DNA of 64,000 nt from Flavobacterium branchiarum (GTDB lineage: Bacteria > Bacteroidota > Bacteroidia > Flavobacteriales > Flavobacteriaceae). Each line of letters opens with the position of its first letter. Position 1 is the stretch's first letter. A program made the position numbers and the translations under genes. The stretch covers positions 1,178,001 through 1,242,000 of the forward strand of contig NZ_JAUFQQ010000003.1 in NCBI RefSeq assembly GCF_030409845.1, read 5' to 3'. This document shows positions 1-64,000 of this stretch, in pieces. The notes beneath the pieces are model-generated. The model was not told the origin of the DNA, ran no database searches, and worked only from the letters and a program-made list of their open reading frames with translations.

Positions 1-702
1 AAGATTAGCATCAAGTTTGGTAGTTTTATAGGTTAAGTACGTTCCAAAGGTTTGTTTGTAATCTATTAATAATTTATTCTCTAGATTCGCATATTCATAA
101 CCTGTATTAAGCATTAATAAGCTTATACCCAATGCATCTACATTAGTATGATACCAAGCATATTGCATGGCTTTATAGTTAGAGATCGTGTAGGGAGTTT
201 CGATTACATTTTCTGCGTTAGCGTTGTATGCCACTCCTAAATCCAATTGATGGTTTTTTGGGTGAAAACTTACCAATACTGCATCATGACTTTGTCCTTG
301 TTGTGCCCAATCTATTTCTCCAAGAATACGTTGGTTATCATAGGCAAGAACTTGACGACCAACACGAGTACTCCACTTTTTGTCAAATTCATATTGTGCC
401 CAACCTTCAAATACAGCAACACCATTTTTATCAGCAACATTAGCATTTGCAACATCTCCCCAAGTTCTGGTGTTCTGAAGCGTTAATTTTACTTTTAATT
501 GATCTTGTGCAAAGTTTAAATTTAATCTCGAACGTTGGGAGATAAAAGACGTTCCGTCTTGGTCTTCAGGTAAAAGCGTTTTATATCCGTTTCTAAATTC
601 GTAACGGGGTCTTAATTGTAAATTTGCATCAAATTCTTGCGCTTGTACAGTAATGCTTATTATTCCTAATAGTAGTATAGAGATAATTTTTAAATTTTTC
701 AT
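1..702 (-). CDS. outer-membrane porin, alginate-export-like, 3' end outside window
   Basis: The reading frame runs from an ATG at 702 to base 1 without a stop, giving 234 residues of a longer protein. It begins with a signal peptide of about 21 residues ending in VQAQ. Amphipathic beta-strand stretches follow, with early motifs such as LQLRPRYEFRNGY and later GRQVLAYDNQRILGE, typical of Bacteroidetes beta-barrels of the alginate-export (PF13372) type. It would sit in the outer membrane as a channel; the substrate cannot be read from this fragment. An FNR/CRP-like site lies 55 bp upstream. The family call is by pattern memory. Confidence 0.7.
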   Translation of the reverse strand, partial: MKNLKIISILLLGIISITVQAQEFDANLQLRPRYEFRNGYKTLLPEDQDGTSFISQRSRLNLNFAQDQLKVKLTLQNTRTWGDVANANVADKNGVAVFEGWAQYEFDKKWSTRVGRQVLAYDNQRILGEIDWAQQGQSHDAVLVSFHPKNHQLDLGVAYNANAENVIETPYTISNYKAMQYAWYHTNVDALGISLLMLNTGYEYANLENKLLIDYKQTFGTYLTYKTTKLDANL

Positions 703-1109
703 AATTTGGTTATTTAAGGATAGCATAAAATTAAAATATCGTCACCGTTAGTTTTCTGATAAAAATCATGAAACCAGTGTTTTATATTAAAATAATGCGA
801 TCCCTTAATTTACATAATCAAAGTATGTTCTATTTGTGATTTTTGCTTTGAGTATATTGCTTTCAGTAGTGCTTATTGAGGAGAGTTAAAAAACTATTGC
901 AACATAAATAAGCCTTATCAAACTGAATTACTATTTTAATTGTTTGGTAGATACTGAAAAGGGAAAAGCAGGAGGTATTAAACGTATTGTAGAAAATACG
1001 ATAAGGGAGGTATGGTTAATTTGTAGTTTATTAAGTACTTACGTTTTTTTGATCTAACTTAATTGGTACGTTTTGAAATACGTATAAATACGTGTTTTTT
1101 TAATAATGA
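703..1109. other. intergenic region between porin and response regulator
   Basis: No convincing coding frame is seen in these 407 bases. The stretch holds the porin promoter region on the minus strand, including the FNR/CRP-like palindrome at 757-768, and the 3' flank of the response-regulator gene. Confidence 0.5.
757..768. promoter_or_regulatory. FNR/CRP-like palindrome upstream of porin
   Basis: TGATAAAAATCA is a perfect inverted repeat of TGAT with a 4-bp spacer, matching the core of the FNR/CRP consensus. It lies 55 bp before the porin start, a fitting distance for an activator. Function is inferred. Confidence 0.35.
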
Positions 1110-1775
1110 TTATGTTTGTATCAAAGCGTATTCAGTAGCTTTGTTGGATAGCTCCATTAGATTTTTTACTTTGAGTTTTTTCATCAAATTAAAACGATGA
1201 ACTTCGGCTGTTCTTTTACTAATGTTTAGCGTTTCTGCAATTTCTTTGTTTCCTTTTCCTGCTAATAACAATCTAAGAGTTTCTTTTTCTCTTTTAGTAA
1301 TTGTGACTTCATCGTTTAAAGACTGTTTTAAATCGTTATTGAAATCATTACGGAGAAGTTGTTTGATTAATATAGAAGATACATCCCCGCTGTAGTATTT
1401 GCCACCTTGAAGTACTGTATGTAGTGCTTTTAGAAATTCTTCCTTACTAGAACCTTTTAATAAATAACCATCTGCACCTGCTTTAATAGATTTTAAAACA
1501 CATTCTTCAGAGTCATACATGGTTAGTATGATTATTTTAACAAGTTGATTTTGTTCTCGAAGTTTTTCGATTACCTCTATGCCGGTTAGGAGTGGCATTC
1601 GAATATCTAATATAAGTAAATCGGGCTGTTTATCAGTAACTACTTCTAGTGTTTTTAAACCATCTGCAGCTTCGCCAACAACATCAATATTAGATTCGTT
1701 TTTTAATAATGATTTAATCCCATCTCTTACAAATACATGGTTATCTGCAAGAACAACACGAATAATATCTGCCAT
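1110..1775 (-). CDS. NarL/FixJ-family response regulator
   Basis: 221 aa. The N-terminal receiver domain (about residues 5-120) has the acidic pair near D11, the phosphoacceptor D57 in LLILDIRMP, and the conserved K near 106 in GYLLKG. The C-terminal LuxR-type helix-turn-helix (about 153-215) carries TKREKETLRLL and NKEIAETLNISKRTAEVH. It is a phosphorylation-controlled DNA-binding regulator. No histidine kinase gene is adjacent in the window, so it is an orphan here. Its target may be the neighbouring porin or something distant; the sequence does not say. Confidence 0.92.
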   Translation of the reverse strand: MADIIRVVLADNHVFVRDGIKSLLKNESNIDVVGEAADGLKTLEVVTDKQPDLLILDIRMPLLTGIEVIEKLREQNQLVKIIILTMYDSEECVLKSIKAGADGYLLKGSSKEEFLKALHTVLQGGKYYSGDVSSILIKQLLRNDFNNDLKQSLNDEVTITKREKETLRLLLAGKGNKEIAETLNISKRTAEVHRFNLMKKLKVKNLMELSNKATEYALIQT

Positions 1776-1945
1776 CTTACTTAATATTTAAATTAAATTT
1801 TACGTATATTCAGCTAGGTTATTATGCTAATATACGTAATTCTTAATTTTCTAATATTTTTTTGTACCCTTTATTTATGCGTTTTGTTTTATTTTTTTGA
1901 AGCTGTTTGTTTTTAAAGTAAAAACGATGAAGGGTAAACGATAGT

Positions 1946-2530
1946 TTATAGGTCTAATGAGGCTTTTATTAATCCAAGATTTTTTTTGCTATAATTTATC
2001 TTTAGTGCTTCTTGATGCCCTTTGTCAGACATTTTGTCCCACGTTTTTTTGATGATGTTTTTAAGTTTTTCCTCATCGTGTTTGTGGACAAAAGGATCTA
2101 GGTAATATTCTAAAAAAACAAGACAGATGACATCTTCTAATAATTGGGTTTCAGAATCTTTTTTAAGTAATTTTTTCTCGATCAAAAAAGAAACACGAGC
2201 GATAAATTCAGTATTATAACCAGACTTTTCTAAAATCAATGCAGTTGTCTTTGCGTGGAACTTTTTTAAATCTTCTCTCCATTTTAAATATCCTACGCGA
2301 TCCATTGGGTAGGATTCACGTGCCACTTTCCATCTGCATATGTGTTGCGCTTTAGATGCAATTTGTATTTCTTCGGATGCTTCAGGGGAAAAATCCATCA
2401 ATCTAGTATACATCCTGTTAGAGTATAATAGCTCCTTAGGATACGTGCTGTTATTGTCTGTTTCCTGATTTGGATCTTGAGCATTTTCAGCATCAATCCA
2501 CTCGCTTGCTTTTTGAAAAGGTGTTGTCAT
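1946..2530 (-). CDS. DUF4202 family protein
   Basis: 194 aa, full length for the family as I remember it. It is soluble with no signal peptide. The segment with HICRWKVARESYPMDRVGYLKWR and later DVICLVFLEYYLDPFVHKHDEEK is characteristic of DUF4202 (PF13875). The His/Glu/Asp-rich arrangement resembles all-helical HD-like folds, but no activity is known to me. It is a single gene with intergenic space on both sides. Confidence 0.8.
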   Translation of the reverse strand: MTTPFQKASEWIDAENAQDPNQETDNNSTYPKELLYSNRMYTRLMDFSPEASEEIQIASKAQHICRWKVARESYPMDRVGYLKWREDLKKFHAKTTALILEKSGYNTEFIARVSFLIEKKLLKKDSETQLLEDVICLVFLEYYLDPFVHKHDEEKLKNIIKKTWDKMSDKGHQEALKINYSKKNLGLIKASLDL

Positions 2531-2735
2531 TTAAATGAATATATAAAACCAAAGGTACTTAAATTAAGACATAGTACTAATTTAAAAGACAACATAAACA
2601 GTGCTTTTGTGTTAGAGTTTATACTACATCTCGATTGTTTGGCTTATTTTTTTATTGTAAATTAGCTTTATGTTTATTTGTGTAAAGTAAGCAAACCTCT
2701 TATTTAATTGTGCTTTTCAATTTAAAATTAAATCT

Positions 2736-3530
2736 ATGAAAAAAATATTTTTATTAGTCGCCATCTCCATTTTTTCATTTAGTTGTAGTTCAACAGTGAA
2801 ACCCTTAACTCAACCAAAAGAAGAAAATAAGACCACTATGAACACAAATAAAGCAGATGAATATGATGGTTCTACATTCTTTAAGGCTACGGGAAATGAG
2901 CCATTTTGGGGGGTGAAAATTGGAAAAGAAACTATTACGTTTACATCTTTAATCGAAGGATTAGAAGAAATTAGTGCTCCATACGTAGAGCCGATAAAAG
3001 CAATGGATGCAAATGTAAAGTTGTACCGTTTTAAAACTAAAACTGGAAGTATGAGTATTACTATTCAGCAAATGGATTGTACAGATACCATGTCTGATGA
3101 TAAATCACCCTATAATGTTAAAGTAGAGGTTACGAATGCTAGTGATGGTAGTATCCAAAAAATGGAGGGTTGCGGAAAATATATTACAGATTATCGTTTG
3201 CATGATATCTGGGTTTTAGAGCAACTAAATGGAAAAAAAGTAACTACTGCCGATTTTCAACGTGAATTGCCAAGAATTGAAATCAATAGTGCTGAGAATA
3301 GGTTTATGGGATTTGGAGGATGTAACAATGTTAATGGTGGTATCTTTTATGAAAAAGATTTGTTGCGTTTTACAAACGTAATATCAACATTAATGGCTTG
3401 TGGGAATAACAATAAAGAAGATGACTTTTTACAAGCACTTCAGAGTACAACAACGTATACTATAGGAAATAATAGGTTGTCATTGTCAAATCCATCAGGG
3501 TTGCTTTTGGTTTTTAAAAAAGTTGATTAG
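2736..3530 (+). CDS. lipoprotein with META (HslJ-like) domain
   Basis: 264 aa. A signal peptide ends in a lipobox (FSFSC, Cys about 17), so it should be a membrane-anchored lipoprotein. Residues about 45-150 form a COG3650-like domain starting GNEPFWGVKIG and including two Cys. Residues about 155-262 form a META domain (PF03724) with LHDIWVLEQLNGK, GFGGCNNVNG and LMACGNN. META proteins of this kind are linked to envelope stress and heat-shock resistance in E. coli HslJ. Four Cys across the two domains could pair in the periplasm. The exact role is unknown. Confidence 0.85.
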   Translation: MKKIFLLVAISIFSFSCSSTVKPLTQPKEENKTTMNTNKADEYDGSTFFKATGNEPFWGVKIGKETITFTSLIEGLEEISAPYVEPIKAMDANVKLYRFKTKTGSMSITIQQMDCTDTMSDDKSPYNVKVEVTNASDGSIQKMEGCGKYITDYRLHDIWVLEQLNGKKVTTADFQRELPRIEINSAENRFMGFGGCNNVNGGIFYEKDLLRFTNVISTLMACGNNNKEDDFLQALQSTTTYTIGNNRLSLSNPSGLLLVFKKVD

Positions 3531-3546
3531 TTATTGTTTTAATTAA

Positions 3547-3797
3547 GCTTCGACTCCGCTCAGCCTGACAAATAGTTTTTTGATTTATCTTATCCTTCTT
3601 ATGGGGATTGAAGGGTTTTTAGATTTAATTAATCGGGCTTCGACTCCGCTCAGCCTGACAAAATAGTTTATTGACACTATCTTGTCCTTGTGATGAGGTT
3701 GAAGGATTTTTATATTTAGTTAATCGGGCTTCGACTTCGCTCAGCCTGACAAATAGGTTATTGACACTATCTTGTCCTCCTGAGCGGAGTCGAAGGG
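3547..3797. repeat. cluster of REP-like intergenic repeats
   Basis: Three direct copies of CTTCGACTCCGCTCAGCCTG occur at 3547-3571, 3635-3660 and 3726-3750 (the third has one change). An inverted copy GAGCGGAGTCGAAGG ends at 3797. Decayed inverted pieces (such as GGGATTGAAGGG near 3606) lie between them. Direct and inverted copies could fold together as in BIME/REP elements. The motif is one I recognise as common between flavobacterial genes. The cluster lies downstream of the META lipoprotein and of the convergent DUF2130 gene, so it may end transcription from both. Confidence 0.75.
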
Positions 3798-3869
3798 TTT
3801 TGCATATTAACCTAATATCTTAGCGCCTTAGCTACTTAGTAACTCAGCACCTTAAATTAAGGGTTTAAC

Positions 3870-5138
3870 TTATTCCAACTCTTCTGTTTGGTCATCGACA
3901 AAATCTAATTCTAATGCTCTTACCGTTTGAACTGCATTTCCTGCGATTCCGCGAATAGAACCGTACATTCCTAAAGTATTATTAACTACTTTTTCTATTT
4001 GTTTTTCGCGTTGTTTCCAAATACGTTGCATGGCTCTTTTTTCTGAATCTAAATCGCTTTGCATTTGTGTAAATCCTTCTACGATGCCTTCAATTTGTAA
4101 ACGAAATTCGTTAGTAGTTAAGAAATCGTATAACATGGCCATTTTATCACCTTTGTTTTCTTGTGCTTGTACAGCTTGACTTACTTGGATTAATGACTGA
4201 CGTAAAACGGCACTTAATCCTTTAAATTCTTCGTAAGTACATATCCATATTCCGTCACGCATTCCCATACGATCCATTCCTGCAGGCATCACTTCGGTAA
4301 CAAGAACCCCGATATTGGCTTTTTTGTCTCTAATGTCGTTTTTGAATTTTTCAATCCAAGCCGGTTGGAAGGCTTTAGTACGCTTACTTTCGTAATAAAT
4401 AGTACCACAATTTTGTACTTCGCGAGTATTTACTATTTGTAAGCAATCGGCTCCATTGGCTCCCTTTTTAACTTCATCAATACTATCTAATGGGAAATTA
4501 GAAGCTAGCCATTCTTCAATAGCCAATTCCATTACTTCGCCTTGCAGTTGCATAGAACCTTGCTCTTGCTTGCGTTTCATTTCTTCGATCAGTTTCTTTT
4601 GGTCGTCCGATTGTTTTTGGTATTCTTTTATTTTTAACTCGTTCTTTTCTTCTTCTTGTTTTCGAATTTTATCTCTTTCTAGAACTAAGGTAGCATTGAG
4701 TTGTTTTTGAGATTCGGCTTCGATTGCTTCTTTCATCTCCAACTTTTCACGTTGAAGTTTAGCAATCTCACCTTCCATTTTATTTAATTCTCGTAACTTT
4801 TCAGATTTCTCCGAAAGTTCTTTTTCCATCGAAAGTAAACGGTCTTTGTTTTCTTCTTCGAGCTTCGTTTTTAGTTTCTCTGTTATTTCTTTTTCAGCTG
4901 TTTTTTTCTCGCGCTCTAAACGTTCAGCAAAAAGTTCGTTTTCGTGTTTCTTTTTAGCTTCAAATTCGGATTTGGCTTTTTCAAATTGCTCATTTTTGAG
5001 TTCTAATTCTTTTGTTTGAGCTGTGGCTTTTTGCTGGAATTCTTTACGAATACTGTCTTCTAATTGGTGTTTTAGAATGTCATTTACGTCGATTATTGTT
5101 CCGCAATTTGGACATTGAATTGAAGATTGCTCAGCCAT
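3870..5138 (-). CDS. DUF2130 coiled-coil protein
   Basis: 422 aa. An N-terminal zinc-ribbon-like CPNCG motif (residues 9-13) is followed by a long charged coiled coil (about 30-200) rich in Glu and Lys. The DUF2130 domain follows (about 205-365), with EVMELAIEEWL, GADCLQIVN and YYESKRTKAF. The domain has a restriction-endonuclease-like look (acidic residues before ESKRTK), which is inference. The family is widespread in bacteria with no settled function known to me. It stands alone with intergenic DNA on both sides. Confidence 0.88.
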   Translation of the reverse strand: MAEQSSIQCPNCGTIIDVNDILKHQLEDSIRKEFQQKATAQTKELELKNEQFEKAKSEFEAKKKHENELFAERLEREKKTAEKEITEKLKTKLEEENKDRLLSMEKELSEKSEKLRELNKMEGEIAKLQREKLEMKEAIEAESQKQLNATLVLERDKIRKQEEEKNELKIKEYQKQSDDQKKLIEEMKRKQEQGSMQLQGEVMELAIEEWLASNFPLDSIDEVKKGANGADCLQIVNTREVQNCGTIYYESKRTKAFQPAWIEKFKNDIRDKKANIGVLVTEVMPAGMDRMGMRDGIWICTYEEFKGLSAVLRQSLIQVSQAVQAQENKGDKMAMLYDFLTTNEFRLQIEGIVEGFTQMQSDLDSEKRAMQRIWKQREKQIEKVVNNTLGMYGSIRGIAGNAVQTVRALELDFVDDQTEELE

Positions 5139-5339
5139 TTTTTGATGATTTTTAGAAGTACTATTATTTTTTGCTAAGGTATTTAAAAGTTAGCTATAAG
5201 CATAATGTTTTCTCCTTTCGGTTTCCAATTTTTGATAAATATGTAAACTTGTATTTCGTGTTTTAATTTACAATTTATCTTTTTTTAAGGGGATTATACT
5301 AAGCGAATTAGGTTGTTTTATGATTTAATTACTCAAGAT

Positions 5340-5588
5340 ATGGAGCTGTTAAATGAATATTCTTGGGAAAGATATGGTGATTTTCTAGAAGTTGAAGGAG
5401 TAGAAGGGAAGGAGCATCGCAAAAACGTATTGGATTACGTTGTTAGAGAAGACTCATCAAGATCGATGAACTATCAGTTGGATTTAATAAAAAAGGCGGT
5501 TTTAGCAGTGTCTAAATTTTACATAAAAATAGGTGTTTCTGAGCTTTTGGTGGAATTAAATACTGATGAATTATTTTTTAAGTTTTGA
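5340..5588 (+). CDS. small hypothetical protein
   Basis: An 82-residue acidic frame from ATG 5340 begins MELLNEYSWERYG; an in-frame TTG at 5313 would add nine residues. No domain is recognised. Codon use looks coding and a hairpin terminator starts at the stop codon, which together suggest a real short gene. There is no Shine-Dalgarno signal to settle the start. Confidence 0.5.
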   Translation: MELLNEYSWERYGDFLEVEGVEGKEHRKNVLDYVVREDSSRSMNYQLDLIKKAVLAVSKFYIKIGVSELLVELNTDELFFKF

Positions 5589-5616
5589 CCTAACAGTTTT
5601 TTTAAGCTGTCAGGTC
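5587..5616. terminator. hairpin terminator after the small 5340 gene
   Basis: GACCTAACAG pairs with CTGTCAGGTC (one mismatch) around a T-rich loop, directly overlapping the stop of the upstream small gene. It lies between convergent genes and may serve both. Confidence 0.55.
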
Positions 5617-5650
5617 TGCGCTTAAATTTTAATCAATAATTATATTTTGG

Positions 5651-5929
5651 CTATAAAATCTGAGTTGTTTTATAAACCTGAATTTGGGACGCAAGATAAG
5701 TTTCGCTACTGGTAACAAATTCTTGTAAGTAGGATTGATTATTGTGTAAATCAAGCCCTGCTTGGTCTGTCCATTCTTCCCAAATGATATAAACGTTATC
5801 TGAATTGTGTAAATCATAACGAATACAAGCAGCTTCTTTTCTAGTTTGATTCACTAGATTTTCGATCATGGTTTTAACTTGTTCGTTGTTTTCTTTTTTG
5901 CTTTTAATGATGGCTGTTATCGAAATCAT
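5651..5929 (-). CDS. antibiotic-biosynthesis-monooxygenase (ABM) domain protein
   Basis: 92 aa, the usual length of single-domain ABM/YgiN proteins with a ferredoxin-like fold that forms dimers. Recognisable elements are the opening ISITAIIKSKKEN, ACIRYDLHNS and YIIWEEWTDQAGLDLH. Family members oxidise quinols or aromatic compounds without cofactors, or act as accessory proteins. It lies 2 bp after the quinone-reductase gene, so the two are almost certainly co-transcribed, which fits the E. coli pairing of YgiN with MdaB in a quinone redox cycle. Confidence 0.82.
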   Translation of the reverse strand: MISITAIIKSKKENNEQVKTMIENLVNQTRKEAACIRYDLHNSDNVYIIWEEWTDQAGLDLHNNQSYLQEFVTSSETYLASQIQVYKTTQIL

Positions 5930-5931
5930 GT

Positions 5932-6537
5932 TTATACAGTTTTAAAAAGTTGTTCTAAATGTGTAGTATATTCCTGCTTAAAGATAGCAATATTTTCTGG
6001 AGTTGCTCTTTTTTCGACATCGTGAAAATGAAAACTTTCTAATTTTTCCATTCCTGTAAATTTATTCATTTTATGAAAACCAAACATTACTCCATCATCA
6101 ACAGAGGTTTGTTCAAAGAATTCTCCTGGGAGTGTAAATGCTGTTTTAGGTGCATTCCAACTTGTGGTAAGCATGTATTTGCGTCCGTGTAAAAGGCCGC
6201 CTGTTCCGTAGTTAATGTCTGGATTTACGCGACTTCTTCCGTCACTTTTGTAAATTCCGTTGTTATGTCCAGCAGTAAAAACATCATCAATATATTTTTT
6301 AAAGCCGTTTGGTAATTGAAACCACCAAATTGGTGTATGGTAAATGATTAAATCTGCCCAAACAAATTTGCTTACTTCTTCTTGTAGATTTATTTCGTCG
6401 TTTATATTGGTTGTTTTTATTTCGTATTTGCTGTTTTGTGACAGAAACTCTGTTGTCCAGTCCTGAATGGTTTGATTGAATTTTCCTCCTGAGTGAGCAA
6501 ATTTCTGTCCGCCGTTTATTATAAATATTTTTTTCAT
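5932..6537 (-). CDS. mdaB: NAD(P)H quinone oxidoreductase, MdaB-like flavodoxin fold
   Basis: 201 aa. The flavodoxin-like opening MKKIFIINGGQKFAHSGGKFN, the YHTPIWWFQLPNGFKKYIDDV segment and GLLHGRKYMLTTSWNAP place it in the MdaB/NQO family, which reduces quinones by two electrons using FAD and NAD(P)H. It is cytoplasmic, full length and next to an ABM protein. It is probably transcribed from the aldo/keto reductase promoter upstream, through the structured element at 6568-6660. Confidence 0.88.
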   Translation of the reverse strand: MKKIFIINGGQKFAHSGGKFNQTIQDWTTEFLSQNSKYEIKTTNINDEINLQEEVSKFVWADLIIYHTPIWWFQLPNGFKKYIDDVFTAGHNNGIYKSDGRSRVNPDINYGTGGLLHGRKYMLTTSWNAPKTAFTLPGEFFEQTSVDDGVMFGFHKMNKFTGMEKLESFHFHDVEKRATPENIAIFKQEYTTHLEQLFKTV

Positions 6538-6567
6538 TTTTAATGCTCTAATGTGTTATTGTTTTTT

Positions 6568-6660
6568 GTGTGAGGGGTAGTAGCGGTATCCTTTTGTTTT
6601 TTCTTTTAAAAAATAAAAGATTTAGCGGATGACCCGACCCGCTTTTTTTGCGGGTCACAC
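6568..6660 (-). repeat. structured intergenic element inside the redox operon
   Basis: On the minus strand the 93-nt segment is closed by GTGTGA paired with TCACAC. It contains a GC-rich hairpin (CCCGC, seven A, GCGGG) and a long AT-rich hairpin pairing ATCTTTT with AAAAGGAT. The cloverleaf-like layout resembles a repeated flavobacterial intergenic element I have seen in other genomes; that recognition is from memory. It sits between the aldo/keto reductase and quinone-reductase genes and could trim or attenuate the transcript. Confidence 0.55.
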
Positions 6661-6671
6661 CCTGTAGATTC

Positions 6672-7658
6672 TTATTTTGTTTTTGAGATTGCTTGGTTAA
6701 TGAAATCAAGTTCTGATGCTGATAAATCAAAAGCCATTGCTTTTGCATTAGAAATTGCTTGTTCTGCATTTCTGGCTCCTGCTAAAACAATCGTGATTCC
6801 TTTTTGTAAGCTTGTCCAACGCAATACTAATTGGGCTAGCGTTGCATTTTTGGTGTTGGCTAATGAGCTTAGTTCTTCGACTAATGTTTTTACTTTGGCA
6901 AGATCGAATTGACTAAAATAGCCGTTACGATGGTCGTTGTCTTTTAGCTTGCTATCTGTAAAATATTTACCGGTTAGTAGTCCTCTTTCCATTGGGCTAT
7001 ATGCTATTATGCCAATGTTTTGAGACGTTGTAAGCGGAATTAAATCGGCTTCGATACTACGATTTAGCATGCTGTAGGAAACCTGATTTGATGCTAATTG
7101 TATTGTTTTTTGTGCTTCTTCTATTTGTGCTACGTCATAGTTACAAACTCCTGCGGCTCTTATTTTTCCTTGTTGGATTAATAATTCCATGGTTTCCATA
7201 GTTTCGCTAATAGGTGTTGTTGCGTCTGGCCAGTGTATTTGCAATAAATCGATATAATCGGTTTGTAAACGTTTTAAACTTTCTTCGACTTCCTTGATGA
7301 TATTTGCTTTTGAAGCGAATTGGTATACTGGTACTTTTTTGCCATTGTCATCGGCATCAAAAAAGAATTCTCCCTTGCCTTGATTACTGCCATCCCAAAC
7401 TAATCCAAATTTTGAAAGCAGTTGTACTTTCGATCTATCTTGTGTTTTTAGTGCTTCGCCAATCATTTCTTCACTCAATCCAAAACCATAAAAAGGAGCT
7501 GTGTCGAGTGTTGTCACGCCATTGTCGATTGATGCGTGTATGGATGCTATGGAGTCTTTCTTTTCGTTTCCGCCCCACATTGTGCCTCCTATGGCAAATG
7601 CACCGTATGTTATTGCTGATAATTCGAGTTCTGTATTGCCTAATTTTCTATATTCCAT
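6672..7658 (-). CDS. aldo/keto reductase
   Basis: 328 aa, a full-length TIM-barrel NADPH-dependent reductase. The catalytic tetrad is visible: D in TTLDTAPFYG with the Y of that motif, K in LLSKFGL and H in LLQIHWPD. The C-terminal LAGARNAEQAISNAKA stretch binds the cofactor phosphate. It is related to the YajO/Tas-type stress reductases. It is first gene of the operon leading to MdaB and ABM, and divergent from the AraC regulator at 7845, which probably controls it. Confidence 0.92.
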   Translation of the reverse strand: MEYRKLGNTELELSAITYGAFAIGGTMWGGNEKKDSIASIHASIDNGVTTLDTAPFYGFGLSEEMIGEALKTQDRSKVQLLSKFGLVWDGSNQGKGEFFFDADDNGKKVPVYQFASKANIIKEVEESLKRLQTDYIDLLQIHWPDATTPISETMETMELLIQQGKIRAAGVCNYDVAQIEEAQKTIQLASNQVSYSMLNRSIEADLIPLTTSQNIGIIAYSPMERGLLTGKYFTDSKLKDNDHRNGYFSQFDLAKVKTLVEELSSLANTKNATLAQLVLRWTSLQKGITIVLAGARNAEQAISNAKAMAFDLSASELDFINQAISKTK

Positions 7659-7697
7659 GATGCTATGTTTTTTACTTTAAAATTTATTTGGCAAAAT

Positions 7698-7753
7698 TAT
7701 ACCAAATTTAAGAGTTTTAATTGGTATATATTTTCGTTTATTAGGTATATTTG
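7698..7753. promoter_or_regulatory. divergent promoter/operator between aldo/keto reductase and AraC gene
   Basis: TATACCAA (7698-7705) and TTGGTATA (7721-7728) form a perfect inverted repeat with a 15-bp spacer, a likely site for the adjacent AraC regulator. TATATTTG at 7746-7753 matches the Bacteroidetes -7 box TAnnTTTG for rightward transcription. Binding is inferred. Confidence 0.5.
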
Positions 7754-7844
7754 CACCGCAAAATAGGTTGTGCAGAAAGTGCAGGTAATTAATTATATTG
7801 ATTAGCTTGTTTGATGTAACCTAAATTGCAATAAATGTATACTC

Positions 7845-8690
7845 ATGAAAAAAGAAAATTTATACGAACCTTTTACGGTTTCTTTTGAAACGTTAACTGA
7901 ATATCCTGATGTGGGTGACCGCCATAATTTTTTTGAATTGGTTTACGTATTATCTGGAACGGGTTCACAATGCATCAATAAAAATATATTTGAATATGAT
8001 GGTGGGCATTTGTTTTTGCTGACACCCGAGGATTGCCATAACTTTACGATTAAGACCGAAACGCAGTTTTTCTTCTTGAGATTTAATGATATTTATTTGA
8101 AGAATTCTAGTTTGCAGAATGAAAATATTCAGCGATTGGAATATATTCTTCAAAATGCCAATCATCAGCCTGGATGCATCTTAAAAAATGATTCTGATAA
8201 AATTTTGATTAAAACAATGATCGAAGCTATTATTCGCGAACATCAGGATAAGGATGTTTATAATAAAGAATTGATTCAGCAATTGGTGAATACCTTGATT
8301 ATTGTTGTTGCTCGAAATATTGCGAAGTATTTGCCTGAGCAGGTAAATATTGGTTGTGAGGCTAAAGCGATGGATATTTTGCAGTATATTCAGAATAATA
8401 TTTATTATCCTGAGAAAATAAAAGCAGAATCGATTAGTGAGCATTTTGGAATTTCGGGAACTTATTTAGGTCGTTATTTTAAGAAACATGCTAACGAAAC
8501 GATGCAACAATACATTAGTAATTATAAAACAAAACTAATTGAACATCGTTTGCAGTTTAGTGAAAAACGCATTAATGAAATTTCTTATGAGTTTGGTTTT
8601 ACCGATGAAAGTCATTTCAATAAGTTCTTTAAAAAACAAAAAGGCAATAGTCCTTCGGAGTTTAGGAAACTGGTCAGAATTAGTGCTTGA
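7845..8690 (+). CDS. AraC-family transcriptional regulator
   Basis: 281 aa. An N-terminal cupin-like sensor (about 15-110, with FFELVYVLSGTGSQCIN) is followed by two helix-turn-helix motifs (about 180-278) including ISEHFGISGTYLGRYFKKH and the signature INEISYEFGFTDESHFNKFFKK. It is divergent from the aldo/keto reductase operon and is its likely activator in response to a redox-active or aromatic compound (inference). Confidence 0.92.
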   Translation: MKKENLYEPFTVSFETLTEYPDVGDRHNFFELVYVLSGTGSQCINKNIFEYDGGHLFLLTPEDCHNFTIKTETQFFFLRFNDIYLKNSSLQNENIQRLEYILQNANHQPGCILKNDSDKILIKTMIEAIIREHQDKDVYNKELIQQLVNTLIIVVARNIAKYLPEQVNIGCEAKAMDILQYIQNNIYYPEKIKAESISEHFGISGTYLGRYFKKHANETMQQYISNYKTKLIEHRLQFSEKRINEISYEFGFTDESHFNKFFKKQKGNSPSEFRKLVRISA

Positions 8691-8732
8691 TTGTGTTTTT
8701 TTAGCTTATTTGCTTGATATTCTTTGGATCTA

Positions 8733-9494
8733 TTAGATGATTTTTTTGATTACACGTAGTTTATGAGTGTGTCTGTTTGTTTCTGGATTATAAATCCCTA
8801 AGTGATCTAAACGGTCAATTCGAACTTTTCCACTGGCATGAATGATGTAATTGTTGTCCATGATTATACCTACGTGGGTGATGTTTCCTTCATCATTATC
8901 AAAAAAGGCCAAATCGCCTGCTTCACTTTCTTCTATAAAACTCAAAGGATCTCCTTCTTTTGCTTGTTGCGAAGCATCACGTTGAATTTTGTACCCGTTT
9001 AGTTTGTAAACCATTTGTGTAAAGCCTGAGCAATCTATCCCAAAAGGAGTTTTTCCTCCCCAAAGATAAGGTGCGTTTAAATACATGTAGGCTGTATTTA
9101 TTAAGCTGTTTTTTGATTTTATTCCGCTTATTTTTGTGCCTTCAAATTCAAAATTCGAAGTGTTAATTTCGCCATTATTCAAGAATGTTAGCGATGCACC
9201 AAGGGGAATTGGTAATAACAGATTATCGGGTGATGTTATGTAGTCTATTAAATCGGCATTTAAAATAGGTGCGTCTGATGATAGTAAATTATAACTAGCT
9301 TCAGATATTAATTGGTATTGTTTGGAATCAACCCAACCTTCGTAATTATCGAATTGGATTTTAATTTTAGACCATTGATTTTGCTGTTCTAGAATTTCGA
9401 AATGTTCTCCAAATAATAATTGGCTAACAATTTCGCTTCTATCACTTGGTTCAAATCGAACAGGCACTATGGCTAGATTACAAATTCCGAACAT
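8733..9494 (-). CDS. NlpC/P60 peptidase with SH3 domain
   Basis: 253 aa. An N-terminal bacterial SH3 domain (about 8-65, FEILEQQNQWSKIKIQFDNYEGWV) precedes an NlpC/P60 domain (about 125-250). The catalytic Cys is in FGIDCSGFTQMVY, and His residues are in GNITHVGIIM and YIIHASG. Members cleave D-gamma-Glu to diamino-acid bonds in peptidoglycan peptides. No signal peptide is obvious, suggesting recycling of muropeptides in the cytoplasm, as in YkfC-type enzymes. It lies downstream of the thiolase gene but behind a terminator. Confidence 0.9.
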   Translation of the reverse strand: MFGICNLAIVPVRFEPSDRSEIVSQLLFGEHFEILEQQNQWSKIKIQFDNYEGWVDSKQYQLISEASYNLLSSDAPILNADLIDYITSPDNLLLPIPLGASLTFLNNGEINTSNFEFEGTKISGIKSKNSLINTAYMYLNAPYLWGGKTPFGIDCSGFTQMVYKLNGYKIQRDASQQAKEGDPLSFIEESEAGDLAFFDNDEGNITHVGIIMDNNYIIHASGKVRIDRLDHLGIYNPETNRHTHKLRVIKKII

Positions 9495-9517
9495 TTAGTG
9501 TATTTTATAAGTTAATA

Positions 9518-9550
9518 ATCAGGAGTTATTATTTGTAAATAACTCCTGAT
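9518..9550. terminator. terminator after thiolase gene
   Basis: A perfect 13-bp inverted repeat (ATCAGGAGTTATT with its complement, 7-nt loop) lies just past the thiolase stop on the minus strand. Confidence 0.75.
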
Positions 9551-9560
9551 TTATGATTAT

Positions 9561-10739
9561 TTAGGCTCTTTCGATTACAATTGCCGAAGCTCCACCACCA
9601 CCATTACAGATAGCAGCGGCTCCAATTTTGGCATTGTTTTGTTCTAAAACGTTGATTAAAGTTACGATAATTCTAACTCCTGAACAACCTAGTGGGTGTC
9701 CTAATGAAACGGCACCACCGTTTACGTTTACTTTATCGTTATCTAAACCTAGTATTTTTGAATTTGCTAATCCAACAACAGCAAAAGCTTCGTTGAATTC
9801 GAAATAATCTACATCGTTAATTGAGATTCCTGCTTTGTCTAGTGCTTTTGGTAATGCTTTTGCTGGGCTTGTTGTGAACCATTTAGGTTCTTGTGCAGCA
9901 TCGGCATAACTTTTTATGTAGGCAAGTGGTTTTAATCCTAACGCTAACGCTTTTTCTTCGGACATTAATATCACTGCAGCTGCGCCATCATTTATTGTTG
10001 AAGCATTTGCAGCGGTTACAGTTCCGTCTTTTGTGAAAACTGCGTTTAACGAAGGAATCTTGTCTAACTTTACATTAGTGTACTCTTCATCTTTTGATAC
10101 GATTATCGGGTCTCCTTTTCGTTGTGGTACTGCAACTGGAACGATTTCAGAATCAAATTTTCCTGCTTCCCAAGCTTTTGCACTTCTTTCATAAGATTGA
10201 ATAGCAAAGTTATCTTGTTCTTCACGGCTGATGTTGTATTCAGTTGCACATAAATCAGCGCAAACTCCCATCGCGCTGTTATCGTAAGCATCTGTCAAAC
10301 CATCTTTTTGCATTCCGTCAACCATTGTAGTTGGACCAAATTTAGTACCATTACGCATTTGTAGATAATGTGGAATCAAACTCATGTTCTCCATTCCACC
10401 CGCAACTACGATTTCGGCATCGCCACAAGCAATTGCCTGAGCACCGAACATAACTGCTTTCATTCCTGATGCGCAAACTTTGTTTACTGTTGTACAAGCT
10501 ACTTTCTCGGATAATCCAGCAAATAGAGCTGCTTGTCTCGCTGGAGCCTGACCAACTCCTGCTTGTACTACGTTACCCATGAATACTTCATCAACTAAAT
10601 TGGGGTCTAATTGTATTTTTTCTAAAGCTCCTTTAATAGCTACAGCACCTAATTTTGGGGCTGTGACTGTAGATAATCCTCCCATGAAACTTCCGATAGG
10701 GGTTCTAACGGCAGAAACAATAACAACTCTTTTGTTCAT
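9561..10739 (-). CDS. acetyl-CoA C-acetyltransferase (thiolase)
   Basis: 392 aa, standard length. The nucleophile Cys lies in VNKVCASGMKAV (about residue 88). The catalytic His is in SLGHPLGCSG and the second Cys in AICNGGGGASA; the NEAFAVVG motif is intact. It condenses two acetyl-CoA to acetoacetyl-CoA or runs in reverse. It is soluble and monocistronic. A TAAATTTG box on the minus strand (10765-10772) lies 26 bp before the start and is a likely promoter. Confidence 0.95.
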   Translation of the reverse strand: MNKRVVIVSAVRTPIGSFMGGLSTVTAPKLGAVAIKGALEKIQLDPNLVDEVFMGNVVQAGVGQAPARQAALFAGLSEKVACTTVNKVCASGMKAVMFGAQAIACGDAEIVVAGGMENMSLIPHYLQMRNGTKFGPTTMVDGMQKDGLTDAYDNSAMGVCADLCATEYNISREEQDNFAIQSYERSAKAWEAGKFDSEIVPVAVPQRKGDPIIVSKDEEYTNVKLDKIPSLNAVFTKDGTVTAANASTINDGAAAVILMSEEKALALGLKPLAYIKSYADAAQEPKWFTTSPAKALPKALDKAGISINDVDYFEFNEAFAVVGLANSKILGLDNDKVNVNGGAVSLGHPLGCSGVRIIVTLINVLEQNNAKIGAAAICNGGGGASAIVIERA

Positions 10740-10764
10740 TTTCTGTGTGATTTAGTTAATGAAG

Positions 10765-10772
10765 CAAATTTA
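10765..10772 (-). promoter_or_regulatory. -7 box for thiolase gene
   Basis: TAAATTTG on the minus strand matches TAnnTTTG and lies 26 bp upstream of the thiolase start codon. A TTTG lies upstream at shorter than ideal spacing. Confidence 0.4.
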
Positions 10773-10914
10773 ATGTTTATTTAAACAAATTCAAATTTTG
10801 AGTGTTTTGATTGTCTTTTTAAATTATTAGGAAAAATATTTTTTTTGTATTCGTTTGATAGTGAAGTGATTTTAAAAAAAGATGAAAAAATATTGAAAAA
10901 AGTCTCCGAAATAC

Positions 10915-10945
10915 TTGTGAGATATATAATGTTGTCTTAAATTTG
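10915..10945 (+). promoter_or_regulatory. promoter of the tRNA cluster
   Basis: TTG at 10915-10917 and TAAATTTG at 10938-10945 are separated by 20 bp, matching the Bacteroidetes -33/-7 pair. The tRNA-Ser gene starts 34 bp later. Confidence 0.6.
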
Positions 10946-10978
10946 CAACCGCAAAACGAGACAAGTTTCTCTGAGCTT

Positions 10979-11062
10979 GGAGAGGTGCCAGAGCGGTAAT
11001 GGAGCAGATTGCTAATCTGTCGACGGGTAACTGTCGCCAGGGTTCGAGTCCCTGTCTCTCCG
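10979..11062 (+). tRNA. tRNA-Ser (anticodon GCT)
   Basis: Acceptor GGAGAGG pairs with TCTCTCC (one G-U pair). The anticodon stem GCAGA/TCTGT encloses TTGCTAA, giving GCT. A long variable arm (GACGGGTAACTGTC) is typical of tRNA-Ser, and the T loop is GTTCGAGTC. CCA is not encoded. Confidence 0.96.
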
Positions 11063-11079
11063 CTTAATAAATTTTGCCT

Positions 11080-11154
11080 CGGGGTGTAGCGTAGCCCGGT
11101 TATCGCGCCTGCTTTGGGAGCAGGAGGCCGCAGGTTCGAATCCTGCCACCCCGA
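11080..11154 (+). tRNA. tRNA-Pro (anticodon TGG)
   Basis: Acceptor CGGGGTG/CACCCCG; anticodon stem CTGCT/AGCAG region encloses TTTGGGA, giving TGG. T arm GCAGG-TTCGAAT-CCTGC. Second gene of the cluster. Confidence 0.96.
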
Positions 11155-11183
11155 CAAACTTTCCATAAAGTTTTAAAAGAAAT

Positions 11184-11257
11184 GGACGCATAGCTCAGTT
11201 GGATAGAGCACCTGCCTTCTAAGCAGGCGGTCGAAGGTTCGAATCCTTCTGCGTTCA
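11184..11257 (+). tRNA. tRNA-Arg (anticodon TCT), copy 1
   Basis: Acceptor GGACGCA/TGCGTTC; anticodon stem CCTGC/GCAGG encloses CTTCTAA, giving TCT, which reads AGA, the common Arg codon in this AT-rich genome. A terminator hairpin follows. Confidence 0.96.
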
Positions 11258-11261
11258 CTTT

Positions 11262-11288
11262 AAAACCACTCAAATAGGGTGGTTTTTT
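11262..11288 (+). terminator. terminator between the two tRNA-Arg copies
   Basis: AAAACCAC pairs with GTGGTTTT followed by a T run. It separates the two identical tRNA genes. Confidence 0.75.
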
Positions 11289-11302
11289 TATTTTATATCC
11301 AA

Positions 11303-11376
11303 GGACGCATAGCTCAGTTGGATAGAGCACCTGCCTTCTAAGCAGGCGGTCGAAGGTTCGAATCCTTCTGCGTTCA
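11303..11376 (+). tRNA. tRNA-Arg (anticodon TCT), copy 2
   Basis: Identical to the gene at 11184-11257, a tandem duplication including about 4 bp of flank, and followed by its own hairpin terminator. Confidence 0.96.
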
Positions 11377-11378
11377 CG

Positions 11379-11406
11379 AAAAGCCACTCAATCGAGTGGC
11401 TTTTTT
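11379..11406 (+). terminator. terminator of the tRNA cluster
   Basis: AAAAGCCACTC pairs with GAGTGGCTTTT around TCAATC-type loop sequence, with a T run. Confidence 0.8.
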
Positions 11407-11497
11407 GTTTTTAGATGCTATTTCTTAAATAATAAGGAATCAGGTTCAAAAATCTGTGGATTAGCAAGAATTTTTGATTTTTTTTTTAACCATAATC

Positions 11498-11526
11498 TTG
11501 TCTTTCTGAGGAACGAATAATCTCTG
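11498..11526 (+). repeat. intergenic repeat (TCTGAGGAACGAA type)
   Basis: The motif TTGTCTTTCTGAGGAACGAA followed by AATCTC recurs at 56328-56354 and inverted at 56407-56429. It is a common flavobacterial dispersed repeat remnant. It is the main feature of the gap 11407-11728 besides the promoter boxes. Confidence 0.55.
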
Positions 11527-11658
11527 CAAAAACTAATCCCAGTAAAGGCTCGGGTTTTCGTTCTTTTTTGCTTCTACTTTATTTTGTGTTAACAAATTGA
11601 TTCGTTTTTGAACCCTCACAGGTTTTCGTATTGATCCATGTTTTACGGGATATTTTTC

Positions 11659-11703
11659 TATCTTTGAAGTTCGGACTTTTTAATCCAAATGACTCTATCT
11701 TTG
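11659..11703 (+). promoter_or_regulatory. two -7 boxes before XRE gene
   Basis: TATCTTTG occurs at 11659-11666 and again at 11696-11703; both match TAnnTTTG. The nearer lies 25 bp before the start codon of the XRE gene. Confidence 0.45.
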
Positions 11704-11728
11704 AGTCTTTAGAAAACTGCTATTTATT

Positions 11729-12133
11729 ATGGAACAAAAAATACATCAGGGAAGAAACATAAAACGTTTCAGAGAAATGCTTAATATAAAGCAAGAGGCA
11801 TTGGCTTATGATTTGGGAGAAGACTGGAATCAGAAGAAAATTTCTATGCTTGAGCAGAAAGATGTAATTGAAGATAATCTACTTAAACAAATCTCAGCAG
11901 TATTAAAAATTCCAGTTGAAGCATTTCAGAACTTTGATGAGGAACAAGCGATAAATGTTATTTCTAATACTTTTGGAGATAATGCTTGTGTCGGAAATCC
12001 TAGCTCAACATTTAATTTCAATTCTATCGCAGAGTTAAAAAAACTTCACGAAGAAAAGATTACTTTGTTTGAACGTATGTTGAAAGAGAAAGACGAAATG
12101 ATGACAAGACTTGAAAAATTAATCAACAAATAG
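11729..12133 (+). CDS. XRE-family helix-turn-helix regulator
   Basis: 134 aa. An N-terminal HTH_3 domain spans about residues 8-62 (IKRFREMLNIKQEALAYDLG, then QKKISMLEQKD). The C-terminal part is a short coiled coil (about 105-132). This architecture is common in Bacteroidetes, where such genes are usually solitary regulators. No partner toxin gene is visible. Targets are unknown. Confidence 0.85.
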   Translation: MEQKIHQGRNIKRFREMLNIKQEALAYDLGEDWNQKKISMLEQKDVIEDNLLKQISAVLKIPVEAFQNFDEEQAINVISNTFGDNACVGNPSSTFNFNSIAELKKLHEEKITLFERMLKEKDEMMTRLEKLINK

Positions 12134-12327
12134 TTTTAGATTAATTCTTTCTCTATTTGAAATTTTTTCCCTTTTTTATCTATTGTTGGGTTATTCATTC
12201 TATATCTTTCAATAAACTTTTGTGTTCAGATATTTTGGCTTATAATTGAAACTAGTAATTCGCTTGTAAATGCTATTATTGGATAATTATCGACGATCAA
12301 AAATGTTTCTAAATACCTATTAGAATT

Positions 12328-12699
12328 ATGAATATAGAAGAATTCAGAGATTATTGTCTCTCTTTTAAAGGAACTCACGAAGGGATGCCATTTAATGGAT
12401 TTTTTAATAATTCTCGGTCAATACTAGTGATCTATGTTAAAGAGAAGATGTTTTGCTTTTTTGATTTGGATAAATTCGATAGCTGTACGATAAAATGTGC
12501 TACGGATAAGATAGACAGTTTAAAGGATGAATATAATGCTATTGAAAAACCGTTCAATTTAAGCCCAAAGTATTGGATTAGTGTTCGGTTTAATGAGGAT
12601 GTGTCCGATGAGATGCTTAAAGAGCTTGTGGCTGATTCATATAAATTGGTCGTTTCAGGATTGACTAAAAAACAGCAGAAAGAGTTGGCTGCAAGTTAA
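12328..12699 (+). CDS. MmcQ/YjbR family protein
   Basis: 123 aa, full length for YjbR (PF04237). It opens with FRDYCLSFKGTHEGMPF, typical of the family, and ends in the conserved helical segment with SPKYWISVRF and LVADSYKLVVSGLTKKQQKEL. The fold is double-wing CyaY-like and proposed to bind DNA; the physiological role is unsettled. Confidence 0.88.
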   Translation: MNIEEFRDYCLSFKGTHEGMPFNGFFNNSRSILVIYVKEKMFCFFDLDKFDSCTIKCATDKIDSLKDEYNAIEKPFNLSPKYWISVRFNEDVSDEMLKELVADSYKLVVSGLTKKQQKELAAS

Positions 12700-12735
12700 A
12701 TTCATATTGCCGTTATTCGTGGTCAAAAAAAAATC

Positions 12736-12743
12736 TAACTTTG
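12736..12743 (+). promoter_or_regulatory. -7 box for Crp-family gene
   Basis: TAACTTTG matches TAnnTTTG but lies only 5 bp before the ATG at 12748, so the transcript may be nearly leaderless or the start may be later. Confidence 0.35.
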
Positions 12744-12747
12744 CGGC

Positions 12748-13323
12748 ATGCACATACAATTATTAAATCTCATTTCTAAAGACAGACTTCTTTCTGAAGA
12801 AGAGAAAGAATTGTGCGGACAGTATTTTGAGCCTGTCTTTTTTTTAAAAAATTCTATTCTCGAAAAAGAAGGGCAAGTTCCTAAATACTTATATTTTGTT
12901 TTATCAGGATTTGCACGACTGTTTCATCACAATAGCAAAGGCAATGAAGTTACTACAAACATCAATTGTCCAACCGGATTCATTACATCGTACATGCATT
13001 TCATAAATCAAACAAAATCTGATGAAAATTTGCAGTGCGTTACAGATTGCGAGTTGCTTAGAATTACCAAAACTAATTTAGATTTATTGATTGATCAAAG
13101 TATCATTTTTAAAGACTTCAGTATTTCAGTCTTTCAGCAAGCACTTTTTTATCATGAAAGTCGCTCAAAAGAACTGGCAATCCTAACAGCCGAAGAGCGT
13201 TACCTAAAGTTAATGAAAAACTATCCTGATATATTGCAAAATGTTCCGTTGCATTACATCGCTTCATTTTTGGGAATGAATCCTAAAAGTTTAAGTAGGG
13301 TGCGTAAAGAAATGATTAGGTAA
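12748..13323 (+). CDS. Crp/Fnr-family transcriptional regulator
   Basis: 191 aa. The cyclic-nucleotide-binding-type beta roll (about 25-115, with KEGQVPKYLYFVLSGFARLF) is followed by a dimer helix and a short C-terminal helix-turn-helix (VPLHYIASFLGMNPKSLSRVRKEM). This compact form is very common in Bacteroidetes and often controls the next gene. The reductase gene starts 64 bp downstream. Confidence 0.88.
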   Translation: MHIQLLNLISKDRLLSEEEKELCGQYFEPVFFLKNSILEKEGQVPKYLYFVLSGFARLFHHNSKGNEVTTNINCPTGFITSYMHFINQTKSDENLQCVTDCELLRITKTNLDLLIDQSIIFKDFSISVFQQALFYHESRSKELAILTAEERYLKLMKNYPDILQNVPLHYIASFLGMNPKSLSRVRKEMIR

Positions 13324-13386
13324 CATTTGTGAAGTAGTTTTGAAAAAGCTATTCTCAATTTTGTGTCATCATTTAATAATAAAAAT

Positions 13387-14394
13387 ATGGCACAGAAAAA
13401 ATTAGCCTTGGTAACAGGAGCAAACGGACACTTGGGTAATAACTTAGTGAGGTTGTTGATTGAAAAAAATATTCCTGTTAGGGCTTCGGTTCGTAATATT
13501 AACAATAGAAAACCCTTTGCTGGATTGAATTGTGAGTTGGTCCAAGCTGATATTACAGACAAACAGTCACTGATAAATGCATTGCAAGATGTTGATGTTT
13601 TTTATGCAGTGGGAGCAGTATTTAAACTTTGGGCAAAGGATCCTAAAAAAGAGATTTATGATGTAAATCTTGAAGGAGCCAAAAATATGATAGAAGCTGC
13701 AGTTGAAGCAGGTGTAAAGCGGATTGTTTATGTGAGTTCCATCGTAGCTACAAATTTTTCAATATATCCCATAAAGGAGAGTAATGGCTACAATCCCGAC
13801 CGTAGAGATATGTATTTCAATTCTAAAAATGATGGGGAGAAATTAGTTTTTGAATTGTCAAAAAAACACAATATTGAGCTAGTTGCCGTTTTGCCTTCAG
13901 CAATGATTGGTAATAAAGCATTTGCACCTTTAAGTGTTTCCTATAATATTATTGACCTGATTTTGAAAAAACAAATTCCTATTGAAACCAATATTGCCTT
14001 GAATTGGATCGACGTTAAAGATGTTGCTGAAGGCTGTTATTTGGCAGCAACAAAAGGGAAGAATGGAGAAAGATATATTTTGGCAAACGAAAAATGTATG
14101 TCAATCAAAGAAACGACCAAAATTGCACAGGAACTTTTTCCCGAATTGAAAATAAAGTTGCCAATAGCAGTTCCAAAGGCAGGTTTGTTTATGGTTGCTT
14201 GGCTCATGGAATTAGGAAGTAAATTAAATGGTAAAGCACCTTTAATCACTACAAAGGACATTGCAGTATTTTCAGGTTTACTACAAGATTTTGATATTTC
14301 GAAAGCAAGAATAGAATTGGGATTTAATCCTAAGAGTTCGAAAGAAGCTGTGAAAGAGGCAATGTATTATTTACAAGATGGTGGAGGCGAATAA
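13387..14394 (+). CDS. NAD-dependent epimerase/dihydroflavonol-reductase-like enzyme
   Basis: 335 aa from ATG 13387; upstream in-frame codons are not needed. The Rossmann motif VTGANGHLGNNLVRLL and the active-site YFNSK (YxxxK) place it in the extended SDR family near dihydroflavonol-4-reductases and 3-beta-hydroxysteroid dehydrogenases. It reduces a ketone or aldehyde with NAD(P)H; the substrate is unknown. Expression is probably set by the Crp-type regulator just upstream. Confidence 0.85.
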   Translation: MAQKKLALVTGANGHLGNNLVRLLIEKNIPVRASVRNINNRKPFAGLNCELVQADITDKQSLINALQDVDVFYAVGAVFKLWAKDPKKEIYDVNLEGAKNMIEAAVEAGVKRIVYVSSIVATNFSIYPIKESNGYNPDRRDMYFNSKNDGEKLVFELSKKHNIELVAVLPSAMIGNKAFAPLSVSYNIIDLILKKQIPIETNIALNWIDVKDVAEGCYLAATKGKNGERYILANEKCMSIKETTKIAQELFPELKIKLPIAVPKAGLFMVAWLMELGSKLNGKAPLITTKDIAVFSGLLQDFDISKARIELGFNPKSSKEAVKEAMYYLQDGGGE

Positions 14395-14549
14395 AGGTAT
14401 ATTCTTCAGTAGTTTTTCAGCTCAAAGCGGAGTTCCTTTTTTTATGTGCCTAGTTATAAAAGTTTAAAAATTAATAATGCATTTTTCTATTGGATTTTGC
14501 TGAAAAAATATTCTCAAGAGAGTCAACTAATATTTTAAAATAATGTTTT

Positions 14550-14596
14550 AAAAAAAGCCTTCCGTTTTCTAAATCGAAAACGAAAGGCATTTTTTA
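14550..14596. terminator. bidirectional terminator
   Basis: An A-tract, the stem GCCTTCCGTTTTC with GAAAACGAAAGGC, and a T-tract lie between the convergent reductase and alcohol-dehydrogenase genes. It can serve both. Confidence 0.8.
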
Positions 14597-14623
14597 TCTA
14601 AATTTTAGTAAATGCTATTAGTT

Positions 14624-15784
14624 TTAAACGGCACTTTCGCTATAAACAACACCATCATAACAAGCATTGTAAATTGCTTTTAGTTCTTCAAGACTTGGAA
14701 CACGAGGATTAAAACCTGTACAAGGATCAATTAACGCATTACCTGCAATATAATCAAGGTTTTTAATCCAGTCTTCTTTAGAAATTCCAAATTCTTTAAG
14801 AGATCCAATGTTGTTAACCTCTTTTCTAAGACCTTCAATAGCTACTGCTAATCCTTCTGCTGTTTCTTCACCAATGACTTTTGCTAATGCAGGATATTTG
14901 TTTGTAGCAGATTCGTTGTAACGAATTACGTTTGGAAGGAAGATCGCATTTGCACATCCATGAGGGATACCATAAAGAGCACCTACCTGATGTGAAAGGG
15001 AATGTACAATACCTAGCCAAGCATTATTAAAAGCAAGACCAGCCATGAATGAGGCATCGTGCATGTTTTGGCGCGCTACGATATTCTCTGGATTTTTAAC
15101 AGCCTCAGGTAGGTTGTTAAAAACTATTTCCAATCCTCCTTTTGAAAGTACATCGGCAAAGTTGTTATCAATATTAGAAACAAATGCCTCTACGCAATGC
15201 GTTAAAGCATCAAGTCCTGTATTACTTGTAATGTGCGCAGGCATTGAAGCACATATTTCTCCGTCAACTATAGCAATATCAGGCGTTAGTTCATAAGATA
15301 CAATTGGGTATTTTACTCCTTTTTCACGGTCGGTAATAACTGCAAGACCAGTTGTTTCTGTTCCAGTTCCGCTTGTAGAAGGAATTGCAATAAATTTTGC
15401 TTTTTTTCTAAGTACAGGAACGCTAAATGGTTTGATAAGAGAATCAAAATCAGTATCAGGATATTCATAAAAAATCCACATGGTTTTCGCAGCATCTATT
15501 GCAGAACATCCTCCTAAACCGATAATCCAGTCAGGTTGGAATTCCAGCATTGCTTTAGCACCTTTAAAACTTGTCGCAGATGAAGGATCTTCTTCAACAC
15601 CATCAAATATTTTGGTTTCTATTCCAGCTTCTTGTAAAAAAGTTACGGCTTTGTCAAGTGTACCGCTTTTTTTCATCGAGCTTCCTCCTGTAACAATAAT
15701 TGCTTTTTTTCCTTTGATGTTTTTTAACTCCTCAAGACTTCCAGCTCCGTGGAAAACCTCAGAAGCAATAAATAGTTTACTCAT
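14624..15784 (-). CDS. iron-containing alcohol dehydrogenase
   Basis: 386 aa from ATG 15784 (a longer open frame upstream lacks support). GLGGCSAIDAAKTMW matches the GGGSxxDxAK NAD-binding signature. Metal ligands appear in DALTHCVEAF and in VHSLSHQVGALYGIPHGCANA. It oxidises or reduces alcohols/aldehydes with NAD(H) and Fe2+. An AraC-type regulator lies directly upstream in the same direction and probably controls it. Confidence 0.93.
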   Translation of the reverse strand: MSKLFIASEVFHGAGSLEELKNIKGKKAIIVTGGSSMKKSGTLDKAVTFLQEAGIETKIFDGVEEDPSSATSFKGAKAMLEFQPDWIIGLGGCSAIDAAKTMWIFYEYPDTDFDSLIKPFSVPVLRKKAKFIAIPSTSGTGTETTGLAVITDREKGVKYPIVSYELTPDIAIVDGEICASMPAHITSNTGLDALTHCVEAFVSNIDNNFADVLSKGGLEIVFNNLPEAVKNPENIVARQNMHDASFMAGLAFNNAWLGIVHSLSHQVGALYGIPHGCANAIFLPNVIRYNESATNKYPALAKVIGEETAEGLAVAIEGLRKEVNNIGSLKEFGISKEDWIKNLDYIAGNALIDPCTGFNPRVPSLEELKAIYNACYDGVVYSESAV

Positions 15785-15851
15785 TTTTATACATATTAAA
15801 TTATGAGACAAAGGTAGAAGAGGTGTTGCCTGAGCTGTTATACAAACAGGA

Positions 15852-16736
15852 CTATGCGGTATAAATTTGCGCCAATTCCTGCTGAAGTTCTGTAGGAGTT
15901 TCTTTGAGTTTAGCTTTGACAAATTTATTTAATGCAGAAGGAGAACTGAATCCCAGATCCAAAGCAATCTGCTTGTGTGAGAGATCTGAAAAAAGAAGTT
16001 GTCGTTTTATTTCAGTTAAAATTCGGTTATGAATTGCATTAATAGCAGTTTCACGACAGTGTTTTTTTGTAACGTTATTCAGTTTTTTTGCGCTTACAGC
16101 CAATTGATCTGCATAATATTGAACAGTACGTTGCGTCTTATAATGCTGATTTAGAAGTTTTTTGAAACGAAAGTAAATCAGTTTATCAGCTTCTTTTTCC
16201 TGATGTAAAACAGGGTGTTGGCCATGAATAGATTCTATAAGTCCAAGAAGAAGAACCTTGATGAAAAAACGTGCCTGTTCTTTTTTGATTAAAGTAGGAG
16301 CGTTGTATATGTTTTGAATATCTGCTATAATTTGAGAGTTGTTTTTAAATTCTTTCTCCGAAAGTAATACACAGTTTAAATTCACAGAAAGATTGACGTT
16401 ATAGGCGCTGAGCTCATTTTTAAGTATGTCTGAACAGAAAAGGATTTCTTCAAACAAAATTACTTTACCAGATAAATCGTCACTTGCATTTGTGATAAAA
16501 TGAACCTGATCAGGGAATATAATCGAAATTTTACCTGCTTTTAAAAAATGCTTTCTGTCTTCGATATGTACTTCTATACTACCAGTCTCAATTGCTAAAA
16601 TGCAGAAATGATCTTTTTTATGAGGTTCTAAGTAAATAGGATCATTCTTGGCGCTTAAATCGAAGACACGAAATGATAAATTATGGTCTTCAATTTTGTC
16701 AATATGCTTCTTAATTTCTAATCTCTTTAAATTCAT
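15852..16736 (-). CDS. AraC-family transcriptional regulator
   Basis: 294 aa. An N-terminal cupin-like domain (about 20-100) precedes a C-terminal AraC domain (about 195-290). The second recognition region has LLFSDLSHKQIALDLGFSSP and ALNKFVKAKLKETPTEL. It lies 67 bp upstream of the alcohol dehydrogenase on the same strand, a common regulator-plus-target pair in flavobacteria. Confidence 0.9.
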   Translation of the reverse strand: MNLKRLEIKKHIDKIEDHNLSFRVFDLSAKNDPIYLEPHKKDHFCILAIETGSIEVHIEDRKHFLKAGKISIIFPDQVHFITNASDDLSGKVILFEEILFCSDILKNELSAYNVNLSVNLNCVLLSEKEFKNNSQIIADIQNIYNAPTLIKKEQARFFIKVLLLGLIESIHGQHPVLHQEKEADKLIYFRFKKLLNQHYKTQRTVQYYADQLAVSAKKLNNVTKKHCRETAINAIHNRILTEIKRQLLFSDLSHKQIALDLGFSSPSALNKFVKAKLKETPTELQQELAQIYTA

Positions 16737-17060
16737 AAGTACAAATTTATTCCAATTTTATCAGGTTTAAGATTTATTAACACAAATATTTGATCCATTT
16801 TGTGCTCAAATACGCAGTTAAGATAATTAATAGTGCACTATTCATCAGTTTTAAAAGTATTAACTTCTCCTTCTATAAATTGTATGGTTCGCGTTTTCTT
16901 GCGGAGATTTGGTTTTGTTTTTCTTATTATGTTATGCTCGTAGTGAGTTTACCAAGAAGAAATGGAGATTAACAGCTTTTAGTGATATATATATGTTTTC
17001 TATAAGAACTTTTGAAATAGTGCAATAGATAAAAATAATAGTAAACATAATTTTGTAAAA
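16737..17060. other. intergenic region before tetR
   Basis: About 320 bases with no convincing gene; short open frames here lack family resemblance. It carries the promoters of the divergent AraC and TetR genes. Confidence 0.5.
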
Positions 17061-17080
17061 TATACTTTTTAGTATATTTG
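17061..17080 (+). promoter_or_regulatory. TetR operator 1 overlapping the tetR promoter
   Basis: TATACTTTTTAGTATA (17061-17076) is a palindrome that overlaps the -7 box TATATTTG (17073-17080), implying that the repressor shuts off its own gene. Identical half-sites recur at 17708 and 17777. Confidence 0.7.
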
Positions 17081-17099
17081 TATTCTAATATTTGATGTA

Positions 17100-17690
17100 A
17101 TGTCTACGAAAGCAGAAAGAACGAAACAGTTTATACTTGAAACCGCAGCTCCTATTTTTAATCAGAAGGGGATTGCTGGTGCAAATATTGATGATGTTTT
17201 GGAAGCATCTAAATTGACTAAAGGCTGTCTTTATGGACATTTTGAGAGTAAAGAGGATTTGTCTTTTCAGGTCATTAATTATATGCTGGATTATAACACT
17301 TCTAAAATGACAGCAGTCATAAATACGAAAAAATCCGCTAAAGATAAAGTTCATGCTTTTTTAGATTTTTATAAAGATCCTTTTGATACTACTATAAAAG
17401 GAGGATGTCCAATTTTTAATATCGCTGTAGAATCGGATGATACTTTTCCTGAAATTAATGCAAAGGTGGCTGCTGTATTAAAAAGTGGGCAAGAGTGGTT
17501 TGTGTCTGTTTTAGAAAAAGGTATTAAGGATGGAGAGTTTTCTAATAAACTGCAGTCAGACATTTATGCTTTTAAAGCTTTTGCAGCCGTAGAAGGAGCT
17601 CTAGTTTTATGCAAAACGATGAATACAGCAAAGCCCATGCGGGGCTTGATTAAAAGTTTAAAAGAAGAATTAGAAAATTTCAGGATCTAA
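17100..17690 (+). CDS. TetR/AcrR-family repressor
   Basis: 196 aa. The N-terminal HTH (about 8-55) reads FILETAAPIFNQKGIAGANI then LTKGCLYGHFESKEDL. The C-terminal ligand domain resembles the TetR_C_16/YxaF-like group (GGCPIFNIAVESDD). Palindromic operators lie before this gene and twice before the following SDR, so it most likely represses itself and the SDR-SDR-quinone-reductase operon that the prophage now interrupts. Confidence 0.92.
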   Translation: MSTKAERTKQFILETAAPIFNQKGIAGANIDDVLEASKLTKGCLYGHFESKEDLSFQVINYMLDYNTSKMTAVINTKKSAKDKVHAFLDFYKDPFDTTIKGGCPIFNIAVESDDTFPEINAKVAAVLKSGQEWFVSVLEKGIKDGEFSNKLQSDIYAFKAFAAVEGALVLCKTMNTAKPMRGLIKSLKEELENFRI

Positions 17691-17707
17691 TTTTTTTTAC
17701 TATAAAA

Positions 17708-17723
17708 TATACTTTTTAGTATA
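17708..17723 (+). promoter_or_regulatory. TetR operator 2
   Basis: Second exact copy of the palindrome TATACTTTTTAGTATA, between tetR and the SDR gene, overlapping a TATATTTTG promoter-like stretch. Confidence 0.65.
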
Positions 17724-17776
17724 TTTTGTAAGTTAGATTACCATATAAAATGCACATATATAATCGGATAAAAAAA

Positions 17777-17792
17777 TATACTAAAAAGTATA
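17777..17792 (+). promoter_or_regulatory. TetR operator 3
   Basis: TATACTAAAAAGTATA is the reverse complement form of the same palindrome and lies 29 bp before the SDR start codon. Confidence 0.65.
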
Positions 17793-17820
17793 AAATAATA
17801 ATAACTTAAATAAAAATTAC

Positions 17821-18126
17821 ATGAAAACAACAGGAAATACCATATTCATTTCAGGTGGAAGTGCCGGAATAGGTTTAGCATTTGCAAAAAAATTAAGTGC
17901 TGCAGGAAATAAAATTATAATCAACGGGCGCAATGAAGAGCGTTTACAAAAAGCGCTCAAAGAATTGGATAATGCGATTGGTATACAAGGAGATTTATCA
18001 GTAGAGGCAGATCGTATTAAAATTGTAAAAGAGTTAAGGGAGCACTATCCAGAGCTAAATATTGTAATCAATAATGCTGGTGCTGCTTATATGAATGACC
18101 TAAGCGATAGTACAAATAATTATAAT
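17821..18126 (+). pseudogene. short-chain dehydrogenase, 5' part, split by the prophage
   Basis: The first 102 codons of a DltE-type SDR. ISGGSAGIGLAFAKKL is the TGxxxGIG cofactor motif and NIVINNAGAAY is the NNAG motif. Homology to the intact SDR at 54435 stops exactly at TTATAAT (18120-18126), after which the frame runs 11 codons into prophage DNA. The catalytic YxxxK half lies at 53966-54367, 35.8 kb away and in the same frame after excision. The gene is therefore inactivated by insertion while the prophage is resident. Confidence 0.93.
18120..18126. repeat. left copy of 7-bp direct repeat at prophage junction
   Basis: TTATAAT is shared with 53959-53965. Joining the two gene halves through one copy restores a continuous SDR. 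Mu-family transposition makes 5-bp target duplications, so the duplication is probably five of these seven bases. Confidence 0.85.
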
Positions 18127-18183
18127 CGCAAAATTAAAATGTACACAAATCTAAATTGAAATGTACATTTTTTCAGATAAATC

Positions 18184-18220
18184 TTAAAAGCCTGTACATA
18201 CTCTGTACAGGCTTTTAAAT
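18184..18220. terminator. palindrome at left prophage end: terminator and/or transposase site
   Basis: TTAAAAGCCTGTACA and TGTACAGGCTTTTAA are perfect inverted copies around TACTC. The A/T-flanked stem lies 17 bp past the ThyA-like stop and fits a rho-independent terminator in both directions. The half-site TACAGGCTTTT recurs near the right end (53561, 53789), so it may also be a transposase-binding site. Two more TGTACA motifs lie at 18139 and 18161. Confidence 0.6.
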
Positions 18221-18236
18221 TAAGTTTAAACACCAA

Positions 18237-18876
18237 TTAACCAACATTTAAACAAAACGTTGCTATACCGCCTCCAAGTAGCTCATGGGTGGCTTCAAGG
18301 TTATTTTCATAAATATGCACATTGCCTAAGAACAATGTAATAGACTTCAACGGTACGTTGATTTGTTTACTTATCAAATACAAGTGATAGATGTCGCTCG
18401 GTAAACCTAGTGAAGCATCTGAGCTTCTTTGATATGCGCTTACAACCAGTTTGCCACTCGTTATTTGAAACTGAATCAAACTTAAACACGGTTGTTGATT
18501 ACTCTCAGTGTTGTTAGAACCTAAAAAAAGTACATAATTCTTTGACGTACGTTGCTCTTTATTGATTTTCTTAATCAATTTTGGTAGCTGTTCAAAGTAC
18601 GTTGGGTAGCTGTTAACTAAAATAGGACCGCAATAATCCCACCAAGATATCCCTATGCCACGATAAGCCTCTGTGGATCGTTCGCCTTGCATGAATAAAT
18701 TTAATTCATCCTTGAGTTTCTTTTTAGCTAAACCATGACTTTCAAATAATTCCAGTAAGTCAATTGGTTTTAACTCCAATTTTTCGTTTAATAAAAAGGT
18801 TATGGATCCTTTTTTTATTTTGTTGTACTTTCCCTCTAGCAGTAATTTTAGTTAGTATTTCGTGGTATTTATTCAT
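18237..18876 (-). CDS. thymidylate-synthase-like (dCMP-hydroxymethylase-like) protein, frameshifted near its N-terminus
   Basis: An open frame of 180 codons (18237-18779, TTG start) has ThyA hallmarks: catalytic Cys in QQPCLSLIQF, then YQRSSDASLGLPSDIYHLYL and GNVHIYENNLEAT. An ATG at 18876 opens a second frame reading MNKYHEILTKITARGKVQQN, which matches a ThyA N-terminus. It joins the first frame only if one base of a seven-A run (18810-18816 as T on plus) is skipped. The residue that is Asn in ThyA (LGLPxNI) is Asp here, the change known for dCMP hydroxymethylases such as T4 gp42. As last gene at the late end it sits where Mu carries its DNA-modification gene. Product, activity and whether the shift is programmed, slippage or inactivating are open. 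Confidence 0.72.
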
Positions 18877-18914
18877 TTTCGATTTTTGATTGATGATTAT
18901 TATTTTATCTTTGC

Positions 18915-19032
18915 CTTACCACAGAATTTATATAAAATAGCAAAGCCACCATTAGAAGACATATGTCCTCCAACGGTGGCTTTGGTGCTAAATTTTTAAA
19001 TTCTGTGGTAAGAGTTAAAAATGTTGGAGGAC
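18915..19032. promoter_or_regulatory. large hairpin with alternative pairing between late operon and ThyA-like gene
   Basis: CTTACCACAGAATTTA (18915-18930) pairs with TAAATTCTGTGGTAAG (18997-19012), and inside it CAAAGCCACC pairs with GGTGGCTTTG. The loop sequence GTCCTCCAAC (18965-18974) is exactly complementary to GTTGGAGGAC (19023-19032), which is transcribed first on the minus strand. The pairings may exclude each other like a terminator/antiterminator or form a pseudoknot. Regulation of the ThyA-like gene is inferred. Confidence 0.55.
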
Positions 19033-19060
19033 TATTTTTTACTTCCCCTCTCCTTTGGAA

Positions 19061-19528
19061 TTACTTGATTAAAATTTGGTATTCTTTTAAAAACTCCTTT
19101 TTTTGGTTTCTTGATAGCTTGCCTCGCTTTACTCGCGTATAAGGTACAAAAACAAGCCCTATGATAGTCAATCCTACGAATCTTGAAAACGCACTGTATT
19201 GCCCTTTTCCTTTACGCTCCTGACCTTTGGCGTAAGCCCAATCCGCTTTCCATTTTAGGGTAAAACTCGATCCTACCCGATAACGAAGGTAATGGTAATC
19301 ATGCAGCATGGCGTCAAGGTCGAGACCAGGAATATCACATAAATCTTTGACAACAGTTGCGCCATCAAATTCAGACGGATTGGAGCAAAAGAAGTCATAC
19401 GCTATAATATAAATATTTATTTCGCAGAAGCTGTACCCCTTTAGTTTTAACAGCTGAGATACGGCTTTTCTTCGTTTTCTTAGCGCATTAGAATCTTGTT
19501 TAAAAAAATGAGAGTATGAACCTAACAT
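19061..19528 (-). CDS. phage late protein, hypothetical (DUF1353-like segment)
   Basis: 155 aa from ATG 19528, whose A overlaps the upstream stop (TAATG), so translation is coupled. A central segment FDGATVVKDLCDIPGLDLDAMLHDYHYL resembles the DGAS...D..MLHDYL core of DUF1353 phage proteins. A hydrophobic stretch (about 118-135, VGLTIIGLVFVPY) may contact membrane. Last gene of the tail/fibre operon; role unknown. Confidence 0.6.
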   Translation of the reverse strand: MLGSYSHFFKQDSNALRKRRKAVSQLLKLKGYSFCEINIYIIAYDFFCSNPSEFDGATVVKDLCDIPGLDLDAMLHDYHYLRYRVGSSFTLKWKADWAYAKGQERKGKGQYSAFSRFVGLTIIGLVFVPYTRVKRGKLSRNQKKEFLKEYQILIK

Positions 19529-19905
19529 TATACTTGTGGTGTTAGTTCCCAATCCCCAGGTAGTTTCCCATAAATGGTATGAATACCATCATCCAGTAAG
19601 TCACTTTGTATAAAAAGCAATAGTCCAGCTTTCGCTTTTGCCCAATCTTTTTGAGAATCAGTCATACCTTCAAAATTATGAGCAGATTTTACCGAAACAC
19701 CTAATATATCAAGTTCATTGTTTTCTACCCTTTTCTGGCGACAATTGATTTGATGTTTTGCTCCAAATTCATCTATAACAAAATCTTCTATGCTAAAGAT
19801 TTTTGCATCTGGCATCGTTGTCCAGGAAGTAATTTCGATTTGTAACTTACCCGTTAAGCCTCCAAATCTGTTGGAGTGGGTATATGCTGTATTTAATTGT
19901 ATCAT
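19528..19905 (-). CDS. phage late protein, hypothetical
   Basis: 125 aa from the ATG at 19905; the longer open frame overlaps the fibre gene and is unlikely. No domain recognised. It follows the DUF285 fibre-like gene and overlaps the next gene by one base pair of start/stop, so it belongs to the late operon. Position suggests a fibre-associated or tail-accessory role (inference only). Confidence 0.6.
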   Translation of the reverse strand: MIQLNTAYTHSNRFGGLTGKLQIEITSWTTMPDAKIFSIEDFVIDEFGAKHQINCRQKRVENNELDILGVSVKSAHNFEGMTDSQKDWAKAKAGLLLFIQSDLLDDGIHTIYGKLPGDWELTPQV

Positions 19906-19924
19906 AATTGTCTTAAATAAATAT

Positions 19925-21103
19925 TTATGTAGTTTGTCCACCATCTTTAATAACCCAATTGTTAGGGGCAGACGTAAGTACTGCTCGTGAAGCTGCAGAT
20001 CCAGATGTATATTTAGAACTTCCAAAATCTATTTCTAAATTTGCTTTCAAAATCCTTGTGCTCCAACCATTATATAAGGCGTCTAAGTGTACTGCTGAAA
20101 ATGTTGTTGGAGTTTTTGTTTTCATAAAATCTTTGAAATTAATTACATTTGATACATTCCAATTACCTATATTTTGGTCGAAATTTAAAGCGTTATAAAA
20201 CATAGCTTTCATATTGTTAACATTATTAACATCCCATGAGTCAATAGGTTGATTAAAACTTTTAGCAGAATTAAACATAGTTCTCATATCAGTAACTTTT
20301 GAAGTGTCCCAACCTCCTATAGGTTGATTGAAGGATAAGCAATCACTAAACATTGTACCCATGTTAATAACTGTTGAAGTATTCCAATTGCTGATATCTT
20401 GATTAAATATTTTGCAACCATTGAACATTCCTTCCATTAATACCACTTTTGAAGTATTCCAGTTATTTATACTTGAGCTACCCCCATTGTCAAAATTAGT
20501 TGCTTCATCAAACATTCTTATCATATTTTCAACAGACACAACATTCCATCCACCTATATCTTGATTAAAACTTTTAGCGCCTTGAAAGAGACCTGTCATG
20601 CCCCTAATATTTGAAGTATCCCAAAGTTCTAGATGGTTTATTGTTGTTAACGATATACAATCCCTAAATGTAAATGATAAACCTCTAACCATCTTTAATT
20701 CTGGTATATCTTCGACATTAGTAAGTGTAAGATTTACACAGCCGTCAAAGGCACTACCATTAATAGTAAAAAAAAAGCTCCCCCATCGTTGAATAGTCAT
20801 TAATTTCATCTTGTCACCAGTACCTCTAAATATAAATCCATCACATTTACCAGTAATAATGACCTGATAAATTCCAACGTTTGAAAAAGTGTGGGTAGCT
20901 TCTGCCTGATTCCAAGATGTAATTCTAGATACTGTGCCATCTCCCCAATCAACACTAAAGTTATAAATTCCACCAGCGGTGAGTGGTAGTTTTATTTGGT
21001 TTATTTGACTTGACCCAGTTGAAAGATTGTCCGTTTTCCAAGTAGAGATAAATGGTTTGTATTTGCTCTTTCCAAAAACTGTATTTTGTATTAACGCTCC
21101 CAT
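19925..21103 (-). CDS. PKD plus DUF285 repeat protein, probable tail fibre or adhesin
   Basis: 392 aa. The N-terminal half has a PKD-like segment (about 45-85, FSVDWGDGTV then HTFSNVGIYQVIITG). Then come about eight solenoid repeats of 24-25 residues of the DUF285 (PF03382) kind, with the pattern MFxxAxxFNQxIxxWDxSxVxxM. DUF285 is best known from surface proteins of mycoplasmas and marine bacteria. Here it lies just past the tail collar and tail-fibre genes, so it is most likely a host-recognition fibre. It is not a target of the phage's DGR by sequence. Confidence 0.75.
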   Translation of the reverse strand: MGALIQNTVFGKSKYKPFISTWKTDNLSTGSSQINQIKLPLTAGGIYNFSVDWGDGTVSRITSWNQAEATHTFSNVGIYQVIITGKCDGFIFRGTGDKMKLMTIQRWGSFFFTINGSAFDGCVNLTLTNVEDIPELKMVRGLSFTFRDCISLTTINHLELWDTSNIRGMTGLFQGAKSFNQDIGGWNVVSVENMIRMFDEATNFDNGGSSSINNWNTSKVVLMEGMFNGCKIFNQDISNWNTSTVINMGTMFSDCLSFNQPIGGWDTSKVTDMRTMFNSAKSFNQPIDSWDVNNVNNMKAMFYNALNFDQNIGNWNVSNVINFKDFMKTKTPTTFSAVHLDALYNGWSTRILKANLEIDFGSSKYTSGSAASRAVLTSAPNNWVIKDGGQTT

Positions 21104-21105
21104 AA

Positions 21106-22059
21106 TTACAGTCCTAATAATAAAATGCTGTTAGTAGCTCCACGCTGTGTCAAGGTAAAAATCTGTTTTTCTGCAGTATTGGCAGGTGTCCCCATTAACC
21201 ATGTTTTAGGAGCTATGATAGCCCAGCCAACTGTTACACCAGGCAATGTGATACCATTAAATAAATAAGAATCAACAAGTGCTATGGGTATGGTTATAGT
21301 ACAATTAGCTGTAAAAATAACCGTTTTTCCATGCCAAGAAGGCTGTGCGTTTTGCGATGTAGAAACCTCAATTTGGTTTGAAATATCTTGTTTCCCTGTA
21401 ATGTCTTGATTGGTGACTCCAGCTAAACGAGCTATTTCCGTTTCTAAAATCAGGCTCCTTCCAGCTACCTTATCCACTTTGTTTGCTGTTAAAGCATCGA
21501 TTAAGGCTTTTAAAATTTTACCCATTTCAGCAGTCAGAGCTTTCGTGGTTCCACCCGTAGTCAAGTCATTTACCAATATCGTACTTAGAGAAATTTCAAC
21601 TTTTTTAATTGCATCGACAATTTCCTGAATAGTGTCTAAATTTATATCGTCAGATGTCAACAAAAGATTAATAGCGTCTATTTGTTCTTGTAATATCCTC
21701 CCTTGTTCTACGGTCAAGAGTGAATCTTCATCACTATTTATAAGATCATTAGCAATATTCAAGTATTGAGCTGCGATTTTTATAAATTCGTTGAGTGGCA
21801 CATAGCCGTTTACTACACCTTTTTGGGACTTATCTTCTTTTGAAGAAGTCAATTCAGGGTGAGCGTTAGGATCAGATAAGTGATGAGCCAAAACGTACGC
21901 TTCGGCTTTATCGTTTATAATTTCCTGTAACCCCTCAATATTTTCAACAGGAATTTTCTCCTCCTTAAACCAAATTGAGTCAAAAAATGACCAAAATTGT
22001 GTTTGTGTAGGTCGCAAGCCAGTGCGAAACCATTCTTTTACATTTGCTTTTAGTGCCAT
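21106..22059 (-). CDS. tail fibre/appendage protein
   Basis: 317 aa. The opening ANVKEWFRTGLRPTQTQFWSFFDSIWF is typical of Bacteroidetes phage fibres; the middle (about 95-215) is helical with LTAEMGKILKALIDAL. The C-terminal 80 residues are beta-rich and hydrophobic. It lies between the collar-domain protein and the DUF285 protein with two-base spacing, consistent with a trimeric fibre shaft. Confidence 0.7.
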   Translation of the reverse strand: MALKANVKEWFRTGLRPTQTQFWSFFDSIWFKEEKIPVENIEGLQEIINDKAEAYVLAHHLSDPNAHPELTSSKEDKSQKGVVNGYVPLNEFIKIAAQYLNIANDLINSDEDSLLTVEQGRILQEQIDAINLLLTSDDINLDTIQEIVDAIKKVEISLSTILVNDLTTGGTTKALTAEMGKILKALIDALTANKVDKVAGRSLILETEIARLAGVTNQDITGKQDISNQIEVSTSQNAQPSWHGKTVIFTANCTITIPIALVDSYLFNGITLPGVTVGWAIIAPKTWLMGTPANTAEKQIFTLTQRGATNSILLLGL

Positions 22060-22841
22060 TATCCAACGTATTTAATATAGTGAACTACTCTGTAGGGGTT
22101 CATAATTGAGAAAGATTTACCGCCACCAACTGGACTCGATTTCCCATATTTCGAAGTTGCATCATCTCCAGAGTTATTACCGCCTCCTCGCCAGTTACTT
22201 GAAGCTTGGACTAGATGCCCATCATGTGCGTGTTCTGGAAGTTCTGGAATTGATAAGGTTTTTGTTTTAGATCCTCCCGCTTTACCAACGACATCATAAT
22301 CGGAATCTTTTTCATCAAAACCAACAGGCATTTTACCCGCCATTTCTGTAATTTCTTGCCAACCAGCAGGGATTTCGTTTGCAGGACGGCCCCATAGCGC
22401 AATTAGTCCAATTGGTATATTACCCACCAATGGTCTTGCTTCTAATTTTTGAATTCTATCAATTAATCCTTGAATGTTTTTAGTTGGAAACCCTTGTTTA
22501 AAGTCAGCCCAATCCATCGCTTCAACACCAGAGCCAAACGTGATATAACGTGTTTTTATAACTGGATAGGAGTTATTGTTTTGAAACAGTAATGTTTCTG
22601 TCTCTTCTTTTATAATAACTTTTGGCTGTGTTAGTCCACCAATAAACTCAAAGGGTTCATTGTTTATAAAAACAACGCCATTACTCGTATTTGAGCCCGA
22701 TACAACACAACCAGAAATAATAGATTTGTCGCCTACAATATTCCCAAAGGCAGTAAAAAGGTTAAAAGCAGTTTGCATCCTTCCTAAAACATTGGTAGTC
22801 GTTGGAAAACCGCCAACTTGACTAAAATTTATACTATTCAT
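22059..22841 (-). CDS. phage tail collar-domain protein
   Basis: 260 aa. The C-terminal 120 residues carry the collar-domain signature IPIGLIALWGRPANEIPAGW, then KAGGSKTKTLSIPELPEHAHDG and MNPYRVVHYIKYVG, as in microcystin-dependent/collar proteins. The N-terminal half mediates attachment. Start and stop codons overlap neighbours, as in the rest of the tail operon. Confidence 0.82.
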   Translation of the reverse strand: MNSINFSQVGGFPTTTNVLGRMQTAFNLFTAFGNIVGDKSIISGCVVSGSNTSNGVVFINNEPFEFIGGLTQPKVIIKEETETLLFQNNNSYPVIKTRYITFGSGVEAMDWADFKQGFPTKNIQGLIDRIQKLEARPLVGNIPIGLIALWGRPANEIPAGWQEITEMAGKMPVGFDEKDSDYDVVGKAGGSKTKTLSIPELPEHAHDGHLVQASSNWRGGGNNSGDDATSKYGKSSPVGGGKSFSIMNPYRVVHYIKYVG

Positions 22842-23301
22842 ATATTACAAATTGATAGCTTTTACCAGCCAACACATAAAAGTCAACCAAAGCCGTTATT
22901 TCATTTATTTTTTGATTTAAAATAGAAGCAGGAACATTTATTATAAAATCAGCCATTCCGCTTATATAATTAAAATCCTGCTCTAGGTACATAACCCCTA
23001 AATACACATCGATATTTTCAGCCTGTGTGTACAAATAATCTTGATCTACTTGTGCAGTATTACCTATCGTTATTCGCCTTAAATCAGGGTCGAATTTATC
23101 ATTAATCGCTTTCCTTAAATAGCATTTTTGAGAATTATAAGAAAGCTTTTTTAAGTTGTCTTCACGTATTTGCAACCATTGATAATGCAAATTCGCAATC
23201 GGAGAAACCAAAGAGCTGAGATACCCAAATAAAACAGTCTTTCGTAAAAATGTTGGCAATAGCAATAAAACCAATCTATCCCAATCTACTTTATACCACA
23301 T
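22834..23301 (-). CDS. tail/baseplate protein at the Mu gp48 position
   Basis: 155 aa, no domain recognised with certainty. It opens MWYKVDWDRLVLLLLP and overlaps both neighbours by 8-11 bp. Lying between the baseplate-J-like gene and the collar/fibre genes, it corresponds in order to Mu gp48, a baseplate-to-fibre connector. Call rests on position. Confidence 0.6.
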   Translation of the reverse strand: MWYKVDWDRLVLLLLPTFLRKTVLFGYLSSLVSPIANLHYQWLQIREDNLKKLSYNSQKCYLRKAINDKFDPDLRRITIGNTAQVDQDYLYTQAENIDVYLGVMYLEQDFNYISGMADFIINVPASILNQKINEITALVDFYVLAGKSYQFVIYE

Positions 23302-24118
23302 AGCTCACATTGTCAAAATTAGGCACTACAAAATACCCGCTTTCCGGTACAGTTTTTACCGTGATAGGTTGTGGTGGCAAATAAGTATTTGTATTAATAT
23401 CAATAATCTGAGATTCCGCATTTACGATATTTGGAATTCTTACCCCTTCAATATTTTTTAATTTTGTTTCCAAATCAAACAACACTAACTCACCATTAAA
23501 AGGAAGCTCCTTCATGTACTCCAATATAGCTTCCTGAACTGGGTAATTACCGTTTAAAATGCTCATACCAGTTGCATCGATAACTAATGAATCACGAAAT
23601 ATTTGTAAGTTCAACAGCAAAATGTCAGGTAAATGATTTACCACAATATATTTTACACCACAATCTGCAATTTCACTCATGTAGGCATCAAAGGATGCTT
23701 TTTGAGGAGTAGAAATTGGAGATAAAACGCCATCGCTTTCAGTTGCAATTTTTATCAGCAGTTGTCCAGCTGATTGTGTCACTGCTGAATATTTAATTAT
23801 TTTAGAATTTTCAATTTGTTCCTCCGTAAATCCGACATTATCATACTTGTCGGTATCTTCAATTAAATCAAAACCATACTGAAATGCTTTTGCTTTGGTT
23901 CTGTACCAAGATGGTCTATGAGGAAATTGTTGCTCTATAATATCAGTAACTTCTGCTTTATGAGTGTCGAAAAGAGAGTCTAAAAGCCAAATTGCATAAC
24001 TAATTATAAATATAAATCGTCTATAAATTGCTGATTGACTTATCGAATTTGGGAGCGTTGAATCAGCAGCTATTTTAGCGTAAATTTCGTTTGAAATATC
24101 TGTTATTTTTTTTGCCAT
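23291..24118 (-). CDS. baseplate protein, J-like (Mu gp47 position)
   Basis: 275 aa. It has an N-terminal helical part (ITDISNEIYAKIAADSTLPN), a middle beta region and a C-terminal section with LPFNGELVLFDLETKLKNIEGV, the pattern of baseplate-J proteins ending in an additive segment. Gene order (spike, gp46-like, LysM-like, this, gp48-like) supports a baseplate wedge role. Confidence 0.65.
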   Translation of the reverse strand: MAKKITDISNEIYAKIAADSTLPNSISQSAIYRRFIFIISYAIWLLDSLFDTHKAEVTDIIEQQFPHRPSWYRTKAKAFQYGFDLIEDTDKYDNVGFTEEQIENSKIIKYSAVTQSAGQLLIKIATESDGVLSPISTPQKASFDAYMSEIADCGVKYIVVNHLPDILLLNLQIFRDSLVIDATGMSILNGNYPVQEAILEYMKELPFNGELVLFDLETKLKNIEGVRIPNIVNAESQIIDINTNTYLPPQPITVKTVPESGYFVVPNFDNVSYVV

Positions 24119-24121
24119 TTT

Positions 24122-24424
24122 TTAATCTACTATAAATGTTGATCCTACAATCATTGTTCCTATACCTATAGGCGGTGTTAATTGATCTAATTGACCCTTA
24201 GTTATTCCTGTAGCTAGTATTGCTGTTTTGCTTTTTAAATAGACCGTTTCTTTTTTTAAAATTGTAATGTTGCTCGGGATTATTATTTGTTCGCCTGAAA
24301 TTGGATCATCAGTAACTGACCTATCGCCATTAGCAAGAGCAAGCGCATAAGCGTTCATAACACTTCCTGTATGTTGTACGGCTAAATCAAACCATGATTG
24401 CAAGACTAAAACAGTTACTGTCAT
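24122..24424 (-). CDS. LysM-like small baseplate protein
   Basis: 100 aa. Residues 5-50 (VLQSWFDLAVQHTGSVMNAYALALANG, then GEQIIIPSN) read like a LysM module as found in phage baseplate hub proteins that bridge to the sheath. Located between the gp46-like and J-like baseplate genes. Confidence 0.55.
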   Translation of the reverse strand: MTVTVLVLQSWFDLAVQHTGSVMNAYALALANGDRSVTDDPISGEQIIIPSNITILKKETVYLKSKTAILATGITKGQLDQLTPPIGIGTMIVGSTFIVD

Positions 24425-24427
24425 TTT

Positions 24428-24712
24428 CTAATATTTTGCATCGATTTCAATTGTCAAATCGGATGCTATTTGTATTTTATTTACTGTCATACCATCAAAT
24501 GAAAATTCTAATCTAATTTCCCTGGCTAAATTTTCGGGGCTGTCATCTTCTAAATACCTTTGAGCTCCAACACCGCGCATTGGCACGTCCTTTAATTCTC
24601 CTTTTTCAATCAGAATTAACATTTTTTGATGTTGAGCCGTACTCTCTCCAACAACTAAATCGCCATCGGTAACCAATAAATCAAAATCATCATCTAATAA
24701 AAAATCTGTCAT
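24428..24712 (-). CDS. baseplate wedge protein, gp46/DUF2634-like
   Basis: 94 aa. The DLLVTDGDLVVGESTAQHQKMLI opening and MRGVGAQRYLEDDSPENL match the small W/gp25-like wedge proteins that contact the sheath initiator. Size and place after the spike gene agree. Confidence 0.7.
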   Translation of the reverse strand: MTDFLLDDDFDLLVTDGDLVVGESTAQHQKMLILIEKGELKDVPMRGVGAQRYLEDDSPENLAREIRLEFSFDGMTVNKIQIASDLTIEIDAKY

Positions 24713-24719
24713 TTTAAAC

Positions 24720-25229
24720 CTATTTTAAAAACTGATTAATTCTCGTTTCAATTTCTGTGAATTGTGGAATATTGTTCAGCGCCGTTGTGTTACCAGTTAA
24801 AGTGTCAGGAGTTGAAACAATAAAACTCATCGCTTTTATAGCAGCTATTAAATCAACCATTATCTTTTTTAATGTTTCGTTTTCTTTTTGAAATAAAAAT
24901 CCGGTTGCATCAACTTCAATAATTGTATTTTCAATGTAATAGCCAACTTTTGTAACTTCATCGGCTGCAATAATCATCCAGTCGTCATCATCTTCAACGC
25001 GAACAGCTAAAACGTAACTGCCAATTTTTGGTACCAGGATGAAACTTTTTTTATCTGAGAGAACCGGGCGAAGTCGTACGTCTAAAAATTCCTGTCCGTC
25101 TTCATCTTCAAGAACACATAAAGCTGTATTTTCATCAACAGATTTAACTTTCGCAATGTTACTTACAGCAGGACCATGATTCTTAGCCATGCTTTCAAGC
25201 CCCTCCCTTATTTGATCAAATGTTGCCAT
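24720..25229 (-). CDS. baseplate spike protein, gpV/Mu gp45-like
   Basis: 169 aa. The N-terminal OB-like part (NIAKVKSVDENTALCVLEDEDG, then LRPVLSDKKSFILVPKIGSYVLAV) is the common start of gpV/gp45 spikes, followed by a short beta region and helix. It should form the trimeric central spike of the contractile tail. Confidence 0.7.
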   Translation of the reverse strand: MATFDQIREGLESMAKNHGPAVSNIAKVKSVDENTALCVLEDEDGQEFLDVRLRPVLSDKKSFILVPKIGSYVLAVRVEDDDDWMIIAADEVTKVGYYIENTIIEVDATGFLFQKENETLKKIMVDLIAAIKAMSFIVSTPDTLTGNTTALNNIPQFTEIETRINQFLK

Positions 25230-25417
25230 TAATCCAATATGAATTTATCTGTATTATGAACTTCAATCCCTTCTACTAATTCAGCAATATTATTCTCAAC
25301 TATACATTTTGTATGTGGATGGTGATTCTTAGCTAAATATTTCATTAAAGGCTCAACCGCTTTTTGAAAAGCTTTTGATTGTTTTTTTTTCTTTTTTGTA
25401 AGGGCTATTTTTTTCAT
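25229..25417 (-). CDS. small hypothetical phage protein
   Basis: 62 aa, Lys-rich N-terminus (KKIALTKKKKKQSKAFQKAV). No domain. It overlaps the spike gene by one base and sits 8 bp after the hub gene, so it is co-expressed with baseplate genes. Confidence 0.55.
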   Translation of the reverse strand: MKKIALTKKKKKQSKAFQKAVEPLMKYLAKNHHPHTKCIVENNIAELVEGIEVHNTDKFILD

Positions 25418-25425
25418 TGTCTTAA

Positions 25426-26415
25426 TTATTTTGTTGCTATAAACCCTAATTGAATTGTTTGCCTGCCTCCTGATTTTCCAAACTCACCCGAAACGCTTTC
25501 TACAAAAAAGTTTCCTGATTTATCGGGATATTTGTAACCATCTATTTCGGCTATATCTCCTTTGTTTGTGGCTGGTTCTAAAAATGCTGTTATATTGCCT
25601 TCGTACCCTTTATAATTGCTTTTGGTCTGCAATCTGTTAGCAATTTGCTTTAGCAGATCAGCGGGCAATCCCGCCTTTACTTTTACAGTTTTTAGGTTGT
25701 CGTACTTGTCAGCATCTGATTTAGTGCGCTTAACTTCTCCTTGGCCGTTTTTCTCCTGGATAACTATTCTAATATTTTTATCAACCAAACGCTTTTTAAA
25801 ATCATCATCTTTTACGGTATTCCAACCTAAACGAAGTTTTACCGTTTTGCCTTTCTTTCCGTATTGAGTACCTACATACAATTCATTAAAATTGAAGTAA
25901 ACCGACAAATGCACCTCTTTTTTTAGCCATTCCAAAACCTGAATACCTGTGGCATTTTTAAATCGAACATTCTTTAAAGGAACATTTGGTATTTCAGCTG
26001 ATAAAACAATTTCAGTTCCTAAGCATAGATCAGTTAACAACTGCTTTACAGTTACGACTGAATAAGTTTTATTAAAAATGATGTCATATAATAAATAGCT
26101 ATATCCTTCACATTCAATTTTTACAGGAATCCCCATATTTACTCGCTTGATAAATCCCTCAAAACGCTTTACGTTATTACCATCATAACCAAGCAATATG
26201 TTGATTTTGTCGTTTTCTTTAAAAAGATATTCTGTACGATTATTTAGCTCTTGCTCGTCTTCGGGGCTAGTTTTAATGTTTTTTAGGTAACTAATTGTCG
26301 GCAATTCAATCGTACAGGTATCTGTAAAACTATTAACATCCGTTTTCCAAGAAACTTTTGACGGCTTTATATTTTTGTAATTTCCTATTGCTATTTCACT
26401 GGTTAAATAAAACAT
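25426..26415 (-). CDS. baseplate hub protein, Mu gp44/P2 gpD-like
   Basis: 329 aa. It begins MFYLTSEIAIGNYKNIKPSKVSW; further motifs are INILLGYDGNNVKRFEGFI, FNKTYSVVTVKQLLTDL and GIQVLEWLKKEVHLSVYFNF, matching the phage late-control/gpD hub pattern. It lies between the gp43-like protein and the spike, the expected place. Confidence 0.72.
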   Translation of the reverse strand: MFYLTSEIAIGNYKNIKPSKVSWKTDVNSFTDTCTIELPTISYLKNIKTSPEDEQELNNRTEYLFKENDKINILLGYDGNNVKRFEGFIKRVNMGIPVKIECEGYSYLLYDIIFNKTYSVVTVKQLLTDLCLGTEIVLSAEIPNVPLKNVRFKNATGIQVLEWLKKEVHLSVYFNFNELYVGTQYGKKGKTVKLRLGWNTVKDDDFKKRLVDKNIRIVIQEKNGQGEVKRTKSDADKYDNLKTVKVKAGLPADLLKQIANRLQTKSNYKGYEGNITAFLEPATNKGDIAEIDGYKYPDKSGNFFVESVSGEFGKSGGRQTIQLGFIATK

Positions 26416-27063
26416 TTATGGTATAATTAAATCTTGTATATAATCCGTTTCAAGGGTCATCGAAAAGGGACGTATCCAGACTGCTTTTCCTTGTACTTCT
26501 GGAAAATCCAAACTGCCAATAACTACCCTACAGCTATTATCTAAAAAAATCTCAGGATAACCGCCATTTAGCTCAACAGGATAAGTACTTTCAAAAACTT
26601 GTTTTAAAGTAGTTATTTGATCTTCAGGGACCATTTTGTTTTTTCCAATCAAAAAACCTTTTATTGTAAATTTATAATCATCAATAGCAAAACACTCTTT
26701 TACTTTTCCTTTACGCTCACTTACAGGGGTTCTAACTATTTCCTTTATTAAATTAACGCCAACGGTACAGGCTTCGATTTCAATCTCTACAAAAACAGCA
26801 TTACCATTATTATCAATTGTTGTTGTTTTAAGAGTTACAGGAAACCAAATCGCCTGTCCGTAAGCACCAATTTTATTGAAAGGAATATTTTTACTTGAAT
26901 AATCAATACTACCTTTTGGACGTGTATTTTCAGTTGTTATGGAATATCCCGTTTCTTCTGTTGTAGGTTGTAACGAATCCTTATCAGTAATAAAATAAGG
27001 TGAGTTTGCAAAATAGGTTTTATATAATTTTACTAAATCAACTACTGTATTTGTACTAAACAT
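26416..27063 (-). CDS. tail protein DUF6046-like (Mu gp43 position)
   Basis: 215 aa. Recognised as the Bacteroidetes phage family with GAYGQAIWFPVTLK, IVRTPVSERKGKVKE and LDFPEVQGKAVWIRPFSMTLETDYIQDL. It follows the tape measure and precedes the hub gene, so it is likely a DNA-circularisation/baseplate-hub-adaptor counterpart. Confidence 0.65.
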   Translation of the reverse strand: MFSTNTVVDLVKLYKTYFANSPYFITDKDSLQPTTEETGYSITTENTRPKGSIDYSSKNIPFNKIGAYGQAIWFPVTLKTTTIDNNGNAVFVEIEIEACTVGVNLIKEIVRTPVSERKGKVKECFAIDDYKFTIKGFLIGKNKMVPEDQITTLKQVFESTYPVELNGGYPEIFLDNSCRVVIGSLDFPEVQGKAVWIRPFSMTLETDYIQDLIIP

Positions 27064-27065
27064 AA

Positions 27066-28775
27066 TTAAACCATTTTTGAACCGTTATATACTATTCTCG
27101 CTAAACATTCCATTACAATTCTTTCCATTTCATCAACTGATTCGTTGGCGTTCATGGTAGTAAATTGCAGGTTTTCAAAAAACTTCCCTACATGGATATT
27201 TACCACTTTTGGACCCGAACCGGAAACGGTTTCACCCGCTGATTTTCCAGATGCGTTATTTGAAGCCATTAATGAACCTCCGGCACCTAATGGCGAATCG
27301 TCTGGACTTTCATCTTTTGGTGCCTTAGGAGTAATTAAGGTTTTTGTACCTTTTACATTAATTGTATTATTGCCTTTTATCCACTTGTAAAAAGCTTCTA
27401 TTTTATTTAAAATAGGTTCTACAAGGTTGTTCCAAACCCAAAGAATGCCATCTAAAACAACACCTATAGCATCACCAATATTTTTCATGTACCAGCCAAT
27501 AAACCTAAAAACGTCCTTTAGAATTTCACTTTTACGCACAAACTCCACTATTCGACTTACAAAATCCCAAAGCTTAAGAGCTATGTTTTGGATTATTGGG
27601 TACATGACGTTAAAATTGTTTTTAGCTATTGCAACCCATTCACTCCACTTGCCTGTACCGCTAACAATTTGAGTAACATAGTCGACCGCTTTACCTACAC
27701 CGTTGGCAAATGCATCGATATAAGGTTGTGCACGCTCAATCATAGGACCAATACCGTTAGCGAACTTAATTCCCATATCGAGAAACTTATTGATAACTGG
27801 TGAAAACGCATCACCTAAATCAGATGCTGCAGTCGTAAAGTTATCCTTAACAGTGTCCCATTTTCCAGATTTTGTTTGCGATTGTGCCGCCATAGCTCCC
27901 TCATAGATACCTCCTTTAGAATTTGCCATCGCCAGAGTTTTTGCAAGGTCTTCATAAGTGACTTCCATTTCCTTGACCTGGTCAATACTTTTGCCTGTTG
28001 ATTGTGCCAACATGGTATAAATATTAATTCCGGCTATTCCAAATTGTCGGATGTCCATTGCTGTAGCTTTCCCGACCGTCTTAATTTGTTGCATATTAGC
28101 GGCCATCCTTGATAAAATATCATTTCCGCCACCAACAGCCGAAACGGCGTTAGCTAAATTCATAGTATCAGTTCTAGCTGCCTTAGCATTCAGTCCCGCT
28201 GAAATCAAAGAACGATTTACCTCTAAAAGCGAGGCAGTATCAAAAGGCGTTGCATTTGCATCCTCTCTAATATTTTTATATGCATCTTGCGCGCCCTGCT
28301 TGCCTAAAAAAGTAGTCAATCCAGTAATTGCTCGCTCTTTTTCAAAGCTTTTTTCAATCATTGTGCCAACACCAGCAGTTACCACGTTTAGCAACATTGA
28401 AACACCAGAGGAAGCTAAATTGCCAATCATAGAACCAATTGCAACGCCTCCAACACCTAAACCTTTAGAACTGCTACCAGAGGAAAAACTTGTATTGCCC
28501 GAATGACTAACCGATTGCCTTTGTAAAGAGGCTAGCTCACGTCGAGCCATTGCAATTTGACTAGGAATAGTACTTCTGCTAATTGTGTCTTCAACTTGTC
28601 TAATTTTATTCTGTAGCTCGGCAAAGCTCATTCCTAAAATACGGTTGCGACCAGTCATTTGATTAGCCGATTGACTCATCCTGTTAAACACGGACTGAGA
28701 AGTCGAACCTAATCGGGTTAGGTTCGAGCTTGCCATGTCACGCATTCTTAAAACAAAATCAATCGTGTTATTCAT
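27066..28775 (-). CDS. tail tape measure protein
   Basis: 569 aa, short for a contractile tail. It has an N-terminal coiled coil (about 30-75), a Gly-rich hydrophobic patch (about 110-145) and the TIGR02675-type segment TGLTTFLGKQGAQDAYKNIR to GGNDILSRMAANMQQIKTVG to IRQFGIAGINIY. It is followed by hydrophobic helices. It sets tail length and is threaded into the host membrane. It lies just after the frameshifted chaperone gene, as in most tailed phages. Confidence 0.85.
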   Translation of the reverse strand: MNNTIDFVLRMRDMASSNLTRLGSTSQSVFNRMSQSANQMTGRNRILGMSFAELQNKIRQVEDTISRSTIPSQIAMARRELASLQRQSVSHSGNTSFSSGSSSKGLGVGGVAIGSMIGNLASSGVSMLLNVVTAGVGTMIEKSFEKERAITGLTTFLGKQGAQDAYKNIREDANATPFDTASLLEVNRSLISAGLNAKAARTDTMNLANAVSAVGGGNDILSRMAANMQQIKTVGKATAMDIRQFGIAGINIYTMLAQSTGKSIDQVKEMEVTYEDLAKTLAMANSKGGIYEGAMAAQSQTKSGKWDTVKDNFTTAASDLGDAFSPVINKFLDMGIKFANGIGPMIERAQPYIDAFANGVGKAVDYVTQIVSGTGKWSEWVAIAKNNFNVMYPIIQNIALKLWDFVSRIVEFVRKSEILKDVFRFIGWYMKNIGDAIGVVLDGILWVWNNLVEPILNKIEAFYKWIKGNNTINVKGTKTLITPKAPKDESPDDSPLGAGGSLMASNNASGKSAGETVSGSGPKVVNIHVGKFFENLQFTTMNANESVDEMERIVMECLARIVYNGSKMV

Positions 28776-28944
28776 AACCTAAGTTTCTTCTTTTTTTGAT
28801 AATTCAAGTGCAATCCCGGTCCGATAGAAAAATGTTTCATCACCCCAATCTTTTAAGGCATTTGCTCCGAATTTCATACACCCAAATACAATCAGGTGAT
28901 CTAGTCCTGCTTTTTTATTCTGGCAATCTTTTATGCCTTTATTA

Positions 28945-29349
28945 CTAAGCGCGAAAAAACTCGGCTTTCTTCCCTTCCAAGATGTTGTTTATCTGTAAGA
29001 AAACAGAAATGAATTTTTCTTCATCTTCGATTAGGATAATATCACCATCCAACCAAAGTTGCTCCATCACCATTGCAACAGCTTTGCTCAGTCCGGCACT
29101 TCCTATCGCTTCCATATAGTCGCCTAAGTCATCGGCTGTCGGAGGTCTTAAAACTGCCAAGTCAGTTTCGTGTTTTAAATAGATCAACTTACGGCCTCCA
29201 GCTAGTTGCTTCCATTCCTCTAACTTTGGCTCCCCAAATTTTTCGATATATGGTGTTAAATCAAACTCTTTAAGTTTTTCAACTTCTTTGGCTTTACGAT
29301 TAGCGAAAGCGCCTTTTAAATTTCCTTTGTTTACTGCAGTTTTTGTCAT
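28945..29349 (-). CDS. tail assembly chaperone (Mu gp41-like), with frameshift extension to 28779
   Basis: The 134-aa product ends in AEFFRA. An overlapping frame with no start codon of its own near its beginning continues from the poly-T stretch (plus-strand A6 at 28954-28959) to a stop at 28779. It adds about 58 residues (beginning ALSNKGIKDCQNKK) and ends 4 bp before the tape measure gene. The frame needed is +1 (or -2); at TTT TTT CGC, tRNA-Phe can re-pair with TTC on moving one base. Frameshifted chaperone pairs before the tape measure are a general phage trait. Confidence 0.75.
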   Translation of the reverse strand: MTKTAVNKGNLKGAFANRKAKEVEKLKEFDLTPYIEKFGEPKLEEWKQLAGGRKLIYLKHETDLAVLRPPTADDLGDYMEAIGSAGLSKAVAMVMEQLWLDGDIILIEDEEKFISVFLQINNILEGKKAEFFRA

Positions 29350-29365
29350 TTGTTTGTTTTTGATG

Positions 29366-29800
29366 TTATGGTAATCTTACATTCATTGCCAGGTAAGGCA
29401 ATGTTATTTCTCTAAACTTTGCATTTTGTTCCAGATCAACACCTGATTCCGTAAAAGCAACACCTGAAGCGATGTATGTAGAGATTGGGTCAACCAATCT
29501 TTTTCGATATGTACAAGTGATTACAATTAGCTCATGTGGTACCTCGGTAATGTCTTCAAATCCTGCAATTCTTGCGGCTTTGTTCATGGCATCAGCTTCA
29601 AAACCTAATACCTTTATACTTCCTGAATTTTTCTTGTTACCAGATTGAATATCGATAGCTTCATCACCAGCCCCGTATAAATGTTCTTTTTCAACTTCTT
29701 TTTTGAAGCTAAACCCGCGTAATCCTTTAATTGTTCGCGTTAGAATTTTAATCTCAAAATTTGCAAATGCACACTCTGATGAACTTATATTTATATTCAT
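29366..29800 (-). CDS. tail tube protein
   Basis: 144 aa, all-beta in appearance. It carries FEIKILTRTIKGLRGFSFKK, GAGDEAIDIQSGNKKNSGSI and LIVITCTYRKRLVDP, like the Mu gp40/M family of tube proteins. It directly follows the sheath gene. Confidence 0.78.
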   Translation of the reverse strand: MNINISSSECAFANFEIKILTRTIKGLRGFSFKKEVEKEHLYGAGDEAIDIQSGNKKNSGSIKVLGFEADAMNKAARIAGFEDITEVPHELIVITCTYRKRLVDPISTYIASGVAFTESGVDLEQNAKFREITLPYLAMNVRLP

Positions 29801-29802
29801 AG

Positions 29803-30963
29803 CTATAAATTAGCAGTTAAACCTATTTTTACTTTAATCCAGGTCAAATAGCCAAGAGGCAAAACTTTGACTTCAATCGCTCCAGTGCTAGTATTAATTA
29901 TATCTACATCAGTTGGTACATTAACATCAATATCACTTACCTGACCCGCTAATTGTGATCTCAATTGTTGAGAGATTGTTTCTTCTAAATCTTTCGCATC
30001 GGTCCCATTGATGGTTCCATCAGCATTCACACGAACAGAAGTTTCTAACATTGGAGTTGCGGCTGCTGTAGCAATTCTTTGAGCTTTATCAATTATTCTG
30101 CCGTGCACTAAGATTCTGAAATCGTCATTAGTCGCCATATTATCTCTTGCAAAATAATATCCTGCTGATCCGTCACGTCGATGCATTATGATGTAACCTG
30201 CATTGGCAAAAATATCTAGTTCCTCCGGGTAATAATCTTCGATAGCTCTGTCACCGATAAATGCATCAGAAATAGTCAAAGGACCATTTTGCCCATTGCC
30301 AATTTTTATATGAGATTGGTATTTAACTGATCTGGCCAAAGCCAAAGCAACACCACTGGCGCCAGAACCATCTTTCAAATTGCTACCAAGTACAACACCC
30401 GCAAAACCATTCCCAACCGTATTAGGTTCGAACAAATCAGCTTCTAAATCGGCAACTCTACCCTCAATAAGCATTCTAACAGGCTTATTGATTGATTGCT
30501 GATATTGTCCTAATGTTTTAGATGCTAACAATGCGTCCTCTACATCTTTATCCAAAAAGAGATTTTCTGACATTGCGTAAGCCTCGCTTGGCTTGCGAAT
30601 TAACCCGACAATGGTGATTTTACCTTGTACTGAATTAAGTAACTTTTTAAGACCGTTTGCATTAGTCGAAGTAACCATTTGCGTAAGAGTCATTGTGTCT
30701 TCAACTCCAAGAATAGTTAAAGCCTTATTACCTCCCAACTCCTGATAGAACACCTCAATAGCCTTGTTTAAAAATGGTTCCGCTGCAACGGTGTAACCCT
30801 TTGCTATTGCATCATCATAACCAAAAACAGTTTCAATTACACCTATTTTAGTTTGGGCCGTTCCCATAAGTCCTGCAACACCATCCATAATTTGCAACTG
30901 ACGTTGGAGGTTGCCCGAGGCTACTGCTACAGTAACCTTTGGCGTTCCGGTTCCTAGTTCCAT
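29803..30963 (-). CDS. tail sheath protein (DUF2586-like)
   Basis: 386 aa. It begins MELGTGTPKVTVAVASGNLQ and carries RRDGSAGYYFARDNMATNDDFR and RIIDKAQRIATAAATPMLE near the C-terminus. These resemble the subtilisin-like/C-terminal domains of contractile sheaths in Bacteroidetes Mu-like phages. The sheath implies a myovirus particle. Confidence 0.78.
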   Translation of the reverse strand: MELGTGTPKVTVAVASGNLQRQLQIMDGVAGLMGTAQTKIGVIETVFGYDDAIAKGYTVAAEPFLNKAIEVFYQELGGNKALTILGVEDTMTLTQMVTSTNANGLKKLLNSVQGKITIVGLIRKPSEAYAMSENLFLDKDVEDALLASKTLGQYQQSINKPVRMLIEGRVADLEADLFEPNTVGNGFAGVVLGSNLKDGSGASGVALALARSVKYQSHIKIGNGQNGPLTISDAFIGDRAIEDYYPEELDIFANAGYIIMHRRDGSAGYYFARDNMATNDDFRILVHGRIIDKAQRIATAAATPMLETSVRVNADGTINGTDAKDLEETISQQLRSQLAGQVSDIDVNVPTDVDIINTSTGAIEVKVLPLGYLTWIKVKIGLTANL

Positions 30964-31532
30964 TATTCTTGACTTTCTAAATTAGCTTTTGCTTTTGTAA
31001 TAGCCTCTAAAAGGTCTTTTTTAGAATTTGAAGCACTTTCAAGGGCTAAACCTTTAACAATTGCCTTGATGACCTCATAATCTGATTCGAAATCAAAAAC
31101 TTTCAAATCTTCAATAGTGTAAACTTTTTTGAGTTGGGTTTTAGGGGGTGTGATTGAAATTTCAAACAGCTCATCTGTTGATTCAAAAACATCAGTAGCA
31201 GAAATACTGCTATTAGTTTCGGCATTAACAAAATTGTCTTCAATCTGCTGGAAACCTAAAGAGACTAATTTATCAACTCTCAATTTTAATTTAGCTTCTT
31301 TTTCTTCAGGCGTTTCAGTTGCGATGCCAGTTTCAATATCAGGACCAAGTACTTCTATGTTCGATAATTCGTAATCACTTCTGTAATGAGAATTAACTTT
31401 ATTGTCTTTTAGCCCGTTTGCATGACTGTCAGCAGTTCCTTTAGTGTGAAATACTCTGTTGTCAGATGTAATATGACATTCATTGCTTGATGGGTGTCTG
31501 TCGAAATAATCGACCGCTTTTTCGTTTGACAT
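30963..31532 (-). CDS. hypothetical phage protein before sheath, HeH/LEM-like C-terminus
   Basis: 189 aa, acidic. The N-terminal 45 residues (FDRHPSSNECHITSDNRVFH, then FHTKGTADSHANGL) form a short repeat-like module. The C-terminal 50 residues (TIEDLKVFDFESDYEVIKAIV to SKKDLLEAITKAK) look like a HeH/LEM helix-extended-helix. It occupies the place of Mu gp37/gp38. Function unknown. Confidence 0.6.
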   Translation of the reverse strand: MSNEKAVDYFDRHPSSNECHITSDNRVFHTKGTADSHANGLKDNKVNSHYRSDYELSNIEVLGPDIETGIATETPEEKEAKLKLRVDKLVSLGFQQIEDNFVNAETNSSISATDVFESTDELFEISITPPKTQLKKVYTIEDLKVFDFESDYEVIKAIVKGLALESASNSKKDLLEAITKAKANLESQE

Positions 31533-31548
31533 TTTAAACAGTATTTAA

Positions 31549-32073
31549 TTAGTATTTAATAACATTTGTTTTTTGTAGCACGACAACAATTATAAAAAGT
31601 GCTAACAGGGTTAAAAACAATCGACCACAATAAATTTGAGTTAATTGCCACCACGAAAGTTCTCGTTCAACCGGATAAGGTATTTTTTTGATTATTTGTT
31701 GATGTTCTTTAGTGTAAACATCTTTCCATTGTGCAAACAACTTAATTGCCTCAGCCTTACAGTCAACGGTTAATATATTATCCTGTAAATTGACTTTTGG
31801 AGGTTCTAAATGTTTCCCTGGTGTAGACACTGGTTTTACATCTTTATTCATAACGACCTTTCCGTTAACACATTCCAGATAGGCTTTATAATAGCTATTA
31901 TCTTGTGGGATTTTAAAAGTTGTATCGCGTACTACTTCTTTTGTAGTTACCGTTGTAGTGGTTTCGATTGTTGTTGGCGGTACAACACTAGAGCTTTTAC
32001 AAGCCACTAGTGTTGTAGCCAAAACAACAAAACAAAAAATGGACAGACAGAATTTTAATTTTAGGTTTTTCAT
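31549..32073 (-). CDS. candidate unimolecular spanin (lipoprotein with C-terminal TM)
   Basis: 174 aa. A signal peptide ends in the lipobox LVAC (Cys about 25). A Pro/Thr-rich periplasmic region follows, and a strong transmembrane helix lies near the C-terminus (about 148-168, LFLTLLALFIIVVVL). An outer-membrane lipid anchor and an inner-membrane helix in one protein is the u-spanin plan, which fuses the membranes in the last lysis step. The gene overlaps the endolysin gene by 4 bp. Confidence 0.65.
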   Translation of the reverse strand: MKNLKLKFCLSIFCFVVLATTLVACKSSSVVPPTTIETTTTVTTKEVVRDTTFKIPQDNSYYKAYLECVNGKVVMNKDVKPVSTPGKHLEPPKVNLQDNILTVDCKAEAIKLFAQWKDVYTKEHQQIIKKIPYPVERELSWWQLTQIYCGRLFLTLLALFIIVVVLQKTNVIKY

Positions 32074-32525
32074 ACTCTTAAATATGCTTTAATTGTGGAT
32101 TTGTTTCGTTTTCTTCGACACACTTTGTAACCTTCCCGGCTACCATCATCGTTAGTATTACCTTCAATGGTGTGGATAATGTTTTTTTCTACCTTTTCAA
32201 CTAATCCAGTATGTCCTTGACCTTTGCCAAAGTCCATGATAAAAATGTCTCCGGGCTGTGGTTCCTTAACTACTAATTCTTTTTTAAAGTTTAGCATTGC
32301 CAAAACTCCTGCAGTTTTTGCAAGAGGATTTGTGATACCTAATTGTATTGATGCTTCTTTGGTGCACCAATAAACAAATGCCATACACCAAGCATAGCCT
32401 TTGCCAAGTCCTACAGACTTTAAATATTTTTCTACTGCTGGACCTGCGTTACTGTTTTTTGGAATTTCTTCAACTCCTAACTGTGTAATCGATACAGCTA
32501 ATGTTTTTTGTCCTAATGTGCTCAC
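32070..32525 (-). CDS. endolysin, CHAP-type amidase/peptidase
   Basis: 151 aa. The catalytic Cys is in GYAWCMAFVYW (about residue 47) and the His in GHTGLVEKVEKN (about 107), with the C-terminal HTIEGNTN carrying the acidic/Asn residue. It matches the CHAP/NlpC-like lysins of Bacteroidetes phages. It has no signal peptide, so a holin should release it. Flanked by spanin and holin candidates in one lysis cassette. Confidence 0.82.
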   Translation of the reverse strand: MSTLGQKTLAVSITQLGVEEIPKNSNAGPAVEKYLKSVGLGKGYAWCMAFVYWCTKEASIQLGITNPLAKTAGVLAMLNFKKELVVKEPQPGDIFIMDFGKGQGHTGLVEKVEKNIIHTIEGNTNDDGSREGYKVCRRKRNKSTIKAYLRV

Positions 32526-32809
32526 TATATTTTTCCGTTAAGTTGTTTGAACTTTTGTAACTCCTCCACTAGATGCTGATTTATACCCATTAATTCACGG
32601 TGTTGCGCTTCCATTGTTTTTATGGTTTCCGTTGCAGCAGTTAATCTGCTTGCCATATCGTCAAGTAAATCACGATAGTATTTTACAGCATTCACTGCAT
32701 TATCTAGTTCAGCAGCTCGATCTTCAGCAAGATTTTTTCTCTTTGAAAATATATAGGTGATTAATGCAGAAAAAAAAGCAGTTAATATTGGGAATACAAA
32801 TTGGTCCAT
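32525..32809 (-). CDS. small membrane protein, candidate holin
   Basis: 94 aa. One N-terminal transmembrane helix (about 4-21, FVFPILTAFFSALITYIF) is followed by a charged coiled coil (about 30-90). It overlaps the endolysin start by one base. The layout resembles class III or pinholin-type holins or coiled-coil membrane proteins; the holin call rests on position. Confidence 0.6.
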   Translation of the reverse strand: MDQFVFPILTAFFSALITYIFSKRKNLAEDRAAELDNAVNAVKYYRDLLDDMASRLTAATETIKTMEAQHRELMGINQHLVEELQKFKQLNGKI

Positions 32810-32823
32810 GTAGTTGTTTTAAA

Positions 32824-32856
32824 AAAAGGTTTCTACTATAGGCGTAGAAACCTTTT
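32824..32856 (-). terminator. terminator after major capsid gene
   Basis: AAAAGGTTTCTAC pairs perfectly with GTAGAAACCTTTT around a 7-nt loop, between the capsid stop and the lysis cassette. It probably lowers read-through after the highly expressed capsid gene. Confidence 0.75.
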
Positions 32857-32880
32857 GGATATATATAATATTTTAATTCA

Positions 32881-33837
32881 TTAAGCAGATTGAACTACAA
32901 CTCCAACACCTTTCCAGTCTTCACGACGACAACGACCGCCCATTTTTACAAGTCCTGAGTGAATATCGCCATAGTACAATGGGTTCTCCATGTCTTGGAA
33001 AAGCTTAGTATCTCCCAATGACTTGGTTACACTGTTCTTTTGCCAAAAGATGCTTGCCAGATTATCAGTTGCAGCCAAAGCCTCTCCAGGTAATCTAAAC
33101 ACTCCCGCAGATGATAATGCTAATACTGAACTTCTTTCAAGAATTGTAAAACCCGCATATTTTCCAACAACACCATTAGCCAAATCAGCAGTAGCTTGAA
33201 AGGCCGCCATTTCGTTTGTGGTTAATGAATTTTGAAACTGTTTTAACATAAAACTTTCAAGCATTGCGTAACGATCTTGTTTTGGCACATTGTCTTTATT
33301 AAAAGTTGCCTGCATAAGATCAAACTCTGCGAATGTGAATCCTTTTCTAGTACCAGTCTGGCCATCTACTGGATTTACAGCTGTTGCAGTACCGGCAGTA
33401 CCGATATGTCTTGCAACGGGTAAAAATTCAACAGTTGTGCCACCGCCAACGGCAGGTTTGATACCTTTAATCCAGTTATACGTCAATTCGTCACCAATAC
33501 TTTCTGCTAAGGTGTCGGTATGATCTGCTAAAAGGCTATCTTGTTTTTCGTAGCTGATTTCAAGTGTTTCAGAAGTCAACAGTGCTGTTGGATCTGTTGT
33601 AAATACGTCAAGTACATAAGCAATTGCAGTATCACCTCTTTGAACCGCTGTAGCCGCCCCAAAACCTCTATTTTTTACAACATTTGGTTTAGCTCCCGCT
33701 TGTGGAATATAGACAACAGAACCACCAACAATAAATTTGCTTTCATCAAAACAAAGTGCAATGTGTGGATTTGTTTTACGTAGTTTCTCTACGATATAAG
33801 ATGCCCAAAACTCTTGGGGTATTTTTGGATTTGCCAT
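32881..33837 (-). CDS. major capsid protein (Mu T/gp34-like)
   Basis: 318 aa. It opens MANPKIPQEFWASYIVEKLRK, then VYIPQAGAKPNVVKNR, AIAYVLDVFTTDPTALL and near the end HSGLVKMGGRCRREDWKGVGVV. It follows the protease/scaffold gene and precedes a strong terminator, the usual pattern for a capsid gene. The HK97-type fold is inferred. Confidence 0.8.
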   Translation of the reverse strand: MANPKIPQEFWASYIVEKLRKTNPHIALCFDESKFIVGGSVVYIPQAGAKPNVVKNRGFGAATAVQRGDTAIAYVLDVFTTDPTALLTSETLEISYEKQDSLLADHTDTLAESIGDELTYNWIKGIKPAVGGGTTVEFLPVARHIGTAGTATAVNPVDGQTGTRKGFTFAEFDLMQATFNKDNVPKQDRYAMLESFMLKQFQNSLTTNEMAAFQATADLANGVVGKYAGFTILERSSVLALSSAGVFRLPGEALAATDNLASIFWQKNSVTKSLGDTKLFQDMENPLYYGDIHSGLVKMGGRCRREDWKGVGVVVQSA

Positions 33838-33849
33838 AATTAAATTGGA

Positions 33850-34842
33850 TTATGAATTAGGATATTTTTCTTTTTTTAATTTATCGTACAAATCAGGAAG
33901 CTGAATACGTACGGTTTCTAATTGGTCAGATTGGTATAAATCATCCCATTTTTTTCCAGCAAATACGGAAGCGTCTTTATTATCTCCCAACTGATCTGTA
34001 ATCAATGTTTGCGCTGGCATCGCATCGATTAAGTCTTTTAAACCTTTTGGATCAGCTTTAAAGCTTTCTCCTAATTTTGCAGAAACTTCCTTAGTTAATT
34101 TCTTGTCAGCTTCACCTTTTGAAAGTAAGTCTTGAACTTCTTTGGCTACATGTGAATCTTTCAAATCAGACAATTCTTTTTCCTTTTCAGTTAAAGCTTT
34201 GGTTTTATCTGCTAAATCTTTTTGCAGTCCAGGTATTTTATTGGCTTTGTCAATTAAGTCCTGAAATGCACCGTTTGCATCTTCATCACTTGAATTGTCA
34301 CTTAAATTCAATGCGGTCAAAAAGCCCGCGGTTAAAATGATTTTTTTCATGTTATTGGGTTTAGTTTTTTTTAAATCTGAAAGGTTTAATTCGTTGTCAT
34401 CAATATCAAAAAGATCGGCAAGTGCATTGTAATTGCCCGGAATATCAACAAGCGATATTTCACGAGGAAACCACTTTGTAATAGTAGGTCCTGTTTGATC
34501 TGGCAACATCAATGATTTTAAGTCGGTATAATCCAACACAACTATTTTTCCAACGCTGGCCGCATTCAAGAAACCGTTTTCGATCTCTGAAACAATCGTC
34601 TCACCTTGTGGATGAGCCAAATTGATAATCGGTTTTGCATAAACCTTATCATTATCGATTCTAAAGTCTTCCCAACGCACCACAACACCGTTGTCGCGGT
34701 TGTGCATTTTAAAACCGATAGGGTTTTTCTTGACTTCATCTACCAATAAACCAGACGTTAAACATCGATAGCCATATACATTCACTGAGTCGTCAGTGAT
34801 GCAAAATTCTTTATCGATTTTTTTCTGTTTTGGTGTACTCAT
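33850..34842 (-). CDS. head maturation protease with scaffold domain (Mu I/Z-like)
   Basis: 330 aa. The N-terminal half (about 10-150) is protease-like: NGVVVRWEDFRIDNDKVYAK, IENGFLNAASVGKIVV, ITKWFPREISLVDIPGN. The C-terminal half has a coiled coil (about 200-235) and a charged tail, as in scaffolds. An internal in-frame ATG at 34350 (MKKIILTAGF) would give the 166-aa scaffold alone, like Mu Z nested in I. Catalytic residues cannot be fixed by eye. First gene of the leftward late operon. Confidence 0.75.
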   Translation of the reverse strand: MSTPKQKKIDKEFCITDDSVNVYGYRCLTSGLLVDEVKKNPIGFKMHNRDNGVVVRWEDFRIDNDKVYAKPIINLAHPQGETIVSEIENGFLNAASVGKIVVLDYTDLKSLMLPDQTGPTITKWFPREISLVDIPGNYNALADLFDIDDNELNLSDLKKTKPNNMKKIILTAGFLTALNLSDNSSDEDANGAFQDLIDKANKIPGLQKDLADKTKALTEKEKELSDLKDSHVAKEVQDLLSKGEADKKLTKEVSAKLGESFKADPKGLKDLIDAMPAQTLITDQLGDNKDASVFAGKKWDDLYQSDQLETVRIQLPDLYDKLKKEKYPNS

Positions 34843-34986
34843 TAAGCTTTCATGTTTATATGTGTTTTAAAGTGAGTACAAACTTGCGAATGTTTGCAAA
34901 GCATTGAAAATAAAGACGTAAGGATTGCACACATATTTTAAAATGGGGTTGTTTTGGGTCAATTTTGCCATGTAATCAAGAGTAAA
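34843..34986. promoter_or_regulatory. divergent late promoter region with operator-like palindrome
   Basis: This 144-bp gap separates the leftward capsid/tail operon from the rightward terminase/portal operon. TTGCGAATGTTTGCAA (34884-34899) matches the repressor operators at 52697 and 52719 at 12 of 16 positions. No clear TAnnTTTG box was found. Confidence 0.4.
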
Positions 34987-35430
34987 ATGGGAATTTCCAA
35001 AGCACAAGAGCGGGAGTATGCTCGAATATTATATGTAAATGAGCGAATCACTTTTAAAGAGATTGCTGAACGTACAGGCGTAACCGAAAAGACAATAGGA
35101 AAGTGGGCAGAATTAGACAATTGGGCGAAGCTTCGAAAAAGCCTATTGACAACTAAGGAGGCGCAACTTGTGCATTGGTATAATCAATTGGAGGCATTAA
35201 ACGAATTGATTGCAAAACGTGATGTTCCGATTCCGGAATCTAAGGAAGCGGACATAATGAGTAAAATAACCGCAAACATCCAACGCCTGGAAACCGAAAT
35301 AGGTTTAGGTGAATATGTGGAGGTTTCAAGAAAATTATTAACGTTCATTCAATCTGTTGATTTAGGTGATGCAAAAAAATTCAAGAATTACATCGATGAG
35401 TTTATCAACTCAAAATTAAAAAATGGCTAA
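34987..35430 (+). CDS. terminase small subunit
   Basis: 147 aa from ATG 34987 (a longer frame upstream has only a TTG). An N-terminal helix-turn-helix (about 5-45, YARILYVNERITFKEIAERTGV then KTIGKWAELDNW) is followed by helical oligomerisation segments. The gene overlaps the large-subunit gene by 8 bp. It should recognise the phage end to start headful packaging. Confidence 0.8.
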   Translation: MGISKAQEREYARILYVNERITFKEIAERTGVTEKTIGKWAELDNWAKLRKSLLTTKEAQLVHWYNQLEALNELIAKRDVPIPESKEADIMSKITANIQRLETEIGLGEYVEVSRKLLTFIQSVDLGDAKKFKNYIDEFINSKLKNG

Positions 35431-36970
35431 AAGAGTTACCGACAAGGAATATTTAGAGTTATGGCGTGAGTTCTGTGAAAACATGGACAATGCTACTCCT
35501 ATAGATTTAAGCGAAACTCATTCGGCAAAAATCAAGAGAAAACAACATCTTGAAAAACATCCTGAGGAATGGTTTAAATACTATTTCCCAATGTATTATA
35601 CAAGTGAGCCCGCGCCATTTCATATAAGGGCTACAAAAAGAGTTATAGCTAATCCCGAATGGTATGAAGTTCGTTCGTGGTCGAGAGAACTTTCAAAGTC
35701 AGGTCGAACCATGATGGAAACTTTGTACCTGGGTATAGCTGATATTCCGGTTGACATAAAAGTAGATACTATCCTTTTAGTATCTGATTCATTAGATAAT
35801 GCTGAAAGATTACTATTACCATATAAAGGAAGTTTAGAAAGTAATAATCGTATCATTAATGATTATGGTGTTCAAAAAAAGATAGGAGGTTGGGAATCTA
35901 CCGAATTTACAACTCGAAAAGGTTTGGCTTTTCGTGGTATTGGAGCAGGTCAATCGCCTCGTGGAACTCGTAATAAAGCAAAGAGACCTAATCTAATTTT
36001 GATTGACGATATTGATACCGACGAAATATGCCGTAATCCAGAAAGGGTAAAGGAACGTGTTAAATGGATTGAACAAGCTTTAATTCCAACCCGTTCAATT
36101 TCTAGTGGATTAAGAATTATTGCTTGTGGAAACATTATTGCAAAGTATTGTTGTATTACCGAAATGGGTAAAAAAGCTGATATTCACGAAGTCATTAATA
36201 TTCGTGATAAAGAAGGAAAAAGTACTTGGCCTCAAAAAAATACAGAAGCAAATATCGACAGGGTTCTTTCTTTGATAAGTTACGAAAGTTACCAAAAAGA
36301 GTACTTCAATAACCCAATGGATGGTGGTGATACTTTTAAAGATATTATTTTCGAAAAGTGTCCACAACTACGCCATTGTGATAATGTTGTAATTTATGCC
36401 GATCCGGCACCTAGTAATTCAGATAAAACCAATGCAAGTAGCAAGGCAATTACTATTGTAGCCAACAAGGGACTTAACTATTACATCCAAAAAGTTTGGG
36501 TTGATCAAATGAGTAACGCTAAGTTTTGTGAATACCTATTTGAAGCGCATGACATTTGTAAGCGTGGCGGAGTTGACCCAGTTTATATATGGATAGAAAA
36601 CAATTCACTTCAAAATCCATTTTACGAGCAGGTTATTTTACCTCATATATACAGAATAAACGAAGAAAGAAATTCCTTTTTACCAATCCGCCCGGATGAC
36701 CGCAAGAAGCCTGAAAAATACGCAAGAATTGAGGGAGGGCTTGAACCACTAAACCGTTTAGGACATCTGATTTTTAATGTAGTGGAGAAAACCAATCCAC
36801 ATATGGAGCGACTTGTTGCACAGTTTACCAGTTTCAGCCGAAAAGCAAAGCTAATGGATGGACCCGATTGTGTCGAAGGTGCTGTCTGGACTATAAAAGA
36901 AGTACAAATCACAACGGCTACCGGAGCAATCGAAAGTTTCAAACGTCAAGCCAATAAACATAGAATGTAA
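35423..36970 (+). CDS. terminase large subunit (Mu gp28-like)
   Basis: 515 aa. The ATPase half has a Walker-A-like SRELSKSGRTMMETLY (about residue 95), Walker B LILIDDIDTDEI, and the nuclease half begins VIYADPAPSNSD (first catalytic Asp) with later acidic residues in VYIWIENNS. The GTRNKAKRPN linker precedes Walker B. It packages DNA and cuts after a headful. Confidence 0.88.
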   Translation: MAKRVTDKEYLELWREFCENMDNATPIDLSETHSAKIKRKQHLEKHPEEWFKYYFPMYYTSEPAPFHIRATKRVIANPEWYEVRSWSRELSKSGRTMMETLYLGIADIPVDIKVDTILLVSDSLDNAERLLLPYKGSLESNNRIINDYGVQKKIGGWESTEFTTRKGLAFRGIGAGQSPRGTRNKAKRPNLILIDDIDTDEICRNPERVKERVKWIEQALIPTRSISSGLRIIACGNIIAKYCCITEMGKKADIHEVINIRDKEGKSTWPQKNTEANIDRVLSLISYESYQKEYFNNPMDGGDTFKDIIFEKCPQLRHCDNVVIYADPAPSNSDKTNASSKAITIVANKGLNYYIQKVWVDQMSNAKFCEYLFEAHDICKRGGVDPVYIWIENNSLQNPFYEQVILPHIYRINEERNSFLPIRPDDRKKPEKYARIEGGLEPLNRLGHLIFNVVEKTNPHMERLVAQFTSFSRKAKLMDGPDCVEGAVWTIKEVQITTATGAIESFKRQANKHRM

Positions 36971-37440
36971 TGTTAGTACAACCATCAGAATTAAACACCG
37001 AATTATACCCGGAAGTTATTGCAGCAATAACCCGAAGCAATCCGAACGAAACAATTACTCAAATCAAAGCAGCTGAGGATTTTTGTAAATCATACCTGTT
37101 TAAATATGATTTAAAAGCACTTTTTGGCGATGATTACGTAGAACCGGCATTAGCTCCAACAGTTGTAGATGAAAATTTAAAGAAGACAATTAAAGTAATT
37201 GCCTCTTATTGGTTGGTACGAAAATCAAATCCAAATGTCAATTTAGAGTTATTTCGCGAAGATTGGGAGTTGATGATTGGTAACAAGGAAGTACCCGGAT
37301 GGCTGTTTGATATTAAAGAGGGAAATATAAATCCAAACTGGCCTTATAAACAAGATGATCCAGAAACACCAGAAGACGAAAGTACATTGAATGATGGTGT
37401 TTTCTGGGGTTCTAACCAAAAACGCATCCAAAGATTTTAA
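36970..37440 (+). CDS. Mu gp36-like head-tail protein (DUF1320)
   Basis: 156 aa. It starts MLVQPSELNTELYPEVIAAI, typical of DUF1320/gp36 proteins that act at the head-tail interface. Its ATG overlaps the terminase stop, indicating coupled translation. The C-terminal 40 residues are acidic and disordered. Confidence 0.7.
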   Translation: MLVQPSELNTELYPEVIAAITRSNPNETITQIKAAEDFCKSYLFKYDLKALFGDDYVEPALAPTVVDENLKKTIKVIASYWLVRKSNPNVNLELFREDWELMIGNKEVPGWLFDIKEGNINPNWPYKQDDPETPEDESTLNDGVFWGSNQKRIQRF

Positions 37441-37443
37441 ACC

Positions 37444-38751
37444 ATGGAAAATAAAGAAAAAGAGGCTTATATCATTCACGACTTAACACTCGTGTCTCCT
37501 GACCGTAGCAGTAAAGACATCGGAAAACTAAAAGAAAGCGTCGTTACTGCTGAAAGTGTTTATTATCCTAATCGTGTCATGCTATATGACTTGTATCACG
37601 ACATCCTTTCAATGGATGGTTTTTTGCGTGGTATTATTCAAAAAAGGATAGATGCTGTACTTAATAAAAAATTAAAATTCATTAAAAAAGACGGCAAACA
37701 GGATGATGACTTAACTGCCTTAATTAAGAGTGAAAAAGGACGTGAATTGACTACTTTAATAATGGAATCTAAAATTTGGGGAATTTCAGGTGTTGAGTTT
37801 ATTATAGGTGAAGAACTGACCTTTAAAGAAGTTGAAAGAAAGCACATTAAACCCGAGAAAGGATTAATTACCAAATCGCAATACGGACTTTCAGAACAAG
37901 ACGGTTATGCTTACGAAGACATGCCTTTTGTTTGGGTTGTAGGTAAACCAAAAGATTTAGGATTGCTTTTAGCGTGTTCTATTTATGGAATATATAAACG
38001 TGGAACCTTTGGAGATTATGCACAATACGTTGAGATTTTCGGGCAACCTGTTCGAATCATGAAGTATGATGCGTATGATACAAAAACCAAACAAGAGCTT
38101 AAAACTCTACTAACCGATAGCGGTTCATCGCTTGCGATGATGATACCAAAACAAGCCGAATTTGAAATGCTTGACGGCAAAACCTCAAATGGTGACGGTA
38201 AGCTTCAACTTGGTTTAAAAGATGCATGTAACGAAGAAATGGCAATCGCCATTTTGGGAAATACAGAAACAACTTCATCCAGTAAGTCGAGCGGTTATGC
38301 ACAATCAAAAGAGCACGGAGAACAACAGGACGAATTGACTATTTCAGATTTGATTTTTGTTGAAAATCTATTAAACAGCAAAAAGTTTAAACAGATTTTA
38401 AAATCATATGGCTATAACGTCGATGGTCAATTTGAGTTTGAACTTGATCTTGATTTGACCAAGTTAAAAATGCGAATGGAAATTGATGTGGTTGTGAGTT
38501 CAAAAGTTCCTGTAGGTGATGATTATTGGTATGAAACATATAAAATTCCAAAGCCTGATAACTACGATGAGTTAAAAGCAAAAATGGAACTGGCAAACCA
38601 GGAACCGGCACCGGAACCAAACGATAATAATTCTAAAAAACCATCGCGTCAACAACCCCCAAAATCGCAACTAACCGAAACCAGAAAGCAAAACCTAATG
38701 GATTTACTTTTTAAAGGTTTAGCGGATTTTTTCGACCAAGCCCGACATTAG
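37444..38751 (+). CDS. portal protein (DUF935, Mu gp29-like)
   Basis: 435 aa. The portal core has YDLYHDILSMDGFLRGIIQKR, KIWGISGVEFIIGEE, EIFGQPVRIMKYD and the C-terminal VPVGDDYWYETYKIPKP. These are DUF935 features. Near its end lies T TTT TTC (38727-38733) with a 7-bp hairpin 6 nt later, so part of the product is probably extended by -1 frameshifting into the MuF frame. It forms the dodecameric DNA gate. Confidence 0.88.
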   Translation: MENKEKEAYIIHDLTLVSPDRSSKDIGKLKESVVTAESVYYPNRVMLYDLYHDILSMDGFLRGIIQKRIDAVLNKKLKFIKKDGKQDDDLTALIKSEKGRELTTLIMESKIWGISGVEFIIGEELTFKEVERKHIKPEKGLITKSQYGLSEQDGYAYEDMPFVWVVGKPKDLGLLLACSIYGIYKRGTFGDYAQYVEIFGQPVRIMKYDAYDTKTKQELKTLLTDSGSSLAMMIPKQAEFEMLDGKTSNGDGKLQLGLKDACNEEMAIAILGNTETTSSSKSSGYAQSKEHGEQQDELTISDLIFVENLLNSKKFKQILKSYGYNVDGQFEFELDLDLTKLKMRMEIDVVVSSKVPVGDDYWYETYKIPKPDNYDELKAKMELANQEPAPEPNDNNSKKPSRQQPPKSQLTETRKQNLMDLLFKGLADFFDQARH

Positions 38752-38757
38752 TCGGGC
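38727..38757 (+). promoter_or_regulatory. -1 programmed ribosomal frameshift signal (portal to MuF)
   Basis: In the portal frame the codons GAT TTT TTC contain the slippery heptamer T TTT TTC. Six bases later GCCCGAC (38740-38746) and GTCGGGC (38751-38757) form a perfect 7-bp hairpin with loop ATTA. The -1 frame is the frame of the MuF gene and is open from here to 40223; it lacks any ATG, GTG or TTG before 38868 although the intervening codons read like a MuF N-terminus. Confidence 0.75.
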
Positions 38758-38867
38758 AATTAAATAATTTATATAGTTTAGATTGTACCTGTTGTATTGA
38801 TCTTGAACTGGATGATTTAGCAGCCGACAATTGGGATGACATCTACGCAAAAATTGCAAGGCAGTTA

Positions 38868-40223
38868 ATGAATGGTGAAGACCTAAATACTGATGCTGTT
38901 TACAACAGAACAGCAACGCAATTAATAAAGGCTGTCAATAGTGGATTAGGACCTTCATTTGACGATAATGAAAGCCGTAAAGTTTTAAAAGATGCATTCA
39001 CACTAAATGTGGAACAATTCAGTTACGCTAAAACGTTAACTCAATTTCACTTATTTAAAGATGCCGTTTTCAATCTTAAAGGGCAACAGCGAAGCTTTGA
39101 ATCTATAAAAAAAATAGTTGCTGATACTGGCGAAGTATTCAATAAAAATTATCTATCAGCAGAAGTGAAATACGTCACTCAAAGCTCTATAATGGCTCGT
39201 AAGTGGCATACGATGGATGCGGAATACTTGCAGTTTTCAACTGTTGGTGATAGTGCTGTACGTCCAGAACATAGGATTTTTGACAAGTTTACAGCTCTCA
39301 AAACAGATAAAATTTGGCTTCGTTTATACACTCCATTGGCGTGGGGTTGTCGATGTACAATTATACCAGGTATCGCAAGAAATCTAAGTAAAGAATTTGA
39401 TAGTGATTGGGCTAATGTAATGGTCAATCCTTTGATAAAAGACACCATTTTCGATAACAATGCTGCATTGAGTAATGTGATATTTAATGATAGGCACCCA
39501 TACTTTAAAGTAAAGGATCAGGATAAAATAAAAGCACCTGAAGAACCGAAAAAAGAAAGTTCAATAAACCTGCATGATTATATAAAGGGTAATTTACCAA
39601 CTGATAAAGAAATCAAAACGATATTAACTAAATATGCTGAATTTTCACCGGAAGATTTCAGACGCGGGTTAGATGAAGTGAAGTTTTTAAAGTCTACTTC
39701 ATACATGATGCAACATTCTATGTATCACAATACGTCAACTGGTGACTGGGCTAGCGGTTCAATAATTACATTAAGTAAGCATGAGTTTAGCAGTATTAAG
39801 TTTAATCCGCTTGAAGAATTTAGAAACGGTTTAGCGGCCATTAAAAGCGGTAAGAAAATGACCTTTAACCAGGAATATTCTTTTGAAAGTTTATGGCATG
39901 AAATTTTGCACGCAAAAACCAAATCAGCACCTAAGTCATTGAGCGCAGTTGGTACTAAAAATATGGAAACTATAAATCAGTTTTGTGCAAGGCATACTTA
40001 CCCAGACTTTATGAAAAAGTTTGGAGGTAAAGCAATCCACCAAAAAGAAATTCTGGAAAACGGTTACGGCTATAAAAGTTGGATTACTGAATTTAGAGGT
40101 ACGCTTAAAATGCTAAATATTGATGAAAAGCAAGCGGTAAAAGATTTAATGCCATTTTTAATGCAGGATTATAGCACAATTGGAAGTAAGGTGAGCGCTT
40201 ATTTAAGAGAAAATACTAAATAG
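38868..40223 (+). CDS. MuF head morphogenesis protein with HExxH C-terminal domain; coding frame open from 38724
   Basis: 451 aa from ATG 38868, but in-frame coding extends upstream (DDLAADNWDDIYAKIARQLM precedes the ATG and resembles Mu F), so the true product likely starts by frameshift from the portal gene. Residues about 1-215 are the MuF domain (YVTQSSIMARKWHTMD, PLAWGCRCTIIPG with the conserved Cys pair). After a charged linker, residues about 240-450 form a separate domain with SLWHEILHAKT, an HExxH zinc-metallopeptidase motif. MuF proteins with exchangeable toxin-like C-termini are known in temperate phages. The small convergent gene that follows could be its partner. Confidence 0.8.
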   Translation: MNGEDLNTDAVYNRTATQLIKAVNSGLGPSFDDNESRKVLKDAFTLNVEQFSYAKTLTQFHLFKDAVFNLKGQQRSFESIKKIVADTGEVFNKNYLSAEVKYVTQSSIMARKWHTMDAEYLQFSTVGDSAVRPEHRIFDKFTALKTDKIWLRLYTPLAWGCRCTIIPGIARNLSKEFDSDWANVMVNPLIKDTIFDNNAALSNVIFNDRHPYFKVKDQDKIKAPEEPKKESSINLHDYIKGNLPTDKEIKTILTKYAEFSPEDFRRGLDEVKFLKSTSYMMQHSMYHNTSTGDWASGSIITLSKHEFSSIKFNPLEEFRNGLAAIKSGKKMTFNQEYSFESLWHEILHAKTKSAPKSLSAVGTKNMETINQFCARHTYPDFMKKFGGKAIHQKEILENGYGYKSWITEFRGTLKMLNIDEKQAVKDLMPFLMQDYSTIGSKVSAYLRENTK

Positions 40224-40494
40224 CAATATTTAAACAATCGTAGCCCAAACCACCAGATTGTAATTCTTTTGGAAGTTTTGCCCAAAACTCATCTGCTTTT
40301 TTTTGATCTTTTCTAAATTCGAAAAGGACCGCTAAATCATAATAAGCGTTTTCTTGCGAAACAAGGTTTAAATAAAGCTCTGGAGTTAGCTCTTTATCAG
40401 TATCTATACCAAATTTTTGACACAAAGAAAAAGCATCAAAACGAATATCGCTGAGCTCCTGATCTGTTGGATTATAGTTAAAAATGGTTATCAT
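40216..40494 (-). CDS. small protein opposite MuF, candidate partner/immunity gene
   Basis: 92 aa, acidic, helical (AYYDLAVLFEFRKDQKKADEFW is TPR-like). It is the only minus-strand gene inside the rightward head operon and its stop overlaps the MuF stop by 8 bp. It must have its own promoter and so may be expressed from the prophage, which fits an immunity role against the MuF C-terminal domain. No family recognised; the role is inference. Confidence 0.6.
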   Translation of the reverse strand: MITIFNYNPTDQELSDIRFDAFSLCQKFGIDTDKELTPELYLNLVSQENAYYDLAVLFEFRKDQKKADEFWAKLPKELQSGGLGYDCLNIAI

Positions 40495-40555
40495 AAAAAC
40501 AAAATTACTAAATGTTATTTGAATAACAATGCTTTATGCTTAAAACTACAAGATT

Positions 40556-41116
40556 ATGACACCAGAAGAATTTTCAAGAGCACTTGAAATTAAAGCAAAT
40601 GAACTAAAAAACTATGCAAATAGTCGTTTTCCATCAGTAGCTGGAAACATCGCTTTACGCTTTATAAATGGTAATTTCAGAGCAGGAGGCTTTCAGGGTC
40701 AAAGCTTTGACCGTTGGAAAAAAAGTAATAAAAAGAAAGGTTCAACTTTAGTTGATAGTGGAGCTTTGCGAGCTGACAATCATTACACCACGCAACCTGG
40801 ACAAGTGACTTTGAAGAATAACAGACCTTATGCCAGGTTACACAATGAAGGATTTAAAGGTACTGTAACGGTAAAAGCACACACTAGAAACAAGTACAGC
40901 AAAAAGAAAGTTGGTACTGGAAAATTGACTAAAAAAGGAAAAGAGCGCATGCAAACAGTGACGTATAAATCTGGTGAAAGTACCATAAAGGCGCACAGTC
41001 GAAAAATGAATATACCTAAACGTCAATTTATGCCAACCAACGAAGGAAATAGTGTAGTATTAAATAAAGCTATTGAGAGACAAGTCGCAAGAGATATTAA
41101 ACAAATAATGCAATAA
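40556..41116 (+). CDS. virion morphogenesis protein, Mu G-like
   Basis: 186 aa. The motif NGNFRAGGFQGQSFDRWKKS followed by TLVDSGALRADNHYT and RPYARLHNEGFKGTV is the Mu G/tail-completion (HK97 gp10-like) signature. The C-terminus is Lys/Arg-rich. Placed after MuF as in Mu. Confidence 0.82.
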   Translation: MTPEEFSRALEIKANELKNYANSRFPSVAGNIALRFINGNFRAGGFQGQSFDRWKKSNKKKGSTLVDSGALRADNHYTTQPGQVTLKNNRPYARLHNEGFKGTVTVKAHTRNKYSKKKVGTGKLTKKGKERMQTVTYKSGESTIKAHSRKMNIPKRQFMPTNEGNSVVLNKAIERQVARDIKQIMQ

Positions 41117-41118
41117 TT

Positions 41119-41649
41119 ATGGTAGTATCAGCAATAACCAATCTTTTAAATGATGTAGAATCACCTTTTGGAAAACTCTTTTTAGAACTGCAAGAACGTA
41201 TAAAAACAGAAGTTCCAGACATAGTTTACATTGAACAGGACTTAGGGCAATTAGGAATGGATGATCCTAGAAAAAATATGGCGTTTCCAGCTGTTTTAAT
41301 TGACTTTCCCAACACTGCTTTTTCCAATCTACAAGGTAATAATCAACTTGCATTACCAGTTATTTCTATCACTTTAGTATTTGAAAATTACTGTCAAACA
41401 TGGCAAGATGCACCACTTGATAGTAGAAAAACGGGGCTGAAATATTTAGAGATTGAACAACAACTATTTATGGTAGTTCAATGTTGGGAAAGTGATTTTT
41501 GCCAATCTCTTAATAGAACCGCAGCTACTGGTCACAATAGAAACGATGTAGGTTTAAGAGTCAGGGAACTAACTTTTACTTGTGAATTTGAAGATTATAG
41601 CTGTGATGATAATTCGCAAAAAGTTCAGTTAGGTTTACGTACCGAATAA
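41119..41649 (+). CDS. tail terminator-like protein (Mu gp37 position)
   Basis: 176 aa. It starts MVVSAITNLLNDVESPFGKLF, is mixed alpha/beta and ends the rightward head operon 2 bp after the G-like gene. Small alpha/beta proteins in this place cap the tail tube (gp37-like). Family assignment is by position and length. Confidence 0.6.
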   Translation: MVVSAITNLLNDVESPFGKLFLELQERIKTEVPDIVYIEQDLGQLGMDDPRKNMAFPAVLIDFPNTAFSNLQGNNQLALPVISITLVFENYCQTWQDAPLDSRKTGLKYLEIEQQLFMVVQCWESDFCQSLNRTAATGHNRNDVGLRVRELTFTCEFEDYSCDDNSQKVQLGLRTE

Positions 41650-41847
41650 TGACAATTGTGTTTTTGGTTGTTTAGGAATTGGCATTCCTTTAATATTCAT
41701 CCATTGACGGTATGATATAAAAATGTTATGCTGAGGAAAAATAGTTTTTATAATCTTAGTATCAGGCACATCTGAATATTTGACGCTTTTATAGACCTCA
41801 ATAATAAATTGAGCTCGTTTGTTGTAGTTCTTTTTATTATACGCCAT
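41635..41847 (-). CDS. small hypothetical phage protein
   Basis: 70 aa, basic (KKNYNKRAQFIIEVYKSVKY). It is transcribed leftward and overlaps the end of the head operon by 15 bp tail to tail. It lies beyond the terminator at 41904. The segment FISYRQWMNIKGMPIPKQ looks conserved among Bacteroidetes phages from memory. Function unknown. Confidence 0.5.
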   Translation of the reverse strand: MAYNKKNYNKRAQFIIEVYKSVKYSDVPDTKIIKTIFPQHNIFISYRQWMNIKGMPIPKQPKTQLSLFGT

Positions 41848-41903
41848 GAAGCAAAAGTAAGAAGCCTTTTTTTAATGTGCAACACAACTTTTAGGCATAA
41901 AAA

Positions 41904-41923
41904 AACCCGCTAATTAGCGGGTT
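41904..41923 (-). terminator. terminator of the leftward early/DGR operon
   Basis: AACCCGC pairs with GCGGGTT around TAATTA, flanked by A and T tracts, 21 bp past the stop of the gene at 41945. Confidence 0.8.
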
Positions 41924-41944
41924 CAAAAAGTTTTTAAACGATTT

Positions 41945-42523
41945 TTATTTTAATCTACTTGACATATTTTTAAGATACCAAAGATTATCAACTTGTGTTT
42001 TTGCAAAATTATACCAATACCCGTCTGCATCTTTTCTTACGCTATAAATTTGAGTAGTCAAAGTTTTTTCCGTTGTTGCTGTAGGTTCAATATTTTTTTG
42101 ATAAAATGGGTATAAATCAAGAAACTTTCCTTTAACAAAATCAAAAACGTATTCTTTTGTTCCTTCTATTTCTAAGTCTGGATTAGCTCCAAGGTGATTA
42201 ACTTTAAAATGTACCGTTATACAATTATCAAGTTGTAATTCATATCTGCCGGTGTAAATAGCAAGATATGCCTCAATTCCTTTTTTTTCCGTTTCGGTTA
42301 TTCCTTCTTTTACATAAACAAAAGTTACTAATTGTAAATAATTGGATTGCTTTGAAGTCAGGAAAATATATTTCGTTTTTGCAGTTGAAATAATATCATC
42401 CGAAAGTGTCCGTGCAAAATTAAAATCGCATTTATTTGCCTTCTTCAAAAGATCAATATTTTGAGCTTTTGAAATCAAGCAAAAAAGAAGTAATAAAAGG
42501 TGTAATAGTTTTTTCATAATCAT
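41945..42523 (-). CDS. exported hypothetical protein
   Basis: 192 aa (a second Met two codons in may be the start). A clear signal peptide (LLHLLLLLFCLISKAQ) implies export to the periplasm. The mature part is alpha/beta with no recognised domain. It is the last gene of the operon that includes the DGR, 1 bp after a membrane protein gene. Possibly a lysogenic conversion gene. Confidence 0.6.
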   Translation of the reverse strand: MIMKKLLHLLLLLFCLISKAQNIDLLKKANKCDFNFARTLSDDIISTAKTKYIFLTSKQSNYLQLVTFVYVKEGITETEKKGIEAYLAIYTGRYELQLDNCITVHFKVNHLGANPDLEIEGTKEYVFDFVKGKFLDLYPFYQKNIEPTATTEKTLTTQIYSVRKDADGYWYNFAKTQVDNLWYLKNMSSRLK

Positions 42524-42524
42524 T

Positions 42525-42731
42525 TCAATGTGTTTCCAGCCATTGTTTTAGTTTTTCGCTTTCCAAATGTATATATAAAAGATGATAAGATATACATATA
42601 AGTGAGAAAAATAATATAATACAAAAAATAAGAAAAATCATGTCTAACTTTTTTTGTTTTGATTCCAGTGCTGAAATGACACTAGTTTCTTCCGCTCGAT
42701 GTCTATAAATTATTTCGGCATACTTGTCCAT
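42525..42731 (-). CDS. small membrane protein
   Basis: 68 aa. One transmembrane helix (about 30-52, MIFLIFCIILFFSLICISYH) separates a charged N-terminus from a short charged tail. No family recognised. Adjacent to the exported protein gene, with which it may work. Confidence 0.55.
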   Translation of the reverse strand: MDKYAEIIYRHRAEETSVISALESKQKKLDMIFLIFCIILFFSLICISYHLLYIHLESEKLKQWLETH

Positions 42732-42792
42732 AATTCAAATGTATTAAGGTTAGTTAAATATTTTTAACGGATTTCCGTAGTTGTTGTCTTTT

Positions 42793-43089
42793 TTAAGTAA
42801 ATTCTAAATGTTCTGATTCTTTTATTATTGTTGTTTTGAATGGGAATTTGTCTTCAGGTACTTGTTTAATCATTTGCATTAAAATGTTTGATCCTGTGAA
42901 TAAAACGTGTTTGATGCCTGATTTTTCGAGTTGAAGTATCAAGAGCTTTGTTCCTTGTTTTACTTTCGAATCCTCAATTTTATAGGCTAGTACTGATATT
43001 TCGGCATTTAATAATCTATCTATTTTTATTTTGTCGCCTGTAAAAGTGGATAATTCGGCTTTTATTTTAAAATCTTTAAAATTGTTCAT
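42793..43089 (-). CDS. DGR-associated small protein, function unknown
   Basis: 98 aa. The gene overlaps the end of the reverse transcriptase gene by 14 bp, so the two are translationally linked. The sequence is beta-rich (ELSTFTGDKIKIDRLLNAEI, LLILQLEKSGIKHVLFTGSN, FPFKTTIIKE) and could be an OB-like nucleic-acid binder. It is not the four-helix Avd type. I remember similar small genes near Bacteroidetes phage reverse transcriptases. Confidence 0.65.
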   Translation of the reverse strand: MNNFKDFKIKAELSTFTGDKIKIDRLLNAEISVLAYKIEDSKVKQGTKLLILQLEKSGIKHVLFTGSNILMQMIKQVPEDKFPFKTTIIKESEHLEFT

Positions 43090-44038
43090 TGGGAAGTATT
43101 TTTTTTAATAAGTGTTTGGAATTGCAATGTTTCGCCCATCCATTATAAGCGGCTATAGTAGCCTTGTTTTTTGTTTTGGAAACTGCCTTAGCAAATCGTT
43201 TTTTAATTGATTTCCGAAGCAGTGTGTGCGTGTGGTAGAACTTGTAGCCTACAAAATCAATTCCACGAGATTCAACAGGGAACACCTGATAATTATCTTT
43301 TACCTGAAGTTTTAAATTGGCGTTTAAATACTGTTTAATATATGATAAAATAGCGTGTAAATGAGGTTTGTTATTCGAAAGAATTACAATGTCATCGGCA
43401 TATCTGAAGTAATATTTAATGCCTCTGTTTTCCTTTATCCAATGGTCAAAATAGGTAAGATAAAAGTTAGCCAGGTATTGGCTTAGATAATTCCCTATTG
43501 GTAAACCATCAGCGCTATCAATAATTTCGTCCAGTAGCCAAAGTAGGTCATTGTCCTTGAATTTCTTCCTAAGTAATGCTTTTAGTATATCATGATCTAC
43601 ATTAGGATAAAACTTGACAATATCCAACTTCAAACAGTATTTTGTATTATCCTGGTCTTTTAAGGCTATTTTGATATTGTTGGCAGCTGCATGAATTCCT
43701 TTTTTCTTTATACACGCATAGCTATCTTCTGTAAAAACCTTTACAAATATTGATTCTAAAACATTCATTACAGCATGATGGGTAATTCGGTCAGGGAAGT
43801 AAGGAAGACGAAAAACAAGTCTTTCTTTAGGCTCAAAAACGGTGAAGGTTGTGTATTGTGAGGTTTTATACTCTTTATTTAAAAGCATCTCATGAAGTTT
43901 GATAATATAGCTTTCGGGGTCTTTATCAAAAATCTTGACACCATATTGATTGGATTTACCTTTTCTTGCTTTAGTTTCGGCAATCCTTAAATTATCAACA
44001 GATGCAATCTGACTGTATAAATTATTGATTCGTTTCAT
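43076..44038 (-). CDS. reverse transcriptase of a diversity-generating retroelement
   Basis: 320 aa, a bare RT without maturase or endonuclease domain. RT motifs in order: YIIKLHEMLLNKEYK, RLVFRLPYFPDRITHHAV, CLKLDIVKFYPNVDH (first catalytic Asp), GLPIGNYLSQYLANFYL (the IGxxxSQ form typical of DGR enzymes), and RYADDIVIL (catalytic YADD). It copies the template repeat RNA with errors at adenines and feeds cDNA into the variable repeats. The gene lies just downstream of the template repeat, and the two target genes lie just upstream of that. Confidence 0.95.
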   Translation of the reverse strand: MKRINNLYSQIASVDNLRIAETKARKGKSNQYGVKIFDKDPESYIIKLHEMLLNKEYKTSQYTTFTVFEPKERLVFRLPYFPDRITHHAVMNVLESIFVKVFTEDSYACIKKKGIHAAANNIKIALKDQDNTKYCLKLDIVKFYPNVDHDILKALLRKKFKDNDLLWLLDEIIDSADGLPIGNYLSQYLANFYLTYFDHWIKENRGIKYYFRYADDIVILSNNKPHLHAILSYIKQYLNANLKLQVKDNYQVFPVESRGIDFVGYKFYHTHTLLRKSIKKRFAKAVSKTKNKATIAAYNGWAKHCNSKHLLKKILPNEQF

Positions 44039-44145
44039 TGCTTTGCTTAGATTGGCTCGCTTTCAATTACTTTACTAACGAACCTATTAATTTTGTGTTT
44101 TTTTGCCCTGTTGGCAAGGTCTGTGGTGTTTAATATTTTAAGCTC

Positions 44146-44220
44146 AGGTGCGAGCTGACATTCGAATTCGTGTTCCAATTATCGTAGTCGTTGTACGAAA
44201 AACTGCCACCTGAAGGAGAA
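44146..44220 (-). repeat. DGR template repeat (TR)
   Basis: 75 bp between the second variable gene and the RT. On the minus strand it could encode SPSGGSFSYNDYDNWNTNSN, with five AAC/AAT codons. It aligns without gaps to 44334-44408 (14 differences) and to 44715-44789 (12 differences). Every difference falls at one of the 19 adenines of the template (T on plus); all 56 other positions match in both copies. Homology fades past 44145 with a C-to-A change, as at an IMH boundary. Confidence 0.96.
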
Positions 44221-44251
44221 CTACAGCAACGACACCACACAACCTCATTTA

Positions 44252-44626
44252 TTATGCTTTTACGAAATAGCTTTTGTATAATTCTTCAAACTGTTTTCCA
44301 GCATACTTTGCCATATCTCTGGTTTGAAAGCAAAGGCGCGAGCCGACAGCCGAAAGCGTGAGCCAACTATCGTAGCCGTAGCACGAAAAACCGCCACCCG
44401 AAGGAGAAACCATCTTGAACCATGGATGGTATTTATACTGATCCCAATCATTCCAGTCTGGTACCCAGTCGCCGTTTATGGCTTTAGCTATGATTACTAA
44501 TTTGGTGTGATCAATCATTGCCTGTCTATCTGATTCTGGAAATAATGAGAAATCAGGAATAATAATTGCCGGGTCAAGGTTCAAAACCTTACAAGCATCT
44601 TCGAATGTTTTAATATCTGTGTACAT
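44252..44626 (-). CDS. DGR variable protein 1
   Basis: 124 aa. The N-terminal part (FEDACKVLNLDPAIIIPDFS) and GDWVPDWNDWDQYKYHPWF resemble a widespread Bacteroidetes phage protein. Residues 74-98 are the variable repeat: SPSGGGFSCYGYDSWLTLSA then VGSRL, followed by a conserved CFQTRDMAKYAGKQFEELYK tail. Five template Asn codons are replaced here by Y, S, L, L, A. The surface it diversifies and its ligand are unknown; it is not a tail fibre by position, lying in the early/middle operon. Confidence 0.92.
   Translation of the reverse strand: MYTDIKTFEDACKVLNLDPAIIIPDFSLFPESDRQAMIDHTKLVIIAKAINGDWVPDWNDWDQYKYHPWFKMVSPSGGGFSCYGYDSWLTLSAVGSRLCFQTRDMAKYAGKQFEELYKSYFVKA
44334..44408 (-). repeat. DGR variable repeat 1 (VR1)
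   Basis: Gap-free match to the template at a constant offset of 188 bp with 14 of 75 differences, all at template adenines. Confidence 0.95.
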
Positions 44627-44635
44627 AATATGGTT

Positions 44636-45112
44636 TTAAGCGGTTAAAAAATCTTTGTAAATACTCTCAAACAATTGTCCGGCATGTTTGGCTAAATCAG
44701 CTGATTTAAAGCAAAGGCGCGAGCCGACAAACGAATACGTGTGCCAATAAGCGCAGTCGTCGTACGAAAAACCGCCACCCGAAGGAGAACCCATCTTAAA
44801 CCATGGATAGTATTTATTTTGACTGCTATCTGACCAGTCTGGTACCCAACCTTCGTTGAATGCTTTTACTATTTCTTTGATCATCTTATAAGCAACTTCG
44901 TCTGGTGACATTCCCTCGCATGATTCTCTGAACTTTTTTTCTGAAACCCCATTTTCCCGAAGCGCATCATTAAGGCTCTTGACACGTTCTTTTATTTCTG
45001 GTTGAAAGGTTTTCATTCCGAAAATGTTTTCTAAGAATACTTTTCTACCACCTTTTGCTTTGTTGTAAGCAGTTATTACTTTGCCTTTATCGGCTGTTAA
45101 TGTTTCATTCAT
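44636..45112 (-). CDS. DGR variable protein 2
   Basis: 158 aa. The N-terminal 90 residues differ from variable protein 1 (MNETLTADKGKVITAYNKAK), while NEGWVPDWSDSSQNKYYPWF onward is homologous. Residues 109-133 are the variable repeat, SPSGGGFSYDDCAYWHTYSF then VGSRL, with the five template Asn codons changed to D, Y, H, Y, F. The gene ends 9 bp before variable protein 1. The pair is a duplication of the target cassette with different N-terminal modules. Confidence 0.92.
   Translation of the reverse strand: MNETLTADKGKVITAYNKAKGGRKVFLENIFGMKTFQPEIKERVKSLNDALRENGVSEKKFRESCEGMSPDEVAYKMIKEIVKAFNEGWVPDWSDSSQNKYYPWFKMGSPSGGGFSYDDCAYWHTYSFVGSRLCFKSADLAKHAGQLFESIYKDFLTA
44715..44789 (-). repeat. 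DGR variable repeat 2 (VR2)
   Basis: Gap-free match to the template at an offset of 569 bp with 12 of 75 differences, all at template adenines. Confidence 0.95.
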
Positions 45113-45131
45113 TTTGTTGATTGTTTAATAA

Positions 45132-45569
45132 TTAATATTCGTCGTTGTATCTTTTTTGATTTAACCAAGTCACTAAATGCGCTTTTGCTTGTCCTGTTTT
45201 TGCCAAATCGGCTTCGTATTTTGGAATCACATTAAAAACTTTTATCTTGGTGGGCAAGTCTAGTTTTTCGTAGGCCTTTTTGGCTAAATCGCCTTTCCTT
45301 TTTAGTCCATACTTATTATAAAGAGCTTCGAAACTATAATCTTCCAGTTTAAGTTCGATAGTTACAATGTGTTTGTACTGACTCCATTCTTCTATCATTG
45401 CTACTGTTTCAGGAAATGTTCTTTTTTTGAACAAATTAAAAATGCCGATTCCTTTTGGATCATTAAAAAAAGAATGGAGATTTCCATCTGATTTCCGATA
45501 CTGAAAAACCCATTTTTCTTTGGTTTCTTTGAAAGTAACCTCATAGGTTACATATTTATTTTCTTCCAT
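45132..45569 (-). CDS. hypothetical early phage protein
   Basis: 145 aa, soluble, charged (YVTYEVTFKETKEKWVFQYR). No domain recognised. It lies 19 bp upstream of the variable-protein genes in the same operon and might serve the retroelement or be a separate early function. Confidence 0.6.
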   Translation of the reverse strand: MEENKYVTYEVTFKETKEKWVFQYRKSDGNLHSFFNDPKGIGIFNLFKKRTFPETVAMIEEWSQYKHIVTIELKLEDYSFEALYNKYGLKRKGDLAKKAYEKLDLPTKIKVFNVIPKYEADLAKTGQAKAHLVTWLNQKRYNDEY

Positions 45570-45575
45570 TTAAAT

Positions 45576-45716
45576 CTATTTTAAAAGGTATTTAACTGGT
45601 TTAACGTGTTGAAAATTCTTTGCTATTTTGCGAGCTTCTTCTACGAGTCGTGCTTCGGTATCAAAAATTGACTCTTTTTTTGCATCTGGTTTTCTTCGTT
45701 TTTTGTTGATATACAT
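45576..45716 (-). CDS. 46-aa basic small protein
   Basis: A short frame MYINKKRRKPDAKKESIFDT with a 26-residue tail, whose ATG overlaps the upstream stop (TAATG) and which ends 7 bp before the next start codon. The coupled layout supports translation. It is highly basic at the N-terminus and may bind nucleic acid. Confidence 0.5.
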   Translation of the reverse strand: MYINKKRRKPDAKKESIFDTEARLVEEARKIAKNFQHVKPVKYLLK

Positions 45717-46048
45717 TAGGCTAATTTTTGATTCAATAGGTTAATTACTTTTTGGATTTCTAGTTTGATGTAGGAGTCATGAATCCCTTTTATTTGTTGA
45801 AGGAGTAAGAGCTCCAGCATATCAGCCTCGTGAAACTTTAATGATACTGTTATTTTCTTTTTGGCATTAAATTGGTTTCTTTTAGCCTTGATATGAACCG
45901 CTTTCCCATCTAATTTAGTAGCTAAGTCAAGAGCGATTGAAAGGATTGACTTTTCTCTCCTGGTTAATGCTTTGCTGTTATATACTGCCTCAATTGTGGC
46001 GGCTACAATCAATGCGGTTTCGGGGTTAAGTTTTAAGTCTATTTTCAT
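45716..46048 (-). CDS. hypothetical early phage protein
   Basis: 110 aa, mostly helical (TALIVAATIEAVYNSKALTR, HEADMLELLLLQQIKGIHDS). No family recognised. Its stop overlaps the ATG of the 46-aa gene downstream; upstream neighbour ends 2 bp away, so it belongs to a tight early operon. Confidence 0.6.
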   Translation of the reverse strand: MKIDLKLNPETALIVAATIEAVYNSKALTRREKSILSIALDLATKLDGKAVHIKAKRNQFNAKKKITVSLKFHEADMLELLLLQQIKGIHDSYIKLEIQKVINLLNQKLA

Positions 46049-46049
46049 T

Positions 46050-46193
46050 TTAGCATTCTGTTTTTGGTGGTTCTAAGGCTTCTCCACAAGTAGAGCAAAC
46101 TAGTTGTGTTGTTTCGCAAGTAACACAAGTGCTTATTATTTTGATTTCGGCTATGTCATGTGAACATACTTCAGTGATGCTGTAGGTTTCCAT
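46050..46193 (-). CDS. 47-aa Cys-rich zinc-ribbon-like protein
   Basis: The frame METYSITEVCSHDIAEIKII is followed by STCVTCETTQLVCSTCGEAL. Two CxxC pairs 8 residues apart plus an upstream C/H suggest a zinc knuckle. It sits 1-2 bp from both neighbours in the early operon. Confidence 0.55.
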   Translation of the reverse strand: METYSITEVCSHDIAEIKIISTCVTCETTQLVCSTCGEALEPPKTEC

Positions 46194-46194
46194 T

Positions 46195-46566
46195 TTACTT
46201 GCATTTTTTGTTGTAATGATGCACTACAATAGCTTTAAGAGCAGTAATTATTTTCTCAAGCTCTTGTTTATTCATATTCATTAGTGGTTTTCTAACTGGC
46301 GATTTTTCACTTTTTAAAAAATCACTTAGTTTGTTTAAATCGGCAATTACTCCCCATTTTTCACTTGGCAAGCTCCATTCTTTACTAATACATATAGAGC
46401 GTATTAATTTGTGAACTTTGGCATATTTATGTTCTGGTTCGAACAATCCCCAATTATCTTTACCATTCCGATTTCCATTTACAATGTCGGTGAGCTGTTT
46501 TTTTGGATTATTATAATTGTCAATGGCAGAACCAGTGCCTGTATAAACTTGTGCTTTAGTTGCCAT
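46195..46566 (-). CDS. early phage protein, possible GemA-position counterpart
   Basis: 123 aa. The segment KVHKLIRSICISKEWSLPSE then LSDFLKSEKSPVRKPLMNMN and LEKIITALKAIVVHHYNKK matches a conserved Bacteroidetes transposable-phage protein I remember without function. The ending MNKQELEKIITALKAI resembles the GemA/DUF1018 tail, and the location after the transposition genes agrees, but the link is weak. Confidence 0.55.
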   Translation of the reverse strand: MATKAQVYTGTGSAIDNYNNPKKQLTDIVNGNRNGKDNWGLFEPEHKYAKVHKLIRSICISKEWSLPSEKWGVIADLNKLSDFLKSEKSPVRKPLMNMNKQELEKIITALKAIVVHHYNKKCK

Positions 46567-46852
46567 AACCTTTCAATATTTGAAAAACCAAAGAATGAAA
46601 ACCACTTATCATAAATCCTTTACTATAATGCATATCAACAATTGATATTTTTAGGCCCTGACATCGACGATGAATTTCATTAAGTTCTAATGATTTATTT
46701 ATTATTTCACTTTTTAAATCTTCAAGCTTGTTAACCTCAATAATTGTAGCAGATAAAGATTTTAAGTAATTTTGAAATTCATCTTGCAACTTGTTTTTTG
46801 TAGCGTTGCTGTGCCCTACATACACGAAATAATGTGTTACCTTTTTTTCCAT
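46556..46852 (-). CDS. hypothetical early phage protein
   Basis: 98 aa from ATG 46852; the longer open frame to 46900 begins inside the tRNA-like element and reads the familiar spurious T-arm translation, so it is rejected. It starts MEKKVTHYFVYVGHSNATKN and is helical. Function unknown. Confidence 0.55.
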   Translation of the reverse strand: MEKKVTHYFVYVGHSNATKNKLQDEFQNYLKSLSATIIEVNKLEDLKSEIINKSLELNEIHRRCQGLKISIVDMHYSKGFMISGFHSLVFQILKGYGN

Positions 46853-46874
46853 TTTATTTATTTTAAAATTTTGC

Positions 46875-46918
46875 TCCCGAGGCAGGATTCGAACCTGCAA
46901 GAACCATCAGGCTCGGGA
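46875..46918 (-). ncRNA. tRNA-like minihelix or degenerate tRNA
   Basis: On the minus strand TCCCGAG (7 nt) pairs with CTCGGGA as an acceptor stem. A perfect T arm (GCAGG, loop TTCGAAT, CCTGC) abuts the 3' strand with no gap, as in real tRNAs. Only 13 nt (CCTGATGGTTCTT) replace the D and anticodon arms. The 3' end reads GCA. It lies in a 90-bp gap of the early operon. Confidence 0.6.
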
Positions 46919-46941
46919 AACCGAATTAACTAACCAATAAT

Positions 46942-47139
46942 CTATTTATGCTTATAAGTTGCTTTACTGTGTTTTTTAAGGGCTTCAATATTGGAATGAT
47001 TTCGACGATCATTTTCATATTGTTTTAATGTTACATGAATTTTGAATCTTAACCAGGCGATGTAAGTGGCTATCTCCTTTTTGTTTGTACCAATCAGCAC
47101 TATGACTAATATTAGTATTGTTGTAGTGTATTCATTCAT
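46942..47139 (-). CDS. small membrane protein
   Basis: 65 aa. A hydrophobic N-terminal helix (TTTILILVIVLIGTN) is followed by a basic tail. Its ATG overlaps the stop of the DUF3164-like gene. Could be a host-takeover or anchoring peptide; no family recognised. Confidence 0.5.
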   Translation of the reverse strand: MNEYTTTILILVIVLIGTNKKEIATYIAWLRFKIHVTLKQYENDRRNHSNIEALKKHSKATYKHK

Positions 47140-47828
47140 TACACTGTGAATCTAAATTCTAACTTTCGAGTTCTATTATCTCCAATATCTATATGTTTCC
47201 ATCCAGAAACATATGTGCTACCTTTGGTCTTATTTTGAGCATCGACGATTATGTCCATTCCTTCATCAAATTCAGGTGAATTGAAATCACTTCTCATTTG
47301 ATTGAGTTGAATTATTCTTCCCGGGTTAAGCATTCCTGTTTTTAAATTTGGTTTAAGAAAAAACTTGACCGCTTTTGCAAGTTTCGCTGCGTTTTCATCA
47401 TCGTCTCCTCCTGATAATGCTGTGATATAATTCATTATTTTTTGAACACCTGCAGTTTCAGTTCCATCAAATGAAATCCCTGGATTGTAGCCTATAGTTA
47501 TACTACAAGATCCATCAGGATGTGTCACCGTATGACTATCTTGATCTAATCTATCAAGTCCGTATATACTTGCTTTTAGGTCTAAATAATGTGTTAGTCC
47601 TTTGAAAATTCCTGCCACGGTTTTCTCCATGTCAATTTGTTTAAAGGCTAAAGAATCTATATTGTTTTCTAAAAACTCAATGCCAATTTCTTTTAGAGTT
47701 GCAACATTGGCTTTATGAGCTTCCTTTTCTGCTTTTTCTTCTTGAGCAAGTTGTTTTTTTAAAACCTTTTTATCTGCTATTGATAAATTTGTAATATCAA
47801 TTGGTGTTGTTGGTGTTTCTGTCATCAT
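47139..47828 (-). CDS. DUF3164-like early phage protein
   Basis: 229 aa. A charged coiled coil (about 25-45) precedes a domain containing TVTHPDGSCSITIGYNPGIS, the VKFFLKPNLKTGMLNPGRII region and VSGWKHIDIGDNRTRKLEFR. This resembles DUF3164 proteins encoded in the early region of Mu-like phages near the nuclease-inhibitor Gam. Biochemical role unknown. Confidence 0.6.
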   Translation of the reverse strand: MMTETPTTPIDITNLSIADKKVLKKQLAQEEKAEKEAHKANVATLKEIGIEFLENNIDSLAFKQIDMEKTVAGIFKGLTHYLDLKASIYGLDRLDQDSHTVTHPDGSCSITIGYNPGISFDGTETAGVQKIMNYITALSGGDDDENAAKLAKAVKFFLKPNLKTGMLNPGRIIQLNQMRSDFNSPEFDEGMDIIVDAQNKTKGSTYVSGWKHIDIGDNRTRKLEFRFTV

Positions 47829-48052
47829 GTTTGTATTTCGGGATTAATTACTTCTATTGTGTTTGGACTTATTATTGAATATTGAATGTTGTATCTAAAT
47901 TTATCCCTAAGTTCTTTTAGAAATTCACATTCTAAATTGTAATCGTGTGGGATAATTACTGTTCGTTTCTTGGCGTAATACTCAAATCGCTCTTTAATTT
48001 TTTGATGCAATTTGTAACGTCTGTTTTGCTCAGGAGTACGTTTAAGTTTCAT
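47825..48052 (-). CDS. small basic early phage protein
   Basis: 75 aa, very basic N-terminus (MKLKRTPEQNRRYKLHQKIK). It overlaps the following gene by 4 bp. Might be a recombination-mediator or NinB-like fragment, but no family can be shown. Confidence 0.5.
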   Translation of the reverse strand: MKLKRTPEQNRRYKLHQKIKERFEYYAKKRTVIIPHDYNLECEFLKELRDKFRYNIQYSIISPNTIEVINPEIQT

Positions 48053-48347
48053 CTGTTATCAAAAATCTACTTTGATCAAAGCCACCCCAATTGGTAGCTT
48101 CTATTTTTTTAACCACCAATTGTATCTTAGAATCAATTGTTTTAGAGACTTTACTTTGTCTAACTTCTGAAGCAAAAACCTCTTTATTTAAAAAAGCAAG
48201 TTGACTAAGAAGTGCTCCTCTTTCTTGGTTAATGCAAATTCGTTCAGGAAGTGAAAAACTTTCGATTTTACCTTCCTTTTGCTGATCTGAGCAATAGATT
48301 AGTACATTGTATAAAATGTTTAATCTGGCATATATTTGGAGACTCAT
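48042..48347 (-). CDS. hypothetical early phage protein
   Basis: 101 aa, helical (LQIYARLNILYNVLIYCSDQ). It overlaps the next gene by 11 bp. No domain recognised. Confidence 0.5.
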   Translation of the reverse strand: MSLQIYARLNILYNVLIYCSDQQKEGKIESFSLPERICINQERGALLSQLAFLNKEVFASEVRQSKVSKTIDSKIQLVVKKIEATNWGGFDQSRFLITDET

Positions 48348-48358
48348 ATTGGTTAGTT

Positions 48359-48709
48359 TTAATTGGTTGAAAAGACTTTTACACCTTGAGGTGTTTTGCT
48401 TCGTTTAATTTGAGATAGTAAAGACATAGGTCTATAATTGAATAAATACATCAAACAATCATGATAACACTTTTCTAAATCTCTAGCAGTTACACTTGTC
48501 TGTGTGTAACGATCTGTTAACTTGTGAAACTCAATTTCACAGTTTGTCAATTCCATCCTAAACCATGAATTAATAGAACTGTTGGCTAAAACTTGTTGAT
48601 ATTCAAGAGTTGTTATGCTTACGCTTTCACACCAGTTATTGTAAAAATTCCAAATCATACTTTCGTATTGATCCTGTGTGATGTTTAATTTTTTAATTAC
48701 TGTTTTCAT
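48359..48709 (-). CDS. hypothetical early phage protein
   Basis: 116 aa from ATG 48709; a longer frame would overlap the ATPase gene. It contains NITQDQYESMIWNFYNNWCE and a helical middle. The stop is 12 bp before the next gene. Function unknown. Confidence 0.5.
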   Translation of the reverse strand: MKTVIKKLNITQDQYESMIWNFYNNWCESVSITTLEYQQVLANSSINSWFRMELTNCEIEFHKLTDRYTQTSVTARDLEKCYHDCLMYLFNYRPMSLLSQIKRSKTPQGVKVFSTN

Positions 48710-48722
48710 AGTGATGTTGCTT

Positions 48723-49358
48723 TTATTGTTTTCCGTGTAAATCTTCATATCCTTTTTGCCAAACGACATATTGTGTTGCGTTTGGTCCAAACTTCCTTCC
48801 TTTATTTGTAGCCAAATAACCGCTTACAACTACCTTCTGTGTTGCATCAAATTTTATCCTGTCCTCAAATTCGGTTTTAGGATTTTGTCCTTTTCCATGG
48901 CCTATAAAAACCAATGTTTTGTTTTTAAATTTTTTTCTGAAATTCAAGTAGTCTTCAAATGAATAACCCATAAAAAAATAAGGAACCGAATCTATTACAA
49001 CTACCTGGGCGCTGTTTCTACGCTTTAGCCGTTCTGTGAGTTGCTCTAAACTATCATCAACTAGAATAAAATTCTTTGCTACATCCTGCATCTGGAATAG
49101 CTTTAATCTGTCTTGTAGATTTTCATCGTCTAAATCCTCCTCTCTTGATACCAGAATGGTTTTTTCGGTTAAAGCGAATTCTTTAATCAATTGCATGACA
49201 AATGAGCTTTTACCGCTCGAACTATCTCCCCAAATAAACCAACGTCCTTTTTTTTGAGGGTTTCCAAAAACATCATAAAATCGACCTTTGAACATAATGA
49301 CTGATACAATTACAGAAAGTACATTTGATACGGTTAAAGCTCTTTTTAATTCTGCCAT
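48723..49358 (-). CDS. P-loop ATPase next to MuB
   Basis: 211 aa. Walker A is FIWGDSSSGKSSFVMQL (about residue 42) and Walker B is QVVVIDSVPYFF; a further GHGKGQNPKTEFEDRIKFDA loop resembles RecA-like ATPases. It starts 2 bp after the MuB-like gene. A second ATPase in the transposition operon is not found in Mu; it may help strand exchange, target choice or replication start (inference). Confidence 0.75.
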   Translation of the reverse strand: MAELKRALTVSNVLSVIVSVIMFKGRFYDVFGNPQKKGRWFIWGDSSSGKSSFVMQLIKEFALTEKTILVSREEDLDDENLQDRLKLFQMQDVAKNFILVDDSLEQLTERLKRRNSAQVVVIDSVPYFFMGYSFEDYLNFRKKFKNKTLVFIGHGKGQNPKTEFEDRIKFDATQKVVVSGYLATNKGRKFGPNATQYVVWQKGYEDLHGKQ

Positions 49359-49359
49359 A

Positions 49360-50298
49360 TTATGCTGAAAGAAGCTTTGGCATTCCTAAAATTGTTCTAA
49401 CAAAATCCTCAGTGAGGAGCTGACCAGTTCTGTCAGCTTCTTTCATTGCAGGTACAAGTACATCGTGCAATTCACCGTAGTTATCGCAATTTTGTTTTAA
49501 GAACTTAATGAGTGCTTTGTCTTCAATTTGTTCTAAAAACATTGAAAAAGAACGATCAATACTTGGTAATTCGCGGATTCCAAATTTTATTCTACGGTAA
49601 AACTGTGGTATTCCAGAACGGTTCTTTTTTCGAAGCTTGTCAAGGTTATCGGTTAACTGGCTTGTACCAATTAGGGTGATTCCGCAAATTCCTTTTAGTG
49701 CATCGTACAATTCTTTCATAGAACATAAAGCCGGTTGTTTCATGTACTCACACTCATCAAAAATCAAGTGTGGTTTTTGTCCTTCCAGTTTTAACTGTTT
49801 TAGCTTTTTAGCTACTTCACCAATTTTTTTACTTTTGGTTTTTGGAGTGGCTATTTTAAGAGAATCAATGATCTTATCTAACAAATCACCTATCGTGTCT
49901 AATGAGCCTACAACAATTTTGTAAGTATCAACCGGATTAGCTTTTAAAAACACATCCGATATATAGCTTTTGCCTGACCCTGTTTCGCCAATGATAATAT
50001 TTGTTACGCCGTTTTCTTTAGCATCTTCTAAGGTTGAAAGCATGCGGAATAATTGAGGTGTTTCTTTCAATGCCCAATATTCTTTTATTAGGGACAATCC
50101 AATAAATTCAGCAATCATTAAGTACCATTTATCTTTTATCTCTGATTTACCTACTGTAGCTTTGTTGTGATAAATACTTGATATATAACTTTCGTTAATG
50201 CTTGACCTTTTTGAAACTTCGTTAGCTGAGATATTATGCAGGTCTAAATACTGTTTTAAAGCCTCAGATACTTGCTGTTTTTGAAGTGTTGTAATCAT
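49360..50298 (-). CDS. MuB-like transposition ATPase
   Basis: 312 aa. The N-terminal HTH (about 8-55, HNISANEVSKRSSINESYIS) is followed by an AAA domain: Walker A NIIIGETGSGKSYISDVF, Walker B PHLIFDECEYMKQ and sensor ITLIGTSQLTDNL. The C-terminal helical domain binds the transposase in Mu. It overlaps the transposase stop by 4 bp. It delivers target DNA and blocks self-integration. Confidence 0.9.
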   Translation of the reverse strand: MITTLQKQQVSEALKQYLDLHNISANEVSKRSSINESYISSIYHNKATVGKSEIKDKWYLMIAEFIGLSLIKEYWALKETPQLFRMLSTLEDAKENGVTNIIIGETGSGKSYISDVFLKANPVDTYKIVVGSLDTIGDLLDKIIDSLKIATPKTKSKKIGEVAKKLKQLKLEGQKPHLIFDECEYMKQPALCSMKELYDALKGICGITLIGTSQLTDNLDKLRKKNRSGIPQFYRRIKFGIRELPSIDRSFSMFLEQIEDKALIKFLKQNCDNYGELHDVLVPAMKEADRTGQLLTEDFVRTILGMPKLLSA

Positions 50299-52427
50299 AG
50301 GTTAGTGTATTTGTTTAGGTTAACTTTATCTTTTAAATAATTGTTCTGTGTTTCTTGCCAGCTAGACTCTTCTAGTCCTCTTTCTCTCTTCTCCTGCTTT
50401 ATTGCGATGCGTTCCGTTGCTTTTTTTAGCCTTTCCATTGCTTTTTGATCTTTATGTTGTCCAAGGCTGTCAGGAATCATTAATTTTTTAAGGGTGTCTA
50501 ATCTTGGATTGTCATCGAATAGATTGGTTAAAACTTCTCTTTGTTGAACCCCTCTTAAAATGATTTCCTCATTCATACGGCGGTTATAATCATAAACCAA
50601 TTGTCTTTGTTGTGCATCACCTTGTTGTTGATCGTATAAAGACATTGGCTGAATGTATTTTTCTGTTAGAAGAAACTCCATTGTGCCAATTTCTTCTATA
50701 AGCCTTCCGTCTCGACCTTTGGCATTACTAACCAAAATTTGACTTAAATCATCTGAATCATAAAAAATCATCCAATCCTCGTGCATATGTTTTCTAAAAC
50801 TCAAATCAAATGAATCGTAGAATCTTTTAACCCCTTCAATGGTTGGTGTCAATCCGTTATCTTCCATTTTATTGGTATATCCAGTTGTTACTCCATAAGT
50901 GCGTAAATACTGATTAAGTGTCATTCCTATTTTATCTTCAAAAGCAAGAAAACTGTTCACGAAGGATTCTACTTTTTCAGAACGTTCGTTTGCAATGGCA
51001 TTTTCTATTTGTGCAATACAGCCTAACTTGTCTGGAAACAAATGGCGGTGTTTGGATAAATAATCACCATTTACTTGGTTATCATTCTTTGAAGTAACGT
51101 TGTGACCTGACCAGTTCAATACCATTTTTTCTTGAAAATGCTGTTCGTTGAACTTGTCAAAAAATTGTTCTACGGGCTTACTCTTTGCATTCTTTACTTT
51201 TGCGGGAGTAAAATGCTTTGCTGTAGCTTCATAAACAGGTTTAAGGTTTTTTAGCTGATAGTGGTCGGTCTGTAACTGATAGGGTTTGTATTTTTCGCCA
51301 AATAATTCTTCAGTATGTTTAAGAGCATTTTTTAAAGCTGATCTTATCAGCGTAGGGCTTTCTTTTTCTCCAATTGCATAACCTACTATGTAATTATTAA
51401 AAGGATCAAGTATTATTACGGCAGTCAGCCTATTGTGATAGGTTGTAACTGATTTTCCATTTTTATCAACCCCCGTTTTTTGATAAAGAAGTTCGGCATC
51501 CCACCCATCCATTGACCAAAACAACATTGAGGCACTTGGTTTACTTCTTTTAATCTGCATGTGTTTTTGATGCATTAGGCTCGTCTCACCGTGTTGTCCT
51601 GCAAAAACATATAAGTCCAGTTTTTCACGATAATTTGCAATTACACCAGCATCTATAGTTTTCCAACCGATGGCACCCGCTACATCATTATAATGTCTTA
51701 CAATTTGCTCGTTATTTAAGTTTTGATGTTTACCAAGTAACACCTCAATAAGCGCTAATTGTTCATCATCTTTAACTTTAGCCGCATTTTTAGAACCGTA
51801 TTTTTTAGATATAATACACGAATAATCTTCTTTTATAAACCGGTTTACTTTGTGGCGCAAACTGTCTTTGGTAGTGGGTAAATCGTGGTTTACTTGCTGA
51901 AAAGCGTTAACGTCGTTACTTAAGCTTTGCCAGATATCAAATTGTCCGGTAAGACCTAATGACTTTGTGTATAATTTTCGCTTTTGGCGAACTTCTAGTA
52001 TCGTATTTAATACCGATGCATTATAAGTGTACAATTCGATCGCTTCGGGAGGTAATTTTTTATTGTTATCCTCACCATAACGATGTGCTGCAAAAAAATC
52101 AAATGCTTTTCGATCGCTTATGTAATGTTTTTCAAAGAACGATGCCCTAACTTTTTCGGTGGGCTTACCAAATTTGAACACCAATGTATCCCTCCACTCT
52201 TGTATCAAAGAATCAAACTCGACTAATGCATCAAAACCAAGTGACCCCCTTCTTAATTCTCTCTCTGGCTGGGTTTTGCTTTGAGTTCGACCATATAATG
52301 CCCGATATGAAATGAGTTTTAAGCTATCCTCATGACTGCTAACAATTTTATCATTTTTAATCAAAAACTTGATTTTTACTCCAAGTTTATCATTATGATA
52401 TTCAAATGGGGTTTCTTTTTTTTCCAT
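50295..52427 (-). CDS. MuA-like DDE transposase
   Basis: 710 aa. The DDE core is visible: first Asp in MLFWSMDGWDAELLY (about residue 310), second in YQLQTDHYQLKN (about 395), Glu in VEQFFDKFNEQHF (about 430). A Mu-type C-terminal beta-barrel and a basic tail follow, and the N-terminal 250 residues hold the end-binding helix domains. It performs replicative transposition and initial insertion; the array at 53561-53800 and the palindrome at 18184 are likely binding sites. Confidence 0.92.
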   Translation of the reverse strand: MEKKETPFEYHNDKLGVKIKFLIKNDKIVSSHEDSLKLISYRALYGRTQSKTQPERELRRGSLGFDALVEFDSLIQEWRDTLVFKFGKPTEKVRASFFEKHYISDRKAFDFFAAHRYGEDNNKKLPPEAIELYTYNASVLNTILEVRQKRKLYTKSLGLTGQFDIWQSLSNDVNAFQQVNHDLPTTKDSLRHKVNRFIKEDYSCIISKKYGSKNAAKVKDDEQLALIEVLLGKHQNLNNEQIVRHYNDVAGAIGWKTIDAGVIANYREKLDLYVFAGQHGETSLMHQKHMQIKRSKPSASMLFWSMDGWDAELLYQKTGVDKNGKSVTTYHNRLTAVIILDPFNNYIVGYAIGEKESPTLIRSALKNALKHTEELFGEKYKPYQLQTDHYQLKNLKPVYEATAKHFTPAKVKNAKSKPVEQFFDKFNEQHFQEKMVLNWSGHNVTSKNDNQVNGDYLSKHRHLFPDKLGCIAQIENAIANERSEKVESFVNSFLAFEDKIGMTLNQYLRTYGVTTGYTNKMEDNGLTPTIEGVKRFYDSFDLSFRKHMHEDWMIFYDSDDLSQILVSNAKGRDGRLIEEIGTMEFLLTEKYIQPMSLYDQQQGDAQQRQLVYDYNRRMNEEIILRGVQQREVLTNLFDDNPRLDTLKKLMIPDSLGQHKDQKAMERLKKATERIAIKQEKRERGLEESSWQETQNNYLKDKVNLNKYTNL

Positions 52428-52439
52428 ACTGAATAATTA

Positions 52440-52634
52440 TTACTTAGTTTCAGTAGATGTTTCTTTAGCTGCATTCAATTCACTTTCTAACATTTCTATT
52501 GCTCTTTTACGAATAGCAACTGCTACATCTGAGTTATTATAATATGCTAATGCTGCATATATGGTTGGTCTTGTTACTGAAAATTCTTTTATAAGAATTC
52601 CGATTGAACCCCTTGGTGGATTTATTTTTTTCAT
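52440..52634 (-). CDS. small HTH DNA-binding protein (Ner-like position)
   Basis: 64 aa from ATG 52634. The segment GILIKEFSVTRPTIYAALAY is a helix-turn-helix. It is first gene of the leftward early operon, opposite the repressor gene, the place of Mu ner, which shuts down early and repressor promoters. Confidence 0.7.
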   Translation of the reverse strand: MKKINPPRGSIGILIKEFSVTRPTIYAALAYYNNSDVAVAIRKRAIEMLESELNAAKETSTETK

Positions 52635-52696
52635 AAGTTTACATATGTAATTATTGTTTTGTATTACCGTTTTGCTTTTACAAATATATACACAAA

Positions 52697-52712
52697 TTGC
52701 GAAATATCGCAA
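52697..52712. promoter_or_regulatory. repressor operator 1
   Basis: TTGCGAAATATCGCAA, a near-perfect palindrome between the divergent early and repressor genes. Confidence 0.75.
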
Positions 52713-52718
52713 TATCAA

Positions 52719-52734
52719 TAGCGAAATTTCGCAA
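52719..52734. promoter_or_regulatory. repressor operator 2
   Basis: TAGCGAAATTTCGCAA, centre 22 bp (two helical turns) from operator 1, so two dimers could bind on one face. Confidence 0.75.
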
Positions 52735-52759
52735 TTAATTTTAAAAAAAACAACTTACC

Positions 52760-53440
52760 GTGCTTAGAATCAAACAAATAAGGGAATATAAAAATATCAC
52801 TCAAGATGAAATGGTTGTCAAAACTGGAATTCCTAAGAGATCATATGTAGATTATGAGAATGAAAAGCAGGACGTATCTCTTGATAGGTTGCGAAAAATC
52901 GCAATAGCCCTAGAGGTGTCAATTTCAGACCTTATTGATGAAAAGAAAACTCTACCTGATGTTTCCGCAGCAGCAATAGAAAGTCAGCGAAAAACAAAAG
53001 ATGCTATTTATGAAATGCAGCGTGTACCTTTATTTAACCTTGAAGCAACAATGGGCTTAGTCCCATTAGTTGATGGTAACGGAGTTGATGAAGAAAAAAT
53101 AATAGATTATATTTCTATACCAAGTATGCCAAGTTGTGATGGTGCAATATACGCATCGGGAGACAGCATGTATCCTTTGTTAAAATCAGGTGACATGATA
53201 GCGTACAAGCGAATTGCCGTAGAGCGCGCCCAAATATTTTTCGGTGAAATGTATATAGTAGCGGTGAAGCTTGATGAATCCAGTACAATGAAAACAATAA
53301 AATTCGTACATCAAAGTGAATTAGGTGACGAATATATTAAGCTTGTCAGTCACAATCAACATCACACCCCTAAGGATATAAGATTAAGTCAAATAGCCGC
53401 AATTGGACTGGTACGAGCATCGATACGACTCCACAACTAG
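52760..53440 (+). CDS. phage repressor, XRE-HTH plus S24 peptidase domain
   Basis: 226 aa with a GTG start. The HTH (about 5-60) has NITQDEMVVKTGIPKRSYVDY. The C-terminal LexA/CI-like domain has the catalytic Ser in YASGDSMYPLLKSGDMI and the Lys in MKTIKFVHQ. Such repressors cleave themselves on RecA activation, so this prophage may be SOS-inducible, unlike Mu whose repressor is not of this type. A third operator copy lies inside the gene. Confidence 0.92.
   Translation: MLRIKQIREYKNITQDEMVVKTGIPKRSYVDYENEKQDVSLDRLRKIAIALEVSISDLIDEKKTLPDVSAAAIESQRKTKDAIYEMQRVPLFNLEATMGLVPLVDGNGVDEEKIIDYISIPSMPSCDGAIYASGDSMYPLLKSGDMIAYKRIAVERAQIFFGEMYIVAVKLDESSTMKTIKFVHQSELGDEYIKLVSHNQHHTPKDIRLSQIAAIGLVRASIRLHN
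52889..52904. promoter_or_regulatory. operator-like palindrome inside repressor gene
   Basis: TTGCGAAAAATCGCAA matches operators 1 and 2 in both half-sites and lies 129 bp into the repressor coding region, suited to looping or roadblock autoregulation. Confidence 0.6.
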
Positions 53441-53958
53441 ATAAATAACTAATAATCAGTAGTGTAAATACGGAATCGAATAGATTAATATAAAATAAAG
53501 GGGTGTTTAAACCTTATTTTTTGTTATTTACTTAAATAAAAGTGCTATTAACGGGTATTGTACAGGCTTTTTTTTAGCATCGTTCAAGTAAAGCAAGAGG
53601 TAAAGCAAGAGGTAAAGCAATAATATAAACAGGCTTTTTTGAAATATTCTTTAAGCACTTTTTAAAAGGCTTTAAAACTTCGTTTAAATCTGTTTCAACA
53701 CAATAAAAAAAGCCGTAAAACACTTGGTTTTACGGCTTTTACTGTAATTTTATAGATATATAACTTAAGAATGGTAGATAGTTCTTTATACAGGCTTTTA
53801 ATAGCTATTTAAATGGTAGCATAATGGTAGTAAAAAGTAATTAAAGAACATTTCAAATTACCCCAGATTTTAACCTTTTTTGGTGTTAAGCCTTGATTTT
53901 ATTGGTTTTATCGACCTTTTTTATATTGGATACTATTGTATATTTGATTTATAGGCCC
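53441..53958. repeat. right prophage end: repeat array, probable transposase-binding region
   Basis: 517 bases with no gene. ACAGGCTTTT-type motifs occur at 53561-53570, 53629-53640 and 53789-53800 (TACAGGCTTTTA), with weaker copies at 53665. GTAAAGCAAGAG repeats in tandem 2.7 times from 53588. AATGGTAG occurs three times (53771, 53812, 53823). The first motif also makes the palindrome at the left end. A terminator-like hairpin lies at 53704-53740. Confidence 0.65.
53704..53740. terminator. bidirectional terminator in right end
   Basis: AAAAAAAGCCGTAAAAC pairs with GTTTTACGGCTTTT around a 5-nt loop. It could end repressor transcription before the host gene or insulate the phage from host read-through. 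Confidence 0.75.
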
Positions 53959-53965
53959 TTATAAT
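53959..53965. repeat. right copy of 7-bp direct repeat at prophage junction
   Basis: TTATAAT, identical to 18120-18126; from here the SDR reading frame continues. Confidence 0.85.
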
Positions 53966-54367
53966 GCTGCCGAAAAAGCATTTCAGGAAATAAATATTAA
54001 TTATTTAAGTGTTATAGATTTTACACGATTGATATTGCCCCAACTATTACAACAGCAAGAAGCCGCGGTTGTTAACGTTACTTCTGTCGCTGTGTTTAGA
54101 GGGAATAAGTACTTGCCAACATATTCTGCAAGTAAAGCGGCTCTACATAGTTATACGCAGGGATTAAGAGATACATTCGAGGAAAATTCAAATCTTAATA
54201 TTTTTGAAATTTATCCTCCTTTGGTCAATACAGAGTTTTCTGCCGAGATTGGCGGTGCAAACGGTATTCCTCCTTCAGAAGTTGCTGTTGAATTGTTATT
54301 AGGATTAAAAAATAATCAATTCGATATTTTGGTAGGCGAATCAAAAAACTTTTCCGATAAACTATAA
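53966..54367 (+). pseudogene. short-chain dehydrogenase, 3' part
   Basis: 133 codons in frame with the 5' part. AAEKAFQEININYLSVIDFT continues the alignment to the intact SDR at 54435, and the catalytic motif is TYSASKAALHSY (YxxxK). With the N-terminal 102 codons it forms a 235-residue DltE-like SDR. It has no start of its own near the junction; any internal start would lack the cofactor domain. Confidence 0.92.
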
Positions 54368-54434
54368 ATTCTAATAAATCCAAGTTCTTTCATTCGAACT
54401 TGGATTTTAGATTATACATATTAAACATGTCAAT

Positions 54435-55199
54435 ATGATACTAAAAAATAAAACAATATTAATTACTGGAGGAGGTTCTGGTATAGGCCTTGAAGCGGCA
54501 AAGCAGTTTCTTACTCATGGTGCAAAAGTAATTATTACGGGAAGAAATCAGGAGAAGTTAAATAATGCTAAAAATGAGTATCCAAGTCTTATTGTGATAC
54601 AAAGTGATGCTGCAAATCCAAATGATGCAGTAACTCTTTTTCAGCAAGTTAAACAATTGGGCGGAATTGATATCTTGTATCATAACGCAGGTGTATTAGC
54701 TCCGTTGCTTAATTTAGGAACTGCAGATGACAATCATGTAAATAATGCTGCTTATGAAATGGAAGTTAATTACCTAGGAGTAATTCGTTTGAACAATCTC
54801 TTTATGGAGATGCTACAATCGAGAAAAGAAGGTGCGATAATAAATACAACATCACTTCTTCGTTATGTGCCTTCAATTGTAGAGCCTACATATTCGGCTT
54901 CTAAAGCTGCTTTAGGTTTTTATACAGAATCGCTTCGGAAACATTTACAACTTCTAAACAGCCGTGTAAAAGTATTTGAGTTGTTGCCACCAGTTATTGC
55001 CACAGAGATGACGGCAGAAAGAACAGGTAAAAAATTAACGACTGAAGAATTTGTAAAACAGTTTATCAAAGCTTTGATAAAAAATGAATATGTGATTAGA
55101 ATTGGAGATACAAAAACGCTGTATTTACTGAATAGATTTTTTCCTAAATTAGCTTATCGTCTAGTTAATTCTAAAGAAAGCTATGTATCCTTAAAATAA
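54435..55199 (+). CDS. short-chain dehydrogenase, DltE-like
   Basis: 254 aa. ITGGGSGIGLEAAKQF is the cofactor motif, YHNAGVLAPL the NNAG-like motif, and TYSASKAALGFYTE the catalytic YxxxK. It is paralogous to the interrupted SDR upstream and probably the second gene of the tetR-controlled operon. With the prophage in place it must rely on another promoter. Substrate unknown. Confidence 0.9.
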   Translation: MILKNKTILITGGGSGIGLEAAKQFLTHGAKVIITGRNQEKLNNAKNEYPSLIVIQSDAANPNDAVTLFQQVKQLGGIDILYHNAGVLAPLLNLGTADDNHVNNAAYEMEVNYLGVIRLNNLFMEMLQSRKEGAIINTTSLLRYVPSIVEPTYSASKAALGFYTESLRKHLQLLNSRVKVFELLPPVIATEMTAERTGKKLTTEEFVKQFIKALIKNEYVIRIGDTKTLYLLNRFFPKLAYRLVNSKESYVSLK

Positions 55200-55227
55200 T
55201 ATTTTAGAATAATTTAAAAGAAAATTT

Positions 55228-56229
55228 ATGAAAGCATTTATTTTAAATAGTTATAAACCTAAAAATGGACTCAAACTAACAGATGTTTCTGATCCAGAAT
55301 TAAAGGAAAATGAGATACTGTTAAAAGTAGCCGCGGCAGGTGTAAATCTATTAGATTCTAAGATTATATCTGGGGAGTTCAAAACAATTCTTCATTATAA
55401 ACTGCCTCTAATTCTAGGTCATGATTTAGCAGGAGTAGTAATAAAGGTAGGGGCTTTAGTAAAGAATTTTAGAATTGGAGACGAAGTTTATTCCCGTCCA
55501 AGAGATTATAAAATAGGCACTTTTGCTGAATTTATTGCTATTCACGAAAATGATGCGGCACTTAAGCCAAAAGAGCTTACTATGGTAGAAGCGGCTTCTA
55601 TTCCGTTAGTAGGATTAACAGCTTGGCAGGCATTAGTAGAAAAGGCAGCATTAAAAAAGGGACAGAAAGTTTTTATTCAGGCAGGATCTGGCGGTGTGGG
55701 AACATTTGCTATTCAGCTTGCCAAATATTTAGGCGCAACAGTTGCCACTACAACCAGTACCGCTAATATTGATTTAGTCAAAAGTCTGGGTGCAGATATA
55801 GTAATTGATTATAAAAATGAAGATTTTGAAAAAATTCTTAAAGATTACGATGTAGTGTTAAACAGCCAGGATGGAAAAACTTTAGAAAAATCACTTCGGA
55901 TATTAAAGCCAGGTGGAAAACTGATTTCAATTTCAGGTTCTCCCGATGTAGAGTTTGCAAATGAAATTAAATTGAATGCCATGATGAAAATATTAGTGTT
56001 TTTTCTGAGTTACGCAGTTAGGAAAAAAGCAAAAAGATTGGGTGTCCATTTTTCGTTTCTGTTTATGAAAGCCAGTGGGGAACAGCTTACTCATATCACC
56101 TCCCTGCTTGATGATGGGGTTATACGGCCGGTTGTTGATAAAATATTTCCGTTTGAAAAAACCAACGATGCGCTGTCTTATATAGAAAGCGGACGTGCAA
56201 AAGGTAAAGTGGTAATTAAGATTTATTAG
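55228..56229 (+). CDS. zinc-independent MDR quinone/enone oxidoreductase
   Basis: 333 aa. A GroES-like domain (about 1-120, with LGHDLAGVVIKVG and GDEVYSRP) and a Rossmann domain (about 125-270, QAGSGGVGTFAIQLAKYLGA) are present. Zinc ligands of true alcohol dehydrogenases are absent, as in the NADPH quinone reductase branch. It begins 28 bp after the SDR and ends the TetR-linked operon, probably acting on reactive carbonyls. Confidence 0.88.
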   Translation: MKAFILNSYKPKNGLKLTDVSDPELKENEILLKVAAAGVNLLDSKIISGEFKTILHYKLPLILGHDLAGVVIKVGALVKNFRIGDEVYSRPRDYKIGTFAEFIAIHENDAALKPKELTMVEAASIPLVGLTAWQALVEKAALKKGQKVFIQAGSGGVGTFAIQLAKYLGATVATTTSTANIDLVKSLGADIVIDYKNEDFEKILKDYDVVLNSQDGKTLEKSLRILKPGGKLISISGSPDVEFANEIKLNAMMKILVFFLSYAVRKKAKRLGVHFSFLFMKASGEQLTHITSLLDDGVIRPVVDKIFPFEKTNDALSYIESGRAKGKVVIKIY

Positions 56230-56624
56230 TATTTTAGAAGCTATTCCTTAAAAATATGGGAGCAGGTGCAAAAGTGGAGGCAATGCGATAAACTGTGGAG
56301 TAGTAAGAATTTTTTCAGCCCCAATATTGTCTATCTGAGGAAAGAAGAATCTCCGTAAGAAATAAACGGAAAACGGTTCTAGATTGGAGAGCCTCTAACT
56401 ATGACTGTTCGTTCCTCAGATTGACAAACTTCTGATTGTTTAATATTAAGTTTAAAAGTTGTGTTTATGCTAAAATGTTAGCTAATCTATTGATGAAGAA
56501 TTGACTATTTAAAAAAAGGGAATTGTAAAGATTATAAAATGAAATTAAGTCAATATAATGGCTGAAATTCATATAGTATAAATTGGTATTTTAGCTGTGA
56601 ATTATATTTTTTTGAACCTATTAT
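56230..56624. repeat. intergenic region with inverted dispersed repeats
   Basis: No gene is seen. A TTGTCTATCTGAGGAAAGAA copy with AATCTCCG follows at 56328-56354, and an inverted GTTCGTTCCTCAGATTGACA lies at 56407-56426, matching the repeat at 11498. The pair can fold back and may end transcription. Confidence 0.5.
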
Positions 56625-57173
56625 TTAATTTAAAAACAGGTCTCTATATTCTGTAGGTGTCAAGCCAACTTCTTTTTTAAATAACCTTGAAAAATAGGGA
56701 GGGTTTTCAAAACCTAGCATATAAGCTGTTTCAGATACTGTATTAGTAGTGCTTAATAATAGTTTTTTTGCTTCTATAAGTAAAGAGATGTGAATATGCT
56801 CTAAAGCAGTTTTTCCTGTTTCTTGTTTTAGAAGATCACTTAAATATCTCGCAGATAAATTCAATTCAGAAGCCATAAATTTTACTGTTGGGAGTCCATT
56901 TTTTTGAAGTTTACCGCTTTCAAAGTACTGGTTTAAAATTTCTATAAATTTTGAGATAGTAGACTCAGAAATTATCATTCGATTTAAAAATTGTCGTTTG
57001 TAATAACGTTGCGAATATTTTAAAATTGAATCTATGTGAGTCAGTATAATTTCTCGGCTATATTCATCTTGATTATTAAAATATTCGCAACGTATTTTAT
57101 TAAATGAATCCCAAATTGATTCTTCTTCTATTGGAGATAAAGGTAGTGCTTCATTAGTTTGGTAATTTGATTC
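56625..57173 (-). pseudogene. AraC-family regulator, N-terminally truncated
   Basis: An intact 117-aa AraC domain can start at ATG 56978 (LTPTEYRDLFLN at its end, SETAYMLGFENPPYFSRLFK as the second HTH). The same frame stays open upstream to a TGA at 57174-57176. It reads SIWDSFNKIRCEYFNNQDEY then RQFLNR, the linker normally found between sensor and DNA-binding parts, but without a start codon. The cupin sensor (about 130 residues) is missing, so this is probably a remnant, though a short DNA-binding product is possible. Confidence 0.7.
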
Positions 57174-57358
57174 TCATTTTTTTTTTTAAACTTCAATTTA
57201 TTTTTTCTGAAAAAAAATGACTGTAAGTTTATTGATTATTAATGAGTTATGTTTTTTTAAATGAAGAGATTATAATTTTTTGTTTAATAAAATTAAAAGT
57301 TTCGTTAATAAAATACAAAATAGTATGTACTTTTGTGTGCAAAATAGAAAACAAGCAG

Positions 57359-57736
57359 TTGAAAAGAATAGTAATCATAGTACTTTCCATTTTAATTTTA
57401 TCACCATCTTTTGGTAGCTTGTTCATTTATGCTTCATTTAAAATCAATCAGAAAGAAATCGCAAAAACTATTTGTGTGCAACGTAAGTTGGCTTATAACA
57501 ACTGTAACGGCCGATGTGAATTTCAAAAAAGTATCAAAAAATATTCTGATAACGAAAAAAAAATCCAAGACAGCCTAAAAGATAAAGTAGAGCTTGTTTA
57601 TGTTCAAAATACTGCTGTGATTACTCCTAATGTAATCGATAGTATGGATTCAAAAGACAATTCTTCTATTATATTTGAAAAGAAACCTATAGGGGTTACT
57701 GATTTCACTTACCATCCTCCGATTTATTTTACATAG
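57359..57736 (+). CDS. small Cys-rich membrane-anchored protein of copper locus
   Basis: 125 aa from TTG 57359. A TACTTTTG promoter box at 57328-57335 lies after the upstream ATG at 57242, which argues against the longer frame. One N-terminal helix (IVIIVLSILILSPSFGSLFI) is followed by a periplasmic part with TICVQRKLAYNNCNGRCEFQ. The C-x8-CxGxC pattern recurs in the gene at 60923, its paralogue. The pattern suggests metal binding (inference). Confidence 0.6.
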   Translation: MKRIVIIVLSILILSPSFGSLFIYASFKINQKEIAKTICVQRKLAYNNCNGRCEFQKSIKKYSDNEKKIQDSLKDKVELVYVQNTAVITPNVIDSMDSKDNSSIIFEKKPIGVTDFTYHPPIYFT

Positions 57737-58007
57737 ATCAATATTTCAGTTTGAATTTAAATGAAAGTTTAATGGCATTGCTATTTGGCAATGATAAAAA
57801 ACGTAATTCAGATATTGAAGATAAACTCATTTCTGAGCACATCTTGAACTGTTGATCTCAATCTTGAACTGAGAGATATACTTTTTGTATTTCTTAGTTA
57901 CTTTCTTATCATCAAGTAAAATTTTACGGTACTCCATCTCGTTTTTGGTATTCAAAAGCTTGTGTTTTTTGTGCTGTATTTCAAACAGTTTCATAACATT
58001 CATTAAA

Positions 58008-58931
58008 ATGAAAATTTTTAAATTTTTAGTGATTGCACTATTTGGTGTGATTACTTCCTGTACAATAGATAAAACAGATTACGAAGCCGAAATTGGTTCA
58101 GAAGTTCCTGAATATTACGAGTTTAAAGAAGTAGTTTCGTTTACAAAAGACAATTACAAAATAAGCATAGAAGCCTTAAACGGAACATTTTATAAAGGGT
58201 ATAACGAACTTCATTTAAAAGTTGTAAATGCACAAACCAATCAAAGTGTAAGTGCATCAGCAGTAACTTTTTTACCTGTAATGAGTAATTCTGATGGAAG
58301 TAAAACTTCTTGTCCACATGAATATAATCTTCAATATGATGCAACAAATAAGCGTTTCGTTGGATATTCCGTTTTTACAAGTGAAAGCGCTTTAGCAAGT
58401 AACTGGGAATTATTTGTGAGTTTTACGGTTGATAATCAGAAATATGAGGTTAATAAAGGTATTTCGGTTGAAAAACAAAACAATAAAAATCTGAATATGA
58501 CCTCCTTTACAGGAAAGGATAATGAAGAATATATTATTGCGTTGCTTTCTCCTCAAAAGCCAACCGTCTCTGAAAACAAGTTGATCGCGGGTATTTACAA
58601 ATACAATAAACCAGCAACTACAGCGGGAGGTTTTCCAGATCCAAGTCAGTTTTCTTATTCAGAAGTAAGAGATTATACTTTAAAATTAGATCCAAGAATG
58701 CCTGAGCCTTCAATGGGAAATCACTCTTCTCCAAACAATCAGGATTTGACACAACAGAGCGATGGATTGTATCACGGAGTTGTTAATTATACCATGACGG
58801 GAAATTGGACACTAAATTTAATAATGATTAACCAAAATGGATTGATCATAAAAGGAACTGTTGTTCCAACAGATTTTACTCCAGGTGTTGAAGGAGTTAA
58901 AAGTGAACTTTTTATTGATACCTTATTCTAA
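58008..58931 (+). CDS. lipoprotein with FixH/YtkA-like Met/His-rich domain
   Basis: 307 aa from ATG 58008; the frame continues upstream without support. The lipobox is VITSC (Cys about 19). Near the C-terminus, DPRMPEPSMGNHSSPNNQDL and YTMTGNWTLNLIM form a YtkA/FixH-type beta-sandwich with a MPxMGxHSSP loop able to hold copper. An earlier copy-like segment has FLPVMSNSDGSKTSCPHEY. It lies just before the TonB receptor and is probably its surface or periplasmic partner in copper uptake. Confidence 0.72.
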   Translation: MKIFKFLVIALFGVITSCTIDKTDYEAEIGSEVPEYYEFKEVVSFTKDNYKISIEALNGTFYKGYNELHLKVVNAQTNQSVSASAVTFLPVMSNSDGSKTSCPHEYNLQYDATNKRFVGYSVFTSESALASNWELFVSFTVDNQKYEVNKGISVEKQNNKNLNMTSFTGKDNEEYIIALLSPQKPTVSENKLIAGIYKYNKPATTAGGFPDPSQFSYSEVRDYTLKLDPRMPEPSMGNHSSPNNQDLTQQSDGLYHGVVNYTMTGNWTLNLIMINQNGLIIKGTVVPTDFTPGVEGVKSELFIDTLF

Positions 58932-58935
58932 AAAC

Positions 58936-60915
58936 ATGAAATATATACTAATGTTATTTTTTTTGGGAATAACTGTAACAGCTCAAAATACAAACGTACC
59001 TAACGACACTATAAAAAACTTAGAAGAAGTAAAAGTAAAAAGTGTAGTAAAAAAGAAAATTGAAACTGAAATGAAAATGGCAGTTTCAGTTGATGAATTT
59101 CTATCATCTTCGGATAATATCAGTTTTATAAAACGCGGTGCTTATGCCTGGGAACCACTTTTGAATAATATGAGTACTGAACGTTCTACGGTTACGATTG
59201 ACGGAATGCATATTTTTGGTGCTTGTACTGATAAAATGGACCCGATTACGTCGTATGTGGAAAGTAATAATCTTTCGACAATTGATATAAAATCAGGGCA
59301 GGAGGGAAGTCTTCACGGCGCAACTGTTGCTGGAAGTATTGATTTAAGAAGAAAGAGTACACCGTTTGGTCTTGAAAAAAAATGGAATGGAGCGTATCAA
59401 AGTGGATTTGAGTTTAATAATAAACAGTTTTTTAATCTTGGAAATGTGGCATATTCAGGTGAAAAATTTGTAGCCGAAGGAAGTGTTTCCTATAGAAAAT
59501 CTGATAATTATTACGATGGGAATCAGGATGAAGTAAAACATTCACAATACAAAAAGTTCAATACTTCATTAGGTTTTGCTTATAAAACAACTGATTTATC
59601 ATCAGTAAGATTCGATGCAATTTTTGATATGGCAAAAGATGTCGGTTATCCTGCCCTGCCAATGGATTTATCTCTTTCTCGTGCCTTAATTACCTCAGTT
59701 TCTCATAAACAATTATTTGAAGAAGGCTTGGTAAAAGTAATTGACTCAAAAATTTATTTTAATGCTATAGAGCACTATATGGATGATACAACACGTCCAG
59801 AAAATCTAGTTCATATGGATATGCCAGGTTGGAGTACAACTTATGGTTTGGTTTCAAAAGCCAATTTGAAAAAAAATAGTTACGCCGCTGAAATTCAATT
59901 AAATGCTTATGATAATCTATCAATTGCAGAAATGCGAATGTATCCGCAGGATAGAAGCAAAAGAACGATGTTTGCTTACAGCTGGCCTTGGGTAACAACA
60001 CGTTATGCTGGACTTTCGATGAATAATTCGTGGGATCTTTCAGAAAAAAGTCAAGTGAATTTGGGAGGTTCATTGGGAGTAAATTACAATTACTCCAAAT
60101 ATGTAGAATTCAATTGGATTTTTCATCCAGGAGCTCCACAAGAAAAAACAAGATTTTTACCAAGTTTTCATGCAGGTTACAATTTAGATATTGATGATTT
60201 TAATTTCTCGGTTGGAACGGGTTATGGACATAGAGCGCCTTCTGTTTCGGAAGGTTACGGCTATTATATCTACAATAGTTTTGATCGTTACGATTATATC
60301 GGAAATCCTAATTTGAAAAATGAAATTTCGTATGAAGGAAATGCAAGTGCAGGTTTTAAAAATGAAAGATTAAAGATTCAAGGAAAAATTAATTACTTCT
60401 ATATTGAGAATTATATAATTGGAAGAGTTTTAAGCATGGGAAGCCCTATGAATTATCAATCGGTTGGAGTAAAAGGATATACATCATTGGATTTCGCAAC
60501 CCTTTTAAATATGTCAATTAATGCTGATTACGATATCTTAGAACATCTACATTGGAAAGGAACGCTTACTTATGCACGTGGAATGGATAATAAAGGAGGA
60601 AATCTACCTTTTATACGTCCGTTGAGTTATCAGACTTCGATACATTTTATGCATAAAAATTTCGGAATTAGAACTTCTATAAATGGTGATTTCGAGCAGA
60701 TCAATTACAGTCCAGAATATGGAGAAGATTTAACATCGGCTTATACAATTTGGAATATATCAGCCGATTATTCTTTTAAAATTAATAAAGTAAAAACCGT
60801 TGTTCAGATTGGAGCAGAAAATTTATTAAATGAATATTATAGCACTTATGCCGATTGGGGAAATATCCCAAGAATGGGACGTAATATTTTTACTTCTTTA
60901 AAATTCAATTTCTAA
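58936..60915 (+). CDS. TonB-dependent outer-membrane receptor, OprC/NosA-like (copper)
   Basis: 659 aa from ATG 58936. The signal peptide ends TVTAQ. The plug (about 25-150) includes VTIDGMHIFGACTDKMDPIT, whose CxxxM spacing equals the copper-binding Cys-Met pair known in OprC. A barrel segment has LVHMDMPGW, close to the HxM ligand pair of OprC though not identical in spacing. It ends in the barrel strand NIFTSLKFNF. It should import copper (or a copper complex) using TonB energy. FixH-like lipoprotein before it and MbnP/MbnH after it agree. Confidence 0.82.
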   Translation: MKYILMLFFLGITVTAQNTNVPNDTIKNLEEVKVKSVVKKKIETEMKMAVSVDEFLSSSDNISFIKRGAYAWEPLLNNMSTERSTVTIDGMHIFGACTDKMDPITSYVESNNLSTIDIKSGQEGSLHGATVAGSIDLRRKSTPFGLEKKWNGAYQSGFEFNNKQFFNLGNVAYSGEKFVAEGSVSYRKSDNYYDGNQDEVKHSQYKKFNTSLGFAYKTTDLSSVRFDAIFDMAKDVGYPALPMDLSLSRALITSVSHKQLFEEGLVKVIDSKIYFNAIEHYMDDTTRPENLVHMDMPGWSTTYGLVSKANLKKNSYAAEIQLNAYDNLSIAEMRMYPQDRSKRTMFAYSWPWVTTRYAGLSMNNSWDLSEKSQVNLGGSLGVNYNYSKYVEFNWIFHPGAPQEKTRFLPSFHAGYNLDIDDFNFSVGTGYGHRAPSVSEGYGYYIYNSFDRYDYIGNPNLKNEISYEGNASAGFKNERLKIQGKINYFYIENYIIGRVLSMGSPMNYQSVGVKGYTSLDFATLLNMSINADYDILEHLHWKGTLTYARGMDNKGGNLPFIRPLSYQTSIHFMHKNFGIRTSINGDFEQINYSPEYGEDLTSAYTIWNISADYSFKINKVKTVVQIGAENLLNEYYSTYADWGNIPRMGRNIFTSLKFNF

Positions 60916-60922
60916 TATAAAA

Positions 60923-61309
60923 ATGAAAAAAGCTTTTAGTATAACGATGACAATGCTGTTCCTGTTGGTTTCTTTCCAGCAGGTATTGATTATTGTGCAC
61001 TTTAAACTGAATCAGGAAAATATAGAAAAGGAATTTTGTATTAACAAAACTAAGCCAGAATTACAGTGTCATGGTAAATGTCATTTAAAAAATGAGTTAG
61101 AAAAATCAAACAACAACGATTTTGAACTTACAAGTATTGGTAAAAAAATCGATATGGTTTTATTATCAAATATCGAATTTGAAGTTCAAGCTGTACTAGT
61201 TGCAAAATCTAGAAAAGTATTGATTTACAAAGAATTTGATTTGATTGAACCTTATATGGAAATTTTTGTACCACCGCCTATTTATTATCTGTTACCTCAG
61301 TTTAATTAA
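60923..61309 (+). CDS. small Cys-rich membrane-anchored protein, paralogue of 57359 gene
   Basis: 128 aa. An N-terminal helix (ITMTMLFLLVSFQQVLIIV) precedes ENIEKEFCINKTKPELQCHG and KCHLKNELEK, again giving C-x10-CxGxC. Both paralogues end in a Pro-rich motif (PPPIYYLLP here, HPPIYF there). It lies 7 bp after the receptor stop, in the same operon. Confidence 0.68.
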   Translation: MKKAFSITMTMLFLLVSFQQVLIIVHFKLNQENIEKEFCINKTKPELQCHGKCHLKNELEKSNNNDFELTSIGKKIDMVLLSNIEFEVQAVLVAKSRKVLIYKEFDLIEPYMEIFVPPPIYYLLPQFN

Positions 61310-61336
61310 TTAATAGAAATACAAAATATAATAAAA

Positions 61337-62203
61337 ATGCAAAATTTAAAAAAATACTTCTTGTTGTCCATAGCCTCTTTGGCATTCGTATCATGTTCAA
61401 GTGATGATAATAATCCAGTTGCAAACAATGTAACATTAGAATTTAATAATACTTTTAAGAATACAACAATTGTTTTAGGAAATGCTACTTCAGCTTCAGC
61501 AACAGCAAATACTTCAGTAACGGGGCAGGCTCATCATTTTTCTGAATTGAAATATGTAATCAGCAATATTCGTCTTGTAAAAGATAACGGAGACGAAGTT
61601 CCATTCAATGTAAATGATTTGGATAAAGGTGCGACAGTTATAGATCAGGCAAAAACTGCCTCGTTAAGCTATGTGCTAAGTAATATACCAGCAGCGACTT
61701 ATAAGCAGATTAAATTTGGTTTAGGAATAAAACCAGAGCAAAACACTTTAGATCAGGTAAGATTTCCTAATTTTTATGCAGCAGCTGGAGCAAACGACAC
61801 TAAAATGATGTGGGAATGGGGAAGTGGTTACCGTTTTACAAAAGTAGAAGGTTTTTATGGAACTGATACTAAGGAAATGTCTATTCATACAGGAAGTACT
61901 GTCGAAGGAACTGCTCCAAACTATACTCAGGGTGTTAATGCTTACAGAGATATTACTTTGAACTTAACTACGAATGCAATTGTAGGAAGTAAAGCGCCGA
62001 AAATTAAAATTAAAGCAGATTTTGATAAATTATTAAGTGGAAAAGTAAATACGATTACACTTTCAACCGGGACAGGAATGGGCGATAATGCGACTCCAAA
62101 TGTTCATACTGCTACTCAAATGGTAAAATTTGTTGACAATTTGGGAGGAAATGGATCTAGTGATATTACTGGAATGTTCTCTATTTCTAGTGTAGAAAAC
62201 TAA
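61337..62203 (+). CDS. MbnP-family copper-binding lipoprotein
   Basis: 288 aa. The lipobox is AFVSC (Cys about 20). The mature protein has VTLEFNNTFKNTTIVLG, HHFSELKYVISNIRLV, MMWEWGSGYRFTKVEGFY and EMSIHTGSTVEGTAP, the pattern of MbnP-like proteins (beta sandwich with conserved Trp and His). In methanotroph MbnP a Trp oxidised to kynurenine helps bind copper. It precedes the MbnH-like gene, its known modifying enzyme. Confidence 0.82.
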   Translation: MQNLKKYFLLSIASLAFVSCSSDDNNPVANNVTLEFNNTFKNTTIVLGNATSASATANTSVTGQAHHFSELKYVISNIRLVKDNGDEVPFNVNDLDKGATVIDQAKTASLSYVLSNIPAATYKQIKFGLGIKPEQNTLDQVRFPNFYAAAGANDTKMMWEWGSGYRFTKVEGFYGTDTKEMSIHTGSTVEGTAPNYTQGVNAYRDITLNLTTNAIVGSKAPKIKIKADFDKLLSGKVNTITLSTGTGMGDNATPNVHTATQMVKFVDNLGGNGSSDITGMFSISSVEN

Positions 62204-62211
62204 ATTCATAT

Positions 62212-62251
62212 AACAGAACCGTTTGATTTTAAAACTTAGACGGTTCTGTTT
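62212..62251 (+). terminator. hairpin between MbnP-like and MbnH-like genes
   Basis: AACAGAACCGT pairs with ACGGTTCTGTT, followed by TT. It likely lowers transcription from the MbnP gene into the MbnH gene rather than stopping it. Confidence 0.65.
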
Positions 62252-62264
62252 TAATTCATTTAAA

Positions 62265-63281
62265 ATGAAAAAAATAGCCAGTTTTATATTGATTTTAATA
62301 GTTATAACTTCCTGTAGCAACGATGATGATGCTTTTGTTTCTTTTGATAATCCTGAAGTTTATCTGAACATTCCTGCTGGATTTCCAGAGTTAAATACTT
62401 TTGTAAACCAAAACAAACCCACTAAATATGGTGTAGAATTGGGTAAAAAGTTTTTTTCAGAAAAAAGGTTTAGTGCAGACAATACGATCTCTTGTTCTAC
62501 TTGTCATGTTCAAGCAAAAGCTTTTACAGATGGTAATCCACAAGCGATTGGTATTAAAGGCAGAGTTGGATTTCGAAATACGCCATCCATTCAAAATTTA
62601 GCTTTTTTAAAGTTTTACAATTGGGATGGAAGTAAGCTCCAGTTAGAGAATCAGGCGTTGGTTCCGATTATCACACATGAAGAAATGGATTCTTCAATTT
62701 TGGAAGTTATAGATAAAATTAAAGGCGATGCGGATTATATAGATTTATTTAAAAAAGCTTTTGGTGATGAAAAAATTACGCCCGAAAGAATTTATCAAAG
62801 TATTGCACAATTTGAATACACGTTAATTTCTGCGAACAGCAAATATGATAAAGTAAAACAGAATAAAGAATCTTTTACAGTAAACGAGTTGAAGGGGTAC
62901 CAAACATTTCAGCAAAAGTGCGCCAGTTGCCATAGTACAGAATTGTTTACCGATCAAAGTTTTAGAAATATTGGCTTTCCATTAAATACAAATACCAACG
63001 AAGCTGGTCGTGGACGAGTTACGGGAATTGCAGCTGATTTTATGAGTTTTCGGGTTCCTACTTTAAGAAACATTGAATTTACTGCACCTTATGGAAGTTT
63101 TGGTCAGTTTTCTACTTTAAGAGCTGTTTTAGATTATTTTGATAATGGCGTTTTAGATGCAGAAAATCTCGATCCAATTTTTAAGAATAACGGTAATAGA
63201 ATTCCACTCAATGAAGAAGAAAAGAGTAATCTTATCTCATTTATGAATACGTTAAGTGATGTTCAATTTTTAGGGAATTAG
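62265..63281 (+). CDS. MbnH-like di-haem cytochrome c peroxidase-family enzyme
   Basis: 338 aa from ATG 62265. The lipobox is VITSC (Cys about 17). Two haem sites are seen: CSTCHVQAKAFTDGN (about 80) and CASCHSTELFTDQSF (about 235). The NTPSIQNLAFLKFYNWDG and FRVPTLRNIEFTAPYGSFGQ loops are typical of the BCCP/MauG family. Next to an MbnP gene it most likely installs the kynurenine in MbnP using peroxide or oxygen, rather than simply reducing peroxide. Confidence 0.85.
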   Translation: MKKIASFILILIVITSCSNDDDAFVSFDNPEVYLNIPAGFPELNTFVNQNKPTKYGVELGKKFFSEKRFSADNTISCSTCHVQAKAFTDGNPQAIGIKGRVGFRNTPSIQNLAFLKFYNWDGSKLQLENQALVPIITHEEMDSSILEVIDKIKGDADYIDLFKKAFGDEKITPERIYQSIAQFEYTLISANSKYDKVKQNKESFTVNELKGYQTFQQKCASCHSTELFTDQSFRNIGFPLNTNTNEAGRGRVTGIAADFMSFRVPTLRNIEFTAPYGSFGQFSTLRAVLDYFDNGVLDAENLDPIFKNNGNRIPLNEEEKSNLISFMNTLSDVQFLGN

Positions 63282-63429
63282 TGGATGCTTTTTTTATTTA
63301 ATTACAACTTGTAACGACTCTTTATCTACTATCTTAAGATTTTGGCGATTACATTTGGAAGTATGCATATATCGTTTATTAACCTGTTTTTACAAAAAAA
63401 GCAGTAATAATTGGTAGTAATAAATTTAG

Positions 63430-63456
63430 ATTTCTATATTTGCAACACTGTTGCGT
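63430..63456 (+). promoter_or_regulatory. promoter with inverted repeat before 63490 gene
   Basis: TATATTTG matches the -7 box. It runs into TTGCAACACTGTTGCG, an imperfect inverted repeat (GCAAC/GTTGC) just downstream, placed to act as a repressor site. A Fur-type metal regulator would be a reasonable guess. Confidence 0.4.
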
Positions 63457-63489
63457 TTAACTATTGAAAATCGCAATATAAAAACTGGA

Positions 63490-63840
63490 ATGAAAATTAA
63501 AAATATAAAGATCATTTTTTTGATGTCTTTAATGATATTGTCTTCAATGTTATTTCAGACACTCCATTCCTATGAACATTTTTTTAAGCAACTTACAGAA
63601 AAACGTTGCGAGCATCATACAAGTTCAAACCAAAAAGAAATAACACACAGTCATTCAGTTGATACAAAATGTACTATTTGTCAATTTTCAGTTAACACTT
63701 TTATCCTAAGTCCTTTTCAGACTTTATTTTTTCAAAAAACTGAATTTGAGATCTTCATTGTATTCGAATATACCAAATCAGTTTCTACATTCTTTATTGG
63801 CAGTCTTTTTGCCCTCAGAGCGCCTCCCGTTCTAGTTTAA
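63490..63840 (+). CDS. small His/Cys membrane protein, possible metal-linked
   Basis: 116 aa from ATG 63490. An N-terminal signal-like helix (IIFLMSLMILSSMLFQTLHS) is followed by a His/Cys-rich part (YEHFFKQLTEKRCEHHTSS, HSHSVDTKCTICQFSVNTF) and a second hydrophobic segment. It resembles small proteins encoded before TonB receptors in flavobacteria and the DUF2946-type metal-linked proteins. Nothing after it to the window end can be called with support. Confidence 0.62.
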   Translation: MKIKNIKIIFLMSLMILSSMLFQTLHSYEHFFKQLTEKRCEHHTSSNQKEITHSHSVDTKCTICQFSVNTFILSPFQTLFFQKTEFEIFIVFEYTKSVSTFFIGSLFALRAPPVLV

Positions 63841-64000
63841 TTACATTTTTTTATTTTGATTTAAGATAAAACGGTTTGCTATTCTAAAAAATAAGCAGAT
63901 TAATTTCTATTTGATCTTTTGTTTGATTTTACATCTGCAAAAGCTTGAAACGGACTTCTTTATTTTCAATCTCAAAATAATTCGGACCTACTATGTTGCT
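63841..64000. other. window end, no supported gene
   Basis: AT-rich sequence with no family-like frame in 160 bases. A receptor gene may begin beyond the edge, but this cannot be shown. Confidence 0.4.

Follow-up and report, generated by a model that had tools for sequence, protein, structure and literature searches.

A diversity-generating retroelement with paired small early-region targets in a Mu-like prophage of Flavobacterium branchiarum

In diversity-generating retroelements (DGRs), a reverse transcriptase (RT) copies the RNA of a template repeat (TR) with mutagenesis at adenines, and the resulting cDNA replaces the core of a variable repeat (VR); the RTs of these elements carry the signature motif [IVL]GxxxSQ. 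In the DGR of Bordetella phage BPP-1 (mtd/avd/TR/brt), TR and VR differ only at adenines, the VR lies near the 3' end of the target gene, the TR is located beside the RT, and the record annotates Avd and one tail target, Mtd. Among Bacteroidota, the excerpted text of PMC6199706 describes Hankyphage of Bacteroides as a Mu-like transposable phage with a DGR that diversifies a large C-lectin protein at its C-terminus, with the VR near residue 2,200; a small ORF of this phage is likened to Avd by its size and charge. The DGRs of crAss-like phages, e.g., crAssphage LMMB, show the order target–TR–RT and no avd in the excerpts of PMC7290462, where they are cited as belonging to 'lineage 3' of Wu et al. 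2018. More generally, the part of PMC8144416 consulted reports that most viral targets in three clades bear tail-protein annotations, and it sets these apart from non-structural or cellular targets.

The element analysed here lies in a window of 64,000 nucleotides from Flavobacterium branchiarum (contig NZ_JAUFQQ010000003.1), within an assembly of 5.0 Mb in five contigs. It is a genuine, recently active DGR in a Mu-like prophage, and it belongs to a lineage of Bacteroidota phage DGRs that rewrites paired small early-region proteins, not tail genes, and carries a conserved predicted OB-fold gene beside the RT. The cassette has the order VP2–VP1–TR–spacer–RT–orf98. The initial annotation placed it at 43076..45112, whereas the unit is wider, reaching 42793 (orf98) and taking in a structured spacer at 44039-44145. 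That annotation also called the DGR complete, a description that needs qualifying, since a search of its surroundings yielded no Avd gene and the place of the accessory gene is taken by the predicted OB-fold gene.

Repeats and reverse transcriptase

The TR (44146..44220) and the two variable repeats, VR1 (44334..44408) and VR2 (44715..44789), all on the minus strand, align without gaps over 75 positions, 19 of which are template adenines. Re-alignment returned the coordinates and the adenine-only pattern first reported for them: VR1 differs from the TR at 14 positions and VR2 at 12, every difference falls on a template adenine, and 56/56 non-adenine positions are kept in both VRs, with no non-adenine difference found anywhere in the 75 nt. 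Under random placement, the chance that 26 of 26 mismatches fall on 19 of 75 sites is about (19/75)^26, roughly 3e-16, a figure that ignores the shared history of the VRs. Near-identical repeats with all 26 changes at template adenines are characteristic of DGRs, as is the position of VR1 inside VP1 and of VR2 inside VP2 near the 3' ends of these genes, with 26–27 codons after each.

At four template adenines (offsets 9, 16, 64 and 71 of the 75-nt TR, the first base being 0), every one of the six VRs in the genome has a G. These positions lie on both sides of the varied core, which comprises 15 of the 19 template adenines over about 34 nt; therefore, about 10 differences in VR1 and 8 in VR2 count as real diversification. 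Family-wide, the motif AGCTCnCAY is present in 42/51 TRs, and its two 3' adenines are G in 64/67 and 65/67 VRs, against 421/1148 VR positions for the adenines upstream of them. Since the change at offset 9 is silent, the fixed flanks would be at least partly conversion-tract edges, probably combined with selection for the GSRL end of the VR-coded region, with which two crAss targets also terminate.

The RT (43076..44038, minus strand, 320 aa) shows in its translation the motifs IGNYLSQ and YADD with which it had been credited, and it matches RVT_1 (E 1e-19) and phrog_1423 (E 4e-123). Its best PDB chain is 8ub7 (E 5e-42), whereas a group II intron RT is matched at E 4e-18, and its nearest named relative is the RT of Flavobacterium sp. 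AED (87% aa). The best NCBIfam match is group_II_RT_mat (E 2e-34), with every listed match below its cut-off. In a quick tree, the RT clusters with the DGR RTs of ACA1, phiARM81mr, BalMu-1, crAss-like phages and BPP-1, and seven further RTs, taken from this genome and related ones and used to root the tree, fall apart from this group; BPP-1 and the outgroup form long branches of unsure placement, and three outgroup rows are gappy. A grouping with group II introns or retrons was looked for in this tree, and the RT, which carries the DGR signature motif, sits with DGR RTs instead, a placement to be read with the long branches in mind. Neither the tree nor the PDB and PHROG matches favour an identity as a group II intron or retron RT. 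The genome contains a fourth, different RT (L007), near which a 500-nt stretch is 88% identical to positions 11638-12142 of the window.

Cassette copies, phage context and family

The genome holds three copies of the cassette, namely copy A in the window, copy B (L006) and copy C. A whole-genome search for the TR pattern, with template adenines left free and up to 3 mismatches allowed elsewhere, found nine places, which are three identical TRs and six VRs that are all different. Eight of the nine show no other mismatch, and the VR of VP2 in copy C has one non-adenine difference. Copy B is ~98% identical to the window over 42518-48763, and the VRs of A and B differ at 17/150 nt, all at template adenines, compared with 40/2170 nt in the remaining cassette (Fisher p 3.7e-8 for the VR excess). 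The TR shows 0/75 differences between A and B, a conservation not significantly above that of the RT when only these two copies are compared (Fisher p 0.40). Including edge codons, the A–B differences in the VRs amount to 19 nonsynonymous and 0 synonymous changes, and dN/dS is 0.07–0.17 for the RT and for the VPs outside their VRs. Between A and C, nucleotide differences number 135/963 in the RT, 8/107 in the spacer and 0 of 77 in the TR; at the RT rate, zero change in the 75-nt TR has a chance of ~1e-5, and thus the TR has been either held by selection or recently exchanged. An unchanged TR with changed VRs across copies is consistent with unidirectional, RT-dependent mutagenic homing. Because 17/17 of the A–B differences in the VRs fall on template adenines and are much more frequent than differences elsewhere in the cassette, the system has acted recently, and the shared TR and differing VRs of A, B and C bear out the earlier proposal that it acted after the copies diverged. 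One genome with three copies, a common TR and six different VRs would provide a natural assay of retrohoming, conversion-tract edges and cross-talk between cassettes.

The surrounding prophage is Mu-like, as originally proposed, with a MuA-type transposase (50295..52427, minus strand; phrog_310 transposase, E 1.6e-29), a MuB-like ATPase (49360..50298, minus strand; AAA_22, E 2e-10) and a set of head and tail genes. In this prophage, prophage A, the head genes are encoded on the plus strand, and the minus strand carries the tail genes and the early genes, whose distal end is formed by the DGR. The early gene o145 (45132..45569, minus strand), immediately upstream of the cassette, matches phrog_35156 and, weakly, replication-initiation families. 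A syntenic Mu-like prophage of the same genome, prophage D (C3:1759-1799 kb), has an o145 homologue (65% aa) and lacks the DGR. The prophage carrying copy C shares mostly 20-60% aa identity with prophage A (one late gene reaches 90%), compared with 91% for the RT, 94% for orf98 and 78-81% for the VPs. Thus, the DGR module moves between phages. A tail fibre gene of prophage A (21106..22059, minus strand; phrog_19602 tail fiber protein, E 1.5e-8), 22 kb away from the cassette, contains no VR, as the whole-genome TR-pattern search returned only the three TRs and six VRs. The tail-end genes at 19061-21103 share 93-97% aa identity between A and D (L030/L031, G000:C3:1759100-1798900; window 19061-24118), the adjoining tail genes 48-82%, and the head and early genes about 20-65%, so that exchange of the tail-end module is independent of that of the DGR module.

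Relatives of VP2 occur in 54 viral loci, 48 of which have the RT, and orf98 accompanies the RT in 48/48 of these; within the same genus, the VP family was found in 7/299 sampled genomes, including the present one. An adenine-only TR/VR pair is present in 51/51 RT-bearing loci scanned (the window, two own copies and 48 viral loci). Because TR windows picked for zero non-adenine mismatch are biased, mismatches were counted in held-out VRs. In 38 held-out VRs from 35 loci, mismatches affect 558/807 adenine positions versus 61/2218 elsewhere, i.e., 69% at A versus 2-4% at other bases. VP-family genes without a nearby RT were observed at L239 (G239), L240 (G289), L241 (G146) and L034, and they are either orphan variable proteins or lie on contigs that end early (L241 is a 4.2-kb contig).

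The named families next to the cassette, among those listed, are mostly involved in replication, recombination and DNA modification. Upstream, 110 of 134 ORFs were scanned together with nine long proteins (one already in the 110); replication initiation, RecT, SbcC, recombinase, DnaB and transposition families appear among 25 of 85 families listed for the 110 ORFs, and of the nine long proteins from other loci, six match DNA primase families and the other three match an FtsK-like family, an SbcC-like family and solely a family of unknown function, respectively. Downstream, 96 of 178 ORFs were scanned, and the 25 of 84 families listed include DNA helicase, methyltransferases and pyrophosphatase, as well as a neck/tail-completion family in 4 of the 96 ORFs.

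The predicted OB-fold gene and the spacer RNA

The gene orf98 (42793..43089, minus strand) encodes 98 aa with a predicted OB fold, overlaps the 3' end of the RT by 14 nt and is a candidate RT accessory. It adjoins 111/117 RTs at loci not retrieved through orf98 (48/48 fetched with VP2, 60/66 fetched with the RT and three own), and 109/115 RTs counted as distinct by their final 200 residues. The full set holds 140 RT loci, 23 of which were retrieved with orf98 itself, and contains contigs fetched twice (L032/L122, L035/L123, L033/L124, L038/L125, L043/L127). Moreover, orf98 is found both upstream and downstream of the RT, also at loci without the VP family, and is fused to the RT in two cases, while genome searches with orf98 only led to 10/10 places that adjoin a DGR RT in the sampled genomes. 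One viral locus, L145, has an orf98 relative and no detected RT, the sole such case among 24 orf98-fetched viral loci. By hhalign, orf98 matches the second ORF of Versailles at 64% and the RT tail of BT-TP2 at 97.9%, and the RT C-terminal tails of cr55_1 and LMMB score 8% and 0.3% as fused orf98. The small ORFs that follow the RTs of BPP-1, ACA1, phiARM81mr, LBR48 and Perkons were also considered as homologues and obtained no hhalign support. The crAss-like RTs of cr55_1 (L212) and LMMB (L216) have C-terminal extensions of ~90 residues, which could be diverged OB domains.

No avd gene, as in BPP-1-type DGRs, was detected in the cassette. The bAvd profile gave no match at E 0.1 to orf98, VP1, VP2, o145 or o110 of the window and no match above cut-off in the genome as a whole; in relatives, 3/108 ORFs matched (105 of 216 listed ORFs plus three controls), which equals the number of Avd controls added, one named in the output and two deduced. 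Four bAvd-like matches under the cut-off lie away from the three DGR copies (G000:C5:521220, C3:868734, C3:1080143 and C3:1117009). We infer that orf98 is a nucleic-acid-binding cofactor of the RT that takes the place of Avd. Avd-less DGRs lack an explained cofactor, and a dedicated predicted OB-fold gene, twice fused to the RT, represents a concrete candidate. Wu et al. 2018 reportedly listed an accessory protein without a Pfam family, and orf98 may be an accessory of that study.

Between TR and RT lies the spacer RNA (44039..44145, minus strand), which forms helices with compensatory changes and is related to Rfam RT-17. Among 34 aligned spacers, 11 of 13 consensus pairs have both partners altered in one or more sequences, and the covariation score is 0.702, versus 0.244 for shuffled and at most 0.152 for slid versions, a difference favoured by the fact that the structure was predicted from the tested alignment itself. 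RT-17 (RF03020) shares with the spacer its position 5' of the RT and matches the window at 44034-44121, but the 33 bits of this match fall short of the gathering score of 40.4, and thus the window copy is not an RT-17 member at that score; 7/20 loci scanned reach it, and phage LBR48 matches RT-18 instead. The model of the family spacer, R1, gave a single match in each of 85/100 sources (E <= 0.1; 1.58 Mb), a set that includes 16 of its 34 training rows, and every match ends <=45 nt from the RT start. The 15 unmatched sources are five own stretches without a DGR, L145, and nine with a DGR RT (L193, L206, L207, L211, LMMB, Versailles, BalMu-1, BPP-1 and BT-TP2). The spacer RNA is probably the segment of the template transcript that binds the RT and primes synthesis.

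Variable proteins, proposed function and known systems

The two targets are paralogues, VP1 (44252..44626, minus strand, 124 aa) and VP2 (44636..45112, minus strand, 158 aa), both assigned to phrog_11581, of unknown function. VP1 has no 19-residue stretch with a KD mean of 1.6 or more, and membrane-like stretches were found in 0/56 VPs. As for a C-lectin fold, the VR is of low confidence in the AF2 model, no useful fold match was obtained, and hhalign reaches at most 17%. Given their small size, the absence of membrane segments and a location that in many phages is surrounded by genes for replication and other early functions, the twin proteins VP1 and VP2 may act inside the infected or lysogenic cell instead of as tail tips, a point held with less certainty than the roles proposed for orf98 and the spacer.

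Overall, this Mu-like prophage probably carries the DGR as an optional cargo at the distal end of its early operon, with the spacer RNA and the orf98 cofactor serving it and intracellular VPs as its targets. The TR is the unchanged template, and its adenine-changed copies, VR1 and VR2, lie towards the 3' ends of the two small VP paralogues; as in established DGR biology, the RT would copy the TR RNA with adenine mutagenesis and the cDNA would replace the VR core. The covarying spacer RNA would bind the RT and prime synthesis as part of the template transcript, the predicted OB-fold protein, sometimes fused to the RT, would replace Avd as nucleic-acid-binding cofactor, and the twin VPs would work inside the infected or lysogenic cell. 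More tentatively, and with some doubt, this DGR may represent a widespread Bacteroidota phage lineage in which an RT, a hairpin template RNA and an OB-fold cofactor, without Avd, hypermutate paired intracellular early proteins. If so, phages would possess a repertoire aimed at changing host-internal targets (defences, competing phages, replication factors), not receptors. Most targets of viral DGRs have been interpreted as tail proteins, and twin small targets among replication genes would bring hypermutation inside the cell.

Other explanations fit parts of these data. Silence of the DGR at present, with old VR diversity and three copies that are separate acquisitions without recent action in this lineage, agrees with the location of copy C in a distant phage; it is nevertheless improbable, since A and B, so similar near the cassette, have diverged in their VRs, and each of the three copies retains intact RT and orf98 frames, with dN/dS far less than 1 (for the RT, 0.159 in A–B and 0.048 in A–C). 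It is also rather unlikely, if slightly less so, that orf98 is an unrelated early gene, such as a phage SSB-like one, placed beside the RT by position alone. Replication genes flank it and OB folds are common among phage SSB-like and replication proteins, but its association with nearly all distinct RTs, on either side, at loci without the VP family and in two fusions, together with the 10/10 genome places beside a DGR RT, argues for a dedicated partner.

The main rival to an intracellular role of the VPs is an ordinary phage DGR, in which VP1 and VP2 are small receptor-binding subunits of the virion and their early-region position is incidental. This deserves serious consideration, if not the better part of belief: related RTs in four crAss-like records adjoin genes annotated as tail proteins, the GSRL end recurs in two crAss targets, and viral targets of clades 1, 4 and 6 are mostly annotated as tail structure proteins in the part of PMC8144416 consulted. 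However, whether the phage is Mu-like or not, most named neighbours are genes of replication or of the early region, the tail fibre gene is distant from the cassette, and the VPs are only 124 and 158 aa long.

Compared with known systems, the cassette shares with BPP-1 the RT family, the adenine-only differences, the VR near the target 3' end and the TR beside the RT, but orf98 stands in place of Avd, twin small early-region proteins replace the single tail target, and the spacer RNA model of this family does not match BPP-1. By RT sequence, no phage records are closer than those of crAss-like phages (about 50-59% aa), which share the gene order and the lack of avd described in the excerpts of PMC7290462, and match the spacer RNA model at 4/5 loci. 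They differ in their target, a tail protein, and no orf98 was detected in them by profile, although some of their RT C-terminal extensions may correspond to a diverged orf98 (Foldseek, cr7_1 RT, E 7e-3). With Hankyphage, as portrayed in the excerpted PMC6199706, the present element has in common a Mu-like transposable phage of Bacteroidota as its host, while two small early proteins are diversified here instead of one large C-lectin protein, and a predicted OB-fold ORF contrasts with the small ORF of Hankyphage that is likened to Avd.
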